Below, piece by piece: positions 1 through 51,663 of a stretch of DNA of 51,663 nucleotides. Numbering within the stretch: position 1 is the first letter of the stretch; every line of letters starts with the position of its first letter. This DNA comes from Microcaldota archaeon (GTDB lineage Archaea > Micrarchaeota > Micrarchaeia > Norongarragalinales > UBA8480): the NCBI GenBank assembly GCA_023247085.1, contig JAHFHC010000005.1:1-51663 (forward strand). The letters are read 5' to 3'. The position numbers were made by a program, and so were the translations under genes. Under the pieces are notes generated by a model, which saw only the letters and a program-made list of their open reading frames with translations, did not search any database and was not told where the DNA came from.

Positions 1-3000
1 ACGCCAGTGCACATTTGAATTCTAATTCTCCCGCCTGGATCTAGTTTCACTGTTTTGCCTGATAGTGTAGCGTCGGTTATCGTAACTTGTCGTGCGGATG
101 GTAACACGTCGCGAATTTGTTGGCTGCGGTCAGCCCCTTTTGTATAAACAGATAATTGAGTGCAAGTTGAAAGAATGGCGTTTATAGTTGCACCATTTTG
201 CTGTGTTTGTGAGTCAAGCGGTAAGTCAAGGTAGACGGTTTCATCATAGCCGATTTCAAATGGTTCGCCAGCTGATTGGTCAGCAACTAGAGTAACGCGA
301 ATTGGTGCACCTGCAGGAATTGCGTATGAAAACCTGCCACCAAAGTTTGATCCAAATTGTTGGAAGCCAGTTTGAGAACCGAACCCACGGTATGGGTCAA
401 GTGGCTGGTTGTTAAATGACGGGTAGTTTGAAAATGAATTAAACGCAGATTGCCCACTCCCTCCAAATTGGTCAAATGGAGATGAAAATTGGTTGAACTG
501 CGCTTGTTGTACTCCTGGTGGCAGGGTTATTTCCACGCCTGAAAATGAAAACTTAATTGAACCATCTATAGTGTTTACTTGTTGTGCTTGAATTGGAATG
601 TTTATGAAAACTGGGACTGGAAAGCCTACTCGGAAATCTTGGCCGCCTGGAACTGGGTTTTGCGCCACGTGCATTCCTAATAATTCAAGTGAACTTCCTG
701 CTGGCAATTGTGCACGTTGGTTGCTTACAAATGAACCTTGTTGAAACACTAGTGGCTCGCCATTTGGTAAAAGTACAGCTTGTGACCCGTCTATTGCGGG
801 GTTCTTTGAGGCAAATGTGCCTGGCGGGAACAAGAAGTTCACGTCCATTGGCAAGTTAAGTGCAATTGAACCTGGGAACGTGCAGCGTTGTCGCGAAGAA
901 GTTTGCACGTTTACTTGTATTGATTTTGATGTTGATAACCCTTGGAAGCTAGCTGTGAATTCAACTGAACCTTTATCGCTTTGGTCTTCAAAAAAACATT
1001 GGGTTTGCCTGTAAGCTAGTGAAGGCGAAGCAGTTACTTTGAAGTCAAATGATTGTCCTGGCGGGATAATTGCAGATACTGGTGAAACACGCACACCATC
1101 GGCTATTGATTGTTGGTTTACTAGCACTGATTTTGTTGCTTTGTTCGTTACTTGTAGCGATTGTTCATCGCGGCGTTTTAAAGGCAAGTCAAGTGTGAAG
1201 TCAAGCGAGTCAGCGGAATAATCTAGCAATTGGTCAAGTGGCTCTTGCTGGTAAACCGCGTCAGCTTTGAAGTCAAGATTTGTAGATTGCGAGTAGCCTG
1301 CTGTTTTTGCATTTACAATTATTTTTCCGTCTAGAGTTTCTTTTAATATGTTTGCTTTTACTGCAAATGGGATTACGTTGCTATTTATTTGTCCAGTTAA
1401 AGTGATTGATTTTGATTCACCGCCTTTTAGCTTAAAACTAGCTAAGTCCACTCCAACGCTTGAATATTTGGGTGCAGTGTTTGGCGAAAGTATGATTGAC
1501 ACTTTTACTTCTTTGTTTGGAATTAAGTTAGTGATTGTAAACGCGCTACCTGGAGTTTTGTCAAGTGAATTAATTGAAACAGCTAAATTCGTTTTGGGTT
1601 CAACTGAAACTAAATCTTTTACAGTAACAGTTAGTTTTCCTTTTTTTGTTGGGAAACCTTCAGCTTGTACAGTGTAAGAGATGTCGCCGAATGAAACTGG
1701 AGTGACAAGCGCAGTGAATTCACCTGGCTTTTCTTCTTGTGCTTCAACTTGAGTTAAAAGCGATTGACTTTTTTGTAAAACAACTTTTGCATTTTCAACA
1801 ACTGCACCGGCTTTATCACGAATAGTGAACTTAACTGGATTTTCTTGAAATGCAATTAACGGAGTAGCTGGGTTAACAGTTACCGCGAGCGTGTTGCCGG
1901 CATTTGAAACGCTTACGTGTAATTCTTCTGCTGAATTGCCTGCTGAAAATTGTAGCACTGCATCGTTTGAAGCGCGTAGTGCTTTCAATGCATAGAAGCC
2001 CTCGCTGCCTGCTTCAACTTGCCTAGTGGAAGTATTTCCATTTAGCAATTGAAGCGCCTCGCTGTCAGTTTGAAGTGACACTGCAACTTTTTGCAATGCG
2101 TTTTCAGATGATGTTTCTGAAGTGGATGAAGAAGATGAAGAAAATGGGGAAAACGAAGGTGGCGTTAGTATCCTGTAATTTAATTTGAATGTTTCAGGCA
2201 CAACTGCAGTGAATTGTTCTGTCCCCTTGCTAAAAGCAGATGTTTTTCCACTTGCCCCTTCAAACCATAATTCTACGCACGTTCCTTCAGTGCATTTGCC
2301 TTCAAAGTGAATTGGAAGCACAGTTGGCTCTGGCGATAAAGTTTGCCAAATCGGCGAATTGGAAATGGAACCTGCATCTGCGGGGTTGCGTAAATATTGT
2401 AAAGAGCCGTTTACTAAAGTTAAAGCATATTCAGTTCGGTGAAATAATTCAACGTTACCTTCTTGAATTGGGCTGGTTTCAATTTGCACTTTAATTTCTT
2501 TTGTGCCAGTGAATGTACCGAACGTAACTTGAACCCATTTGAATTTGCCTCTTGAAATTGAAGCGCTTGTGCCACTTGTTTGACTTGTTGGCATTAAGTC
2601 GCCATTTGGAGTTAACGCGGTTAGTGGTTTGCCGACTGGTTGACCGTCTTCTGAAACGAGTGTAAGAGAACCACTTTGTTCAAGAGTGTCAGTTGCAGAG
2701 TAGTCAATCCCAGCAATCATTGAACCTCCTTCGCTCGAGTATGACGTGATTGTAGCTGCGCCGTTTTCTAAATCTACATCGCTTGGCCCAACTTGTATAA
2801 AGGCTTTTGCACTTGCAAATTGTTCAGCTGGCGCTTTAAGCAAGTACTTTGCGGTGTAGCGAGTTGCTGGGCTTAGCACTGTAACCCGTTCATTTTTACT
2901 ATTGTACATTCCCACAAAAACAAGTTCAGTCCCTTGGCTTAACTCAGTTGAAATAAGTTCAAAGCTTTGAGGGTTGCTTGCACCAGGCGAAGCATCGAAC

Positions 3001-4757
3001 TTGGATGAAAGAGCTTCATAGCCGGGAGCGGTTATTGAAACTGAAACTGAGCCACTTCCAACAACTGCAAGGCACTCTCCAGTTGAATTAGTTGTGCAAC
3101 TCGTTTTTTTGCCGTCGGTGTCAACTAAATTTACAACCCCGTTTTGAATCACTTGCCTACCAAAATGATCAACTATGTTTATTGCAAGTTGCGCTTGTGC
3201 TGATGAAAGCGGAATTGAAACACGTTGGCCCTCTACACCAGTTTCAGAAACTGGTTTAACGTTTACGCGAACTTCACCTTCGTATGCTTCATTGCCGGCT
3301 TTAAAAGTAACATTGTCAAGTGGCAGGAATTCAAACTTTGCAGTGCCGTCTAATTGCGTTGTTAGTGAAATGCCAAGTGGCTTTGAATTTAAGAATAATG
3401 CAACTTCGAGGCCACCTACGCTGTTTCCTTTTTTGTCAAGTGTTTGTACAACGACTGTTCCAGAATTTGCTGAACTAGCTTGGTGCAAAATCACCGTTTG
3501 TTCAGATGCGCTTGACAACTCTCTTTGTACAGGCAAATAGCCATCTTTTGAAACTGCAGCAAGGCAAGTGTGTCCAACTTCTACGTCAAAACCAGCAACT
3601 CCGCTAGCGGGGTGTTTTGTTTCAACTAGTTTGCCACAATAAAGCACAACGCTTGGATCTGAAAGGGATTTGCCGTCTCCATCAATTACAGTAATTACAA
3701 CGTTCTTGGAATTTTCAGCTGTGCGTTGAACTAACCTCGCAGTTAATGCGACTTGTGGCTCTGTAATTGTCACAGTTGGCTGGAGCCAAGTGAGGTAACC
3801 ATCTGCAGTTACAGTTACAGAAACGTTTGCGCCAATTGGTAAATCTAAGCTAGGTGCGGCACCGTCTTCGCCAGTTACGCCAGTTGCAAGTTGTGTTCCA
3901 GTTGCTTCGCCAAGTGCTTTTACAGTTGCATTTGCAATTGGGGTTCTTCCATCTTCCTTGTAAACACGCACGTATATTGGGGCAACTCGTTCTTCTCCAT
4001 CTCGAAATAAGCGAATTGGAAGGTTAAAGTTTGTTGAGCCAATTTGAACTATTTTTAACTCATCTCTAAAGCCAGTTGCTTTTGCAACAACGGAATAATT
4101 AGAATTTGCATCAACTTCAAACTGAGCTAGTGCAGTTGCGTTGCTTGTGCTGATTATTGAACCGTTGCCGGAATATAAAATTACATCTGCAGTTGGCGAG
4201 CCGGCTATTGTAACTGAAAGTGAAATGAAAGAGACGCTTGCAGGAGTTAAAGAAAATGCAAATGTTTTGCTGTTGTCGCCGTTGGATATTTCGACTTGGC
4301 GAGTGGACTGCTGGTAGTCAACTGCGTTTACAGTAATTGACGCAGTTGTTGATGGGACATTGGTGAAAGTTGCTTTTCCATCTTGGTCAGTTCGCGAAAA
4401 CTTTGACTTGAAGCCGTCGCTTGTTGAAAACTGGAATTGTACGGACGCATTGGTCAATGGCGAGCCATCTGCACTTTTTACGCTCACTACAAACGTTTTT
4501 ACTGGCGTGGCTGAAAAAGAAATAAAAGCAATGTAGATGCCGCTGACTAAAAGTAAAACGAAAATAAGCATTGCAGGTAAAGCTGGAATTCCTTTTTCTT
4601 CAAAAAAGTCGTTTATTTTGCGTAACGGTAAACCTTTGTCGTCGCTCCAGTCAAGGAACTCTTGCCACTTTACTGATAAACTTTCAAGGAACTCGTCGAT
4701 TTTTTCCTTTAGGGATAATGAAGACTCTTCTTTAACTCCACCCTCTAAACCCACCAT
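1..4757 (-). CDS. Giant membrane-anchored surface protein A (partial, C-terminus beyond left edge)
   Basis: The reading frame stays open from an ATG at 4757 to the left edge, giving at least 1585 residues and no stop. Residues 1-59 are charged and probably cytoplasmic. They end in EEKGIPALP, and one membrane helix follows (about 60-82). The rest is extracellular-type sequence made of Ig-like/carboxypeptidase-regulatory-like beta-sandwich repeats (for example VSVKSADGSPLTNASVQ followed by DGKATF). Residues about 1405-1475 are rich in Gln, Asn, Phe, Gly and Ser. It is a collinear paralogue of the giants at 8052-16907 and 25943-33088: an APGYEALSSK block near residue 580 and an IRDKAGAVVENA block near 975 have counterparts at the same places in the others. 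A surface-structural or adhesive role is inferred; no catalytic motif was seen. Confidence 0.85.
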   Translation of the reverse strand, partial: MVGLEGGVKEESSLSLKEKIDEFLESLSVKWQEFLDWSDDKGLPLRKINDFFEEKGIPALPAMLIFVLLLVSGIYIAFISFSATPVKTFVVSVKSADGSPLTNASVQFQFSTSDGFKSKFSRTDQDGKATFTNVPSTTASITVNAVDYQQSTRQVEISNGDNSKTFAFSLTPASVSFISLSVTIAGSPTADVILYSGNGSIISTSNATALAQFEVDANSNYSVVAKATGFRDELKIVQIGSTNFNLPIRLFRDGEERVAPIYVRVYKEDGRTPIANATVKALGEATGTQLATGVTGEDGAAPSLDLPIGANVSVTVTADGYLTWLQPTVTITEPQVALTARLVQRTAENSKNVVITVIDGDGKSLSDPSVVLYCGKLVETKHPASGVAGFDVEVGHTCLAAVSKDGYLPVQRELSSASEQTVILHQASSANSGTVVVQTLDKKGNSVGGLEVALFLNSKPLGISLTTQLDGTAKFEFLPLDNVTFKAGNEAYEGEVRVNVKPVSETGVEGQRVSIPLSSAQAQLAINIVDHFGRQVIQNGVVNLVDTDGKKTSCTTNSTGECLAVVGSGSVSVSITAPGYEALSSKFDASPGASNPQSFELISTELSQGTELVFVGMYNSKNERVTVLSPATRYTAKYLLKAPAEQFASAKAFIQVGPSDVDLENGAATITSYSSEGGSMIAGIDYSATDTLEQSGSLTLVSEDGQPVGKPLTALTPNGDLMPTSQTSGTSASISRGKFKWVQVTFGTFTGTKEIKVQIETSPIQEGNVELFHRTEYALTLVNGSLQYLRNPADAGSISNSPIWQTLSPEPTVLPIHFEGKCTEGTCVELWFEGASGKTSAFSKGTEQFTAVVPETFKLNYRILTPPSFSPFSSSSSSTSETSSENALQKVAVSLQTDSEALQLLNGNTSTRQVEAGSEGFYALKALRASNDAVLQFSAGNSAEELHVSVSNAGNTLAVTVNPATPLIAFQENPVKFTIRDKAGAVVENAKVVLQKSQSLLTQVEAQEEKPGEFTALVTPVSFGDISYTVQAEGFPTKKGKLTVTVKDLVSVEPKTNLAVSINSLDKTPGSAFTITNLIPNKEVKVSIILSPNTAPKYSSVGVDLASFKLKGGESKSITLTGQINSNVIPFAVKANILKETLDGKIIVNAKTAGYSQSTNLDFKADAVYQQEPLDQLLDYSADSLDFTLDLPLKRRDEQSLQVTNKATKSVLVNQQSIADGVRVSPVSAIIPPGQSFDFKVTASPSLAYRQTQCFFEDQSDKGSVEFTASFQGLSTSKSIQVNVQTSSRQRCTFPGSIALNLPMDVNFLFPPGTFASKNPAIDGSQAVLLPNGEPLVFQQGSFVSNQRAQLPAGSSLELLGMHVAQNPVPGGQDFRVGFPVPVFINIPIQAQQVNTIDGSIKFSFSGVEITLPPGVQQAQFNQFSSPFDQFGGSGQSAFNSFSNYPSFNNQPLDPYRGFGSQTGFQQFGSNFGGRFSYAIPAGAPIRVTLVADQSAGEPFEIGYDETVYLDLPLDSQTQQNGATINAILSTCTQLSVYTKGADRSQQIRDVLPSARQVTITDATLSGKTVKLDPGGRIRIQMCTG

Positions 4758-4789
4758 TGAAAAACCTTAACAAATAGACGAAAAACAAG

Positions 4790-4799
4790 CTTAAAAAGG
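4790..4799 (-). promoter_or_regulatory. Candidate TATA box for giant A
   Basis: On the minus strand CCTTTTTAAG lies 33-42 nt upstream of the ATG at 4757, which would leave a leader of roughly 10 nt. This is a sequence-pattern call only. Confidence 0.3.
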
Positions 4800-4829
4800 C
4801 ACCGAACTTTCAGACAGTCCGCTTGGTGT

Positions 4830-4854
4830 TTTCTCGTCAGCCTGAGACAAGAAA
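4830..4854 (-). repeat. Intergenic hairpin (9-bp arms, 7-nt loop)
   Basis: Arms at 4830-4838 and 4846-4854 pair on the minus-strand RNA with eight Watson-Crick pairs and one G-U pair. It lies downstream of the AAA ATPase stop and about 75-95 nt before giant A. It could be a 3' end or processing structure; there is no strong T-tract beside it. Confidence 0.35.
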
Positions 4855-4943
4855 GAAAACTAGTTAAGATTGTTGATCAACGAGAATTTTAAACACAACA
4901 TCATTTGCTATTTCTGATTTTCAAATTCACTAGAGTTACCTTA

Positions 4944-4972
4944 GGTTTCCCTAGGAAATTTACGAGGAAACC
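4944..4972. repeat. Inverted repeat GGTTTCC / GGAAACC
   Basis: Perfect 7-bp arms at 4944-4950 and 4966-4972 enclose a 15-nt loop, starting about 47 nt beyond the ATPase stop codon at 5019. Possible transcript-end structure; function unknown. Confidence 0.3.
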
Positions 4973-5018
4973 GCACCCCGGATCATTATAGTATCAATGG
5001 CAATAAAACGCTGAGAGA

Positions 5019-6053
5019 TTATACTAGAAAAATTGCTTTCTGTAAAAGTGGATCTGAAAGTTGGTATTTTTCATCTTTTTTCTCTATGAAGGAGTATGTA
5101 GCCAGCTTCTCCAATGCAAAATTAAACAAATTCGGATTAAGTTGTTCGCCCATTTCTTTCCCTGCACGAGTTCTAAGTTCATCCCACCCAACCACAGTTG
5201 CGTTCTTTAGTATAGCTACGTACAATTCCTTGTTTTTGACATTTTTAAAGAAATGAACTAGTTCAGAGGCTGCAATTCTAGCAGCACTTTCACTTGTTTT
5301 CTTAAGTGCGTCTTTGCTTTGTTTTATTCCTCTTTCATAACCATAAAGCGTAAGCCACCCTATTAACCCGTCAAGTTCTTCAATTGCTTTTTCAAGTTCT
5401 ATTTTTTCTATTTTCAAATCCAGTTGTTCAAAACCAGTTTTTAGGTATTCCATCGACCCGTTTCTATCAAGTCTATTTAAAGTTATTTTTGTGATTTCTC
5501 TGCCATAAAGCGGATGCTCCGCATCACTTTGCCCAATAATTTGCTCTACTAAACCAATCTCACTTCCAGATATTATAAAGGAAACTTGGGGAAAACGATC
5601 ATAGAAATATGAAAGGACGTCTGCTAAATCTTTAATGTTCATCCTCTGAGCTTCATCAATAAACACACATATCTGTCCAGCTGCCTTTATTTTTTTCTCT
5701 AGTTCAATATGACTTTCATTTCCTAATTTTATGTCAAAACCAACGCCAAAAGCAGAGATGTTTAAACTTTCTATTTTACCGAAAATCTTAGGCTTTCCAA
5801 TCTTAACCGTTTCATAAATGGCAGCGAACAGTTCCTTTTTAGGATCAGTTACAATTCGCCCATCAAGCCATAATTTCAAGTTCTTTGACTCGTTGTAAAC
5901 AATGTTAAGCAAACTAGTCTTCCCAACACGCCGCACCCCAACTACAACGATTAGTTTCTCTTTCCTTTGCAACGCGTTCTTGACTTCACCATACTCATAA
6001 GCATAACTGAAAAAATCCTCTTTCTTACTTTTTGGCTCTATCTCAAAATACAT
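5019..6053 (-). CDS. Archaeal AAA-type ATPase (ATPase_2 family)
   Basis: A 344-aa P-loop ATPase of the archaeal ATPase_2 family. Walker A is GVRRVGKT at residues 39-46 and Walker B is ICVFIDEAQ, with D133 and E134. FIISGSE follows as a sensor-like strand. The C-terminal third looks like a winged-helix lid ending in DEKYQLSDPLLQKAIFLV. These features follow the usual family layout: an N-terminal nucleotide-binding fold, a helical lid and a winged helix. Family members are common in archaea, often near mobile or accessory genes, and their substrates are mostly unknown. The ATG start at 6053 is supported by a good TATA-like box 19-29 nt upstream. It lies between giant A and an AbiE-type toxin pair on the same strand but seems to have its own promoter. 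Confidence 0.88.
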   Translation of the reverse strand: MYFEIEPKSKKEDFFSYAYEYGEVKNALQRKEKLIVVVGVRRVGKTSLLNIVYNESKNLKLWLDGRIVTDPKKELFAAIYETVKIGKPKIFGKIESLNISAFGVGFDIKLGNESHIELEKKIKAAGQICVFIDEAQRMNIKDLADVLSYFYDRFPQVSFIISGSEIGLVEQIIGQSDAEHPLYGREITKITLNRLDRNGSMEYLKTGFEQLDLKIEKIELEKAIEELDGLIGWLTLYGYERGIKQSKDALKKTSESAARIAASELVHFFKNVKNKELYVAILKNATVVGWDELRTRAGKEMGEQLNPNLFNFALEKLATYSFIEKKDEKYQLSDPLLQKAIFLV

Positions 6054-6071
6054 AATGTGTTTTGGGCACAG

Positions 6072-6082
6072 ATATTTATAAA
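6072..6082 (-). promoter_or_regulatory. TATA box of the AAA ATPase gene
   Basis: Minus-strand TTTATAAATAT sits 19-29 nt upstream of the ATG, a spacing that implies leaderless or near-leaderless transcription. Confidence 0.5.
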
Positions 6083-6220
6083 GTTAAGCATTATAGCGTT
6101 TTACTTAATTTGAGTTAAGCAAAAGACAGTTATTGTGCAATTCTAATTGTTTTGTAATTGTGGGCAACCAGAACGTCGTTGTCACATAATTCACCTATAT
6201 AAAGTTAACTAATTTTTGAT

Positions 6221-7240
6221 CTAAAGTTTTTTATCCGCTAGTTTATTGAATTCAAGCGGGTATTTTGCGACAAAAAGATAAGTCAATGCCAATGGCGCAA
6301 TTACTTTAAGTTCATGGAGCCGTTTTCGTTCCAAGCCACTTTCTATGAGTTTTGCTTCCCACGTAGCAATGAAAAACTTATCACTATATTTTTTGGCAAC
6401 TATTTTTTCCATTTTTTCAATAGACTCGCTAGCAGTTTCAACTCCACTTGCCTTGGCTATACTTAAATAAGCCGCTAGCCGATAGGCCATTGTCCAGTAG
6501 TCTTTAGTGCCGATTGTACCAATTTGAAGATAAGCATTTTGAAATTCGCTTAAATGTGGTTTTCCTATACGGATTGAATTGCTATTAGCAAGCGCAGAAT
6601 CTAATAAAGCCTTTACTGCGCTTTCAATTACTTGATTAAGTGTAAAAGGTGTGTTGCGTACTTTGTTTTGTACTTGGCATACTTGTTCAAAAAATTTCCA
6701 CATTTGTGACCCAGCGCTAAAATCGTCAATCAAGCAGTTTGAATCAAACACATCTTTAAGAAAATCAAGCCGAAAACCTTCTTTGCCCGCTGATCGGCCA
6801 ATCGTACCCATAGCAATTGCAGTTAGCTTCGAGGCAAGTAAATAATCAGGCATTGCAACGTTGGCTTCAAAATACTTTTTACCGATTGTAAGTTTCTTAA
6901 GTTCAAAAGGCTTACCTGTGTCAACCAATGGAAAACGAGCTATATCCACCTTTACTTGAACGTTATCTTTAACTACATTATAAAAAACGAACAAGTCTTC
7001 CTGTTTAGCTGGCCGTTTTTCTACTTTATAGCTCGCTAGTTTCGAGAGCAAAGCTTCAGCATCGCCAGAATAATACAAGTCTAAGTCAATTGAAAGCCGG
7101 CGAGGTTGTTTCAAAGCAGCAGTTTGAACTGCGCTTCCGCCAATAAAAACAAGCGTTTCTCCTGCAGTTTTAGCTTCTCGCGCTAGAATAGAAAATATTT
7201 CTAACACTTCATTTTGTCTTTTTTGAAATTCTGGATTCAA
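6221..7240 (-). CDS. AbiEii-type nucleotidyltransferase (toxin-like)
   Basis: A 339-aa protein with the minimal nucleotidyltransferase signature of the AbiEii/AbiGii family. It has GGSAV at residues 34-38, SIDLDLYY with D52 and D54, VKVDI with D99 as the third carboxylate, LLASKLTAIAMG around 135-145, and the family's late KDVFD motif (162-166). In bacteria AbiEii proteins are toxins of type IV abortive-infection systems, paired with an AbiEi antitoxin; related toxins modify tRNA 3' ends. The start is a TTG whose last two bases overlap the TGA stop of the upstream gene, so translation is probably coupled. No in-frame ATG occurs before the catalytic motif. An archaeal housekeeping role cannot be excluded, but the two-gene layout favours a toxin-antitoxin pair. 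Confidence 0.85.
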   Translation of the reverse strand: MNPEFQKRQNEVLEIFSILAREAKTAGETLVFIGGSAVQTAALKQPRRLSIDLDLYYSGDAEALLSKLASYKVEKRPAKQEDLFVFYNVVKDNVQVKVDIARFPLVDTGKPFELKKLTIGKKYFEANVAMPDYLLASKLTAIAMGTIGRSAGKEGFRLDFLKDVFDSNCLIDDFSAGSQMWKFFEQVCQVQNKVRNTPFTLNQVIESAVKALLDSALANSNSIRIGKPHLSEFQNAYLQIGTIGTKDYWTMAYRLAAYLSIAKASGVETASESIEKMEKIVAKKYSDKFFIATWEAKLIESGLERKRLHELKVIAPLALTYLFVAKYPLEFNKLADKKL

Positions 7241-7893
7241 ATTTCTTCAACTCGTTTTAAAGCTTCATAATAGCGCTCGCCGTTTTCAATGTAACGCGGG
7301 TCAATGGCGGTTTTTAAGTGTCCTTCTTTGTTCAACTTAAACAAGAAAACGCTAAGAAGCCACCCAAGATAGCGACGCGTTGCATAACGCTGTAAAAACG
7401 AAATACGCAATTCGCCTTCTTTCATGAACCAAGTCCAAGCTGCAAGTGCCTCTTCAACAGTTATTGGTAGGTATCCGCGCATCGCGTACGCCATTAAGTC
7501 AATCAAGCGACGTTCAAGTCCGGGCACTCTAAGATTGCTTTCGGCTACGGTGTCAGTTTCCATGAAGTCGCTCCGGCTTATTATCACTATAATATCCTGA
7601 ATTTCGCTGCCTTTCGCACTAGCCCACTCTTCGTTAACTGCCTTTGGCTTACGCTCTCCAGAATAAACAATACAGTCGCGAAACTCCCCATCGCTTGCTA
7701 GTAACCGTTTTACTTCACCATGGGCTACTTTTTCACATTCAATGAAAACCATGTTTCTACGTACATTGTGAAACGTGTGCATAAACTCAGCTAAGTCCCA
7801 CAATGCAAAGGGTAAGTGCGGCATATTACTCGTTATCCTTTTGCCAATTCTCTTAGTCCGCTCAGGAAGCTTGTCATATAATTCATTTGTCAT
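7237..7893 (-). CDS. Putative antitoxin partner of the AbiEii-type protein
   Basis: A 218-aa soluble protein, first gene of a two-gene unit and overlapping the nucleotidyltransferase gene by 4 nt. It has an alpha/beta core (NMVFIECEKVAHGEVKRLL, then DIIVIISRSDF) followed by a helical part with RVPGLERRLIDLMAYAMRG. This resembles the short partners that precede AbiEii toxins in Bacteroidetes and archaea, which I recall as DUF6577-like; I cannot confirm the family by search. The start of the protein contains no obvious helix-turn-helix motif, unlike classical AbiEi. Three 16-nt direct repeats span its start codon, so autorepression is plausible. Confidence 0.65.
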   Translation of the reverse strand: MTNELYDKLPERTKRIGKRITSNMPHLPFALWDLAEFMHTFHNVRRNMVFIECEKVAHGEVKRLLASDGEFRDCIVYSGERKPKAVNEEWASAKGSEIQDIIVIISRSDFMETDTVAESNLRVPGLERRLIDLMAYAMRGYLPITVEEALAAWTWFMKEGELRISFLQRYATRRYLGWLLSVFLFKLNKEGHLKTAIDPRYIENGERYYEALKRVEEI

Positions 7894-7918
7894 ATCACTA
7901 AATTGTCATATAACTAGT
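7871..7918. repeat. Three tandem 16-nt repeats over the start of the TA operon
   Basis: TTGTCATAT occurs at exactly 7871, 7887 and 7903, a strict 16-nt period. The minus-strand form ATATGACAA includes the start codon of the first gene in its middle copy. Together with the TATA-like box at 7917-7925 this is a candidate operator for autoregulation. Confidence 0.6.
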
Positions 7919-7925
7919 ATTTAAG
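7917..7925 (-). promoter_or_regulatory. TATA box of the AbiE-type operon
   Basis: Minus-strand CTTAAATAC lies 24-32 nt upstream of the ATG at 7893 and directly abuts the third 16-nt repeat. Confidence 0.5.
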
Positions 7926-7988
7926 GGTTTCGGATCTATAGCTGACGCCAAGTCGCCTTCGTGTAATCTTTAACGCCAAAGCAAGAAT

Positions 7989-8034
7989 GAAAAAATACCG
8001 AAAAAACAGAGTAGATTAAAAGAAAAAACAAAAT
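7989..8034 (-). terminator. T-rich terminator region after giant B
   Basis: Just beyond the TAA of giant B the minus strand has successive runs of four to six T (complement of A-runs at 7990-7995, 8001-8006, 8018-8021, 8023-8028 and 8030-8033). Oligo-T tracts are the usual archaeal intrinsic termination signal. Confidence 0.5.
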
Positions 8035-8051
8035 GCAAAACGGATAAACTA

Positions 8052-11000
8052 TTAAGCTTTAGTGTACTTGCAATAAACCTTGCGCATGGAAGACAAAGCA
8101 TCTAAGCCGTATAAGATATAAGCAATATGCCCACTAGATATAGAATCAACCACTATAGCACCAGTGTTATCACCACGCACTACCCCCAATAAGCTAGAAC
8201 CGAGAGTTAGCGCACTTAAGCCATTTTGAAACTGCTTTCCAGTGCAAGAAGGCACTGCAGTATTTAATATCGGATTACAAACGCGACCACGGGAATTGTC
8301 CACGGCAACGTACCTATAGGCTTCGGGAGGTATATCCTGCGCTTCAAATATTTGGTTTATTGAAGAAGGTGCTATGGCGCCTATAGTGGTTAGTGCACCA
8401 GTTGCATCTGTCACCCCTATTGTTGAACCTGATTTAAATTTTCTGCCAATAGGCGTTGGCGTTAAAGTGTTTGTATACGTGAATTTTTGAGTGCTGGTAT
8501 CGTAATTAAAGACTGGCTCACCAGTAAGAACGCAACCATCTGGCGGTAATGTGTTTGGAACTACATTGAAATCACACGACACTTCTTTTACCTGGCCGGC
8601 ATATTTACCACTAATAGTAACGGAGTGCTGCTCTGTTGGAACTGCATTTTCCAGTTTAGCGTCTAAATTTATCGTGCTTTGTAAACCCGTCAAAGTAGAT
8701 TCGAAAAGCAGATTCCCAGTAGATAACACACGCGTTTGTTTGATTTCTAACGTATTCGAGTCAAAACCATAGCCAAAGGTATATTGTGCTTCAAGCGGGG
8801 TTTCACTTGGAACGTTTACAAGTGCAGTTGACGAACTAGAGTCACACACCGTAGTCCTATCAAGATTATTTATAACTTTAACCTTAAACGCAGTATCCCC
8901 AATTGCCTGTGATGGATTTGTGGGAGCGACGTTAAACGTAAAGGTTTTGTCATCCGCTGAACTCGTTCCTAGGACTCCATTGACCTCTGGAAGTTGTATG
9001 ACTATACCATAGTCAATGTTCGAAGCAAGTAAAGTGCAACTGCTTAGTTGTTCTGGAACCAAATATCCATAAGTAAAAGTATAGGGCGCATTAAAATGAC
9101 TATTTAGTGCTATAACCACTTCTTGATTAGTAATCGTTTTACAGCGTAGTTTAAGTGGAAGGCTAGTTGGCATATTTGCATCGTTTATTAAAGCGGATCG
9201 CGTAGTGGCTAATGAAACATCCCGAACCTTTGAAAGTTGCAATGCAATGCTTTGATCAAATTTAAATGCGAATTTGTAAGCTGGTTTCAAGTTTATTGTG
9301 CCAAGTACATCCCCTTGATCAGTGTGGGAAGTGATTTGAAATGATAACGTATTTTCATCAACTGTAAAAGGTGCATTTACAATCGGAGCATATGTAAACG
9401 AATGTTCATCTGCACCGGCTTTAGCTGGATCGTATTTGTATGCACTGACTTGTAGTTCACCTTGACCTATTTTTTGCAAGATTAAGCCATTTCCAGTTTT
9501 TGATAATTCAAAAATCTTCGTAAACGCGTCGCCTTTTTTCAATATTCCATTCATTGACTCAAACTGGCCACTACCTTTGTTTGGCGCAGCTAAAATGAAC
9601 GCATTAGCTTCAGACACGCTATCAGCAAGTGTTCCTGAAGGGGGATTACTTCCGGGAGGATATACCAGCCCACCTACACTACTGCCATGGGTACTATCAT
9701 AAGTTATGCCGACATCCTTCCCATTTATTTTGAAGGGGATTGTACCTGCCTTTGTTACAAAATTGATAAATGATGTTGGCTCATACGTGAAATAGTAGGG
9801 CGTCTTGTCCTGTGCAGCGTGAGCGCAGCGTAGTAGTGCTGAGGTTGGGTTGGCAATTAAAGCGCAGCCGTTTGCAGAAGTCTCAAATACGTTTTTCAAA
9901 GTTGTTGGGATGTAGCTTTCGTCAGCGTAGTAGCGGAGTAAATCGCGTGCAATTTCAGTTAACGATACGACACCGTCGTTAACTTTAAGATTGCTTGATG
10001 GAAAGTCTTGGTATCTTCCATCTACAACTGCTACTTTTAGTTCTTTTCCTTCTAGTTGAACTGCTACGCAAGCATTACCCGCGTCACATGTTCCACCGGT
10101 TAAACCAGTGATTGTAAGTGTGTTGGCTGTGCTTTCTTGGAATAGCGCAGTGTGAGCGAATTGATTGGGTTGGCAGTTGTTTTCTGTGAAGGGGTCTAGC
10201 ATTATGTTGCCGCTTAAATCGCGCGTGTACTTGCAGTCGATTACTTGTACGGCATATCTTTTAATGTCACTTGCTGGGATTTTGAGTTCTTCAACTCCGG
10301 TTGAAGCTGCGCCAACTGGGTAAAATGCTCTGCCAAGTATTGGAAGGCCACTTATTATTGGCGAAGTGATTCCGTTCGTAATTCCACCTTGTGTGCGGAA
10401 TTCATATTCGGGTGGAACAGCTGCTGCAAAGTCTTCTCCGGAGTAATCCGCTGGCCAAACTGGTTTATTGTCACTACCACCTTTAGCTGGCACGGCTTGG
10501 AATACAAGCGTGCGACTAAACGGTGCTTTTTCGTTTGTTTGTTTTTTATCGAAGTCGGCTTGGTCATTTCTGATTTCTTCGCATGAGTCGAATAAGCCAA
10601 GTGGGTCAACTGGTCGAGTGGAAACCGGACAATTGTTTGTATCGAATTTATTTGTTCCAGGTTTTTCTCTTGCTGTGTTTACAATTGCGCGCATTACTGG
10701 GTACTTGTTTAGTGTTAGTAGTGTTGGTTGGTATCGGTCGAATTCAACACTGGTTGCTAGACTTGTCCGATCTCCAGCTACTTTCACGTAGGGGAATCCT
10801 TGACTGACTTTGTTTACTTTATTTCCTTCGTTGGTTCTGGTTTCGCCTGTTACCCAGTCGTATAGTGCTTCTGGTAAGCGTAGGCCGGCAAATGGAACTA
10901 CAGCTAGTCCGCTGCTTATTGCTGAGATTGCTCTTGAGAAGTCGTATCCTGCTGGTTTTACTTCGAATATGGTTATTCCTTCGGTGCGGGTTTTGTCTCC

Positions 11001-14000
11001 TTGGCTGCCGATTAGTTTAGCGGGGTCAACTGTGAATTGGTAGATGTTGAATCCGCCGGTTGTAACTCCTTCTGCTACTGATGCAGTTGCAGTTGCTGGG
11101 TCAGCTTGAATGCGTTTTGTTACGAAGTTTATCACTGGCGTTGGCATGGATACTATTGGGATTTCTTTTGCTACGCTTTTGATTTTAGTTTGTTTTAAGT
11201 TGCCTGCTATTCTGGCTGCAATTCGGTCGCGGCAAACGCGGTTGCCGGGTTGTAAGCAAGTGCGTAGTGCTTGCAAGTTTTGTCCTGCTTCGGTTTCTTG
11301 GCAAATGATGTCTTTGACAACTGTTTGTGATTGGCCTAGCACTCCATCTAGTGTAACTCCGGATGCAAATGATTCGCCTTCTTCAACTTCTTCTTCCTCT
11401 GGATCCAAGTAATTTTGTCCACCGCAAAAAGTGGCTAGTGTCTTGCACATTTGGTATTGTGCTTCTTGTGCCAACATTTCTGCCATTGCTTCTTGAATGC
11501 ATCCGGCAAGTGCATCTTGCATGTTGTCCATTGTGCTGTCGAGGTTAAATGTTTCAACGAATTGGTATTGTTCTTTTAGTGCAGCTTCAACTTTTGCTTG
11601 GGCTAAGTCAACTGCAGTTGACTCCATTAAAGGAGTACAGTAGTTTGTTCCACTGCATACGAACGGCTTGTCATCGTCTTTTTCGTTACGTGGCGCAGTT
11701 TCAAACTTGTAGTTGCCAATTACGTCTCCAAGTGTTGCTCCAATTGTGCCCGTATCTTCTGCTTTGGCGTTAAATGGTCTTAATTGGTCAGCGGTTCCGC
11801 CGGTTTGTTTGCATCCGCCGGTTTCGGAACATAAGTAGAATCCATCTTTAAACTTTGAAATTGAATTAAGTGCACTTTGGTCAGTGTCTCCTTCGTTTCC
11901 ATCTAGTACGCCAATTGAATTTGGTTTTACGCGGGCGATGTATTTTTCGCCACCAGCTCCACTGGTTACGGCGCTAAGTAACCCCACTGATTCGGGTAAG
12001 TTGTTGACAAGGAAGCCTGGTTCGCGTGGGTCTTGTTTTGCAACGTCGCTAGTGCGGTAGAATAGTTTGTTTTCGCCGACAGTTGTTGGTATTGTTGTGA
12101 ATAGATACCGGCCATCTAGTAATTGTTCGGGTTTAATGTTGAGTTTGATTTTGTAGCGTGAGTTGAGGTTAGCGTTGCTTTGTAATTCAAACACGGCATA
12201 TGCGTCATTGACAAATGTTTCTTTTGCTGGGTTCCATACTTTTGCTTCGAAATCGACTTTGCCAGCTGTACCAGCACCACTTTTTGGCCTTAGTTTAACG
12301 CATTTTCCATCTACGTTGAATTTAATTGCAAATGAAGCGAACTTGGGGCCCGAAGTTAATCCAGTTGCTGAAATAGCGGATATAACTGGCGCTAGTAAAG
12401 CTCTGCTAGTTGTGATTTTGTTTAGTTCTTCGTACGAGAAGCAACTTGGGTCAATTTGGCTTTCAGCTGGCAATATTTTAATCGCGTAGTTTGGCTCACC
12501 GCTATCGTCGTAAATAGCAAACCCGAAACCGTTGCGTGGAACAAGTGGAGTGATTTTAATTGTACACTCTGCGCCGCCGTTTCCATTATTGCACTCGACT
12601 TTTGAAGTCTTGTCACTATCTTGTGCAACGCTTACTGAATTGCCAAATACGGTGAACTTGGTTTTAACTGCTTGTGCGATTTTAGCTGCGTGTTGTTTGC
12701 CGCCGTCGAATAAGCCAGAGTCTGCAACTGCGTTTCTAGCCATGCAGCGCGTGATGAGGCCAGTGTAATAAAGCGCACCTTTCTTTGGACACATGCTTTT
12801 GATTTTAATTGTCCCTTGGTTGACGTTTTCTAAAGTGCACTTGTATAATCCGGGCTTGTCAAACAAATGAGTGACTGATTGTCCTGGTGATAAACTGGTT
12901 ACTTGTACAACTGCATTGCCGCTTCGGTCAGTGCAAACGAATGAATGTGGAATTTGATCTTGGTTTACCCATGCTATTGTCCAATTGCGTTGGAAGTTTT
13001 GCCTGCTGATGTCAAACATTGCACCATTGCCGTATTGATCCGGTGCGCCGAATCGGCCATATTGCCCACCTGCGCCGTATAATTGACCATTGTTATTGTA
13101 AGGCGATTGCATACCTGCCAATGCATCGCGTGGCACTCCAACTGCACCTTGGAAACGTGGGTCAACGAACTCTGGCCTTGGCTGGCCAGTTAATGGGTCA
13201 ACTACCCCCATGCGTTGGTAAGCGGATAAGTAGCCGCCAGCTGGTGGTGAATTATAAGAAGCGGCATCTGCATACCGCGGGTCCCATAAGTTTTGTGGCT
13301 GGTAAGAGCCATAGAACATTTGTGAAAACGTGTCAACTAATAAGCGAGGGGGTTGAAACACGTTGTTGTTAATGTAAACTACTCCATCGGCATTTGTTGC
13401 ATTAACTGAACCAAAAACAGTGCAAGTGTTTTCAATTTGAATTGCGTCATCTAGACTCCTGCTGCCTGTGCGTGGGTCAGTTGAGCTGATTTCAACTTGG
13501 CAAGAAGAGTTTGAATTAGGTGCTAGTGTAAGCAAGCGAGTTCTACCTGGTTTAAAGTTCGGGATACGGAAGCGCGTTGAGCCATCTGCACCGCCATTTG
13601 CCCTAACTTGATTTACGCCCGCGCCTGTAATTGAAACACAAGCTGGGTCAACAAAAACATCAGCGTTTAATTCAACATCTAAAGTGTTTGTTACACGCAG
13701 TGTTGTTGAATTACACGACATTGAAATAAAATCAGGTTGGTCAAAATCAAAGAAATTCGATACTTTGCTAGTAAGTGAAGCTTCAGTTGGGGCAAACCTA
13801 TCGCGTGAAACTTTTACAGTAAACAACCCCGGAGTAATTGGCCTAATGCGGCGAATTACATACTGTCCGTTTTCTCCATTGTTAGGCGAATTATCTCCAG
13901 CGATTTGCGCTGGCACATCGCCATCAAAAGGCGAACCTTGTTCTTCTTCAAATGCAATTGTTGCATCAGTAACCGGCAGTCCAGTTGAAGTTTTTACAGT

Positions 14001-16907
14001 TAATTTAAGATCCTTATTTTTACCCACTTCGAATTCAGAAGGAGTTATTTGTGTGATTGCCAATGCACCAGTACCTTGCACAACTGCGAATGCGCGCGAA
14101 TGAGTTATTATTGCACCCCTACTGTCGCCAAATTCAACGTCAAAAGGCACATTGTCAACTGGAATTTGACCAACTAAATCAACTGTGCCAGTGTAAAGGT
14201 CTTTTGCTTCGCCAAATAGCACTCGGATGCTTTTACCATCTTCTCCAACTGAAGATGTGCCACTACCAATGAAGTCAGTGAACTTAACTAACCCACCGCG
14301 AGTTGAAACTTTTACATACGCGCTTGACCCTTCAACTGCGCCAAAACTACGTATTTCAAAATTAAGCGAAAAAGGCTGGTTAACTGTAGCAATGAAAGGC
14401 GAGCCAACGGGTATTGGGTTTAGCGGCGAAGAAAATGAAACAGTTGCACAAGCTGAACCATCGTCATTGCACACATTACTGCCTTCAACTAGTGTGAATT
14501 GCTTGTCAATTGTAGTAGCATAGCACTCGTCTTTTGAGGGAGTCCTGCGTTCAAGTTTTAATTCCCCGTCTTCTGGAGCGCGGCTAAATTTACCGTTTTG
14601 AACTGCAAATGCACGGTAGTGTAAGCTTAACTTGTCGCGAGTTGGGTCAGCTGTTGGCTTTACGAAAACGCGCGCAGTTAATTCAACTACCCCGCTTACG
14701 CTATTGTAATCAACTTCAGCCCATTTTTTGCCTTCGTTGTTCACGTCATTGTTAAGCAAATCAGAAGAACAGTCGCTTCCAGGCGAGTAAGTTGTTGAGT
14801 GCATTGCAACTGGTTCAGCTAGTGTTGAAGGCGAGTAAGAGAATTTTTTAATTACAATTGGATCTGAGACAATTGTCGCTTGGTCGCCTACGCGCAAGTA
14901 TACTCCTTGGCGTGAAGATGAATTGGCAAAACTTGCAACAATGCGCGCAGTGTAAATTCTTCCTTTTTCAATTGCAGGCGCATTGATTATCTCTTTTCCT
15001 TTATCATCAGTGAGTGAAATTAAATTAACTGTTGTTTGATTGGAAAACGCGTAGGATAACATTGGCACATTCGCTTGCTTGGTTTGTCCGGGCGCAACTG
15101 AATATTTAGCTGATTGAAATGCCTCGTAGCCAGTTGCTTCTGCAATTAAGTAAATGTCTCGGTTAGCCCATACGCCATTGAGGAAACATGTACCGTCAGA
15201 TACTGACGTACAGTTAGCAACTGAATATCCATTTGGCGAATCAGCGTATGCAGTAACTAGTACTCCTGATACGGGGGTTAAGTCAATTAAGTCTTGTACG
15301 TGGAGGAGCATTGCCCCAACTGAACGCGATAATGCAAATGAAACTTTGCGGTTGCCACTTTCTGCGAATGGCACTTGAAACACGTCGCTTTGTCCAGTTG
15401 AACTATCTAGTGAAGCGAATAAACGTAGTAAAGTATCAGCTGGGATTCCAGTGAATGTAGCGGTTCCACTTGGACCAGTTAGTTTTTGTACTCCATAGAA
15501 CCTGCCGCTTCCGTCAGCTAATTCTACTTTTGCTCCACTAGCCGGTTGTAAATCAGCAGTCACTACTTCAGCATCAAATTCAACATTATTTCCGGCTGCA
15601 AGTGGCAATAAAGTAAGCGAAGTTTCACCAGCGGAAATGGCGGAAATAAGCGGAAGAAACCCTTCTGCATTTACAGCGACGTAAGTATCTGCTAATGCGA
15701 TGGTTGTTGATAATGTAAATTGTGTTCTTCCGTTTTCGTCAGTCTTATCAGTTGCGATTAATTGGTTTGAAAGAGTTGAAAATAAAAGTACATTTGCAGA
15801 AGAAATTGGATTGCGGTCATCACCTTTTACAGTTATTGAAACCAATTGAGATGTAGCTGCAGTTGCAGGAACTACTTGCACAGAGAACTCCAAGTCCTCG
15901 TCAGCAGTAATTTCACGCACTGGAGTTTGCTGCACTACAAAACCATCAGTTGGCGATTTTACAATTGCGTATACGAATGTGCCGATCCTTGCAACTTGTG
16001 GAAATGAGACGACTCCGCTTTCGGAATTATCAGCACCAAGGGGCGCAGTGGAATTTTCTGCAAATAATTCAACATTAACACTGACGGGTTGGCCAGTTGA
16101 GTCAGTAACGCGCACAATTACGTTGCCGCGAGTTGGCTCTGACTCATTTGCACTTGCCGTTTGTGGAATAAGTTGTACAGTTAACCTGCCATCTTTTGCG
16201 TTTAGTGTACGTTGCGTTGGGTCAAAATTATCCGCTTGAATGTTAAGCAACAAAATTGTGTCAAGTGAATCTAGTTTAAGCACAGCTGTGCCATCTGGTT
16301 GAGTTACAACTGTTCCGCTTACGCCAGTTGACATTGACTGATAGTTTATAGTTGCATCGCGTATCGGCGCGTGTGTTGTTGCATCAACTGCAGTTACTAG
16401 GAAGTCAAGTAATAGTGGAGGTGCAGATGAGCCAAGCCGCACGTCGAAGGAATTCGCACCACCCGTAAGTGAAATTGAACGTTCGTAAAGTGGAAAGCCA
16501 GTTGCATTTACTCTTATAGCAGCAGGGTGATTAAGTGGAACGTTTTCAAAAAACACGGTGTTGTTCGCGGTTTGTTTAGTTGCAAATACATTACTGTCAA
16601 TTAATAGTGAGACAGTTGAATCGCCATTTGCACCAGTAACGTGAATTGTGACTGTTCCAGTATTAGTTGCCGCTAGCATAGAGGCACCGTATACAACTGC
16701 GCCAACTAGCACGAGTAAAAGTGCAATTGCAACGGGAAACGATGGAACCCCTTTGCTTTCAATTGGCTCAGCAAAATATTTGTATAAATCAATTCCCTTT
16801 TCGTGTAGTGAATCGAGTACAGCGTAGTACTTGTCTTCTAGCTTATAGTAAAATGACTTTGCTTTTGCGAGGAAAGAGGAATCCTCTTCTTCGTCGTAAT
16901 CCACCAT
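8052..16907 (-). CDS. Giant membrane-anchored surface protein B (2951 aa)
   Basis: A 2951-aa protein. Residues 1-55 are charged and probably cytoplasmic, ending in ESKGVPSFP; one membrane helix follows (56-79). The exterior begins with a chain of about ten Ig-like/carboxypeptidase-regulatory-like repeats, each with a D-x-x-G-x-A/T-F turn. A GYEAFQSAK block near residue 594 and a SPFDGDVP block near 990 are shared in position with the other giants. Residues about 1189-1302 are Gly/Tyr/Gln/Asn/Pro-rich. Residues about 1303-1370 resemble a cupredoxin fold. Residues about 1755-1900 are helical and Cys-rich with an acidic DPEEEEVEEGE stretch. The C-terminal third returns to beta-rich sequence and ends without a membrane anchor or sorting signal. 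Structural, adhesive or S-layer-like function is inferred; no peptidase or glycosidase motif was seen. Confidence 0.9.
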   Translation of the reverse strand: MVDYDEEEDSSFLAKAKSFYYKLEDKYYAVLDSLHEKGIDLYKYFAEPIESKGVPSFPVAIALLLVLVGAVVYGASMLAATNTGTVTIHVTGANGDSTVSLLIDSNVFATKQTANNTVFFENVPLNHPAAIRVNATGFPLYERSISLTGGANSFDVRLGSSAPPLLLDFLVTAVDATTHAPIRDATINYQSMSTGVSGTVVTQPDGTAVLKLDSLDTILLLNIQADNFDPTQRTLNAKDGRLTVQLIPQTASANESEPTRGNVIVRVTDSTGQPVSVNVELFAENSTAPLGADNSESGVVSFPQVARIGTFVYAIVKSPTDGFVVQQTPVREITADEDLEFSVQVVPATAATSQLVSITVKGDDRNPISSANVLLFSTLSNQLIATDKTDENGRTQFTLSTTIALADTYVAVNAEGFLPLISAISAGETSLTLLPLAAGNNVEFDAEVVTADLQPASGAKVELADGSGRFYGVQKLTGPSGTATFTGIPADTLLRLFASLDSSTGQSDVFQVPFAESGNRKVSFALSRSVGAMLLHVQDLIDLTPVSGVLVTAYADSPNGYSVANCTSVSDGTCFLNGVWANRDIYLIAEATGYEAFQSAKYSVAPGQTKQANVPMLSYAFSNQTTVNLISLTDDKGKEIINAPAIEKGRIYTARIVASFANSSSRQGVYLRVGDQATIVSDPIVIKKFSYSPSTLAEPVAMHSTTYSPGSDCSSDLLNNDVNNEGKKWAEVDYNSVSGVVELTARVFVKPTADPTRDKLSLHYRAFAVQNGKFSRAPEDGELKLERRTPSKDECYATTIDKQFTLVEGSNVCNDDGSACATVSFSSPLNPIPVGSPFIATVNQPFSLNFEIRSFGAVEGSSAYVKVSTRGGLVKFTDFIGSGTSSVGEDGKSIRVLFGEAKDLYTGTVDLVGQIPVDNVPFDVEFGDSRGAIITHSRAFAVVQGTGALAITQITPSEFEVGKNKDLKLTVKTSTGLPVTDATIAFEEEQGSPFDGDVPAQIAGDNSPNNGENGQYVIRRIRPITPGLFTVKVSRDRFAPTEASLTSKVSNFFDFDQPDFISMSCNSTTLRVTNTLDVELNADVFVDPACVSITGAGVNQVRANGGADGSTRFRIPNFKPGRTRLLTLAPNSNSSCQVEISSTDPRTGSRSLDDAIQIENTCTVFGSVNATNADGVVYINNNVFQPPRLLVDTFSQMFYGSYQPQNLWDPRYADAASYNSPPAGGYLSAYQRMGVVDPLTGQPRPEFVDPRFQGAVGVPRDALAGMQSPYNNNGQLYGAGGQYGRFGAPDQYGNGAMFDISRQNFQRNWTIAWVNQDQIPHSFVCTDRSGNAVVQVTSLSPGQSVTHLFDKPGLYKCTLENVNQGTIKIKSMCPKKGALYYTGLITRCMARNAVADSGLFDGGKQHAAKIAQAVKTKFTVFGNSVSVAQDSDKTSKVECNNGNGGAECTIKITPLVPRNGFGFAIYDDSGEPNYAIKILPAESQIDPSCFSYEELNKITTSRALLAPVISAISATGLTSGPKFASFAIKFNVDGKCVKLRPKSGAGTAGKVDFEAKVWNPAKETFVNDAYAVFELQSNANLNSRYKIKLNIKPEQLLDGRYLFTTIPTTVGENKLFYRTSDVAKQDPREPGFLVNNLPESVGLLSAVTSGAGGEKYIARVKPNSIGVLDGNEGDTDQSALNSISKFKDGFYLCSETGGCKQTGGTADQLRPFNAKAEDTGTIGATLGDVIGNYKFETAPRNEKDDDKPFVCSGTNYCTPLMESTAVDLAQAKVEAALKEQYQFVETFNLDSTMDNMQDALAGCIQEAMAEMLAQEAQYQMCKTLATFCGGQNYLDPEEEEVEEGESFASGVTLDGVLGQSQTVVKDIICQETEAGQNLQALRTCLQPGNRVCRDRIAARIAGNLKQTKIKSVAKEIPIVSMPTPVINFVTKRIQADPATATASVAEGVTTGGFNIYQFTVDPAKLIGSQGDKTRTEGITIFEVKPAGYDFSRAISAISSGLAVVPFAGLRLPEALYDWVTGETRTNEGNKVNKVSQGFPYVKVAGDRTSLATSVEFDRYQPTLLTLNKYPVMRAIVNTAREKPGTNKFDTNNCPVSTRPVDPLGLFDSCEEIRNDQADFDKKQTNEKAPFSRTLVFQAVPAKGGSDNKPVWPADYSGEDFAAAVPPEYEFRTQGGITNGITSPIISGLPILGRAFYPVGAASTGVEELKIPASDIKRYAVQVIDCKYTRDLSGNIMLDPFTENNCQPNQFAHTALFQESTANTLTITGLTGGTCDAGNACVAVQLEGKELKVAVVDGRYQDFPSSNLKVNDGVVSLTEIARDLLRYYADESYIPTTLKNVFETSANGCALIANPTSALLRCAHAAQDKTPYYFTYEPTSFINFVTKAGTIPFKINGKDVGITYDSTHGSSVGGLVYPPGSNPPSGTLADSVSEANAFILAAPNKGSGQFESMNGILKKGDAFTKIFELSKTGNGLILQKIGQGELQVSAYKYDPAKAGADEHSFTYAPIVNAPFTVDENTLSFQITSHTDQGDVLGTINLKPAYKFAFKFDQSIALQLSKVRDVSLATTRSALINDANMPTSLPLKLRCKTITNQEVVIALNSHFNAPYTFTYGYLVPEQLSSCTLLASNIDYGIVIQLPEVNGVLGTSSADDKTFTFNVAPTNPSQAIGDTAFKVKVINNLDRTTVCDSSSSTALVNVPSETPLEAQYTFGYGFDSNTLEIKQTRVLSTGNLLFESTLTGLQSTINLDAKLENAVPTEQHSVTISGKYAGQVKEVSCDFNVVPNTLPPDGCVLTGEPVFNYDTSTQKFTYTNTLTPTPIGRKFKSGSTIGVTDATGALTTIGAIAPSSINQIFEAQDIPPEAYRYVAVDNSRGRVCNPILNTAVPSCTGKQFQNGLSALTLGSSLLGVVRGDNTGAIVVDSISSGHIAYILYGLDALSSMRKVYCKYTKA

Positions 16908-16950
16908 ATTTTTCCCACTTCGAAGTCTTGAAAAAAATAGGGTTACTAAC

Positions 16951-16960
16951 TATTTAAATG
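16951..16960 (-). promoter_or_regulatory. Candidate TATA box for giant B
   Basis: Minus-strand CATTTAAATA is 44-53 nt upstream of the ATG, implying a leader of about 15-25 nt. It is the best AT-box in the gap. Confidence 0.4.
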
Positions 16961-17141
16961 CCATGGCACGCTCGGAACAAATAATTGCTAAGCAAAAGCT
17001 TTTTCTTTTAAAGTGGCAAAGCATTGCAAAACAAAACGGAAAAAACCCAAGGCGTGTTTTCTCTATTCGTTCATTTTTTTCACAGTTCGCATTAAAAAGT
17101 CCATTACATTTGCTTAATCTTCGTTAAGAATAGTGCAAACA

Positions 17142-17150
17142 GTTAAATAG
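17142..17150 (+). promoter_or_regulatory. Candidate TATA box of the wHTH/RelE operon
   Basis: GTTAAATAG lies 36-44 nt upstream of the ATG at 17186. The predicted transcription start would fall inside the 20-bp palindrome at 17166-17185. Confidence 0.4.
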
Positions 17151-17165
17151 TATATTCATCACTTT

Positions 17166-17185
17166 TTGTTATTATTTAGTAACAA
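17166..17185. repeat. 20-bp palindrome abutting the wHTH start codon
   Basis: TTGTTATTATTTAGTAACAA matches its own reverse complement except at two complementary position pairs, and ends one base before the ATG. Its site and symmetry fit a repressor operator for the winged-helix gene that follows. Confidence 0.6.
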
Positions 17186-17470
17186 ATGGTGATTTATACG
17201 TATAATCGGACAATTGAAGTTAAAACTGCACCCACATTGAATACAGTGATTATGGTTGAAGATACCTTGAAAAAAATGAAAAAAAGCATTGTGACAATCG
17301 CCGAGCTGAAAAAAAAACTCCCACGACAGGTTAACCACAACACACTAATGACAATATTAGAATATCTAGAGGAAAGTAACAAGATTGCAGTTTCGCTGCG
17401 TGGCATTTTATGGATCCATAATGCGAACCCTAACTTGAGGCACGCAGTTAGCCGGGGTTTGGAAATATGA
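17186..17470 (+). CDS. Small winged-helix protein, putative antitoxin
   Basis: A 94-aa basic protein whose core (about residues 23-85) reads as a winged helix-turn-helix. Helices are IVTIAELKKKLPRQVN and NTLMTILEYLEESNKI, followed by the wing VSLRGILWI. An ATG at residue 23 is an alternative start, but the palindrome lies directly before the first ATG, which is preferred. The stop overlaps the next gene's ATG by 4 nt, the usual arrangement of antitoxin and toxin genes. Partnering with the RelE-like protein is inferred from this coupling. DNA binding to the adjacent palindrome is a prediction. Confidence 0.7.
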   Translation: MVIYTYNRTIEVKTAPTLNTVIMVEDTLKKMKKSIVTIAELKKKLPRQVNHNTLMTILEYLEESNKIAVSLRGILWIHNANPNLRHAVSRGLEI

Positions 17471-17826
17471 ATGACAAGACAGTGCGCGTAATTTTATCAC
17501 CAGAAGCGGAAGAGGCGTACCATACTTTGAATAGCCGCGCAGCAGACTCTAAACTTGACCGCAGCATCTTAAAAGCGATCAACAAAAAAACTGAACTCAT
17601 AAAAGCAAACATCTACTACGGCGATCCAATTTCAAAAGACAAAATCCCTACCGAATATGTCTCAAAGTACGGAATAACTAATTTATTTCGAGTTGAATTG
17701 CCTCAATTTTGGCGAATGCTATACTCTTTAATTGATGGCGAATCCAAAGTTGAAATAATTGCATTTGTACTAGACGTAAGCGATCATAGCAAGTACAATA
17801 AAATTTTTGGATACAGAAAAAAATGA
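17467..17826 (+). CDS. RelE-fold toxin-like protein (archaeal type)
   Basis: A 119-aa protein matching the archaeal RelE/ParE-superfamily pattern. It has an N-terminal strand VRVILSPEAEEAY, a helical stretch with KANIYYGDPI, then YGITNLFRVELPQFWRMLYS, VEIIAFVLDVSDH and a final YNKIFGYR. Relatives in DPANN archaea and Thermococcales show the same YxKxYGxxNL(W/F)RxxLPxxWR(ML)LY and DHxxYxKxFGY motifs. RelE-fold toxins cleave mRNA on the ribosome; whether this group does is unproven. It overlaps the winged-helix gene upstream and the YdjM-like gene downstream, each by ATGA, so all three are probably translated together. Confidence 0.75.
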   Translation: MNDKTVRVILSPEAEEAYHTLNSRAADSKLDRSILKAINKKTELIKANIYYGDPISKDKIPTEYVSKYGITNLFRVELPQFWRMLYSLIDGESKVEIIAFVLDVSDHSKYNKIFGYRKK

Positions 17827-18251
17827 ATCACCTTGGCCACATGATCGTGGGTTTGATAATTGGAATAATTGCCATGCTAGTGTTAAACATTTTTTCATTA
17901 GCTTTAATTGGCGTAATTCTCCTTGGTTCGCTTTTGCCTGACGTTGATTTAAAGCAAAGTAAAGTGAGTAGGATAATTGAACCAATTGCGATTCTGGCAA
18001 TTACAATTATACTGCAAAAAATCGCCTCGGAGTTTTTATCCACAATAACATCTTGGATAATTAGTTTGCTACTTGCGTTTGTAATTGTGTGGCTGGTTTT
18101 GAAGCCGCTGCGCAAAAAACACAGGGGAATAACTCATTCATTTAAAGCAGCAGTTGTTTACGCAATTGCAATGGTTTTACTAGCGGGAATTCCGACCGGA
18201 ATTGTTGGGCTACTGAGCTACTCTAGCCATTTAGTAGTTGACCGGCTATAA
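17823..18251 (+). CDS. YdjM/DUF457-like membrane hydrolase, short C-terminus
   Basis: A 142-aa integral membrane protein with about four helices and the metal-ligand-like motifs of the YdjM (LexA-regulated, membrane-bound metal-dependent hydrolase) family: HLGHMIVG at the start, GSLLPDVD near residue 36, RGITHS near 101 and SSHLVVD near 134. Family members normally continue some 30 or more residues past the last H-x-x-x-D motif. This one stops two residues after it, so it may be truncated. The start overlaps the RelE-like gene by 4 nt. The substrate of the family is not settled. Confidence 0.7.
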   Translation: MNHLGHMIVGLIIGIIAMLVLNIFSLALIGVILLGSLLPDVDLKQSKVSRIIEPIAILAITIILQKIASEFLSTITSWIISLLLAFVIVWLVLKPLRKKHRGITHSFKAAVVYAIAMVLLAGIPTGIVGLLSYSSHLVVDRL

Positions 18252-18278
18252 AGGCAATTGATTATTAATTACTAATAA

Positions 18279-18614
18279 TTAGCGGAAGCGCCTTGGCGTT
18301 AATTTTTGTAATCCTCGCCTTACTTTTTGCTTTACTGAATCAGCAAAGGTTTCGTTAAGCATTCTTTCGCTTATGGTTCGGTCATATAAATATTTATATG
18401 CGATAAATGATCCTGATTTACGTTCATGCTCTTCTGCGCGTTTAAAAACTGCGTCAAGCTTTTTGAAAAGAGCAGCTTTTTGTTGTTCGTCTTTACCTGC
18501 AAATAAATCTTTTAAATGTTCGCCAAGGAAAACTAATTCGTGAGGGTAGACTTTGCCTTTTTCAATCCCAACGTGTAATGCCACATAACGAGGGGTTTCT
18601 AGCGAGTATCCCAT
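18279..18614 (-). CDS. 3' portion of the frameshifted two-module RHGWL gene
   Basis: A 111-aa frame whose first 40 residues (GYSLETPRYVAL, then GIEKGKVYPHELVFLG) exactly continue the RHG module begun in the overlapping frame at 18562-19188. Compare the methyltransferase at 20371, which has RHGYLSTGLKTR then GVESGKIKPATVTKLG. The ATG at 18614 lies inside the upstream frame, so this may be the tail of one protein after a +1 shift at 18609, or a separately initiated fragment. The remainder is helical and basic (LRKLTPRRFR-type tail). No catalytic motif was seen. Confidence 0.55.
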   Translation of the reverse strand: MGYSLETPRYVALHVGIEKGKVYPHELVFLGEHLKDLFAGKDEQQKAALFKKLDAVFKRAEEHERKSGSFIAYKYLYDRTISERMLNETFADSVKQKVRRGLQKLTPRRFR

Positions 18615-19188
18615 GTCGTGGTACGTTTATTTCGTCAAACTTTTGTCTAGCAAGCGCTACTTCTTTTGGAGTAGGCATTTTAGGTTTAGAGCGGAAAGAA
18701 ATAGGTGTTTGTAATGCACGGCGAATTCCTTTAAACGAAACTGGCGCGTTTAAAAATTTATCAACTTTTCCTAATCTTTTTCCAAGTGGAATTGGAGTTG
18801 CTAAGACACGGCGAACTCCTTTAAACGTAATTGGAGTTGTTAAGAAATTACGTTCAAGGCCTTGAGCCGGACTTGGCATAGATTGAGCTCGTACATGTGG
18901 TTCAAGTGCTTTGATTAAGTGTGCGAGCCCGTGTTTGCCTCCTTTGAGTTTAGTTAAATTTGTAGTTTCATGCAAAGCTTGAGTAAATACATTTTGGCGG
19001 TTTGCTTTGTGGAGCGCCGACATCAAGTCACCAAGGCGAGTTAAATGCGCGGGTTTTATTTTGCCTCTTTTTGCTTCGTCCGCAAATGCAATTGCTAGAC
19101 CTTCAGGGAGCCACCCGTATCGCTTCACTTTAAATTCTTCGAATACTTTGTTGGCTTCTTGTCTTGAATGGACAGCATACTTCGGCAT
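18562..19188 (-). CDS. 5' portion of a two-module RHGWL protein (unknown function)
   Basis: A 208-aa basic protein. Residues 13-56 carry one RHGWL module (VFEEF, KRYGWLPEGL, RGKIKPAHLTRLG). Residues 114-133 and 144-163 are a tandem repeat: NFLTTPITFKGVRRVLATPI and KFLNAPVSFKGIRRALQTPI. Residues 180-193 start a second module (KFDEINVPRHG), which then runs out of frame and stops 15 residues later. Restoring the frame by skipping one base at 18609 fuses it to the 111-aa frame for a protein of about 300 aa. It is divergent from the kinase-FHA gene, with 53 nt between start codons and a shared AT-rich box. Function unknown; a scaffold or substrate role is a guess. Confidence 0.6.
   Translation of the reverse strand: MPKYAVHSRQEANKVFEEFKVKRYGWLPEGLAIAFADEAKRGKIKPAHLTRLGDLMSALHKANRQNVFTQALHETTNLTKLKGGKHGLAHLIKALEPHVRAQSMPSPAQGLERNFLTTPITFKGVRRVLATPIPLGKRLGKVDKFLNAPVSFKGIRRALQTPISFRSKPKMPTPKEVALARQKFDEINVPRHGILARNPSLCGITRWD
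18609..18609 (-). other. Apparent 1-nt insertion / +1 frameshift point
   Basis: The coding strand reads CAT GGG A TAC TCG. Skipping the single A changes RHGIL into RHGYSL and rejoins the conserved module. It could be a mutation, a recoding site or an assembly error. Confidence 0.5.
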
Positions 19189-19206
19189 AAGCGCATCACC
19201 AGTTAC

Positions 19207-19217
19207 AATATAAAAAG
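19207..19217. promoter_or_regulatory. Shared AT-rich promoter box of a divergent gene pair
   Basis: AATATAAAAAG is 25-35 nt upstream of the plus-strand ATG at 19242. In the other direction it reads CTTTTTATATT, 19-29 nt upstream of the minus-strand ATG at 19188. One element could serve both genes. TCACCA and TGGTGA flank it as a 6-bp inverted repeat. Confidence 0.45.
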
Positions 19218-19241
19218 TGGTGACTCTTTTTAACTATTGCC

Positions 19242-20351
19242 ATGGCAGTTGTTGAGCGTATTAGAAAGTTAGTGGAAGAGCAGCAGTATGACGATAACGC
19301 GTTTTGGAAGAATCGCGATTTGTTAAGGCAAAAAGCAAAAGTTGCCAACGGGGTAGAAATGCATGGTAGCGCAGTTACAATTCACGGCAAGGGAATAATT
19401 GTAAGTGGCAAGTCTGAATCTGGAAAAACTACTACGTGGTTTCATTTGCTTAAGCGCGGGGGACGTGCAATAAGCGAGGATTTAACTAATTTAGTTTTTA
19501 GAAGTAAACGATCGCCATTGCTTGTTGCACCTGCTACTCAACATGCTTTTCGAATTCACGGAAAATTTCACAGGCTAGATACACTAGAACTACCATACGG
19601 AATAGCGGGAAAAATGAAAAGTGGAAGCATAATCCCACGCTATAGAGCGGCACCCATGGATGATACGGCAGTACTTGCGGGTCGGCCTTTGCGGGCTATT
19701 TTTTACATTGAAAAACAACGGCTTCATCCAAATGCTTCTCCGCGCATAGTTGCTATGGATGATGATAAATTGGCGTGGCGCTTGCAAACAGAGGACACGT
19801 CTACTTTTCCTTCGTTGTTCGCTTTGCCTGAAACGCACACGCGTGAATCTATTCGTCGTTTAAAATGGGATAGAAAAAAAGCAATAGCAACACAGCTTGT
19901 GCGTGAACTTAGGCAAAGTGGCGTGCATTTTTTCCAAGTTTATGCGCCTAAGACACGCGACCCAGCGAAGCAAGCGTTGTCAGCGCAGGCAATATCGCAG
20001 TTTGTCCGTGGCTTTACTGGCAAGTTCAAACCCGGGCTTAATTTAATGGCAATTAACCGACAGCACTCGGGAGAAGTTTTTCATATTTCGCATTCAACTG
20101 TGATTGGCACATCAGCTGATTTGAAAATTGGGGGCGACGATCGCATTGAAGCACGACATACAGTGATTAAAAGAAAAGATAGAAAATGGGTTGCGCGCGA
20201 CTTAGGCACAAAAGCGCATACACATATCTTGAAGAAAGAGCGTGTTGACAAAGGAAAAGTGGATTGGCGTAGGCTTAAAGGCACGATGGAAATCGGAAAT
20301 GGAGATTTAATTGCAGTTGGACGCACGTTTTTTCAGATAGTAATAAAATAG
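19242..20351 (+). CDS. HPr-kinase-like P-loop protein fused to a degenerate FHA domain
   Basis: A 369-aa protein. Residues about 36-90 match the HPr kinase/phosphorylase C-terminal fold: MHGSAVTIHGKGIIVSGKSE with Walker A G56-KSESGKT, then LLKRGGRAISEDLTNLV, where SED 78-80 takes the place of the family's ADD. HPr kinases phosphorylate a serine on HPr; archaea normally lack that pathway, so the substrate is unknown. Residues about 277-368 look like an FHA domain: STVIGTSADLKIGG, IEARH, VARDLGTKAHTHIL and GNGDLIAVG. The phosphothreonine-binding Arg of the IGR turn is Thr (T290), and the Ser of SxxH is Glu (E303), so phosphopeptide binding may be lost. The methyltransferase gene follows after 19 nt, probably in one operon. 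Confidence 0.7.
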   Translation: MAVVERIRKLVEEQQYDDNAFWKNRDLLRQKAKVANGVEMHGSAVTIHGKGIIVSGKSESGKTTTWFHLLKRGGRAISEDLTNLVFRSKRSPLLVAPATQHAFRIHGKFHRLDTLELPYGIAGKMKSGSIIPRYRAAPMDDTAVLAGRPLRAIFYIEKQRLHPNASPRIVAMDDDKLAWRLQTEDTSTFPSLFALPETHTRESIRRLKWDRKKAIATQLVRELRQSGVHFFQVYAPKTRDPAKQALSAQAISQFVRGFTGKFKPGLNLMAINRQHSGEVFHISHSTVIGTSADLKIGGDDRIEARHTVIKRKDRKWVARDLGTKAHTHILKKERVDKGKVDWRRLKGTMEIGNGDLIAVGRTFFQIVIK

Positions 20352-20370
20352 TCAATTGAATACATAATTT

Positions 20371-21441
20371 ATGGTTTTACCAGAAAGAGCAACTGAATTT
20401 TTTGATAAAAACGTGCCACGGCATGGTTACTTGTCCACCGGATTAAAAACTCGAATTTGGAAAGGAGTAGAATCAGGCAAAATAAAACCAGCTACTGTAA
20501 CTAAACTTGGTAAAAGGATACGCGAACATATTGCAGATACAATAAGTAATCCCGTTCAATACGCCACTGCAGTTGAACGTTTTGGAAGACTGCAAAATGA
20601 AGTACAGGCTATGCCTATAAGGAAAGCAGTTAAACACTTGATTCGAAATCTTGGACCAAAAGAAACTGCAATTGTAAAACGTAGGCGAGAATTAGCAAAA
20701 GCTATAATAGCAGGAAGGCAAGCTGAACGACAAGGAGGATATGAACTAAGCAGAGGAATAACTGCGCATAACCGTTGGCTTGGAGTTAACTTACAACATG
20801 AAGCGCGAGCACTTGCCAGAATACATGGACCAATCACAGTACTTGATGCTGGAGGCGGAACTGGGTTCGCAATGGCAGACTTAAAGAGTCGGCTTCGTAC
20901 AAAAATAAAAGAAACGCACGCAACTAGTTTAACTCAACATTTTTCAAATCGAGTTGCAAGTGACATTGAAACTCATAAAGAAGTCGTTATTCCAGCTAGT
21001 AAACCATATCCCGATAGTATTGCACCAGTAATGCACGTTGCGCATATTGAAAAAATTCCGCTTCCTTCAAGTTCAGTGCATTTAATTACTTCTGTGCGTG
21101 GCGCAACTTGGTATACACCGAGAACAATTCACCGTTCAGTAGGCGAACTAGTTCGCATATTGAGGCCAGGTGGACGTGCTTTCTTACATTTAATGGAACC
21201 AAACAAAGAAGCTGAAGCAAGATTATCAAGTTTATTTAAGAGAGAACAATTGAAACATACTTATACTTACGGAGTTGTTGCAGCTAAACGTAGCGAGGAT
21301 AAACAAGTGAAAAATGAATTGCACATCGTTAAATCACGGGCTGAACGTGACAGAATAGCTAAAGAATTACAACGCGGGTTTGAAGAAGGAAAGTACGATT
21401 ACGTCACGAAGTATAGAGTATTGGCATTAGAAAAACAATAA
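20371..21441 (+). CDS. RHGWL-module SAM-dependent methyltransferase
   Basis: A 356-aa two-part protein. Residues 7-50 are an RHGWL module (ATEFFDKNVPRHGYL, GLKTR, ESGKIKPATVTKLG). A helical linker runs to about 150. Residues 155-350 are a class I Rossmann methyltransferase with motif I VLDAGGGTGF at 157-166, a LITSVRGATW strand-loop and RILRPGGRAFLHL as the later motif. The methyl acceptor cannot be told from sequence. It lies 19 nt after the HPr-kinase-like/FHA gene and converges on the second HPr-kinase-like gene. The module is shared with proteins at 18279-19188 and 49122, which suggests a common docking partner rather than a catalytic role. Confidence 0.75.
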   Translation: MVLPERATEFFDKNVPRHGYLSTGLKTRIWKGVESGKIKPATVTKLGKRIREHIADTISNPVQYATAVERFGRLQNEVQAMPIRKAVKHLIRNLGPKETAIVKRRRELAKAIIAGRQAERQGGYELSRGITAHNRWLGVNLQHEARALARIHGPITVLDAGGGTGFAMADLKSRLRTKIKETHATSLTQHFSNRVASDIETHKEVVIPASKPYPDSIAPVMHVAHIEKIPLPSSSVHLITSVRGATWYTPRTIHRSVGELVRILRPGGRAFLHLMEPNKEAEARLSSLFKREQLKHTYTYGVVAAKRSEDKQVKNELHIVKSRAERDRIAKELQRGFEEGKYDYVTKYRVLALEKQ

Positions 21442-21461
21442 CGTGAATAAAAATTTATTTT

Positions 21462-22709
21462 TTACTCCATTAATCTTGCAATGTGTTCAGCTGCAGCCAT
21501 TCGGTTGTCGAATGTCGTTCCTTTTTTTACATTGCGAGAAGGCGCACTTCGTTTAAACTCTTTTGGATCTAGTGGCACTTTTATTCTGTAAAAAGAAACT
21601 CCTTTTTGATGTAATTTTGTAACAACTGCTTTTGACAAACTAAGTCGTTGGCTTTGAGAGAGTTTAGTTTCAACTGGATACGTAGCTGGGTAGCCAAACA
21701 CAGTTGGTACTCCAACATCTGTTCGGTTAGCTAAGTGGTCGACAACATAACTTGGGTCAACTCGTTCAATTAAAGTTTCTGGCGACTCGTGGGTTTCAAG
21801 TAGAAAAACGGTTTTCAATGGCATTGGATGCAAGTTAGGGTGAAGTGGAGCTTTAGCTGTGCTTGGAACGGATTTACCTTTAAATAATTGGTCTGGGTTT
21901 CTACCATGCTCCCAAAAAACGTTTTTTATTTCAGCGGGAAAATCTGGAGAATGAATGCTTCCAAATACTCCTTCGTAAAATTTTCTGCCTTGAGCATAAT
22001 ATTGGCTAGCTGCCCTGAACCCGTATTTTTTGTAAGGCCCAACTACATTTGCAGCCTTTGGTGAAAATAATATGTGCACGCGGTCATCAGCTACTATTGG
22101 AAAGCCGTGAAAGTGGCTTAACAAAAACGAAAGGCGCCCTTTGCCTACTCGCGGGGCTCCAATTATTGCAACTGCACCTTTTTTGCCAAGCAAAACATTT
22201 CCATGCAAATCAGCTGCAGCTTTTCCAACAATTTCTTCTTTTTTTAGCGAGTGCGCTGGATCTTTGTGATAGTGGGTCCCATATGCCTCTGGGTCAAAGA
22301 ATTGCTGGAGGTTAACTAATTTAGTGAAGCGGTCAGCAGCGGAGCGTAAGTGTTCTTCAGGTATATCCGATATTCCAGTTGATACGCCTATTGCAGTTGG
22401 CTTGGTCTGAAGTTGACGTAGTTCAGTTAATAGAAATGCAGCTGAGTGGCCAGCTTCTGGACTAAAGCGAGAAGCACGCTGCACAAGTGGAAACACGTGT
22501 GCTTTAATGAAATCTGGACCGCGCAACCGCCGCAAGTTTTCAAGCACTTCGCCTATTTGCTGGACTTGTTTTGTTGCATCTGGATGTTTACTGCCAAAAA
22601 CGGCTAGATTAACTGCGAACCGGTCTCCGCCTTGGCGCAAGTATCCAGGTAGCTTAAAGTGATTAGTTTCAAACCAACTCAAGGCATGCCGGATAGTTTT
22701 TATTTCCAT
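21462..22709 (-). CDS. HPr-kinase-like protein with divergent N-terminal RHGWL-like module
   Basis: A 415-aa protein. Residues 10-56 resemble the RHGWL module (ALSWFETNHFKLPGYLRQGG, then VQQIGEVL) but lack the RHG core, so the match is weaker. Residues about 165-215 fit the HPr kinase C-terminal domain better than the first cluster kinase does: DLHGNVLLGKKGAVAIIG, Walker A GAPRVGKG (184-191), HGFPIVADDRVHIL with ADDR at 207-210. The Walker A ends in Gly where Ser or Thr is usual (GKG instead of GKS/T), which may affect metal-nucleotide binding. It is last of three minus-strand genes after the 484-aa orphan and the glycosyltransferase. The substrate is unknown; HPr-kinase-like enzymes in bacteria can also phosphorylate peptides. 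Confidence 0.68.
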   Translation of the reverse strand: MEIKTIRHALSWFETNHFKLPGYLRQGGDRFAVNLAVFGSKHPDATKQVQQIGEVLENLRRLRGPDFIKAHVFPLVQRASRFSPEAGHSAAFLLTELRQLQTKPTAIGVSTGISDIPEEHLRSAADRFTKLVNLQQFFDPEAYGTHYHKDPAHSLKKEEIVGKAAADLHGNVLLGKKGAVAIIGAPRVGKGRLSFLLSHFHGFPIVADDRVHILFSPKAANVVGPYKKYGFRAASQYYAQGRKFYEGVFGSIHSPDFPAEIKNVFWEHGRNPDQLFKGKSVPSTAKAPLHPNLHPMPLKTVFLLETHESPETLIERVDPSYVVDHLANRTDVGVPTVFGYPATYPVETKLSQSQRLSLSKAVVTKLHQKGVSFYRIKVPLDPKEFKRSAPSRNVKKGTTFDNRMAAAEHIARLME

Positions 22710-22771
22710 TTTTAAACACTGTTTTTTCAGATTGATTCTTTAACTAACGGGATATCAAATTAATAATTAAT

Positions 22772-24424
22772 TTAGCCGATTGGCTTGGCGAAGCGCGTGC
22801 TTTTAATTGCAGCTAATACAGTTGGCCAGCGTTCTATTAAGTCCGCATATTTGGTTAAGCCAGAATGCATTTTGTCTGGAGGCACAACTGAGCTAAATAT
22901 TTGTTCCCGTTGTTTTGAAGTGAACAACGCAATGTTTTTACCTAAGCGAGAAGCTGCTCTTCTTAATTTTGGATCTTTGTGCCACCAGCCGCTAGATGAA
23001 GATAAGTTTCTCGAAGCTGAACGGGCTAAAGTGTCCCATTTTTCAAATTCAGATGAAATATGCGAACGTATTTTACGGTGCCCTAGATTAATGGCGTCAG
23101 TAGATGCATTTAGTCGCACTTGTTTAGCTAAGTGTGAATGCGAAGTAGCACGGTGAATTCCTTTTATCACTTCGTACACTGGAAAGAAGCTTACGCTTTG
23201 ACCGTATTCTTTAAACACACCTCGACCACCAGCTTTATGGTGAAGAACAGGCAAGTTCATGCGGTAAACTCCGCCGCCAAGTAAGCGGTGCATTAACATT
23301 GACCAAGTAGTATCTTCACCGCGTATATCATTTGTCGGGTAGGGAATACCATTTGCTAATGTGTCTGCGCGGATAGTTACATTTGCACCACCTAAACTAG
23401 ATGTGCGTTTTATTTCCTCTAGAATTGGGGCATTTGCGTCGTAATACCTAACGCCGGCATTAAACGCGCCGCGAGTAGTAACGCCTTGTGAATATACCGA
23501 GAGTAAACGAAGCGCCCGGTCAAATGGAACAGTTTGTCCAAGTTCAGGCACTTCAGTTACTTGTTCAGCTAATGCGCCAATTTTTTCTCCGGGTTTACGG
23601 CTCTTTGCGCGTTTTAAAAGCAAATCCGCTTTTTCTAAAAAGTACGGGATTAAACGCTGTGGTTCTTTTATATCTTTTGTAACCCTGCCACTTGCAATTT
23701 TAACGTTTCCATTTGAAAACACTTGGTCAACTTTGTGAAAAAAACTAAACAAGTGGCCAACTGCAGGCACCACTTTTCCTTCTTGTCTTTTTAAATGCAG
23801 GTTTTCAAGTGTAATGTCGTCGTCGAAAAAAGTAATTAAGTCACTTGGTTCAGCGTGACGTAAAGCAATAAGTGAAGCTAAGTTTCTAGCTCCCCCAAAG
23901 CCGTGTTTTACTTTTGAAGCATCAGGAAAAATAAACGAATCTAGTTTTGTACGGGATTTTGCCTCTAAATCAGCGACGAATTTATCTTGCGTAGCTCTAT
24001 CGTAGTGCACTATATCAAATAAATGAGAGTAACGCTTTGCTAATTGAGTTAAAGTTTCACGGTTTGATTTTTCAAACTTTTTTTCAGTGGAGTCGTCAAC
24101 AACAACAATACGGATTTTCTGGCGGTATCCATAACGCCGCATGTTGTCAGCAATGCTTTCAACACAACGGCCAAGTAACACTGGCCTGTTTTGTGTTGGA
24201 ATTACAATTAAATGACCAAAAGTTGAAGCGCGAGCAGGAGCAGTTGGCCGCGGGGAGACCACTTTTGGTCTCGGCGTTACTGTAGGTCGTCTGGGAGTTG
24301 GTGAAAACAAAATCCTGGCTTCTTGCTTTTCAGGAATTCTTTGAGAGACAGGCGAAACTGCAAGTAAACTAGTTGAAAACCCAAGTGGCCTACTTGTTGC
24401 TTTTCCAAATAAGGGGATTTTCAT
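22772..24424 (-). CDS. Family 2-like glycosyltransferase with Pro/Arg-rich N-terminus
   Basis: A 550-aa protein. Residues 1-70 are low-complexity and rich in Pro, Arg and Ser (SPTPRRPTVTPRPKVVSPRP). The GT-A core follows: GHLIVIPTQNRPVLLGRCVE, then IRIVVVDDST, the metal-binding FFDDDITLEN, LGGANVTIRADTLANGIPYP and RGEDTTWSML, which holds the ED acid pair, and VLHHKAGGRG. This order matches inverting GT2-type glycosyltransferases. The donor and acceptor are unknown. The C-terminal 150 residues are helical and basic without a membrane segment, so it is probably cytoplasmic. The gene starts 16 nt after the 484-aa orphan's stop, indicating co-transcription. Modification of surface proteins is a contextual guess. 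Confidence 0.75.
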   Translation of the reverse strand: MKIPLFGKATSRPLGFSTSLLAVSPVSQRIPEKQEARILFSPTPRRPTVTPRPKVVSPRPTAPARASTFGHLIVIPTQNRPVLLGRCVESIADNMRRYGYRQKIRIVVVDDSTEKKFEKSNRETLTQLAKRYSHLFDIVHYDRATQDKFVADLEAKSRTKLDSFIFPDASKVKHGFGGARNLASLIALRHAEPSDLITFFDDDITLENLHLKRQEGKVVPAVGHLFSFFHKVDQVFSNGNVKIASGRVTKDIKEPQRLIPYFLEKADLLLKRAKSRKPGEKIGALAEQVTEVPELGQTVPFDRALRLLSVYSQGVTTRGAFNAGVRYYDANAPILEEIKRTSSLGGANVTIRADTLANGIPYPTNDIRGEDTTWSMLMHRLLGGGVYRMNLPVLHHKAGGRGVFKEYGQSVSFFPVYEVIKGIHRATSHSHLAKQVRLNASTDAINLGHRKIRSHISSEFEKWDTLARSASRNLSSSSGWWHKDPKLRRAASRLGKNIALFTSKQREQIFSSVVPPDKMHSGLTKYADLIERWPTVLAAIKSTRFAKPIG

Positions 24425-24440
24425 TTATGACCACAAGACA

Positions 24441-25895
24441 CTAACTCTCGCTTACTTGAGGCACTATACCTTCAACTGAATTACCATGTTGTGCGATATT
24501 GTAAAGCATTTGTACATTAGCGGCATGTAACTGTAGCATTTGCCTGTTGGTTAACTTCCGTGGAACATAGTGCATCTTGTAATAGTTCTGCACTGCATCT
24601 TTTGCGCTTTGGTCAACGTGTTTCACAAATCGTTTAAAGTGAGTTTTAGAATGCTTTGGGCTGCCAAGTTGTGCTAGTTTTGCAGCTAAGTGGAAAGCAA
24701 CTGATTGAACTTGTTCTTCACTTAATTTTTGGCTAGTTTCAAAAGTTTTACCGTGTCTTAATTTATCGTAATTTTCAATTGAAACATGCTTAACTGCCTT
24801 ACCCTCAGAGTCAAACAACTTGCCACGAGGAATAAGAAAGTTTCCAAGTATCGCCACTGGATCGCGACCCAAAGTACTTTGGTCAATTGTTTTTGCCATT
24901 TGGTCTTGAAAATCAAATACATTACGGGCAGTCAAAGCACGGTTAACTAATTTTTCTGAATCACTTGCCTTTAACCCAGTTGCCATTACGTGGCCAGTAA
25001 ATTGAGAAGCGTGTTCAAGTAAAGCCGCAACCCTGTGCCTTCTTTGGGCTTCGTTTGTTTCACTAAAGAAAGGCATAGATGGAATATGGTGTCTTAATCC
25101 TTTTTGCACATGAGACGCTACTTTAATCGCTTTTGGCGCAAGCATTTGCTGCATTAACGTATTCATATCTGGAACAGGAGGCATTTGTACAGGTGCTTCG
25201 TCGCCTGATACAGTTGGAACTACTTCGCTTCCAGGTTCAGATACCGATGGAACGTCAAATTCAGATACTGTTGGAACTGCATTACTTCCAGGTTCAGATA
25301 CATCAATTGGAGTTGGTCGCGATTTACGCCGCCTGCTTCCAGAGTCATCTTCTGAAACATGTATTTCGGTATCAGGCAAACCGTGTGCGTGAAGTGCTGC
25401 GAGTATGCCAGTTGCAATGTCGTCTCGCGCTGAGCCGGGCGTGAAGTTGAATAAACCTTTCCTTTCTTTCACTGCTTTTAATAAAACGCCTGAAACGTTT
25501 TTCAAAAAGAATCGGTCAGCAGCTATTTTTGTATGATGAACTACTTTTTCATGAGTTAATAAACGACGCAAGTAGCGTTCATCTGCATGCGCTAACCCAT
25601 GCACTAATTCATCTTGTGTGACACGTAGCCTGCGCATGTCTCTTAATTGTGCGGGCGTCAAGTTTTTGAAAATGTGTCTGAAGAACACTTCACGGTGCGG
25701 AATAGTTTCCCTTGCAAAAGACATCCAAGTGTTTTTAATCGCGCGTCTACTTTCACCAGGTACCTCAGTAAAGGGAGTAAACTGCGCTCTGCCTCCTGAT
25801 CGCATGGCTCTATAGCCCGGGCCAAGAGTACGGCGCTCTTCGTGAGACAACCCACCAGTAACAGCTCTTCTCAAACTTTCAGGAATCCACGGCAT
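24441..25895 (-). CDS. 484-aa protein of unknown function with central Ser/Thr/Pro repeats
   Basis: Not recognised. The N-terminal 190 residues are helical and rich in Arg and His. Residues about 195-240 are a linker with a 19-aa tandem repeat, VSEPGSNAVPTVSEFDVPS then VSEPGSEVVPTVS. The C-terminal half is again helical (FDFQDQMAKTI, VQSVAFHLAAKLAQLG). No signal peptide, membrane helix or catalytic motif was seen. The start WIPESLRRAV faintly recalls the WLP part of the RHGWL module but is too short to count. It is first of three minus-strand genes, ahead of the glycosyltransferase and an HPr-kinase-like gene. Its Ser/Thr-rich repeat could be a modification target. Confidence 0.6.
   Translation of the reverse strand: MPWIPESLRRAVTGGLSHEERRTLGPGYRAMRSGGRAQFTPFTEVPGESRRAIKNTWMSFARETIPHREVFFRHIFKNLTPAQLRDMRRLRVTQDELVHGLAHADERYLRRLLTHEKVVHHTKIAADRFFLKNVSGVLLKAVKERKGLFNFTPGSARDDIATGILAALHAHGLPDTEIHVSEDDSGSRRRKSRPTPIDVSEPGSNAVPTVSEFDVPSVSEPGSEVVPTVSGDEAPVQMPPVPDMNTLMQQMLAPKAIKVASHVQKGLRHHIPSMPFFSETNEAQRRHRVAALLEHASQFTGHVMATGLKASDSEKLVNRALTARNVFDFQDQMAKTIDQSTLGRDPVAILGNFLIPRGKLFDSEGKAVKHVSIENYDKLRHGKTFETSQKLSEEQVQSVAFHLAAKLAQLGSPKHSKTHFKRFVKHVDQSAKDAVQNYYKMHYVPRKLTNRQMLQLHAANVQMLYNIAQHGNSVEGIVPQVSES
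25207..25301. repeat. 57-bp-period tandem repeat inside the 484-aa gene
   Basis: A 38-nt stretch at 25207-25244 recurs at 25264-25301 with only a few differences, encoding the 19-aa VSEPGS..VPTVS unit. The high DNA identity suggests recent repeat duplication. Confidence 0.7.
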
Positions 25896-25921
25896 ATTTT
25901 ATTCATCACCATAACTTTTTA

Positions 25922-25931
25922 CTAATTAATA
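25922..25931 (-). promoter_or_regulatory. Candidate TATA box for the 484-aa/GT/kinase-like unit
   Basis: Minus-strand TATTAATTAG is 27-36 nt upstream of the ATG at 25895 and lies just past the stop of giant C. The unit may thus be transcribed separately from giant C. Confidence 0.4.
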
Positions 25932-25942
25932 CATAAAAACAT

Positions 25943-28900
25943 TTACTTAGCATCTGCTTTGCTGAGATCACATTTGGCTCGATAGTCGTTTGCATATTGA
26001 TTCATCAAATCTTCTGCATCACTTGCATCTGACCCAATAAGCACACATGCGCTACTGCTTATATCTGTAGTTGCTGAAGTAGGTACTGCTCTAAATAATT
26101 CGCTAATTGCTATATCTGGATTAGTTCCTGAAGCGTCGCATGTTGCAGTATCACTTACGAGTAGAGAAAATGGATCTTTTGGATTATTTAATGTTTGAAT
26201 AGTTGTAAATGTAGCTAAACCACCTAAGCTGCCGAGAATAATTGGACAAGCCGCTATGTTAAGTGCTGGAGCAAAACAAAGTAAACTACCGGCAATTGAT
26301 CCTACAATAGCTTCACCAACAGGGCCAGGTTGACAATCTTGAATCACGCCATAATCTCGGCGTCTAACTTCAAAATGTGATAAATGGGTTTCTGGGTTTG
26401 ACCCGACATAACGCACTATTCCTGTTGAATCACTAAAATGGGTTTTTACCACGTCGTTTATTCCTAAATCGTATAATCCAAATTTGCTTGTATCAGTAGG
26501 ATACAAAGGCGGCTGCATCGGAGTCGAACGGTATCTAGCTTCTCTGACTAATTGTCCGTTTTCGTTTCTAAGATCAAAATTATAATGGTAGTATTTTTCT
26601 AGCCAGTCGTCATTGGTGCCAAATATTGAGTAGAATTGTACCCTAAGTAAACTCAATGGGTGATCAGTAGGCCATCCAAATGCATCTTCACCGGCAGTAA
26701 GTTTCTTAATAAATTTGATTGCAACTAACTCGGTCTTTTCTCCTAATGAACTACCAGTGCCTCCAAGTGAACATACTATCTCTTTGCCTTGAGAAGCAGT
26801 TGAAAATGAAGCAGCGAAAAGCGAGTTTGGATTACAATCCGGTTCTTCTGTTTTTGCAGGATCATCAAAAGTTGCTTTAACATCAATATCAACATCGCGA
26901 GTAGATTCACCTTGGTAGTCCGAAGGTGCTTTGGTGTTAACCGTTATTCCTATTGGTAGTTTTACTTGATCCGTTGGTTTCAAATCACATTCTAACATAT
27001 TGGGGTTGCCAGGTTGCAGCATTCTACAATGTGAGTTTTGGGCGTAAGCGTCGTTTTGTGTAGCAACTTTGAATTCAACTTTGTCACTATTGCACACTGG
27101 ATCAGTTTGGCTTGGCCAATAGTTGCAGAAATAGCGTTTACTTTCAATAGGGTCGCCAATAGTTGCAAAAAATGATATTCCTTTTGGAGTTGCTAAGTTT
27201 AAACGATGAATTGCATCAGGAGAGATAAAGTCATTGGTATTGAATTCAAAACTGCATTTGCCATTATTGTCTAAAACACATAATGGAGTGGCTAGAGGCG
27301 GGTTGACCTCAAAAATGGGTATGCGTCTCTGTGCGCCGGTTGTATCATAGTATTCTAAGTTTAGCGTTATCTCTTTGCTAAAATATTTACGATTAGTAGT
27401 GCAGAAAGTTGCGCGCATTTTTTTATTAGGGGTCAATGACTCGCTTCCAACAACGCGCATAAAGTCTCCGCTTCCACTCGGATATTCTTCAGTGAGTTCA
27501 ATTGCGCTTATATCTGGCGCGTTTAGTCTACCGCAAGCATCTAAACCACTAATAGGTTCTGGCAAAGCTGATTTTCCTTGGTCGTTAATTGGCGGAGCTT
27601 CTGGATAGTTGAGAATGTACACGTGCGCTGCTTTGTTTATGTCTACTGGTTTGTTATTTTCGTCATAGTATTTTTCTTCTAATTTGTCTTTGTTATTAAA
27701 TACGGTTACTTTTACTAGATAAGGTATATTGGAATTTACAAGTGGCGAACATTTGACAAACCTTAATGAGGGCAGTGCCCCTGCGCGTGCTTTGTCTATG
27801 ACATAGTTTTTACCGTCTTTGGTTTTAACAAAATTATATTCTTGGGTAATGATTGATTTATCGCCGTCTTGGCAAAGGTATTCAATTTTTGCTTTTAGGT
27901 TTGGCGAGTTTATTCCACGCAAGTTTATAGCAGCGGCATCTAGAGTAACACGCGTACCTACTTGGGTTGTGGATTCGGGAAATAGGTATACCCACTCGTA
28001 ATTTTTAGAATCAGCAGACAAGAAATAACTCGGCGTTATTGATTTTATTATTGGAGCTTCAGTTACGACGGTAACTTGGCAAGAATCAGAGACAGAATTT
28101 TCGCCGTATTTTGTCCATGCTTCAAACGAATAGCTTCCAATGGTATTAAAGTCAAGAAAATCAAATGAACTTTTTTGTTCCGATACTGGACGATCTAGTA
28201 TTTGTACACCGCCGTTTTTTATTAGTAATTTTCTATCAGTTGGGCTGTCTCCATCTGGGAAAGTATAATCTACAACTACTGGCGTCTTTACTTGTATGCG
28301 TTCACCGCAGAGGCTGTCTTCTTTGCCGGTATCTGCTTTGGCGTATACGTTTATTGTTGGCCTCAGCACCTTTGCTCGAACTGGCGGCTGTACTTTCGTA
28401 GTATCGCTTTCTAGTTTAGCTTGGGTTTCAAATGTTGCTTTTATTGTCACTTTTATTTGTGCGCTTGGATTTTGTGGCGACATCGTGTTTACTTCGATGA
28501 AAATGAATTTGTCGCGTTTAAGTGTTTCTTTTGCTTTGTCGTCTTTGGAAAAGTCGCAGTTTACGGTTAATTCGTTGTTGTTTATGTTAACTGTGCAGCT
28601 TTGTGATAGTGGGTTGTTGTCTTTGTCTTTTACAACGTAGTTGAAGTTTGTGAATGAGAGTGGGCAAGTTAGTTGAGTTACGACATTTGCTAAGAATTTG
28701 TAATCTAGACCTATTTGTGCATCAACTGCAACTGAGGATATTCCGCAAGCTGTGTTCCAGTTTGGTGCGCCAAATGGAATTTGTCCAACTGGTCCTATTG
28801 GTGCGCTTATTACGTTTACGCGAACGTTTTTAGTTGAGCCATCTGGCAGCGTAACTTTGAGGTTTCCAGTTGCTGGTACGGGTTGTTGTAAGAAGGAGTA

Positions 28901-31900
28901 ATCTGCTACTAGTGTTATAGCGTCTTTTGTGCACTCTTCAATTTGCACTGCGTCTTTAATTGCTTCGCGTGAAAAGCCAAGCCCTTGGTTGTAGCCAAAT
29001 TGTTGTGGGCCATAAAATGAGCCGGGTAAAACGGGTTGTACTCCAAAGCGTTGGCCGTATAAGTTAGAACCGTAGCCATAGTCATCGCGGTAAACTGCGC
29101 CGGCTGTTCTATCGAAGCCAATGCGTTGTCCAACTGGTTGTCCAACGAACCCTTGGCCGCATTGGGGCATGAAAGCGGGGTTTTGGTTAACTGAATAGCC
29201 TTGGCAAGCTAGTGGTGACATGAATGCGTTTTGTTGGTACATTGAAAAGGCGGTTTGGCACATTTGGCAAGTTGCGCCTGTATTCCAGTATGGTAGTGAG
29301 CTGCTTGTCGGTGCAGTGATTTGGTGTGGCGAGCATGCTCCGCAACTCCAAGTTGATGGCTTGACTTGTTGGCAGCCATTGCATTCTGAAGCGCCATTTT
29401 GTGAGGGTGAACAAACGTCGCATGACCAAACGTTTGGTGTTGGTAAACCGGCTAGTACTCCTTGTTGGTAAGTTTGACCGCCGTAGCCATATGCTCCTTG
29501 CGAGTATGCACCGCCGTAGGTTATTCTTAATCCATCTAAGCTGCAAGTTGGGTCTGCGGATAAACGTAGTGGGATTGTTGCTGCATCTGACATGTACGGA
29601 GGAACGGGTATAAGTGTAATTGATGGCGGTAAAGGCGCGGAATTTGCCCCAGTTGCAACTTGAACTTGGCAATTTGGACAATTTACATCAACTAGAATTG
29701 GCATTTCTGAAACATCGCGAACTGTTCCAATTCTTGCGTTGAATGAGACGATGCAATTTGTTTTTGACGTTACATTGTCAAGTACTTTTAATGAAAGAGT
29801 TGATTCGCTGTTTGGTTCAATTGTTGTTGAAGTGGGGAATATCTTTAATGGAACTGGATCGCCACCACAGTTTATTGTAGAGCCAACTTTTACTGGTTCG
29901 TTTAACCCATTTGAAAGTGTAACATGTTGTGCTTGTGGTTCAAGAGAAGAACCTGTGAATTCAAGTGTGTCTGGTGTGATTGTTAAAAAGTTTTTAGGTA
30001 CAACTGTAACTGCACAGCTTTCAAATGGCGCAAAGTCCGGGTGTTCAACCCTTACCCCAATTTCGCCTATTCCACTTGGGGAAACGTCTATTCTGTAGCG
30101 ACCGTTTAACCCGTTGTTGTTTGTCGCGTCGCCAAGCACTTGTTCGGGTTCACTGCCTGAAAATGGTGCGCCGCTGCATTCATATGTGCTTATTGAAGCG
30201 TCGGTTACGAAGTTTCCTGTTTTGTCTCGGACTAGGATAGTTATTTTGCCGGGTTGCAAGGCGTTGATTTGCGCTGGTGCAGTTGTAACTGTAAATGCGT
30301 TTGTCCCGCTGATTGAAAGTGTTAAAGGGATTTGATAGACTTTGTCACCGCTGTGTAAGATTATTGTAAATGGAGTGCTTTGACTGGTTCTCAATGGCAA
30401 TAAGGTTAAGGAGAGTTTGGCTTTTTTGTTTGGTAACACTGAAAATGGCAAACTAAATGTTTTGCCGCTTGTTGCGGGCGGTACAGTTGTTTCACTCGTT
30501 GTTTCTCCTATAAACGAAATTTTTTGTGATGGTGCAAGCACTTGTTTAAAGTTTTTCACTGTGAAGTCGTTTGTTGAAATTGCAATTGAGTCAATTGAAA
30601 ATCCAGAGAGGATTTCAAATTCTGCGTTTAATTCTTTTGCTATTTGTGGTTGGAATGTCGAGGGGGTACCGCGGCTAGTTGAATCGAACAACGACATTTT
30701 CCAGCAGTAGTCTGCTTCGTTGCTGCAAGTTAGTGCTTGTTGTGAAACTGGGATCGTTTGCGAAACGAGACGCATGTTGCAAGTATCTGATTGTGAGAGT
30801 GTTTGTCCAGCGTCTAGTTTTTCGCGCAGTGTTTGTAGTAATTCAGTGTCGCTTGGGTACAATAATGGCCGGTTGTCTTTGAATGCAAATGCTTTGTAGA
30901 AGAGGTTGACATTTGTCCCTGGAGCCGCTGTTTTAGCTACTTTGACGTTTATTGAAAATTCTTTTGTGCCAGTAAAGCCACGTGGGAATGCATACTGGAG
31001 CCACTTTTTGTCTGTGTTTGGTGATGGTTGTCCATCGTAGCAAGTCTCATTTGCAGGTAACTGGGAATCACCTTGCACTAATGGTGAGCTGCTTGTGTCA
31101 AAAGAAGTGATTGTAGCTATGCTTGTGCTGGTGTCTTGTTCGTCGCCAGCTTGGAAGTAGAAGCCCGCGTTTTCGATGTTTTGTGGCATGTTTACTGCAA
31201 ATTTAGCAGCATAGGTTTCCCCGTTTTGTACTTCGCGAATTTTTGTATTGCGAGAGTCAAATAACCCAAGGTAAGATACGGTTACTCCTTGTGCAAGTGA
31301 AAGTGGGAACATTGATAGTGTTAAGTTTGCGAGTTCAGCTGGCCCGTATTTCTTTGTTGTTGAAGTGTAAGACAAGTAGCCAGGCGCAGTCGCGTGTAGT
31401 GTGAATTCTTTGTTTGCAGCAACTGGCAAAACGCAAGTTCCATTTTGAACTGTGCAGCTTACAACTGGCAGGCCGCCAACAAATACATCTATTGCTCCAT
31501 TTGGAACAAATTGGCCGGTTGATAAATCGCTGAGGAAAATAGTGAGATTTGCAGGTTGTTCAAGCAAGTCTATTGATAGCGGTATTGGCGTTGAGGAAAC
31601 ATCCGCTAAGTCGCTTTGTCCAAAAGCTGATGCTTTAGAGGCTTTTGCATAAACTTTGTAGGCACCGGCGCCAGTGTTTGCGGCGGATCCAGTTGGAGCT
31701 AGTGTTGTGGGTATTGTTGCGTTTACAAAACCTTCTGCACTTGCAGTTAGTGGAGGTATGCCGAGAAAGAATCCACCTGACCTAAATAGACTAACAACTG
31801 CGTTTGAAGCTGGGAATCCATCTTGTTTGACGTTTATTGTTACTTGCACTGAATTGCCAGTTGCAGCTTTAATTAATGAAATTGTTTTAACGTCTCCAGC

Positions 31901-33088
31901 TTGTAAGTCAGAGATAAAGCCAGGCAAATAGCCATTGGCATAAGCAGTTGCGTATACGCTTTTACCTTGAACCACACTTGTTGTGAACTCCCCATTTGCA
32001 GCGGTTTCTCCATTTTCAAGTAGCGAGTTTGCTGCAGCGTCGAATAACCTCACTTCAGCACCTACTGGCTCACGGTCTTCGCCTACAACAGTCAAAGTAA
32101 TTGTGGACTCTGGAGTTGCACGGGTCGTTAATTTAATTGTAGCATTATTGCTGGTTGCTGAAGGGATAAATTCTTTGCTCGCATCTGCAAAGCGAGGGTG
32201 AGTTACACGCACAGTGTAGCTTTTGCCGTATGAAACGTTTTGAAAACGAACTGAACCGTCAGAAGTGGTTGCTTCTGTTTTCACAACTGCTTCAGTTATA
32301 AGGTCAATTAATGAAACCCGCGCGCCTTGCACGCCAGTTGAGCCAGTTAGCACAAAAATTGAAACATCTCCAGATGAAGTTGGCGCAGCTACTTGTAGCG
32401 AAACGGTAATTGTTATTGGAGTATCTGATTCAAGTTGACCTTGAGTTACTGGCTCTTGAGTTGACTGGAACCCAGGCGCAGATACGCTTACAGTGCCTTG
32501 CGATAGTTTTGACTCTTCTATTGTAATTAATGCAGTTCCACTTGCATCAGTTTGTTTTTGAGTTGAAAAATCTCCATTGGCAAATGCGATTTGTACAAAG
32601 GCACCGTTTATCGGTTGGCTGCTTTGATCTAGTATTTTTATTGAAACGTCTTTTGTTGGCGGGGATAACGATTGAAGGGAAATAAACGGCGAAGTGCGGG
32701 AAGCTAAATCTGCAACGCTTCTAGTAGTGGGTGAAAATCCAGGCGCGGATATTCTTACTTGTGCATTTGAAGGCACGCCTTTTAAACTAACTGTTCCGCT
32801 TGCGCTGCTTGTTTGAGAAAGGGAAGATACTGATTGATTGTTAACTAATACGTCAACAGTTGCACTTGAAACTGGTAAACCCCGTGCATCTTTTACAGTG
32901 AATGAAATGTCTTTTTTTTCAACAGCTAAATCTGGAACAAGTAAAAACGCGAGGCCTGCAACTAACAGAATTATAACAAGTGGGACAACGAGGTGCGGCA
33001 ACGGCACTCCTTTTTCGCGTAGTGACTCAACAAATTCGAGGTATTTTTCTTTTATTTTTTGTAAGGGAGTTTTTTCCTCTTCAGCCAT
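25943..33088 (-). CDS. Giant membrane-anchored surface protein C (2381 aa)
   Basis: A 2381-aa protein. Residues 1-32 are charged and end in REKGVPLPH; one membrane helix follows (33-52). Then come Ig-like/carboxypeptidase-regulatory-like repeats (DARGLPVSSATVDVLVN, DQSSQPINGAFVQIAF). Blocks matching the other giants are APGYLSYTST near residue 569 and SGAPFSGSEPEQVLGD near 974. Residues about 1203-1313 form a low-complexity Gly/Tyr/Gln/Asn segment carrying four CxxC motifs (CDVC, CNGC, CGAC, CQMC). Near residues 2253-2298 a hydrophobic stretch (IVGSIAGSLLCFAPALNIAA, then IILGSLGGLATF) might be a second membrane-associated hairpin. It ends without a sorting signal. Same strand as the archaeosortase upstream and the glycosyltransferase unit downstream. 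Confidence 0.9.
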   Translation of the reverse strand: MAEEEKTPLQKIKEKYLEFVESLREKGVPLPHLVVPLVIILLVAGLAFLLVPDLAVEKKDISFTVKDARGLPVSSATVDVLVNNQSVSSLSQTSSASGTVSLKGVPSNAQVRISAPGFSPTTRSVADLASRTSPFISLQSLSPPTKDVSIKILDQSSQPINGAFVQIAFANGDFSTQKQTDASGTALITIEESKLSQGTVSVSAPGFQSTQEPVTQGQLESDTPITITVSLQVAAPTSSGDVSIFVLTGSTGVQGARVSLIDLITEAVVKTEATTSDGSVRFQNVSYGKSYTVRVTHPRFADASKEFIPSATSNNATIKLTTRATPESTITLTVVGEDREPVGAEVRLFDAAANSLLENGETAANGEFTTSVVQGKSVYATAYANGYLPGFISDLQAGDVKTISLIKAATGNSVQVTINVKQDGFPASNAVVSLFRSGGFFLGIPPLTASAEGFVNATIPTTLAPTGSAANTGAGAYKVYAKASKASAFGQSDLADVSSTPIPLSIDLLEQPANLTIFLSDLSTGQFVPNGAIDVFVGGLPVVSCTVQNGTCVLPVAANKEFTLHATAPGYLSYTSTTKKYGPAELANLTLSMFPLSLAQGVTVSYLGLFDSRNTKIREVQNGETYAAKFAVNMPQNIENAGFYFQAGDEQDTSTSIATITSFDTSSSPLVQGDSQLPANETCYDGQPSPNTDKKWLQYAFPRGFTGTKEFSINVKVAKTAAPGTNVNLFYKAFAFKDNRPLLYPSDTELLQTLREKLDAGQTLSQSDTCNMRLVSQTIPVSQQALTCSNEADYCWKMSLFDSTSRGTPSTFQPQIAKELNAEFEILSGFSIDSIAISTNDFTVKNFKQVLAPSQKISFIGETTSETTVPPATSGKTFSLPFSVLPNKKAKLSLTLLPLRTSQSTPFTIILHSGDKVYQIPLTLSISGTNAFTVTTAPAQINALQPGKITILVRDKTGNFVTDASISTYECSGAPFSGSEPEQVLGDATNNNGLNGRYRIDVSPSGIGEIGVRVEHPDFAPFESCAVTVVPKNFLTITPDTLEFTGSSLEPQAQHVTLSNGLNEPVKVGSTINCGGDPVPLKIFPTSTTIEPNSESTLSLKVLDNVTSKTNCIVSFNARIGTVRDVSEMPILVDVNCPNCQVQVATGANSAPLPPSITLIPVPPYMSDAATIPLRLSADPTCSLDGLRITYGGAYSQGAYGYGGQTYQQGVLAGLPTPNVWSCDVCSPSQNGASECNGCQQVKPSTWSCGACSPHQITAPTSSSLPYWNTGATCQMCQTAFSMYQQNAFMSPLACQGYSVNQNPAFMPQCGQGFVGQPVGQRIGFDRTAGAVYRDDYGYGSNLYGQRFGVQPVLPGSFYGPQQFGYNQGLGFSREAIKDAVQIEECTKDAITLVADYSFLQQPVPATGNLKVTLPDGSTKNVRVNVISAPIGPVGQIPFGAPNWNTACGISSVAVDAQIGLDYKFLANVVTQLTCPLSFTNFNYVVKDKDNNPLSQSCTVNINNNELTVNCDFSKDDKAKETLKRDKFIFIEVNTMSPQNPSAQIKVTIKATFETQAKLESDTTKVQPPVRAKVLRPTINVYAKADTGKEDSLCGERIQVKTPVVVDYTFPDGDSPTDRKLLIKNGGVQILDRPVSEQKSSFDFLDFNTIGSYSFEAWTKYGENSVSDSCQVTVVTEAPIIKSITPSYFLSADSKNYEWVYLFPESTTQVGTRVTLDAAAINLRGINSPNLKAKIEYLCQDGDKSIITQEYNFVKTKDGKNYVIDKARAGALPSLRFVKCSPLVNSNIPYLVKVTVFNNKDKLEEKYYDENNKPVDINKAAHVYILNYPEAPPINDQGKSALPEPISGLDACGRLNAPDISAIELTEEYPSGSGDFMRVVGSESLTPNKKMRATFCTTNRKYFSKEITLNLEYYDTTGAQRRIPIFEVNPPLATPLCVLDNNGKCSFEFNTNDFISPDAIHRLNLATPKGISFFATIGDPIESKRYFCNYWPSQTDPVCNSDKVEFKVATQNDAYAQNSHCRMLQPGNPNMLECDLKPTDQVKLPIGITVNTKAPSDYQGESTRDVDIDVKATFDDPAKTEEPDCNPNSLFAASFSTASQGKEIVCSLGGTGSSLGEKTELVAIKFIKKLTAGEDAFGWPTDHPLSLLRVQFYSIFGTNDDWLEKYYHYNFDLRNENGQLVREARYRSTPMQPPLYPTDTSKFGLYDLGINDVVKTHFSDSTGIVRYVGSNPETHLSHFEVRRRDYGVIQDCQPGPVGEAIVGSIAGSLLCFAPALNIAACPIILGSLGGLATFTTIQTLNNPKDPFSLLVSDTATCDASGTNPDIAISELFRAVPTSATTDISSSACVLIGSDASDAEDLMNQYANDYRAKCDLSKADAK

Positions 33089-33100
33089 TTAAAAGCACAT

Positions 33101-33147
33101 CACTTGAACAAACACTTAGACAAACGCTTGAACGCTTGCGTACACTT
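33101..33147. repeat. Five short CRCTT repeats in the presumed leader of giant C
   Basis: CACTT or CGCTT starts at 33101, 33113, 33125, 33133 and 33143, spaced 12, 12, 8 and 10 nt. They lie between the best AT-box and the start codon of giant C, so may be in its 5' leader. Confidence 0.35.
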
Positions 33148-33170
33148 GCTAGTATAGTTGTCACTTTGTT

Positions 33171-33180
33171 TATTTAAAAA
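33171..33180 (-). promoter_or_regulatory. Candidate TATA box for giant C
   Basis: Minus-strand TTTTTAAATA is 83-92 nt upstream of the ATG, implying an unusually long leader of about 55-60 nt. A weaker AACTATACT at 33151-33159 is an alternative. Confidence 0.35.
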
Positions 33181-33204
33181 CTATTGTGAATACACCGCAG
33201 GATA

Positions 33205-34713
33205 TTAAGGGGATTTGTATTTCAAAATCGCTGTTGAACAAAACGCATTGTCGGTGCGCGGGTTAACGCGAAAAGTTGGGTTGCGGTCAAGTAATTTCAT
33301 GTGAATGCGCAGTTGTGCATCTGGCCCAAAGTAAGGATAAAACTCCGGAGTTGCGAGGAAAATATTTGCAGATTGGCTGACAGCGTTTTCAATCTCTGTT
33401 CTTGCAGCTGGCTCGCATGTTAGTGAACCGCCGCTTTTTGAACAAATTCCAACTGGTTGTAATACTGAATTTAACACTTGTACATCGATGTCATTTGGAA
33501 GTGCTCTTTGAAATGCATTGAGAAACACGTGTTGGTAAAATAACTCGCCGAGTTTTGGTTTTGTATCAGGCGAATCTTCACGCGTTGTTCCGCTTGAACC
33601 TCTGAACGCAAAGCTTTCGCGTAACCTAGCTGCATCAGTACAAATGGCATCAGGTGCGCGGCATATCCCATCTAATACCCCTTCGCGGTCTTGGTCGGGT
33701 ATCCCCACTTGGTCGCCGTATGCAAGGAATTTATACGCATTGAATGACGTATCCAGGTATCTGAACAACGGGAAGTTGATTGGGATTAGCAACTCGTTTG
33801 CGTCGCCAAGTGCACCTGCGCGTAAGTAATTACCGTCATCGTCTTTAACTTGTATGCGAGGTAAACTTTCGAAAACTTGCGGGTTTCCTGGCGCTAAGTC
33901 TACATAGAAAATTCCAGTTTCGCAGCCAGGAATAATTTTTTCTGCAGGACACGCTGAGCCAAGCTCTACATCATCTTTGCAACATTGCAAGTTTCCTTCT
34001 GCAAATGCAGCGCAGTCAATTGTAACGCTTTTTAGCAAATTGTGACAATTAGAAATATAGCGCGTTATGTCAGCGTGGCCATCTGCTTGACGTGGTGAAA
34101 AGAACTCTTGGAATTTTTCAGCATTACTTGGCGATAGTGTCATCCCTTCAAAGTTAAACTCTTGGTTTATATTAGCAAGAAAGTTTTGCAAACCGTATTG
34201 GCGCGTGTCGCCAGCACATCTGCGCAAACAATTTGCATCTAACCCCGTCGGGGTATTGCATGAATTTATACACGCTGAATCAGCGGCTTCTCCGGTGTTT
34301 GAGCAGATAATCGTGTAAACTGTTTGCTTGATGTTTTGGCACCGGTCAAAACGAGCTTGCTTGTAATTCAATTGCTTTTGTTCAGGCGAATCAGTTGGAG
34401 CGTTGTTGACTTGTATGTCAAATAAGTTCCAGCATTCGCTTGTAAGCGCTTGTTCAATTACTGCTTTGACATCTTCTTTGAAAAGTGAACCAGCGTCCAG
34501 ACGGTATAGTTCTACAATTGCAGTAATTCTATTGTGGTATGCCTCTTGTGAAACTTGCGTAATCGCGTTGCTCTCGCTCTTATCTACATTAACAACAAAC
34601 ACGAGCGCAGTGATAAAAATAATCGTACCAATTAATGGCGCCGCAATAAACGCTCTTTTTCTTTTGCAAAGAAAAACGTTTTTTAGTTCCGAAAAGAAGC
34701 GGTGAAACAACAT
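33205..34713 (-). CDS. Cys-rich membrane-anchored extracytoplasmic protein (unknown)
   Basis: A protein of about 502 aa from the ATG at 34713. A 16-residue longer TTG-started form is possible, but a TATA-like box at 34732-34740 supports the ATG. A basic stretch (CKRKR) precedes a single membrane helix, APLIGTIIFITALVFVVNVD, at about residues 24-43. The exterior has many cysteines in pairs (CINSCNTPTGLDANCLRRC, LQCCKDD), probably disulfides. The family is not recognised. The hydrophobic start with a long extracytoplasmic domain resembles pilin-like or pseudopilin-like proteins of DPANN archaea, but no [KR]G|Q site was seen. It lies between the archaeosortase and giant C on the same strand. Confidence 0.7.
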   Translation of the reverse strand: MLFHRFFSELKNVFLCKRKRAFIAAPLIGTIIFITALVFVVNVDKSESNAITQVSQEAYHNRITAIVELYRLDAGSLFKEDVKAVIEQALTSECWNLFDIQVNNAPTDSPEQKQLNYKQARFDRCQNIKQTVYTIICSNTGEAADSACINSCNTPTGLDANCLRRCAGDTRQYGLQNFLANINQEFNFEGMTLSPSNAEKFQEFFSPRQADGHADITRYISNCHNLLKSVTIDCAAFAEGNLQCCKDDVELGSACPAEKIIPGCETGIFYVDLAPGNPQVFESLPRIQVKDDDGNYLRAGALGDANELLIPINFPLFRYLDTSFNAYKFLAYGDQVGIPDQDREGVLDGICRAPDAICTDAARLRESFAFRGSSGTTREDSPDTKPKLGELFYQHVFLNAFQRALPNDIDVQVLNSVLQPVGICSKSGGSLTCEPAARTEIENAVSQSANIFLATPEFYPYFGPDAQLRIHMKLLDRNPTFRVNPRTDNAFCSTAILKYKSP

Positions 34714-34731
34714 AAATGTAAAAAGCAGCTT

Positions 34732-34740
34732 GGATATAAA
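34732..34740 (-). promoter_or_regulatory. TATA box of the Cys-rich membrane protein gene
   Basis: Minus-strand TTTATATCC is 19-27 nt upstream of the ATG at 34713, fitting leaderless transcription and favouring that start. Confidence 0.45.
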
Positions 34741-34776
34741 GTGGTTTGGACTTCCTGCCAAAGCTTTTGCTCAATT

Positions 34777-35280
34777 TCACTCAAAATAGTACCAAATCGC
34801 GTAGTAAGTAACTAGCCCGATTATCAACACCGCACGGAAAAGCGCTTCGTGTAATGGCTCAAACCACGGCGTGCCAAAACTATTTATTGTAAATGCAATT
34901 CGACTTGCGTTGAACAAAATAAAAAACAATAAACCCACAACGATTCCTTTTATGCGCTGTTCAATTGTTTTGTCTCGACTCGCAGCAATAAACCCAATTA
35001 ACAGCGCAAGTTCAAGGCCGCCTGAGCATAAGTTGCTTATCTCTGCATCAAGACTCGGCATAATTAAATGAAAGGCACCATTTTGGCTGGCAATTATAGC
35101 GGTTTTTCCAAGAAAAGATAGCAAGAATTGCGACAAGTGCGCTGCGATTTGGTGGAGAATAGTTGTAGCTGAAAACAGCAAGTAAAGCGGAACGGTTATT
35201 ATCGCGGTATCAAGTATAAACTGGCCGACTTGTTTCGCTGTTTCTTTAACTCGCCTTTGATGTGTGGTTTTTTTAACCAT
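34777..35280 (-). CDS. Archaeosortase/exosortase-family transpeptidase
   Basis: A 167-aa multi-pass membrane protein with the Cys-Arg-His triad of the exosortase/archaeosortase family: NLCSGGLEL with C85, FNASRIAF with R127 and FEPLHEALFR with H144. Each lies at the edge of a hydrophobic helix as expected. Archaeosortases cleave a C-terminal tripartite signal and link the protein to lipid. The ATG at 35280 is preferred; a TTG at 35343 would add 21 polar residues and collide with the leuS start. No protein in this window shows a PGF-CTERM-like C-terminus, so its substrates are elsewhere or use another signal. It is divergent from leuS, with 62 nt between starts. Confidence 0.85.
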   Translation of the reverse strand: MVKKTTHQRRVKETAKQVGQFILDTAIITVPLYLLFSATTILHQIAAHLSQFLLSFLGKTAIIASQNGAFHLIMPSLDAEISNLCSGGLELALLIGFIAASRDKTIEQRIKGIVVGLLFFILFNASRIAFTINSFGTPWFEPLHEALFRAVLIIGLVTYYAIWYYFE

Positions 35281-35310
35281 GTTTATCCTTTGGTTATACT
35301 CGTAGTTTTC

Positions 35311-35319
35311 GTTTATTAA
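35311..35319 (+). promoter_or_regulatory. Candidate TATA box of leuS in the divergent gap
   Basis: GTTTATTAA is 24-32 nt upstream of the leuS ATG at 35343. The complementary AT-rich sequence may also serve the archaeosortase gene. Confidence 0.4.
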
Positions 35320-35342
35320 CTTAGAGTGTGGTTTATCAAACA

Positions 35343-38192
35343 ATGGTTGACTTTAAACAGATTGAAAACAAATGGCAAGAGAAATGGTATAGTGAAAATG
35401 TTTTCGAACCAAAAATTGAAAAAGGGAAAAAGAAATTTTTCTTCACTGTGCCATATCCATACGTTTCAGGCCCGTTGCACGCTGGCCACGGCCGCACATA
35501 CGTAAATGGAGATATAATCGCTCGATTCAAACGCATGAATGGCTTTAATGTCCTGTGGCCAATTGCATTTCACATCACCGGCACACCAGTACTTGCAGTT
35601 AGTGGAAAAATCGCGGCTGGAGATGAAGCGACGATTAAACTTTTCGAAAGCTATGTGTCGATTTACGAAGAAGATAAGACAAAGGTTCCCGAGATTGTAC
35701 GGAGTTTTAAGGAGTCGTGGAACCTCGTTAACTACTTTTCCAGCAAAATGGTTTTTGACTTTAAGTCAATGGGCTTTTCTCTTGATTTATCGCGACAGTT
35801 TACAACAGGCGATAAGGAGTATAACGCATTTGTAACTTGGCAGTTTCACAAGTACAAAGAAAAAGGCTACTTAACACAAGCAGGTTACCCGATACTTTAC
35901 TGCATAAATGATAAGAATGCAGTTGGCGAAGATGATATTCAAGATGCCGACATTGAACCAGTTGAAGTACAGAAGTTCATTGCAGTTAAATTTCAATTAC
36001 CAGACAAGCGGTTTCTGGTAAGCGCAACCCTTCGCCCAGATACAGCATATGGAATTACAAACGTCTTTGTAAAACCCGACTCGCTTTACGTTGAAATTGA
36101 ATTGACATTAAACGGAAAAAAAGAAACGTGGATTATCGCAAAGCAAGCAGTTGAAAAATTAAAACTACAAAATATAGAGCTGAAAGTCAAAAAAGAAGTT
36201 TATGGAAAAGAATTTGTTGCAAAAAGCGTAACAACACCAACTGGGTTAGTTGTGCCTGTACTTCCTGCTGAATTTGTTTCAGAGGATAATGGCACCGGAG
36301 TAGTGCATTCTGTTCCAGCTCATGCGCCGTTTGATTTAGTTGCAATTGAAGAGTTAAAACGCGATGAAAAAACCCTGGCAAAGTACCCGGAGTTAAAAGA
36401 AAAGACAAACGCAATTAAGCTGATTTCAGTTTTGCGCACTGAAGGTTATTCTGAATTTCCAGCACTTGACCTCGTAACTAAGTATAATGTAAAAACTACA
36501 AAACAAGCGGATGTATTAAACAAAATTACAAAGCAGCTTTACAAAGATGAATTTTATGGAGGGAAAGTTGTAAACAGCGGCGAATTCGACGGGCTAAGTG
36601 ACGAAGACGCTAAAGAAAAAATGGGCGAGTGGCTAGAAAAAACCGGTAAGGGATATCACATTTACGAGACATCTCGTTCAGCTAAATGCAGGTGTAATGG
36701 CAAAGTAATTGCAGCTGTGATGAAGGATCAATGGTTTTTGGATTTCAACGCAAAGGGATGGAAAGAAAAATCGTCAAATGCATTGAAAAAAATGAAGGTT
36801 TATCCCACGAATTTCAGAAAACAATTTGAAGATACTTTTGCTTGGCTTGACAAGCGGCCATGCGCGCGCCGTAGAGGCTTAGGTACTCAATTGCCATTTG
36901 CAAACGAATGGATAATTGAGTCACTTTCTGATTCAACTATTTATCCCGCATTCTATACCATAATCAAAGAGATACGCCACCTCGAGTTGAAACCATCGCA
37001 ACTTACTCCCGAGTTTTTTGATTACGTTTTACTTGGTAAAGGCAATGCTGGCGAAATAGCGAAGAAAATCAAATGCAAACCCACTGATCTCGACGCAATC
37101 AGAAAACAATTTGAATACTGGTACCCTTGTGACCAACGGCATACCGCAATTGCACACATCACTAATCACTTGTCGTTTTACATTTTTGCCCACACTGCTA
37201 TTTTTGAAGAAAAATACTGGCCAAAAGCAATCACCGTAAACGAATTACTCATTAGTGAAGGGACAAAGATGAGCAAAAGCAAAGGAAACGTGGTTACACT
37301 TGACGATATTCGCAGGAATTACTTTGCAGATCTTTATCGGATGTATTCTGTTGCAACAGCTGATTTTGCAAGCGTGCTTGATTTTCGTAAAAAGGACGTT
37401 GAAAATTCGCGCAAAAGCGTTACTCGACTGTATAACACAGTTGAACAAATGATCGAACTCGGCAAAAGAAAGACCGAAAAAGGAACGGACTTAAGTGCGT
37501 GGATAATTAGTAAATTTGAAAATAGTTTAAAGAATATCACTGCAAGTATTGAAAGTTTTGAAGTGCGCCAATATGCACAAACTGCGGTTTATGGAATTTT
37601 GAATGATTGGGATTATTTTGCGCGCAGGGCAAGCGATGAAGAGAAGGCGACTGCGGCTAAGCATATTTGCAAAAAATGGATCTTAATGCTAAATCCAATC
37701 ATGCCACACTTAAGTGAAGAGTTATGGGAGAAAAGTGGAGAAAAAGGATTTGCAAGTTCCTCGCACTGGCCAGTTGTTGAAGAAAAATTAATCAACGCAG
37801 ATGTTGAACAGCGTGAAGAGTTTGTAAAAAACGTTTTTGACGATGTAAAAAACATTAAAGAATTGATTACGCGTAAGGGCAAGAAAGTAACCAAATGTAC
37901 TCTAATAGTAGCAAGCGAAGTTAAATGGAAGGAAGTTTTAGCTGCATTGAAGCACGATAAGTTGGAAGATGCGAAAGTTTCTGAACATTTACAGAAGTAT
38001 TTGGAGAAGAATTTTTACGCTTTGAAAGAACGACACATAGAAAAAATTGACGAAAACCGCGCATTGTCAGAAGCAAAAGAATTCTTCAAAGGAGAACTTT
38101 CGCTAGATATAACAATAGAAAAAGAAGAGGATAGTAAAAGCGAGAAAAAAGAAAGAGCAGCGCCGTTAAAGCCAAGCATTTTGTTGGAATAA
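35343..38192 (+). CDS. leuS: Leucyl-tRNA synthetase, archaeal type
   Basis: A protein of about 949 aa that charges tRNA-Leu with leucine. The HIGH motif appears as HAGH at residues 46-49 (PYVSGPLHAGHGRTY). The CP1 editing domain has LRPDTAYGITNVF and GTGVVHSVPAHAPFD. CARRRGLGTQLPF follows, and KMSKS occurs as EGTKMSKSKGN near residue 642. The length and the HITGTPVLAVSGKI and YPCDQRHTAIAHITNHL blocks are of the archaeal/eukaryotic LeuRS type, not the bacterial one. A GTG five codons upstream is possible, but the ATG at 35343 has a correctly spaced TATA box. The C-terminal 30 residues are Lys/Glu-rich and probably disordered. Confidence 0.97.
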   Translation: MVDFKQIENKWQEKWYSENVFEPKIEKGKKKFFFTVPYPYVSGPLHAGHGRTYVNGDIIARFKRMNGFNVLWPIAFHITGTPVLAVSGKIAAGDEATIKLFESYVSIYEEDKTKVPEIVRSFKESWNLVNYFSSKMVFDFKSMGFSLDLSRQFTTGDKEYNAFVTWQFHKYKEKGYLTQAGYPILYCINDKNAVGEDDIQDADIEPVEVQKFIAVKFQLPDKRFLVSATLRPDTAYGITNVFVKPDSLYVEIELTLNGKKETWIIAKQAVEKLKLQNIELKVKKEVYGKEFVAKSVTTPTGLVVPVLPAEFVSEDNGTGVVHSVPAHAPFDLVAIEELKRDEKTLAKYPELKEKTNAIKLISVLRTEGYSEFPALDLVTKYNVKTTKQADVLNKITKQLYKDEFYGGKVVNSGEFDGLSDEDAKEKMGEWLEKTGKGYHIYETSRSAKCRCNGKVIAAVMKDQWFLDFNAKGWKEKSSNALKKMKVYPTNFRKQFEDTFAWLDKRPCARRRGLGTQLPFANEWIIESLSDSTIYPAFYTIIKEIRHLELKPSQLTPEFFDYVLLGKGNAGEIAKKIKCKPTDLDAIRKQFEYWYPCDQRHTAIAHITNHLSFYIFAHTAIFEEKYWPKAITVNELLISEGTKMSKSKGNVVTLDDIRRNYFADLYRMYSVATADFASVLDFRKKDVENSRKSVTRLYNTVEQMIELGKRKTEKGTDLSAWIISKFENSLKNITASIESFEVRQYAQTAVYGILNDWDYFARRASDEEKATAAKHICKKWILMLNPIMPHLSEELWEKSGEKGFASSSHWPVVEEKLINADVEQREEFVKNVFDDVKNIKELITRKGKKVTKCTLIVASEVKWKEVLAALKHDKLEDAKVSEHLQKYLEKNFYALKERHIEKIDENRALSEAKEFFKGELSLDITIEKEEDSKSEKKERAAPLKPSILLE

Positions 38193-38201
38193 AACCAAAA
38201 A

Positions 38202-38248
38202 GTAGTGCCTACGTTTTCTCGAAATCTTTAAATATTAGTAGGCACTAC
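38202..38248. repeat. Paired GTAG-N3-CTAC sites flanking the fic TATA box
   Basis: GTAGTGCCTAC at 38202-38212 and GTAGGCACTAC at 38238-38248 are perfect 11-bp inverted copies, and each is itself a GTAG...CTAC palindrome. The fic TATA box lies between them, and the second copy falls at the expected transcription start. Candidate repressor-binding sites. Confidence 0.55.
38226..38234 (+). promoter_or_regulatory. TATA box of fic
   Basis: CTTTAAATA is 26-34 nt upstream of the ATG at 38260, ideal for leaderless transcription. Confidence 0.55.
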
Positions 38249-38259
38249 AAATAATAGGC

Positions 38260-39180
38260 ATGGCATTCATTCGGCGGAAAAAAAAAGGTAATACATTCTA
38301 CTATGAGTTAGTGGAAACCTTGCGGGAAAAAGACAAGATAAAACAGAGGGTATTGCAATATTTTCCAACGCTTGAAACGGCTAACCTTTACTGCGAGGAA
38401 AAGGGAATTAGAAAAATAGAAACGAAACTTTTAATTTCTCCAGCACTTGAAAAGCGATTAGATGGAAAACTAGCAGAATTAAACAAAGCACGACCATTGC
38501 CACGAGAAGTTGTTATTAACCTGCGCGACAAGTTCGAAATCGACATGACTTACAATTCCAACGCAATCGAAGGAAACACGCTGACATTACGTGAAACTTG
38601 GCTAGTTGTAAGGAAAGGAATAACAATCGGCGGCAAATCATTGCAGGAGCACTTGGAAGCAAAGAATCACGTTGAGGCGCTTCAAAGATTATTTGAACTT
38701 GTTGACGCTAAACGCACCATAACCGAAAATGATATCCTAAACTTACATACGCTTATTCTTGACAAAATAAATCCGCTATTTTCAGGCCAGTATCGGGACA
38801 GGCAAGTGTACATTTCAGGCTCTAGCCATGTGCCGCCAGCAGCTAGTGAAGTTCCAAAATTGGCGAAAAAAATAGTAGACGAACTGAACAATCGAGATAA
38901 AAAAACGAAAGCAGTTATCTCGGCCTCACGCGTCCATTATCTCGTTGCACAGATTCACCCATTCGTAGATGGAAATGGGAGGCTGGCAAGGCTACTTTTG
39001 AACTTAAGGTTGATGCGTGCTGGTTTTCCGCCAATTGTGCTGGAAAAAACTCAGCGTAAAAGTTACTATACTGCGTTGGAAAAAGCAGATGATGGCGACC
39101 AATACCCGATAACATCTATGATAGGGAAAAACGTCGAAAAAACACTGGATCTTTACCTGACCGCAGTTAAAGGTAAATGA
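38260..39180 (+). CDS. fic: Fic-domain protein (AMPylase-like, class II inhibitory motif)
   Basis: A 306-aa Fic protein, of a family that transfers AMP or another phosphate-containing group to target hydroxyls. The complete active-site loop HPFVDGNGRLAR is at residues 233-244. The inhibitory helix motif [S/T]xxxE[G/N] appears upstream as SNAIEG (S100 to G105), so activity is probably autoinhibited (class II). The first 60 residues are basic with an IRRKKKGNTFYYELVETLRE strand-helix, which could bind nucleic acid. It has its own promoter, flanked by two inverted operator-like sites. The targets are unknown; there is no adjacent antitoxin gene. Confidence 0.92.
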   Translation: MAFIRRKKKGNTFYYELVETLREKDKIKQRVLQYFPTLETANLYCEEKGIRKIETKLLISPALEKRLDGKLAELNKARPLPREVVINLRDKFEIDMTYNSNAIEGNTLTLRETWLVVRKGITIGGKSLQEHLEAKNHVEALQRLFELVDAKRTITENDILNLHTLILDKINPLFSGQYRDRQVYISGSSHVPPAASEVPKLAKKIVDELNNRDKKTKAVISASRVHYLVAQIHPFVDGNGRLARLLLNLRLMRAGFPPIVLEKTQRKSYYTALEKADDGDQYPITSMIGKNVEKTLDLYLTAVKGK

Positions 39181-39200
39181 CTGTAGAAATAAAAGAAGAG

Positions 39201-39209
39201 GTTAAATAC
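39201..39209 (+). promoter_or_regulatory. TATA box of the type IV pilus locus
   Basis: GTTAAATAC lies 31-39 nt upstream of the ATG at 39240, inside the 59-nt gap after fic. Confidence 0.45.
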
Positions 39210-39216
39210 TTCTCTG

Positions 39217-39230
39217 CTTTTCTTTTTTTC
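39217..39230 (+). terminator. Oligo-T tract after fic
   Basis: The run TTTTCTTTTTTTC follows fic by about 40 nt. It could terminate the fic transcript, but it also overlaps the predicted start region of the pilus transcript. Confidence 0.3.
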
Positions 39231-39239
39231 GATATTTAA

Positions 39240-42200
39240 ATGGTTGGCGAATTTGTTGTAAAGCAAGAAGGAAACAAGCGGTTGCTTATTATTGACTATA
39301 AGGGCGCTAGTGTTTCGCCGGATTTAGCGGCGTATCCGCAAGTGATGCGCGACGTTATACAGAAACTACAGACTAATGAAGCTGATGAAGTTGTTTTGTC
39401 TGAATATTATGAGCGGATTTACAATGAAGAGCAAACTGCGATGCTTCGCGGTATTGCGGATTTAGTTACGAAACTTGAAACTGAAACAGTTTGGAGCCCA
39501 TCGCACTTGGGCACTAATTATTCGGATAAGAAAACTCTTTCAGCTCGCCACGATGTTGTACTTGGAATTTTCAATGAAACACTCGTGGATCCGTTTGCAG
39601 CGTACATGGAATTAATCAAGATACTAAAAGAAGAAACGGCGGAGTTGCATAAAACTCAAGAGGCTGGCGATGAAAAAGGAGTTGAAGATGTAAAAGTTTA
39701 CATTGGCACGCTGCAGTTCATGAAGAACTTATTTGATTTAACGTCAATGATTAAACGTAGCAAACAATATCTTGCTCAACTAGGCAAGTTGCCTGAAGGC
39801 AGGGCGGTTTATCACTCGTTGTTCGAAAGTGCAATTAAGCCATCATTTATCGGCAGCAGAATTTTCTTCACTGGAACTGAAACACTTGAATTAGTTGACC
39901 AGTACGAAGTGCTATCATCTAAAGTTTACATTTACAAACACCCGGAAAAAATCGAGTATTTGTATTACATTAATCCGCCCGAATACACTTTACCGCCAGA
40001 GAAATATTTCCTCTTGCAAAAGACAAAAGAAGTTGTTGCAGGCCATCGTCCAACGAGTGTTGGGTTCATGGACATGGAACAGGCACGCAAGTACTTCCGC
40101 AAAATTTACGTTGCCACTATAACTGACCTCGCCAATCAAAATAACATAAACCTCAGCGTAGAGGAAAAAGAAGAATTGGCAACAATTGTTTCGCGTTACA
40201 CAATTGGCTACGGTATTCTTGAATTACTTTTATCAGACCGGCAGCTTACTGACGTGTACATTGACTCGCCACTTGGTAGTAAACCAATTTATCTAGTGCA
40301 TTCAAAGTACGGCCAATGTCAAACGAACATTATTTTTTCTGAAGAGGAAGCCAAGTCAACAGTATCTCGATTTAGAGCATTGTCTGGCAGGCCGTTTGAC
40401 GAAGCACACCCTATTCTTGACTTTGACTTAGCGGACTTGCAAACACGCATAGCTGCAATTGGAAAACCACTTGCGGTTGACGGCACTGCATTTGCACTTC
40501 GTTTACACAAGGACACACCGTGGACACTTGCACAATTTGTTGACTTTAAAATGATGCCGCCACTAGCTGCGGGCATACTATCCTTCTTCGTTGACGCACA
40601 AGCGTCAATGTTGATAGTTGGAAGCAGAGGTAGTGGAAAGACAAGCATGTTGCAGGCATTGATGCAAGAAATTCCACAGAACTTGAGGATAATTGTCCAA
40701 GAAGACAGCGTTACAGGCGATTCCCAAATTGTTGTTGAACGCAACAGTAGACTTGAAAGAACTACTGTCGGCGAATTAATTGACGGATTAATTTCCAAAG
40801 GAGAAAAAATTGACATCAGCGGTAAAGAAATCGTGCCAGTGAACTCGGAAAACGTAAAGGTATTTTCGTTAAATAAGCAAGGAAAAATGCAGCTAACTGA
40901 AGTGAGTCAGTTCACACGCCATAAAGTTAACAAAGATATTTACGAGGTTAAAACTAGGAGCGGTCGGTGCATAAAGGTTACTCAAGATCATTCACTATTT
41001 ACAATAGGCGTAAATGGATTAGAAACCGTAAAACCAACTGAGCTCCAAGCAGGTTCATTCGTCGCAATTCCGAGCAAGTTACCAAATTCACAGCAAAATA
41101 TCCAAACAATCAACGTTGTCGATAAGTTGCCTTCAACTGCGTTTGTCTATATGCCTTTCGAAGGAATTGACCTAGTAAATTTAAAAGAAATCGCAAAGAA
41201 ACAAGGGTATTCAAAAACCACCCCAAGCGCATGGAAAAGATCAGGATTATTACCAATCTCAATAGCTAGAGAACTTAACTTGATTGAACGCACCACGCAC
41301 TTCAAAATAGATAATACCTCCACACCAATTCCAGTTGAAATTAAAATAGATGAACAACTAGCCACAGTCGCTGGCTTGTGGCTTGCCGACGGTTGCTACG
41401 ACGGCAAATATGCTTTAATATTATCAGTTGATGACGAAGAGAGCAGAACAGTAGTCAAAAACTTCGCCAAACAACTTGGGCTAAAGACTAGAATGCATAC
41501 TGATAAAGTTTCTCTTATAATTTCAAATACAAATCTAGTATTTCTATTCAAAGAAGTGCTTGGCTTACTGGGCAATTCTTATACTAAAAAATTCCCGCAG
41601 TGGGCATTTAATTTGGGAAGGCTCGAATTAGCAGGATTACTCCGCGGACTTTACAGTGGAGACGGCACAGTTTCTGCAAATGAAATAGTATACACTAGTT
41701 GTTCTCCAAATCTGATAAAGGACACGCAGCATGCGTTGAGTACCTTTGAAATAATCCCAAGATATCACACAGTAGAACGGGATAAAACTATACATTTACG
41801 AATTGGAGAAGTGGAACTACAAAAGAAATTTCAAGAAATTAATTTCTTACAAAGCTACAAACAAACGCGCTTGGCTAATCTATGCGCACGTATGAGCACA
41901 CACGCCACAACAAACGTAGTGCCACTCCCACACAAACTACTGGAAATTCTCAGCGGACAAGTGGCTACTTTCAACAGAAACGATTACATTTCACGTGGAA
42001 ACAAGCTTGGAAAACAAAAGCTTTCAAGCTACTTAGAACAAGCACAAGGATCTCCCGGAATAGAAGTAATTAGGAAAATACTAAATAGCGAAGTCTACTG
42101 GGATGAAGTAATTGAAGTTAAACAAGCACTGCACACCGGAACCTACGTATACGACTTTTCAGTTCCAGAATGTGAAAACTTCGTCTGCGAGAACATAATT

Positions 42201-43016
42201 GCACACAACACGCAAGAACTTCCCATTCCACAACTCAAGCAACTTGGATTTAATGTACAACGCTTGAAAACTAGGCCGCCATTGGGTGCACAAAGTGAGG
42301 CTGAAGTAAGTGCTGAAGATGCACTTCGCACTGCACTGCGTCTCGGTGACTCCGTGTTAATCGTTGGAGAAGTACGGTCAGGAGAAGCAAAAGCATTATA
42401 CGAAGCTATGCGAGTCGGTGCAGTTGGAAACGTAGTTATGGGCACAATTCACGGTGAAAGCGCATATTCAATTTGGGACCGAGTTGTAAACGACTTAGGC
42501 GTACCAACAACGTCGTTTAAAGCAACGGATATGACAATTGTTGCTGCACCTATTCGCTTTAAAGGGTCGTTAAAGCGCTATCGCAGATTAATTGAAATCA
42601 CTGAAGTGAAAAAGAATTGGAATGATGACCCCGGACGAGAAAATGGGTTTTTGAACTGGATGTTATTCGACGCAAATAAAGACAACCTCGAGTTCTTCAA
42701 AGATGAAGTGAAGGAAAGCGAGTGGATTAAGAAAGTGATGCGTAACCGCGGGTTGAAATATGAAGACGTGTGGAACGAAATCGTAACACGTGCAGCGAGC
42801 AAACAATACTTAATAGATGTGAAAAACAAGCACAATATTCCAAAGATACTTGAAGCAGATAATACTATTCGCGCGCATACAAAACTAATGATACTTGCTG
42901 AAAAGCACCGCGAAGAATTCGGTAAACTTGACCACAAACAAGTATTAGCAGACTGGCAAGAGTGGGTTGACAGCGTGCTAGTAAAACAAGTAATTGGATT
43001 GAAAACTCTCGGGTAA
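39240..43016 (+). CDS. Type IV pilus/secretion ATPase (VirB11/TadA-like) containing an intein
   Basis: A 1258-aa precursor of the type II/IV secretion ATPase family that powers pilus assembly in the cytoplasm. Walker A is GSRGSGKT at residues 461-468. The host Asp box is split: IIVQED ends at residue 489 and TQELPIP resumes at 991. The segment between (490-990) is an intein. After it come the Walker B region SVLIVGEVRSGEA and the His-box region GTIHGESAYSIWDR. Excision gives a 757-aa ATPase. The N-terminal 350 residues are a family-typical N-domain (TDVYIDSP, then the arginine-rich SGRPFDEAHPILD). It is first gene of the pilus locus, and only 6 nt separate it from the next gene. Confidence 0.92.
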   Translation: MVGEFVVKQEGNKRLLIIDYKGASVSPDLAAYPQVMRDVIQKLQTNEADEVVLSEYYERIYNEEQTAMLRGIADLVTKLETETVWSPSHLGTNYSDKKTLSARHDVVLGIFNETLVDPFAAYMELIKILKEETAELHKTQEAGDEKGVEDVKVYIGTLQFMKNLFDLTSMIKRSKQYLAQLGKLPEGRAVYHSLFESAIKPSFIGSRIFFTGTETLELVDQYEVLSSKVYIYKHPEKIEYLYYINPPEYTLPPEKYFLLQKTKEVVAGHRPTSVGFMDMEQARKYFRKIYVATITDLANQNNINLSVEEKEELATIVSRYTIGYGILELLLSDRQLTDVYIDSPLGSKPIYLVHSKYGQCQTNIIFSEEEAKSTVSRFRALSGRPFDEAHPILDFDLADLQTRIAAIGKPLAVDGTAFALRLHKDTPWTLAQFVDFKMMPPLAAGILSFFVDAQASMLIVGSRGSGKTSMLQALMQEIPQNLRIIVQEDSVTGDSQIVVERNSRLERTTVGELIDGLISKGEKIDISGKEIVPVNSENVKVFSLNKQGKMQLTEVSQFTRHKVNKDIYEVKTRSGRCIKVTQDHSLFTIGVNGLETVKPTELQAGSFVAIPSKLPNSQQNIQTINVVDKLPSTAFVYMPFEGIDLVNLKEIAKKQGYSKTTPSAWKRSGLLPISIARELNLIERTTHFKIDNTSTPIPVEIKIDEQLATVAGLWLADGCYDGKYALILSVDDEESRTVVKNFAKQLGLKTRMHTDKVSLIISNTNLVFLFKEVLGLLGNSYTKKFPQWAFNLGRLELAGLLRGLYSGDGTVSANEIVYTSCSPNLIKDTQHALSTFEIIPRYHTVERDKTIHLRIGEVELQKKFQEINFLQSYKQTRLANLCARMSTHATTNVVPLPHKLLEILSGQVATFNRNDYISRGNKLGKQKLSSYLEQAQGSPGIEVIRKILNSEVYWDEVIEVKQALHTGTYVYDFSVPECENFVCENIIAHNTQELPIPQLKQLGFNVQRLKTRPPLGAQSEAEVSAEDALRTALRLGDSVLIVGEVRSGEAKALYEAMRVGAVGNVVMGTIHGESAYSIWDRVVNDLGVPTTSFKATDMTIVAAPIRFKGSLKRYRRLIEITEVKKNWNDDPGRENGFLNWMLFDANKDNLEFFKDEVKESEWIKKVMRNRGLKYEDVWNEIVTRAASKQYLIDVKNKHNIPKILEADNTIRAHTKLMILAEKHREEFGKLDHKQVLADWQEWVDSVLVKQVIGLKTLG
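40707..42209 (+). mobile_element. Intein with LAGLIDADG homing endonuclease
   Basis: A 501-codon in-frame insertion. It begins with Ser (SVTGDSQIVV) as the nucleophile instead of the usual Cys. The block B TxxH is in VTQDHSLF, with block F near YVYDFSVPECENFVCEN and block G IIAHN. The +1 extein residue is Thr. Two LAGLIDADG-like helices are present, VAGLWLADGCY and LAGLLRGLYSGDGTV, so it is probably a full-length and possibly active homing element. Removal restores QEDTQELP of the ATPase. Confidence 0.92.
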
Positions 43017-43022
43017 TCAATT

Positions 43023-43409
43023 ATGACACTTGAACCTTGGCATTTGAAAGCGGCAAAGGAGTTCAAAGGCGAAATTCAACCAATGATAAAGCCTAAACAC
43101 CACACGCCCTACGGGCACAGAGTACATAGTGTTGAACACGCGCCGCATTTTATTACATTTAGCGTGGTAAAGGGCAAAGCAATTGCGAGTGTCAGTAAGA
43201 TGAGATTCGGTTCAACTCGCGCGCTTGTAACAATACACCTGGATGGAAGTATACACGCTCTTGGCGAAAGGATGAGCGACTTAAAGACGCTAGCAGAATT
43301 GGAAAGAATAAAAAAACGTGCAACACGCGTTAAGGACATTCCAGCTTTAATTGCAACTGCAAAAGCGGCATACGTTGCTTTGGAAAAACATAGCCCAAAG
43401 TCAAAGTGA
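43023..43409 (+). CDS. Small orphan protein between the pilus ATPase and platform genes
   Basis: Not recognised. A 128-aa basic soluble protein whose middle looks beta-rich (HFITFSVVKGKAIASVSKMR, then ALVTIHLDGSIHALGERM) and whose end is helical. No signal peptide or membrane helix. It starts 6 nt after the ATPase stop and is likely co-transcribed, while the following platform gene has its own TATA-like box. A role in pilus assembly is inferred only from its place. Confidence 0.65.
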   Translation: MTLEPWHLKAAKEFKGEIQPMIKPKHHTPYGHRVHSVEHAPHFITFSVVKGKAIASVSKMRFGSTRALVTIHLDGSIHALGERMSDLKTLAELERIKKRATRVKDIPALIATAKAAYVALEKHSPKSK

Positions 43410-43446
43410 AAAATTAGGGGAATACACGTAGAGCTAAAGTAACTAA

Positions 43447-43456
43447 CTATTTATAC
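43447..43456 (+). promoter_or_regulatory. TATA box of the tadC-like gene
   Basis: CTATTTATAC sits 22-31 nt upstream of the ATG at 43478, suggesting separate, leaderless transcription of the platform gene. Confidence 0.5.
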
Positions 43457-43477
43457 GTCGCTTGAATTGTTATTCGT

Positions 43478-45568
43478 ATGCCAATTAAGCGTACTGAATC
43501 AAAAGGACTGTATAGTGGAGACAAGGCAATTAAGCAGTACGTTGAGAGGCCACGCGTGGATTGGTTTGTCAAGTTCGTGAACTTTTCCAAGAAGTACTTT
43601 TCTTCGTACGGTAAAGGGGCAAAGTTAACAATTGAACAACGCGAATTGTTCGATTTTTTAAGTTATAAAGTTACAGCTGAAGAGTTCAGGGCAGCTGAGA
43701 TAGGCGCAATGATCGTTGGGTTAATTGCCACGATTTTTGCAGTGTTCGTAGCTGCGCTTATTCTAGGTACAGAGAGCCCAATATTTTTCATAGCCGCTTT
43801 GATTTGCTTTATTTTTCCACTTATTGGGTTCATGTTAATTGCGTATCACCCGCAGCAGGAAGCGAAGCGTGAACAGACGCTAGCACTTGGGTACGTTTCG
43901 GAGATTGTTAATTATATTATTTCAAGCATGCGGTTGACGCCAAACTTGGAAAAAGCAATTGAGTTCACTGCTTCGCACGGCAGGGGAAAAATTGCAGATG
44001 ATATGAAGAAGTTAATTTGGGATGTGCAAATTGGAAAATGTTCGTCTGTAGAAGAGGGTTTAGATGAATTGGCTTACAAGTGGGGCAAGTATAATGACGA
44101 TTTCAAACAAGCTTTGATGTTGATTCGCGCTAGTGTGCTTGAGGCGGATACAGCGAAGCGAGAGGCGCTGCTTGAAAAAGCTTCTGAAGATGTGCTTGAA
44201 GGAAGCAAAGAGAAAATGGATCGCTATGCTAGAGAGTTATCGCAGCCAACAGTTTACTTGTATTATTTTGGCGTGTTGCTTCCGTTGATGTTGGCAATTG
44301 TGCTTCCAATTGGCGGGACTCTTTCAGGTGGAAGTTTTGCACTTGCTAAACCAGAGATACTTGCATTGATTTACTTAGTTGGGTTACCGCTCGGGTTATT
44401 TGCACTTGGGTCAAATATTTTGGGTAATCGACCGCCGACATATATACCACCAGATGTTGATGAAAATTTCCCAGGGTTACCTGCAAAAGGAACGATGAAA
44501 ATTGGCGGCGCAAGTATTCCAATTATGCCAGTTGCAATTCTTGTTTTCATCGCAACGTTATTTATTGGGTTTACATTAGACCAGGCAATTACAGTTAGTC
44601 CTACCCCGATGTTCGAGCGGGCTGAATTACTAGCGGCAAAGCCACATATTGAACTATTTGGAAATACGGCTGAACAATTGTTCATTGGCCTCTTTTCGAT
44701 TTTGTCAGCAATTGTAGGTGCAGCGCTTGCAATTTCAGTTTACTTATATGGAACTTATAGTGCTCGAAAGAAAATCCAAGACGATATTCGAGTTATGGAA
44801 GGAGAGTTTAAAGACGCGATTTATGTTCTTGCTAGTCGACTTGGAGAAAACAGACCTTTAGAAGACGCGTTGAAGCACGCAGTTGAATTCTTGCCTAATA
44901 GTAAAATTGCAAGTAGAATATTTCGCAAAACGCTGGACAACATTACAACTATGGGAATGACTATTGATGATGCGGTTTTTGACCCTAATTTTGGTGCATT
45001 AAAAAACGTACCTTCGCGAATGCTAGGGAGCGGCATGCGTATGACAATTGATTCAATTGGACTCGGGGTAAATGTAGCCGCCAAGTCATTAATTGGCTTA
45101 GCGCTTCAGTTACGCAACGCTGAAAAAATTGATTTGCTTCTACGCAACTTATTGTCAAGCGTAACTTCAATGTTGAAAACAATGGGCACATTTATTGCGC
45201 CAATTGTACTTGGAGTTGTCACGAGCTTACAAAGTGTGATTGTTAAAGCAATGTCGTCAAACTGTGCGTCAGATGCAAGTGCACAAACTGCAACTCCGGG
45301 CGTAAGTGGGTTTGGCGGCGCTAGTAACTTAAGTTCAATGTTTTGTAAAAAAGGGGCTGAATCATCTTCAGCTGACCCTGCAACATTTACATTGATAATG
45401 GGAATTTACGTGCTAGAAGTGGTTATTTTACTCACTTATTTCAACTCGCAAGTTGAAGATTCAAACAATAAACTACACACTTACATTGCAATTTCAAAAG
45501 CCTTGCCAATTGCGACGCTTATATTTTCAGCAGTGGCCTACTTTGCAGGAACAAGCATTGGCGGCTAA
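43478..45568 (+). CDS. Type IV pilus assembly platform protein (TadC/T2SF family)
   Basis: A 696-aa polytopic membrane protein with about nine helices. Two copies of the type II secretion F domain are visible. The first has the cytoplasmic helices EIVNYIISSMRLTPNLEKAIEFTA and IGKCSSVEEGLDELAYKWG. The second has FKDAIYVLASRLGENRPLEDALKHAVEF and ISTMGMTIDDAVFD-like sequence. Membrane spans include about 74-96 and the final pair, GIYVLEVVILLTYF and IATLIFSAVAYFAG. These proteins anchor the ATPase at the membrane and transmit its motion to pilin assembly. It pairs with the intein-containing ATPase upstream and precedes six pilin-like genes. Confidence 0.9.
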   Translation: MPIKRTESKGLYSGDKAIKQYVERPRVDWFVKFVNFSKKYFSSYGKGAKLTIEQRELFDFLSYKVTAEEFRAAEIGAMIVGLIATIFAVFVAALILGTESPIFFIAALICFIFPLIGFMLIAYHPQQEAKREQTLALGYVSEIVNYIISSMRLTPNLEKAIEFTASHGRGKIADDMKKLIWDVQIGKCSSVEEGLDELAYKWGKYNDDFKQALMLIRASVLEADTAKREALLEKASEDVLEGSKEKMDRYARELSQPTVYLYYFGVLLPLMLAIVLPIGGTLSGGSFALAKPEILALIYLVGLPLGLFALGSNILGNRPPTYIPPDVDENFPGLPAKGTMKIGGASIPIMPVAILVFIATLFIGFTLDQAITVSPTPMFERAELLAAKPHIELFGNTAEQLFIGLFSILSAIVGAALAISVYLYGTYSARKKIQDDIRVMEGEFKDAIYVLASRLGENRPLEDALKHAVEFLPNSKIASRIFRKTLDNITTMGMTIDDAVFDPNFGALKNVPSRMLGSGMRMTIDSIGLGVNVAAKSLIGLALQLRNAEKIDLLLRNLLSSVTSMLKTMGTFIAPIVLGVVTSLQSVIVKAMSSNCASDASAQTATPGVSGFGGASNLSSMFCKKGAESSSADPATFTLIMGIYVLEVVILLTYFNSQVEDSNNKLHTYIAISKALPIATLIFSAVAYFAGTSIGG

Positions 45569-45608
45569 CCCAACGATTAAAGAGATTAAACGCGCGCGAG
45601 AGTTAAGG

Positions 45609-45649
45609 TTATAAAACCCGGCAAAGTAATACGATTAACGTACGGTGAT
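45609..45649 (+). promoter_or_regulatory. TATA box plus Shine-Dalgarno-like site of the first pilin gene
   Basis: TTATAAAA at 45609-45616 is 40-47 nt upstream of the ATG, and GGTGATC at 45643-45649 is 6 nt before it. GGTGA matches the anti-SD of archaeal 16S rRNA. A leader with an SD is unusual in this window, where most genes look leaderless. Confidence 0.5.
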
Positions 45650-45655
45650 CTTCGC

Positions 45656-46153
45656 ATGAAATTTATACAAAGAAAAAAACCAAGAACTTTAAGGGGACAG
45701 GCATTTGAAACAATGATGCTAGTTATCAGCGTAATTGTCGCACTTGCTATTCTTGGAGTTTTGCTTGGGATTTTAAACACGTTTAGCTTCAGTGGAAGCG
45801 ATGCTGAACAAGTGTTTAAAGAGGAGTTGAAAAAAGTTGGTGGAAGCTATTCGCCAGGTACAACGCCTAGAGACGCGACTATGAAAGCAGGAAAAACAAT
45901 CAACGCAAGAGTAGTTACTGAAGATACAACCGTTTTGCAAGATACAGTTAAATTTATAGTGGCTTCGGAATTAAACGACGCAATAGAAACAGTTGATGGC
46001 GACAAGGCCGTTAGAGCAAAGAGGGACGTTAAAGTTACTTTTTCAGTTTGTGGAGACCCGTTGCTTGGAAGCGCAGGGGTTTATGTGATCAGCATTGCGC
46101 CTGAAAAGAGGGGCACAAACGCAATAGATGCTTGTCTAGCCGCACTTCATTAA
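45656..46153 (+). CDS. Pilin-like protein 1 (class III signal peptide)
   Basis: A 165-aa protein with a class III signal peptide. The basic leader KFIQRKKPRTLRG is followed by Q and the hydrophobic helix AFETMMLVISVIVALAILGV; prepilin peptidase would cut after RG. The mature domain is small and mixed alpha/beta with two cysteines. In archaeal type IV pilins the hydrophobic helix forms the filament core. It is first in the run of pilin-like genes and has a Shine-Dalgarno-like site, which might mean high expression. Confidence 0.8.
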   Translation: MKFIQRKKPRTLRGQAFETMMLVISVIVALAILGVLLGILNTFSFSGSDAEQVFKEELKKVGGSYSPGTTPRDATMKAGKTINARVVTEDTTVLQDTVKFIVASELNDAIETVDGDKAVRAKRDVKVTFSVCGDPLLGSAGVYVISIAPEKRGTNAIDACLAALH

Positions 46154-46171
46154 AAAAGACCGGATAATAAA

Positions 46172-46387
46172 ATGAATTTTTTTTCACTTTTTAAAAAACG
46201 CAAAGGCGCAAGCGAGTGGTCTTCGATTTACTTGCTTGTTGTCGTTGTAATTGGAGTTATTTTGCTAGTTACTCTTGTTAAGCCAACGTTGAACGCTGCA
46301 GCTAATGCAGCAACAGGCGGGGGGCAAGAGGCAAAGGCAATAGCTGCAATCGGACCAGTACTCTATAGTAAATTAAAAGGCAAGTAA
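46172..46387 (+). CDS. Pilin-like protein 2 (small, 71 aa)
   Basis: A 71-aa protein with basic KKRKG then A and a helix, SIYLLVVVVIGVILLVTLVK. The leader fits a class III signal, with Ala at the +1 position instead of Gln. The mature part is only about 50 residues and Ala/Gly-rich (NAAANAATGGGQEAKAIAAI), so it is little more than the filament helix. It could be a major filament subunit or a small minor pilin. It starts 18 nt after pilin 1. Confidence 0.72.
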   Translation: MNFFSLFKKRKGASEWSSIYLLVVVVIGVILLVTLVKPTLNAAANAATGGGQEAKAIAAIGPVLYSKLKGK

Positions 46388-46426
46388 CCCGCTTGGAATA
46401 AAAAGCTCCGAGCACTAATTTTTCCC

Positions 46427-47164
46427 ATGTCGAAGACTATTGAATTCAAGACGTGCAGAGTGAAACGTCGACACGAGTGGCTTTCACGTGGGCAGGCAAG
46501 TGCGCCAATTGAACTCGTTGTTGCGGTTATAATCTTAGTTGCTAGTATGGGCTTGGCGTTTACAGTGTTGCAAAGCACGCAGAGCGCGCAGTGTATTGAT
46601 AAGACAAAAAGTCAAATGCGCGGCTTGGAAGCAGTTATGCTAGACGTTGCACTTGGTTCCCCTTCAACGTTGCGGGAAACTAAACTAGAATTATCCTCAT
46701 GTGGAGCGGATAGTATTGAAGCGATTAGAATTGTTTATTATGATTCACCTAGCTATTGCGCGAAGTGTTCAACTAGCGCGGCTGGTTGTTGGAAAATTGA
46801 ACCGCTTGCGTATAGGGCTTCTGAAAAAGAATATTTTGTTGTGCCAGACGCGGTTATTTGTGTTAACAACATGCCTGGCCGAGTCCTCCTAGAAGCTGAT
46901 GAAGACTCGTGTTCATCTTCTGGGCTTATTTCAACACCTCACACGTCAGGCGAAGCAGGTTGTCCGGTGAATGTAAAAGATCACAAGAGCATCAACTGCG
47001 GTTTGCCTCCGACGTTGTCGAGTTTATCGAATAGTAAATTATTAACTATGGGCAAAGCACCTGGAGAGACGCAGTACACGGTCAGGATTGCAAAGGCTTT
47101 TGACACTGCTTCTGGAGACCCGCGGCTAAAAATATGCTTTATGGGTAAAGAGCAAGTGACTTGA
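46427..47164 (+). CDS. Pilin-like protein 3 (Cys-rich)
   Basis: A 245-aa protein. The leader ends VKRRHEWLSRG, then Q and the helix ASAPIELVVAVIILVASMGL; the cut would fall at RG|Q. The exterior domain has about a dozen cysteines (YCAKC, AGCWK, DSCSSS, AGCPV, INCGL), likely disulfide-bonded, and no recognised fold. Its TGA stop overlaps the TTG of the next gene, if that start is used. Probably a minor pilin or tip subunit. Confidence 0.78.
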   Translation: MSKTIEFKTCRVKRRHEWLSRGQASAPIELVVAVIILVASMGLAFTVLQSTQSAQCIDKTKSQMRGLEAVMLDVALGSPSTLRETKLELSSCGADSIEAIRIVYYDSPSYCAKCSTSAAGCWKIEPLAYRASEKEYFVVPDAVICVNNMPGRVLLEADEDSCSSSGLISTPHTSGEAGCPVNVKDHKSINCGLPPTLSSLSNSKLLTMGKAPGETQYTVRIAKAFDTASGDPRLKICFMGKEQVT

Positions 47165-47826
47165 ATTACATGACAAACATTTGGGGCAAGTGTAGAAAAC
47201 GTTCAACGAAAAGTAAGGGGCAGTTGGAGCTTAACATCTTGACTAAAATGGCAATGCTTTTTTTCATAATTTCGCTTTCTTTTATTGCACTTAACATCAG
47301 CAATACCGAGAAAAGCGCGCTGTGTGGCGAACAGGCGTTAGCAACTGGAAAAATAATTGCTTCAGATATTAATCAAGCATTATCTGCACCAGTTGAAGAC
47401 GTGCGTATTGTTTACAAGTTCGAGCAGACAATTGCAGTTAGCAAAGATAAATTTGGAGAACGGTACGAAGTGTTGCTTGCAGAGCATGAAAATCCAGCGT
47501 CAACTCAATTCAGCGTCATTGTTAAGCCAAGCAGCGACGTTAATTGCGAGCGCAGAGTAAATTTGCTTTACGATAAGTCAAAAGTACAAACTGAATTTTT
47601 TGAAAATGGTAATCCGGTTGTTTTGCAAAGCGGGATTTCTCCTGGCGAAGACGTAGCTGTACTTAAACCATCTGACCGCGATTTAAATAAGCGCGCTAAG
47701 TTTCTCGTTATTTTAAAATGTACTGATAAAAGCGCAGGGCCAGGCGGAATAGTTCACGTGAAGTTTGACAACTGTGAGAATCCAGATGCGAGTGCGTGTA
47801 GCCCTATTACAGCGTGTGGTGCTTGA
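47161..47826 (+). CDS. Pilin-like protein 4
   Basis: A 221-aa protein. The TTG at 47161 overlaps the previous stop; an ATG at 47170 (three codons later) is the alternative. The leader KCRKRSTKSKG is followed by Q and LELNILTKMAMLFFIISLSF, with prepilin cleavage expected at KG|Q. The mature domain is beta-rich with several cysteines (ALCGEQ, VNCERRV, LKCTDKS). It sits in the coupled minor-pilin run. Confidence 0.78.
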   Translation: MNYMTNIWGKCRKRSTKSKGQLELNILTKMAMLFFIISLSFIALNISNTEKSALCGEQALATGKIIASDINQALSAPVEDVRIVYKFEQTIAVSKDKFGERYEVLLAEHENPASTQFSVIVKPSSDVNCERRVNLLYDKSKVQTEFFENGNPVVLQSGISPGEDVAVLKPSDRDLNKRAKFLVILKCTDKSAGPGGIVHVKFDNCENPDASACSPITACGA

Positions 47827-47828
47827 AA

Positions 47829-48395
47829 ATGAAGCGTGGATTTATTGGACCAATTGGCGATGATATACCTAGCATATTTCCGATTGTTGCTGGAATGTTA
47901 TTGTTCATAAGCACTATTTTGTACGCAAACGCGCAAGTAGATGCACGCAATAGCGAATTGTTGCAACAAGAAGCTACGCAGAAACTAGCTTATCTTGCTA
48001 CTCAAAAAGCGTCATTTCAACCAGGCGAATTTCAAAGTATTTGTAAAAACTCATTGCGTGGTTTTGCTGAAAATAATGGGTTGAAATTTGCAGTTGTTGT
48101 TAAAAAGTTTTGTGAAAAGGGGTGTACGCGCTGCGGTAATGGGATTGACTTATTGAATTCAAATGTATTCAACGAAGATGAGATGAGAAACTCGCCAGCG
48201 TTTGACCCCAATTATGTTTGCACTAGCGAAAAGCAGCCAATACTAGATGAGTTTAACGCAGCTAGGCTTGATGTGTCCAACGCACCGAAAGACGCAGTCG
48301 TATTAACGTATCCATTTACAGTGCCTTGTCCGGATGATGCATCTCCAGTGAAAGGATTAGCAACATTAAACGTAATTGTGTGGAAATCAAAATGA
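47829..48395 (+). CDS. Pilin-like protein 5
   Basis: A 188-aa protein from the ATG at 47829, two nucleotides after the previous stop; a GTG five codons upstream is less likely. It starts with MKRG, then FIGPIGDDIPSIFPIVAGML as helix, so the signal has the RG| site but Phe at +1 and a very short leader. The mature part contains KKFCEKGCTRCGNG, possibly a small metal site or disulfide pair. Its stop overlaps the next gene's ATG. Confidence 0.72.
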   Translation: MKRGFIGPIGDDIPSIFPIVAGMLLFISTILYANAQVDARNSELLQQEATQKLAYLATQKASFQPGEFQSICKNSLRGFAENNGLKFAVVVKKFCEKGCTRCGNGIDLLNSNVFNEDEMRNSPAFDPNYVCTSEKQPILDEFNAARLDVSNAPKDAVVLTYPFTVPCPDDASPVKGLATLNVIVWKSK

Positions 48396-49087
48396 AAACT
48401 CGGGGTCAAGCGGCAATTTTTGACGGCATCATGTTTTTGCTACTTGTAAGTTTTTCAGTTGCGCTTATGTTTTCATTTTTGTCAGATTATGGCGCTAACC
48501 AAGCGCATACTTTGCGTAATTCGCACTTGCTAAATTACGTGCAAGGGATTGGAAAATCCGTTTACAACATAGATGTCTCTACATTAAAAACAACGGATTT
48601 GAACACCGTGGGTCAACGTTGGAGTTTTGACAATTGTGATACACTTGGTAAATTCAGGTTAAACACAGTTGCAGATTTGTTGAAACGGGATTTATCTGAC
48701 CATAAGTTTAACAACAAGTTTGGCGACAGTGAAGTTGCAAATGCGCCGGGTAAGTTAGCATTGCGGTGTGCGTTGTTTGAACTCATGAAGCCAGTTGTTG
48801 GAAGCGGGTATGATTACCAAGCAGAGATACTTGATGCAGATTCAACACCGTTATTTGCGCCGTTTCAACTTGACACAAATGATCCTGAACCCCGATTAGT
48901 GACAACTTTAGCTGAAAGTGACCCGCTTTACCAAGTAGCTAAGGTTAATGGCTGTGAGTCAATTGCACTTAATTTGAAGGGAAAGCAACTACTTGCTATT
49001 TCAACACCGTTTAAAGTTTTTGACGAAGCGGGTCAAGCTCATGGGCACCAATTGCGAATATGCATGTGGCCAAGTGAAAGCACTTAA
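48392..49087 (+). CDS. Pilin-like protein 6
   Basis: A 231-aa protein from the ATG at 48392, which overlaps the previous TGA by 4 nt. A GTG four codons earlier is possible but would break the coupling. It starts MKTRG, then QAAIFDGIMFLLLVSFSVAL; cleavage at RG|Q. The mature domain has few cysteines and no recognised fold (VGSGYDYQAEILDADSTPLF is beta-like). Last of the six pilin-like genes. Confidence 0.78.
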   Translation: MKTRGQAAIFDGIMFLLLVSFSVALMFSFLSDYGANQAHTLRNSHLLNYVQGIGKSVYNIDVSTLKTTDLNTVGQRWSFDNCDTLGKFRLNTVADLLKRDLSDHKFNNKFGDSEVANAPGKLALRCALFELMKPVVGSGYDYQAEILDADSTPLFAPFQLDTNDPEPRLVTTLAESDPLYQVAKVNGCESIALNLKGKQLLAISTPFKVFDEAGQAHGHQLRICMWPSEST

Positions 49088-49121
49088 AAACTAACACTGC
49101 AAAATACTTTAGTTACGGATT

Positions 49122-50216
49122 ATGGCAATTGAACCAGAAGAAATAAGAAAAGCAACTGAATTTTTTAACGCACTTGGAATGAAGCGACATGGCTGGCTAC
49201 CGGCCCCGTTAAAAGTAGCTTTGCATGCTGCAGTTGAAAAAGGAGAAATTGATCAAACAAATTTAATTGAGTTAGGTGAAAGGTTTGCTAAAATTGGAAA
49301 AATTGAGGGAATTCAACCACATATTAAGGAAGCGGCTGTGACAGCTGCAACAAATCCAAGAAAGGCACTTATCACATTAAAAATAAATATAACTGGAACT
49401 AGCAAGCCCAGTATTGAAGAGCATTATGAAGATAGTGTTCCGCTTTGGGCACGAAAAAGAATTGAATCACATGTACCGGCTACACTCTTGGCTGAATTGA
49501 AAAAAGCGTATTTCGAAGGAAAATTAATTCGAGAGCCGCGTGGGCAGCATAACTATTATGGTCAACACCATGGCAATGGCGGATTTTTTCATGCTATAGG
49601 CGAGTTGTTGCCGCCAGCAGTTGAAGATTCTGAAATTAATACATCTGCACTAGTGAAAAAAGCAGTTGAAACAATAATGCAACACGCAATGCACATAAAA
49701 GACCCAGTGTATAAGGCTAGTTACTTGCGGAATGCGTTGTTCGATATCACTACTTACTGGTATGGTTCAATTTATCGAGATGAGTTAAGGCCAGAAGTTG
49801 AAGCAAAAATAGCACATTTTATCGCTAGGCACAAAGCACAACTTGGCAGTTTACACGTCACTCCAGAAAAACTAGGTAAACTTCTTTACGAGCAAGGAGT
49901 TTCACACATTTGGCCATCTCAATACAATGACTTTCTTTACGTACAAACGCCTTTGAAAACGGTGGATCAAACAAGAAAATTTGCAGATAATTTAGAAGTA
50001 AGTTTAGATCCTGCACATTTTGAAATTGATCATGCACTTGGACGAGGACAAATTAGGTTAAAATCTACTTCTCCAGAAGGGGACGAGTTTATAAGTAGAA
50101 TTAGTTTACCAAATAAAAAAGAAAAAGAAGGGCTGCGTTGGCAACATACTAAAAGCGTTGTAAATGGATTTATGGGCGGCAAAGTAAAAAAAGCCTTTAG
50201 AGAAAAACCACATTAG
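49122..50216 (+). CDS. RHGWL-module protein of unknown function
   Basis: A 364-aa protein. Residues 11-55 are a clear RHGWL module (ATEFFNALGMKRHGWLPAPL, VEKGEIDQTNLIELG). Two parts follow. The first, about 95-250, is helical and has GQHNYYGQHHGNGGFFHAIG, a His/Gly-rich loop. The second, about 250-364, is beta-rich (FEIDHALGRGQIRLKSTS). No known catalytic motif was matched. It lies after the pilin genes and tail-to-tail with the zinc-ribbon gene; the two stop codons overlap in TTAG. It shows that the module is not confined to the 18-23 kb cluster. Confidence 0.65.
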   Translation: MAIEPEEIRKATEFFNALGMKRHGWLPAPLKVALHAAVEKGEIDQTNLIELGERFAKIGKIEGIQPHIKEAAVTAATNPRKALITLKINITGTSKPSIEEHYEDSVPLWARKRIESHVPATLLAELKKAYFEGKLIREPRGQHNYYGQHHGNGGFFHAIGELLPPAVEDSEINTSALVKKAVETIMQHAMHIKDPVYKASYLRNALFDITTYWYGSIYRDELRPEVEAKIAHFIARHKAQLGSLHVTPEKLGKLLYEQGVSHIWPSQYNDFLYVQTPLKTVDQTRKFADNLEVSLDPAHFEIDHALGRGQIRLKSTSPEGDEFISRISLPNKKEKEGLRWQHTKSVVNGFMGGKVKKAFREKPH

Positions 50217-51663
50217 CCGCCAACTTTTTTCTTAACATTAACTTCTTCTTTGCACTTGGGGCAAGTGTAAATGAATTGACCGGGACCAATTGGCCTTATT
50301 GAAGGAGAACAATTTGCACACATTCCCGTTCCACAATATGGACAGAAAATTATTTTTGAACTTTTGGATTTACAAGTTGGGCAACCCATTCCTTGTTCTG
50401 CTTGAATCTGGACAAAAGACACATCTGATTTACCTGAAGATGCAGCAGTAGCAGGCTGTGAAGAAGTGGGTTGGGTTGAAGTTGGTTGCCCGCTTGTTGC
50501 TTTTGATAATTGTGCAAATATATCGGCACCACCCGTTTGGCTAGAAGAAGTCGATGGTTCAGCTGCGAATAACTCTTTATTATTAGCAGGCTTATCTGCT
50601 TGAGGATTGGAAAATAAGCTAGTTCCCAAGATGTCGGACATTGAAACGCCAGTTTCAAGAGACGAAACAGAAGTTGAAGCGGAAGCGACGCTTGCTTCAG
50701 TTGATCTTTTAGACGGAGTTTTAACCCCGTTTTCAATTTTTGATTCTGTCGACGTTTGTTGTTTTGGTGCATCAACTTTCAATACATCCGAGGCTTTTGC
50801 CTTTGTCTTCGTATCTTTAAGCTGTGAGTAAATATCTTGCACCATTGTGCCGAATTCTTCTTTTTGGCTGACATCCTTGTCAGCAATCACTTTAACTTGT
50901 TGGTCAGTTAGCAGGTATCTGCGATGAATTGGTCCGCCTTGCGGGGTGGTTGCAGCAGTTGTTTTTGCTTCTTTTGTAAAAGTCGATACTAATTCTTGTA
51001 ATTCTTGTTCTTCGCTTTCTTTTCCTGGCGCAATTGATTGCACGGTTTTTGTTTTACCCGAATTTGTTTTAGTTGAAGTTGATTTAGTTGAAACGGTTTT
51101 ACTTGAATCAATTTGTGCTTGTTCGGTTTCTCTAGCTTGCTTCCACTTTGCAAAACCAACTGGAGACGATTGTGTAACGGCTGTAACTGTTGAAACCGCT
51201 TTCTTTGGCACAGTTGTTGCTGCTGGCTCGGTTGCTACGGCTGGAACCGGCGAAATGGTTTTTATTTCTAGTTTAACTTCTACTGGCTCATTAATCAAAT
51301 TTCCTTTTAGCTCCTCTACTTTTGCAATGGATGTAACTGGTTTTATTTCAATTTGCTTTGGAGAATCTTGCTTCAAAATTGTTTTGCCTTTTGCACTACC
51401 ACTAACGGGTCTGGTTCTTGACCCCGCCTTAACTGGCATGCCAACTGTGATGAACTTCTGGCTTGATAAAGTCAAAAGGAAAAATGTACGCAGAACAATT
51501 AAGTAAAACGCAGTTACGATGAAGAGCATGGTGAAGAATAGTGAGTCAAGGTAAAACGCACGATCGCCAGTGATTGAATAATCAACTAGAAACGCAGTTA
51601 GCCAAATAGCTGCTGAAATAAAGCAAACAGTTAGGAATTTAGTGCTTTTTTCAAATGTCCTTA
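50213..51663 (-). CDS. Membrane-anchored zinc-ribbon protein (partial, N-terminus beyond right edge)
   Basis: The frame is open from the right edge to the stop at 50213, so the first Met inside the window (51529) is unlikely to be the true start. Two membrane helices are visible at the start: FLTVCFISAAIWLTAFLVDY and LFFTMLFIVTAFYLIVLRTF. A Ser/Thr/Lys/Gln-rich disordered region of about 330 residues follows. The C-terminal 55 residues have four CxxC pairs (CPTC, CPYC, CANC, CPKC) forming two zinc ribbons. Similar tail ribbons are found on many DPANN membrane proteins. Function unknown. Confidence 0.8.
   Translation of the reverse strand, partial: RTFEKSTKFLTVCFISAAIWLTAFLVDYSITGDRAFYLDSLFFTMLFIVTAFYLIVLRTFFLLTLSSQKFITVGMPVKAGSRTRPVSGSAKGKTILKQDSPKQIEIKPVTSIAKVEELKGNLINEPVEVKLEIKTISPVPAVATEPAATTVPKKAVSTVTAVTQSSPVGFAKWKQARETEQAQIDSSKTVSTKSTSTKTNSGKTKTVQSIAPGKESEEQELQELVSTFTKEAKTTAATTPQGGPIHRRYLLTDQQVKVIADKDVSQKEEFGTMVQDIYSQLKDTKTKAKASDVLKVDAPKQQTSTESKIENGVKTPSKRSTEASVASASTSVSSLETGVSMSDILGTSLFSNPQADKPANNKELFAAEPSTSSSQTGGADIFAQLSKATSGQPTSTQPTSSQPATAASSGKSDVSFVQIQAEQGMGCPTCKSKSSKIIFCPYCGTGMCANCSPSIRPIGPGQFIYTCPKCKEEVNVKKKVGG

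What the first reader, a model, noticed from the sequence alone, without database searches (positions are those of the whole stretch)
18279..21441. An uncharacterised N-terminal RHGWL module shared by unrelated proteins
A segment of about 44 residues with the pattern FF(D/E)...V.RHG(W/Y)L...L......GKI.P..L..LG begins a split orphan gene (twice, at 18562-19188 and 18279-18614), a methyltransferase (20371-21441) and an orphan 30 kb away (49122-50216). A weaker version begins an HPr-kinase-like protein (21462-22709). One module on different catalytic bodies suggests a docking, localisation or recognition tag for a shared partner. I do not recognise it as a named domain.
Basis: partly seen in the sequence, partly recalled or inferred. 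Interest (0 to 1): 0.78.

Follow-up and report, generated by a model that had tools for sequence, protein, structure and literature searches.

The report
Shared N-terminal adaptor domain in Micrarchaeota
A genus of tiny, poorly known archaea carries an undescribed protein domain of about 95 amino acids at the front of a dozen otherwise unrelated proteins (phosphatase, kinases, methyltransferase, membrane proteins), probably a common plug that brings them together in the cell.

Summary
The 'RHGWL' stretch is the first half of a domain of about 95 residues, predicted to be five helices. It has 14 copies in 13 genes of this Micrarchaeota genome and 18 matches in a same-genus genome (nzgw34). It starts the protein, except in tandem arrays. 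Among 15 module proteins, 38 of 105 front-end pairs match by BLASTP but only 3 of 105 body pairs. Two genes share 86% DNA identity from about 45 nt before the start to about codon 94 and nothing after, so it moves as a unit. Bodies include a PP2C phosphatase, APH and HprK-like kinases, a methyltransferase, membrane proteins and module-only arrays. Module and body are under purifying selection. No Pfam, NCBIfam, PHROG, PDB-sequence or fold match was found. Relatives are rare: one copy elsewhere in the family and diverged copies in one genus of a second family. No copy has a signal peptide. Best reading: a cytoplasmic adaptor domain, analogous to Death/effector-associated domains, that brings signalling enzymes to shared scaffolds. 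The adaptor role is inferred; no binding partner was shown. The second copy in the window spans a frame break.

The parts
18892..19188 (-). module copy 1 (N-terminal domain of ORF 18562-19188)
   Evidence: profile match E 1.4e-34, 1.8e-25 with the larger profile; left-out score 61.6 bits
18375..18678 (-). module copy 2, read in two frames (18598-18678, then 18375-18611); frame break near 18600
   Evidence: the nzgw34 orthologue is open through this region, G002 C59:4125-5312
18279..19188 (-). module-array gene, disrupted here; no catalytic body found
20371..20664 (+). module copy at the start of the methyltransferase
   Evidence: left-out score 45.7 bits
20665..21441 (+). class I SAM methyltransferase body (Methyltransf_11; motif VLDAGGGTG)
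   Evidence: Pfam PF08241 E 3.9e-7
22410..22709 (-). weak module copy at the start of the HprK-like protein
   Evidence: left-out score 12.7 bits against at most 7.7 for 200 shuffles
21462..22409 (-). HprK-like kinase body, P-loop GAPRVGKG
   Evidence: BLASTP 1e-9 to the HprK+FHA protein 19242-20351; NCBIfam HPr kinase-related only 0.13
49122..49403 (+). module copy at the start of the orphan
   Evidence: AF2 model pLDDT 83.4, five helices
49404..50216 (+). orphan body, no family match, low-confidence model
19242..20351 (+). neighbour without the module: HprK-like kinase with C-terminal FHA domain
   Evidence: PF07475 2.7e-7, PF00498 0.0014

Best explanation
The element is an autonomous cytoplasmic domain of about 95 residues and five helices. 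It serves as an exchangeable N-terminal adaptor: different enzymes and membrane proteins carry it so that they can be gathered into a common assembly, either by module-module contacts or by binding one shared hub. Module-only arrays would be the scaffold, membrane-anchored module proteins the attachment or receptor points, and the soluble PP2C phosphatase, kinases and methyltransferase the recruited enzymes. Shown here: the domain, its position, its movement between bodies, its selection and its copy number. Inferred: that it binds proteins, and what it binds.
For: 14 copies in 13 genes of G000 and 18 matches in G002. N-terminal wherever a start is readable, except in tandem arrays. First 105 residues similar in 38 of 105 pairs, remainder in 3 of 105. 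C23 and C31a genes: 86% DNA identity from about 45 nt before the start to about codon 94, none after. In G001 the gene in the slot of the 49122 gene (beside a 61% identical orthologue of 48380-49087) starts with the module but has the body type of C23/C35a, not that of 49122. Module dN/dS 0.09-0.40 between the two species. Confident five-helix model, unchanged when the body is attached. No enzyme family match to the module. Several bodies are signalling enzymes (PP2C/Stp1 1.7e-42; APH kinase 6.8e-22). A three-module array without a catalytic body. Of seven single hydrophobic segments, five have net charge +4 or +5 on the module side against +1 or +2 beyond, i.e. module inside.
Against: No interaction was measured or modelled. 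The genes are scattered among housekeeping genes rather than in one operon. PP2C relatives in G003 and G016 lack the module, so it is not needed for that catalysis. Three of the 13 genes in G000 are disrupted (frame break near 18600, TGA in C29, split C31b), so not all copies can be essential unless these are assembly errors. Two membrane copies do not fit the module-inside pattern clearly (C23 -1/+2, G2_C106 +4/+3).
Confidence: 0.55

Rival explanations
1. Docking tag for one non-module hub: each module binds the same external partner (cytoskeleton, chaperone, ribosome, protease adaptor), with no module-module contact.
For: Same data as the adaptor reading; scattered genes and enzymes with no common pathway fit a general partner as well as a complex.
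Against: Arrays of two or three modules without a catalytic body are better explained as scaffolds. No hub candidate was identified.
Confidence: 0.25
2. Built-in regulatory or dimerisation domain acting only on its own polypeptide.
For: N-terminal helical domains often do this, and phosphatases and kinases are typically regulated so (general knowledge); several bodies are of these kinds.
Against: One module sits on unrelated bodies and moves between them; arrays have nothing to regulate.
Confidence: 0.12
3. Export or delivery signal: the module marks proteins for transfer to a host or neighbour cell.
For: Lineage-specific, exchanged between bodies, on enzymes that could act on a host; other Micrarchaeota associate with Thermoplasmatales (title and abstract of PMC6627985).
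Against: No hydrophobic leader; a folded 95-residue domain; several proteins carry a downstream membrane segment that would keep the module inside; most loci are shared between the two species.
Confidence: 0.06
4. Chance similarity of helical, charged N-termini.
For: The HprK copy alone is marginal.
Against: Left-out groups are re-found at up to 68 bits; whole-genome E-values to 1e-35.
Confidence: 0.02

Closest known systems
Effector-associated domains (EADs) and bacterial Death-like domains (Kaur et al. 2020, PMC7159879; 2021, PMC8195603)
   Same: Small, non-catalytic, mostly all-helical; terminal in the protein; several copies per genome on different effector and signalling enzymes; copies within a lineage resemble each other most.
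   Different: No EAD model matches; no MoxR over its cut-off in this genome, whereas EADs accompany MoxR-vWA, STAND or GTPase cores; bodies here are phosphosignalling enzymes, a methyltransferase and membrane proteins, not nucleases, proteases or TIR domains.
Metazoan Death-superfamily adaptors (own knowledge and PMC8195603)
   Same: Possible recruitment logic: receptor, scaffold and enzyme share one helical domain.
   Different: No sequence or fold match; five predicted helices against six; homotypic binding untested.
Stp1/IreP PP2C phosphatases, APH-type kinases, HprK-related kinases (the bodies)
   Same: The bodies of module proteins belong to or resemble these families.
   Different: The N-terminal domain is not part of those families; PP2C relatives in G003 and G016 lack it.

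Membership tests
Effector-associated domains (EADs) | small, non-enzymatic, mostly all-helical domain | tested here: met
   five-helix model, about 95 residues; no enzyme family match
Effector-associated domains (EADs) | N- or C-terminal position, coupled to effector or signalling domains | tested here: met
Effector-associated domains (EADs) | several copies in one genome on different bodies | tested here: met
Effector-associated domains (EADs) | sequence match to a described EAD model | tested here: not met
   27 copies against Pfam, no EAD listed at E up to 1
Effector-associated domains (EADs) | one copy fused to a core component (VMAP, iSTAND, GAP1 or other core of a MoxR-vWA/GTPase system) | tested here: not met
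   no such component on any copy; MoxR family AAA_3 has no match over cut-off in the 92% complete genome; other cores were not searched one by one
Effector-associated domains (EADs) | homotypic interaction | not testable with these tools
   no complex prediction or binding assay available
Death-like superfamily | six-helix bundle | tested here: not met
   five helices predicted; no Foldseek match below E 1.8 in PDB; model from nine sequences only
Known Pfam/NCBIfam/PHROG domain | match over a curated cut-off or at a convincing E-value, seen in many copies | tested here: not met
N-terminal secretion signal | hydrophobic N-terminal segment | tested here: not met
   highest 19-residue mean hydropathy in the first 60 residues is 0.71 over 19 proteins

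The most novel reading that the evidence does not exclude
A Death-domain-like signalling network in an ultra-small archaeon: membrane proteins with an outer part and an inner module recruit a PP2C phosphatase, kinases and a methyltransferase through module-module contacts, with three-module proteins as scaffolds, and the set is rewired by swapping modules between bodies.
Probability: 0.25. Interest if true: 0.85.

Novelty: new variant of a known kind. Interest (0 to 1): 0.62.

Why it matters
DPANN archaea have very small genomes, yet this one devotes 13 genes to proteins that share one undescribed front domain. If it is an adaptor, it shows a modular, quickly rewired protein-recruitment system in minimal archaeal cells, and it gives a handle on a set of orphan proteins that cannot be annotated otherwise. 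The profile made here would let others find and name the family.

Tried and rejected
Pfam, NCBIfam, PHROGs, PDB sequences and Foldseek (PDB, BFVD) for the module: nothing credible. One genome-contig scan with the 49122 protein found nothing; a tighter alignment found only nzgw34. Viral contigs and phage records: nothing. PADLOC: only the PP2C body resembles a candidate defence model (8.6e-8); it probably reflects the PP2C fold and was not pursued. A shared upstream element of module genes was looked at by eye and not established. The tree of modules is mostly unresolved in its deep forks, so the order of swaps is not claimed. The full-length 49122 model is poor outside the module (pTM 0.47). 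Weak hits in G001 C121 and G110 lie inside a glycosyltransferase-like and a ligase-like protein, those in G013 lie inside another enzyme, and G121 was too weak and not examined; none is counted. Papers on DPANN phosphosignalling with FHA/PP2C or on a shared Micrarchaeota domain: none found.

Full report
What was claimed.

Check. The segment is at every stated place. A profile of the three clear in-frame copies finds 14 places in the same genome, with E-values down to 1e-35. Aligning all copies shows conservation continuing well past residue 44, through two further helices ending in a conserved A...L pattern. The AF2 model from nine copies has mean pLDDT 83.4, pTM 0.73 and five helices (5-18, 28-39, 45-58, 65-75, 79-93), and the same helices appear when the whole 49122 protein is modelled. 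The domain is therefore about 95 residues. An independent boundary comes from DNA: two genes, C23 and C31a, are 86% identical from about 45 nt before the start codon to about codon 94, and show no similarity after it, whereas C23 and C35a are alike throughout.

Is it beyond chance? Each group of copies was left out in turn and sought with a profile of the rest. All were re-found, from 68 bits down to 12.7 bits for the HprK copy; the best shuffle for the HprK copy was 7.7, and the highest shuffle of any group 12.6. The HprK copy is thus probable, the others secure. Over 15 module proteins, 38 of 105 pairs are similar in the first 105 residues (BLASTP E up to 1e-3) but only 3 of 105 in the rest.

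Where it occurs. The genome (G000, about 0.9 Mb, 92% complete) has 14 copies in 13 genes (the last two of its 15 matches are halves of one copy). A same-genus genome, G002, has 18 matches; its contigs correspond in length and content to Candidatus Micrarchaeota nzgw34. A third genome of the genus, G001, has one. One genome of a sister genus, G005, has one, N-terminal. No other genome of the phylum matches convincingly with this profile (301 searched). A second-round profile finds copies in G017 and G014, one genus of a second family in the order, at the start of the protein as I read it (in G014 at an inner ATG). The link is weak by sequence (16.3, 13.6 and 9.9 bits, above all 1000 shuffles each; a fourth copy is not above them). 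Profile-profile comparison gives E 2.3e-6, probability 89%, over 84 columns, and the reverse search re-finds a G002 copy (4e-4) and the window's methyltransferase copy (0.014). I treat this as probable homology.

What it is attached to. Methyltransferase (Methyltransf_11 3.9e-7); PP2C phosphatase of the Stp1 type (1.7e-42); APH-type kinase in G002 (6.8e-22); HprK-like kinase (1e-9 to its FHA-bearing neighbour); a weak Bud32-like kinase (0.003) whose G000 counterpart is split; proteins with one hydrophobic segment, some with weak TPR matches; orphans; and arrays of modules alone, three in G002 C105:205-1515 and at least two in C59. PP2C relatives in G003 and G016 have no module. In G001 the slot of the 49122 gene, beside a 61% identical orthologue of 48380-49087, holds a module protein with the body of the C23/C35a type: module kept, body different.

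Selection. Between G000 and G002 orthologues dN/dS is 0.09-0.40 for the module and 0.19-0.53 for the body, so both are maintained. In one pair (C35c/C52) the module is 75% and the body 33% identical.

Disruptions. The 18279-19188 gene has a frame break near 18600 inside its second module; the nzgw34 counterpart, spread over two contigs, is open there. The C29 copy has an in-frame TGA and the C31b gene is split. These may be decay or assembly errors.

Location. None of 19 module proteins has a hydrophobic N-terminus. Of seven hydrophobic segments found in module proteins, five carry clearly more positive charge on the module side, predicting the module in the cytoplasm; two are unclear or opposite (positive-inside rule, general knowledge).

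Mechanism. A folded, apparently non-catalytic, terminal, mobile domain on signalling enzymes, membrane proteins and bare arrays is best explained as an adaptor that brings them together. Whether modules bind each other or a hub is not decided by these data. The nearest described logic is that of EADs and Death-like domains (PMC7159879, PMC8195603), but membership fails on sequence and on the missing core components, so I claim only that it may work like them.

Limits. The structure rests on few sequences; no interactions were tested; G002 is 62% complete at low coverage; the organism name comes from contigs matching G002, not from G000 itself.

Noticed in passing
window 19242-20351 (+): HprK-like kinase with a C-terminal FHA domain and no module, paralogue of the module-bearing HprK-like protein nearby.
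   Followed up: partly
window 8052-16907 and 25943-33088 (-): Two giant proteins (2951 and 2381 aa) with similar N-termini: short tail, one membrane segment, then repeated beta-type domains by eye; probable surface proteins.
   Followed up: no
window 39240-43016 (+): Pilus-type ATPase interrupted by what reads as an intein, followed by a pilus membrane protein and pilin-like genes.
   Followed up: no
window 34777-35343 (-): Reads like an exosortase/archaeosortase family protein, near the giant surface proteins; not tested.
   Followed up: no
L073:8345-9154, L078:4595-5398, L053:2-1483: A second shared element at the C-terminus (HPF.I.....V.L.P...Y..AL), on several membrane-anchored module proteins.
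   Followed up: partly
L075:5315-5905 (+): Small protein two genes from the module-bearing PP2C with a weak kinase-like match (HopBF1 model, E 0.013).
   Followed up: no
L128 (G017): Second-family module protein with a hydrophobic segment and an HEWGH motif that resembles a zinc protease site; no Pfam match.
   Followed up: no
L069:17-697 and 710-1369: Two adjacent orphans that look like paralogues (shared LPR..AT.Y.GWRK.AL), another possible lineage-specific family.
   Followed up: no

What the first reader, a model, noticed from the sequence alone, without database searches (positions are those of the whole stretch)
40707..42209. Intein in the Asp box of a pilus ATPase, with Ser as first residue
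The 501-residue intein sits between QED and TQEL of the nucleotide-binding core, so the ATPase cannot work until splicing. It starts with Ser, not Cys, and keeps two LAGLIDADG helices. Splicing could act as a post-translational switch on pilus assembly.
Basis: partly seen in the sequence, partly recalled or inferred. Interest (0 to 1): 0.55.

Follow-up and report, generated by a model that had tools for sequence, protein, structure and literature searches.

The report
Homing intein in archaeal pilus motor
A self-removing, self-copying protein insert sits in the ATP-binding core of the motor protein of a tiny archaeon's pilus machinery; the same insert, at the same spot, turns up across many small archaea while a sister species lacks it, so it looks like a mobile parasite rather than a switch.

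Summary
A 501-residue intein (40707-42209) splits a GspE/FlaI-type ATPase (39240-43016) between QED and TQEL. It has Ser1, all class 1 splicing residues, a C-terminal His-Asn, a +1 Thr, and a LAGLIDADG endonuclease with both acidic residues. Ser1 is ordinary for class 1. The 'switch on pilus assembly' is not supported. A same-genus species has the ATPase 98.7% identical with no intein. Of 26 readable orthologues in the order, 6 carry it, each among empty neighbours; two of the six are 173-177 aa mini-inteins. It belongs to a family found across DPANN archaea: 45 of 48 hits of a genome scan sit at this ED|T junction, in two paralogous ATPase types. Splicing and endonuclease residues are invariant in 42 of 42 full-size copies, endonuclease dN/dS is about 0.1-0.24, and in 3 of 10 close pairs the intein is clearly younger than its host gene (one pair leans the other way). 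So it is a spreading, homing intein. The same ATPase also has intein sites at Walker A and after Walker B. I found this insertion site in no paper the searches listed. Splicing and cutting themselves are untested.

The parts
39240..40706 (+). N-extein of the GspE/FlaI-type ATPase (489 residues, incl. ~200-residue N-terminal region and Walker A)
   Evidence: ORF; orthologues; T2SSE; fold of the 98.7% identical empty orthologue matches afGspE 2oap and FlaI 4ihq/4ii7
40620..40643 (+). Walker A GSRGSGK|T of the host (site of a different, Cys1 intein in G068, G074 and G132)
40698..40706 (+). Asp box residues QED immediately before the intein (box name recalled)
   Evidence: aligned QED|TQEL in empty orthologues
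40707..42209 (+). 501-residue class 1 intein with LAGLIDADG homing endonuclease
   Evidence: Pfam, NCBIfam, junctions, model and Foldseek
40707..40709 (+). Ser1, N-terminal nucleophile
   Evidence: S in 44 of 44 family members
40980..40991 (+). Block B T-x-x-H (TQDH, T92 and H95)
   Evidence: T92 and H95 invariant in 42 of 42 full-size members
41367..41393 (+). First LAGLIDADG motif VAGLWLADG (D228)
   Evidence: D228 invariant in 42 of 42
41637..41666 (+). Second LAGLIDADG motif LLRGLYSGDG (D319)
   Evidence: D319 invariant in 42 of 42
42147..42209 (+). Blocks F and G, VYDFSVP...IIAHN (D483, H500, N501)
   Evidence: D483, H500, N501 invariant in 42 of 42; HN in 44 of 44
42210..43016 (+). C-extein, begins with +1 Thr (TQELPIP...), incl. 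stop
   Evidence: +1 Thr in 43 and Ser in 1 of 44 family members
42363..42380 (+). VGEVRS after Walker B (site of a third, Ser1 intein in G110 and G126)
43478..45568 (+). T2SSF/TadC-like membrane platform protein (696 aa), partner gene
   Evidence: Pfam T2SSF E 1.5e-4, 22.1 bits, below its cut-off of 25.2
45656..46153 (+). Pilin-like protein (class III-like leader RGQAFE then hydrophobic helix); similar leaders in ORFs 46427-47164, 47161-47826, 48380-49087
   Evidence: read by eye; no Pfam hit

Best explanation
This is a class 1 homing intein of a DPANN-wide family fixed to one site, the Asp box (ED|T) of GspE/FlaI-type pilus/secretion ATPases. After translation Ser1 starts an N-O acyl shift, the +1 Thr takes over the N-extein, Asn501 cyclises, and QED is joined to TQEL to give a normal 757-residue ATPase (inferred from invariant residues, not shown). 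At the DNA level its LAGLIDADG endonuclease cuts intein-free alleles at the conserved Asp-box codons, and repair copies the intein in (inferred). The element persists by this homing, with repeated gain and loss, because the site is too conserved to mutate and imprecise deletion kills the motor. The immediate function is self-propagation. No regulation of pilus assembly needs to be assumed.
For: Exact junctions against an empty same-genus allele 98.7% identical over 748 residues. Carriers are 6 of 26 readable orthologues in the order and need 6 changes on the host tree, 6 forced by starred branches, the most possible. 45 of 48 loci of a genome scan are at the same ED|S...HN|T junction, 4 of these 45 with one end missing or frameshifted. 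S1 and HN in 44 of 44, +1 T/S in 44 of 44. Splicing residues T92, H95, D483 and endonuclease residues D228, D319, K294 in 42 of 42. Endonuclease dN/dS 0.09-0.24 in the 7 of 10 pairs that gave a value. Intein younger than host at synonymous sites, with intervals that do not overlap, in 3 of 10 pairs; L091/L103 intein 3 of 1548 bp different, against 304 mismatches in 8832 aligned bp overall. Two mini-inteins of 173-177 aa without endonuclease in G121 and G132.
Against: No splicing or cutting was measured. Intein and host distances correlate (rho 0.62 in 36, 0 of 500 permutations as high), so much of the spread may be within lineages or vertical with loss. The AU test does not reject one clade for the copies in FlaI-type hosts, and the order's four full-size inteins form one side of a branch, though weakly supported. 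One of 10 pairs (L075/L079) leans the other way, with intein pS 0.58 above host 0.45. No co-conversion tract is seen around the window's own site against G128, and no donor of its copy was found (best identity to another full-size copy 47-48%).
Confidence: 0.86

Rival explanations
1. A conditional splicing switch: the intein stays unspliced until a signal (temperature, redox, ATP or partner binding) and so gates pilus assembly, as proposed for RadA and DnaB inteins.
For: It lies in the catalytic core of an ATPase, as does the Pho/Tsi RadA intein for which conditional splicing is shown (PMC5790916, passages). A Cys near the C-terminal splice site (residue 494 here) is present in 38 of 44 family members and could be redox-sensitive (speculation).
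Against: Absent from a 98.7% identical congener and from 20 of 26 readable orthologues in the order; Cys494 is not invariant, being A, T or S in 6 of 44; the endonuclease is intact and under purifying selection, whereas the RadA cases are mini-inteins that have lost it.
Confidence: 0.07
2. Ancient vertical inheritance from a DPANN ancestor with many independent precise losses; homing is no longer at work.
For: Intein and host distances correlate, and the order's full-size inteins are compatible with one clade.
Against: Endonuclease residues kept in 42 of 42 full-size copies and low endonuclease dN/dS suggest ongoing use; three pairs have inteins younger than their hosts; losses would have to be exact and repeated to leave 20 of 26 readable orthologues empty.
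Confidence: 0.12
3. A decayed or non-splicing insertion: the ORF is a chimera or the ATPase gene is dead.
For: None beyond the lack of an experiment. The copy L098 elsewhere in the family is frameshifted.
Against: Frame open, all catalytic residues kept, and the extein shows no amino-acid change against G128 over the 360 codons upstream and 210 downstream of the junction.
Confidence: 0.02

Closest known systems
Mja KlbA intein (class 2) and its orthologues
   Same: Also an intein in an archaeal ATPase of this superfamily (recalled for MJ0781). In this order two paralogous FlaI-type ATPases carry KlbA-like inteins (G069 C1, G068 C12: Ala1, SN|C; the G069 copy matches 2jmz at 2.5e-12).
   Different: Different site (TGHxG|C, downstream of Walker B) and different chemistry: Ala1, Ser before the last Asn, +1 Cys (PMC4031507 passages), against Ser1, His-Asn, +1 Thr here.
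Haloarchaeal MCM/CDC21 inteins, four sites in one ATPase
   Same: Several homing inteins at close, conserved sites of one ATPase, scattered presence, sites sometimes doubly occupied (PMC10643990 abstract and passages); here Walker A, Asp box and post-Walker B sites, with G132, L066, L070, L077 (Walker A + Asp) and L074, L090 (Asp + post-Walker B) doubly occupied.
   Different: Host is a pilus/secretion motor, not a replication protein; lineage is DPANN; homing is not tested.
Tko Pol-2 intein PI-PkoII (2cw7), TliVMA (7qss), PI-PfuI (1dq3)
   Same: Same architecture, Hint splicing domain plus LAGLIDADG endonuclease; best structural matches.
   Different: 16-19% identity, different hosts and sites.
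Pho/Tsi RadA inteins (conditional splicing)
   Same: In an ATPase core (P-loop).
   Different: Mini-inteins without endonuclease; the window's copy is a full homing intein.

Membership tests
Class 1 intein | N-terminal Cys or Ser | tested here: met
   Ser1; 44 of 44 family members
Class 1 intein | Block B T-x-x-H and block F Asp | tested here: met
   T92, H95, D483 in 42 of 42 full-size members
Class 1 intein | C-terminal His-Asn followed by Cys/Ser/Thr | tested here: met
   HN 44 of 44; +1 Thr 43, Ser 1
Class 1 intein | Hint fold | tested here: met
   model pLDDT 93.9; Foldseek to inteins
Class 1 intein | Excises and ligates exteins | not testable with these tools
   needs expression; borders agree with the empty allele
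LAGLIDADG homing endonuclease intein | Two LAGLIDADG motifs with acidic residues | tested here: met
   D228, D319 in 42 of 42; LAGLIDADG_3 4.3e-16
LAGLIDADG homing endonuclease intein | Selected endonuclease and lateral spread | tested here: met
   for the family: dN/dS 0.09-0.24 in 7 pairs; intein younger than host in 3 of 10 pairs, one pair leaning the other way. For the window's own copy no donor was found
LAGLIDADG homing endonuclease intein | Cuts the empty allele | not testable with these tools
   empty alleles exist
Class 2 (KlbA) intein | Ala1, Ser at the penultimate position, +1 Cys | tested here: not met
   Ser1, His, +1 Thr
GspE/FlaI-type T2SS/T4P ATPase (host) | T2SSE fold with Walker A, Asp box, Walker B | tested here: met
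   Pfam T2SSE; 2oap 6.2e-28, FlaI 4ii7 3.1e-27, TadA/CpaF 8rkd 1.7e-22
FlaI archaellum motor or TadA equivalog | Score over NCBIfam equivalog cut-off | tested here: not met
   archaellum_moto 127 of 550 bits, TadA 123 of 373 bits (the query was the intein-split protein, which lowers scores)
Conditional (regulatory) intein | Splicing depends on a signal | not testable with these tools
   no experiment; distribution speaks against it

The most novel reading that the evidence does not exclude
Pilus/secretion motor ATPases are a hub for an actively homing intein network in DPANN archaea: at least four intein sites in one ATPase superfamily, the same Asp-box intein in two paralogous motors, and species-to-species copies so recent that the intein differs by 3 bp while the host gene has diverged. 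If these pili take part in DNA uptake or cell contact, the parasite would sit in the very machine that brings it new hosts, and splicing would also gate that machine.
Probability: 0.1. Interest if true: 0.7.

Novelty: new member of a known kind. Interest (0 to 1): 0.42.

Why it matters
It adds a DPANN-wide intein family at an insertion site I found described nowhere (nine searches; a table in a 2023 paper lists 2 DPANN genomes with one intein, passage). Empty and filled alleles that differ by about 8% of DNA within one genus make homing and splicing directly testable, and the recent transfers are a marker of gene flow among these hard-to-culture archaea. The functional idea of a pilus switch should not be carried forward as a finding.

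Tried and rejected
Co-conversion around the window's own site: mismatches to G128 are even along the gene, 6 of 90 bp upstream and 9 of 90 downstream of the junction against 173 of 2244 overall; rejected.

A synonymous-codon footprint of homing (AGG at -19 and CCC at +15, each 6 of 6 carriers against 5 of 20 empties; sites with p<0.01 were 2 of 40 near and 4 of 994 far) was not repeated in 30 distant carriers (AGG 9 of 30 against 8.7 expected; CCC 1 of 28 against 3.8 expected); treated as chance or local. These 30 leave out the six FlaI-type copies, three order copies, and L072 and L103 as near-duplicates.

Two independent jumps into FlaI-type ATPases, suggested by the first tree: the AU test allows one clade (p 0.76, and the held tree scored higher); rejected as shown.

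Exchange between the window's order and Diapherotrites: not supported.

Viral route: a scan of viral contigs gave one relative only (1 of 22 pattern matches), 29% identical, at another site (L107).

Assembly forks: the G117 contig ends one base past QED, and a G076 contig ends nine bases before the junction while another contig of that genome runs through it with a 216-bp identical overlap. This could mean mixed alleles in the population; it cannot be told from assembly artefact.

Pairs were picked after the trees were seen, as the closest pairs; 7 of 10 do not show a younger intein with separate intervals, and one of these leans the other way.
Full report
Observation. The ORF at 39240-43016 (+) is open for 1258 codons. 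Its two ends belong to a type II/IV secretion ATPase and its middle to an intein with a LAGLIDADG domain. The DNA puts the borders at 40706|40707 and 42209|42210, i.e. QED|SVTGDS...IIAHN|TQEL. All class 1 residues are there: Ser1, T92 and H95, D483, H500-N501, +1 Thr. The endonuclease keeps D228, D319 and K294. The AlphaFold2 model (39 sequences, pLDDT 93.9, pTM 0.92) matches solved inteins with endonuclease best (2cw7, 7qss, 1dq3).

Host. The intein-free orthologue of the same genus was modelled (pLDDT 78.6); its best structural matches are archaeal GspE (2oap), FlaI (4ii7, 4ihq) and TadA/CpaF (8rkd). It falls below the NCBIfam cut-offs for FlaI and TadA, so it is best called a GspE/FlaI-type ATPase of its own subfamily. 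Downstream lie a T2SSF/TadC-like gene (weak Pfam match below cut-off) and four ORFs with class III-like pilin leaders read by eye. 'Pilus ATPase' is a fair inference. The gene is near-universal: 27 of 29 genomes of the window's order have it and 127 of 132 genomes sampled from another DPANN order.

Same spot, with and without the intein. In the window's order 26 orthologues can be read at the site (27 less G117, whose contig stops one base past QED). Six carry an Asp-box intein (the window, G076, G096, G125 at 496-510 aa; G121 and G132 at 177 and 173 aa, without endonuclease), 20 are empty. On the host tree the six need six changes, all forced by well-supported branches, the most possible. The nearest relative, G128, is 98.7% identical in 748 residues and 92.3% in DNA (173 of 2244 different) and is empty; G129 of the same genus is also empty.

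More sites in the same motor. G068, G074 and G132 have a Cys1 intein directly after the Walker A lysine, and G110 and G126 a Ser1 intein after VGEVRS following Walker B. In all, 10 of the 26 genomes carry 11 inteins at three sites. Paralogous FlaI-type ATPases of G068 and G069 carry Ala1...SN|C inteins of the KlbA kind at a fourth site (the G069 copy resembles 2jmz). This is the pattern known from haloarchaeal MCM (four sites; PMC10643990, abstract and passages).

A DPANN-wide family. A scan of 84,980 species genomes with the four full-size order inteins gave 48 loci. 45 are at the same ED|S...HN|T/S junction in T2SSE ATPases: by record title 10 Aenigmatarchaeota, 9 Nanoarchaeota, 8 Diapherotrites/Iainarchaeum, 7 Woesearchaeota, 4 Pacearchaeota, 3 Micrarchaeota, 4 otherwise labelled. 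Six of the 45 hosts are FlaI-type (L086, L094, L095, L096, L101, L102), 39 of the window's type (host typing by eye from the motifs). The other three hits (L104-L106) are in other proteins. Within the 132-genome sample 7 of 127 orthologues have a frame of 1274 aa or more; their frame lengths equal those of L067, L070, L076, L077, L082, L085 and L089, so they are taken to be those loci. The window lies most likely in Micrarchaeota, judging by titles of its relatives; this is inference.

Is it moving? In 44 delimited members S1, HN and +1 T/S are universal; in 42 full-size ones the splicing and endonuclease residues are invariant. In 10 close pairs, chosen after seeing the tree, endonuclease dN/dS is 0.09-0.24 in the seven that give a value, and in three (L078/L081, L086/L095, L091/L103) the intein's synonymous divergence lies below that of the host gene with intervals that do not overlap; in one (L075/L079) it lies above. 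L091/L103 differ by 3 of 1548 bp in the intein and by 0 of the next 158 bp, while their 8.8-kb loci differ by 304 mismatches in 8832. That is what a recent homing event with a short co-converted flank would leave. Against this, intein and host distances correlate (rho 0.62 of 36), so most spread may be within lineages.

Mechanism, step by step. Shown: position, borders, residues, empty alleles, selection on the endonuclease and lateral copies in relatives. Inferred: splicing chemistry, inactivity of the precursor, cutting of empty sites. The literature says class 1 uses Cys1 or Ser1 (PMC4031507 passages), that inteins lie in conserved sites because these escape loss and host immunity (PMC2814812 abstract and passages), and that endonuclease is selected in the spreading phase of the homing cycle (PMC1654191, start of abstract). 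This case fits all three.

Switch. No evidence here bears for it beyond position. It cannot be ruled out without splicing assays; the known regulatory RadA inteins have lost their endonuclease (PMC5790916 abstract and passages).

Novelty. Searches for intein with P-loop/insertion site, DPANN, KlbA, Micrarchaeota, secretion ATPase, VirB11, type IV pilus, homing cycle and Woesearchaeota listed no paper on this site. Only open-licence papers are held, and of those listed only passages of five were opened, so this is weak evidence of absence. It is a new member of a known kind with an unusually clear natural experiment.

Noticed in passing
G000:C3 14515-16140 (L038, ORF 3532-7353 -): The window's genome has one further intein (Cys1, HN|T) with LAGLIDADG domain, in the MCM helicase.
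   Followed up: partly
L057 3451-7842: G132's ATPase of 1464 aa carries two inteins 22 residues apart in the mature protein: a full-size one at Walker A and a 173-aa mini-intein at the Asp box.
   Followed up: yes
L036 2633-5569 and L037 2734-5637: Class 2-looking inteins (Ala1, SN|C) in FlaI-type ATPases of G069 and G068; a review states that all class 2 inteins known then were KlbA orthologues.
   Followed up: partly
genome of L086 (G305): 37 matches to the intein splicing model (many are halves of one intein) in a 1.1-Mb Aenigmatarchaeota genome, unusually rich; the 1856-aa ATPase L086 seems to carry a second intein upstream.
   Followed up: no
L074, L090, L066, L070, L077: Doubly occupied ATPases elsewhere in DPANN: Asp box plus post-Walker B (L074, L090) or Walker A plus Asp box (L066, L070, L077; the Walker A insert of L077 spans 699 aa).
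   Followed up: partly
window 38260-39180: A Fic/DOC-family protein lies just upstream of the ATPase (Fic E 5.1e-21).
   Followed up: no
window 8052-16907 and 25943-33088, both -: Two very long ORFs of 2951 and 2381 aa, not examined.
   Followed up: no
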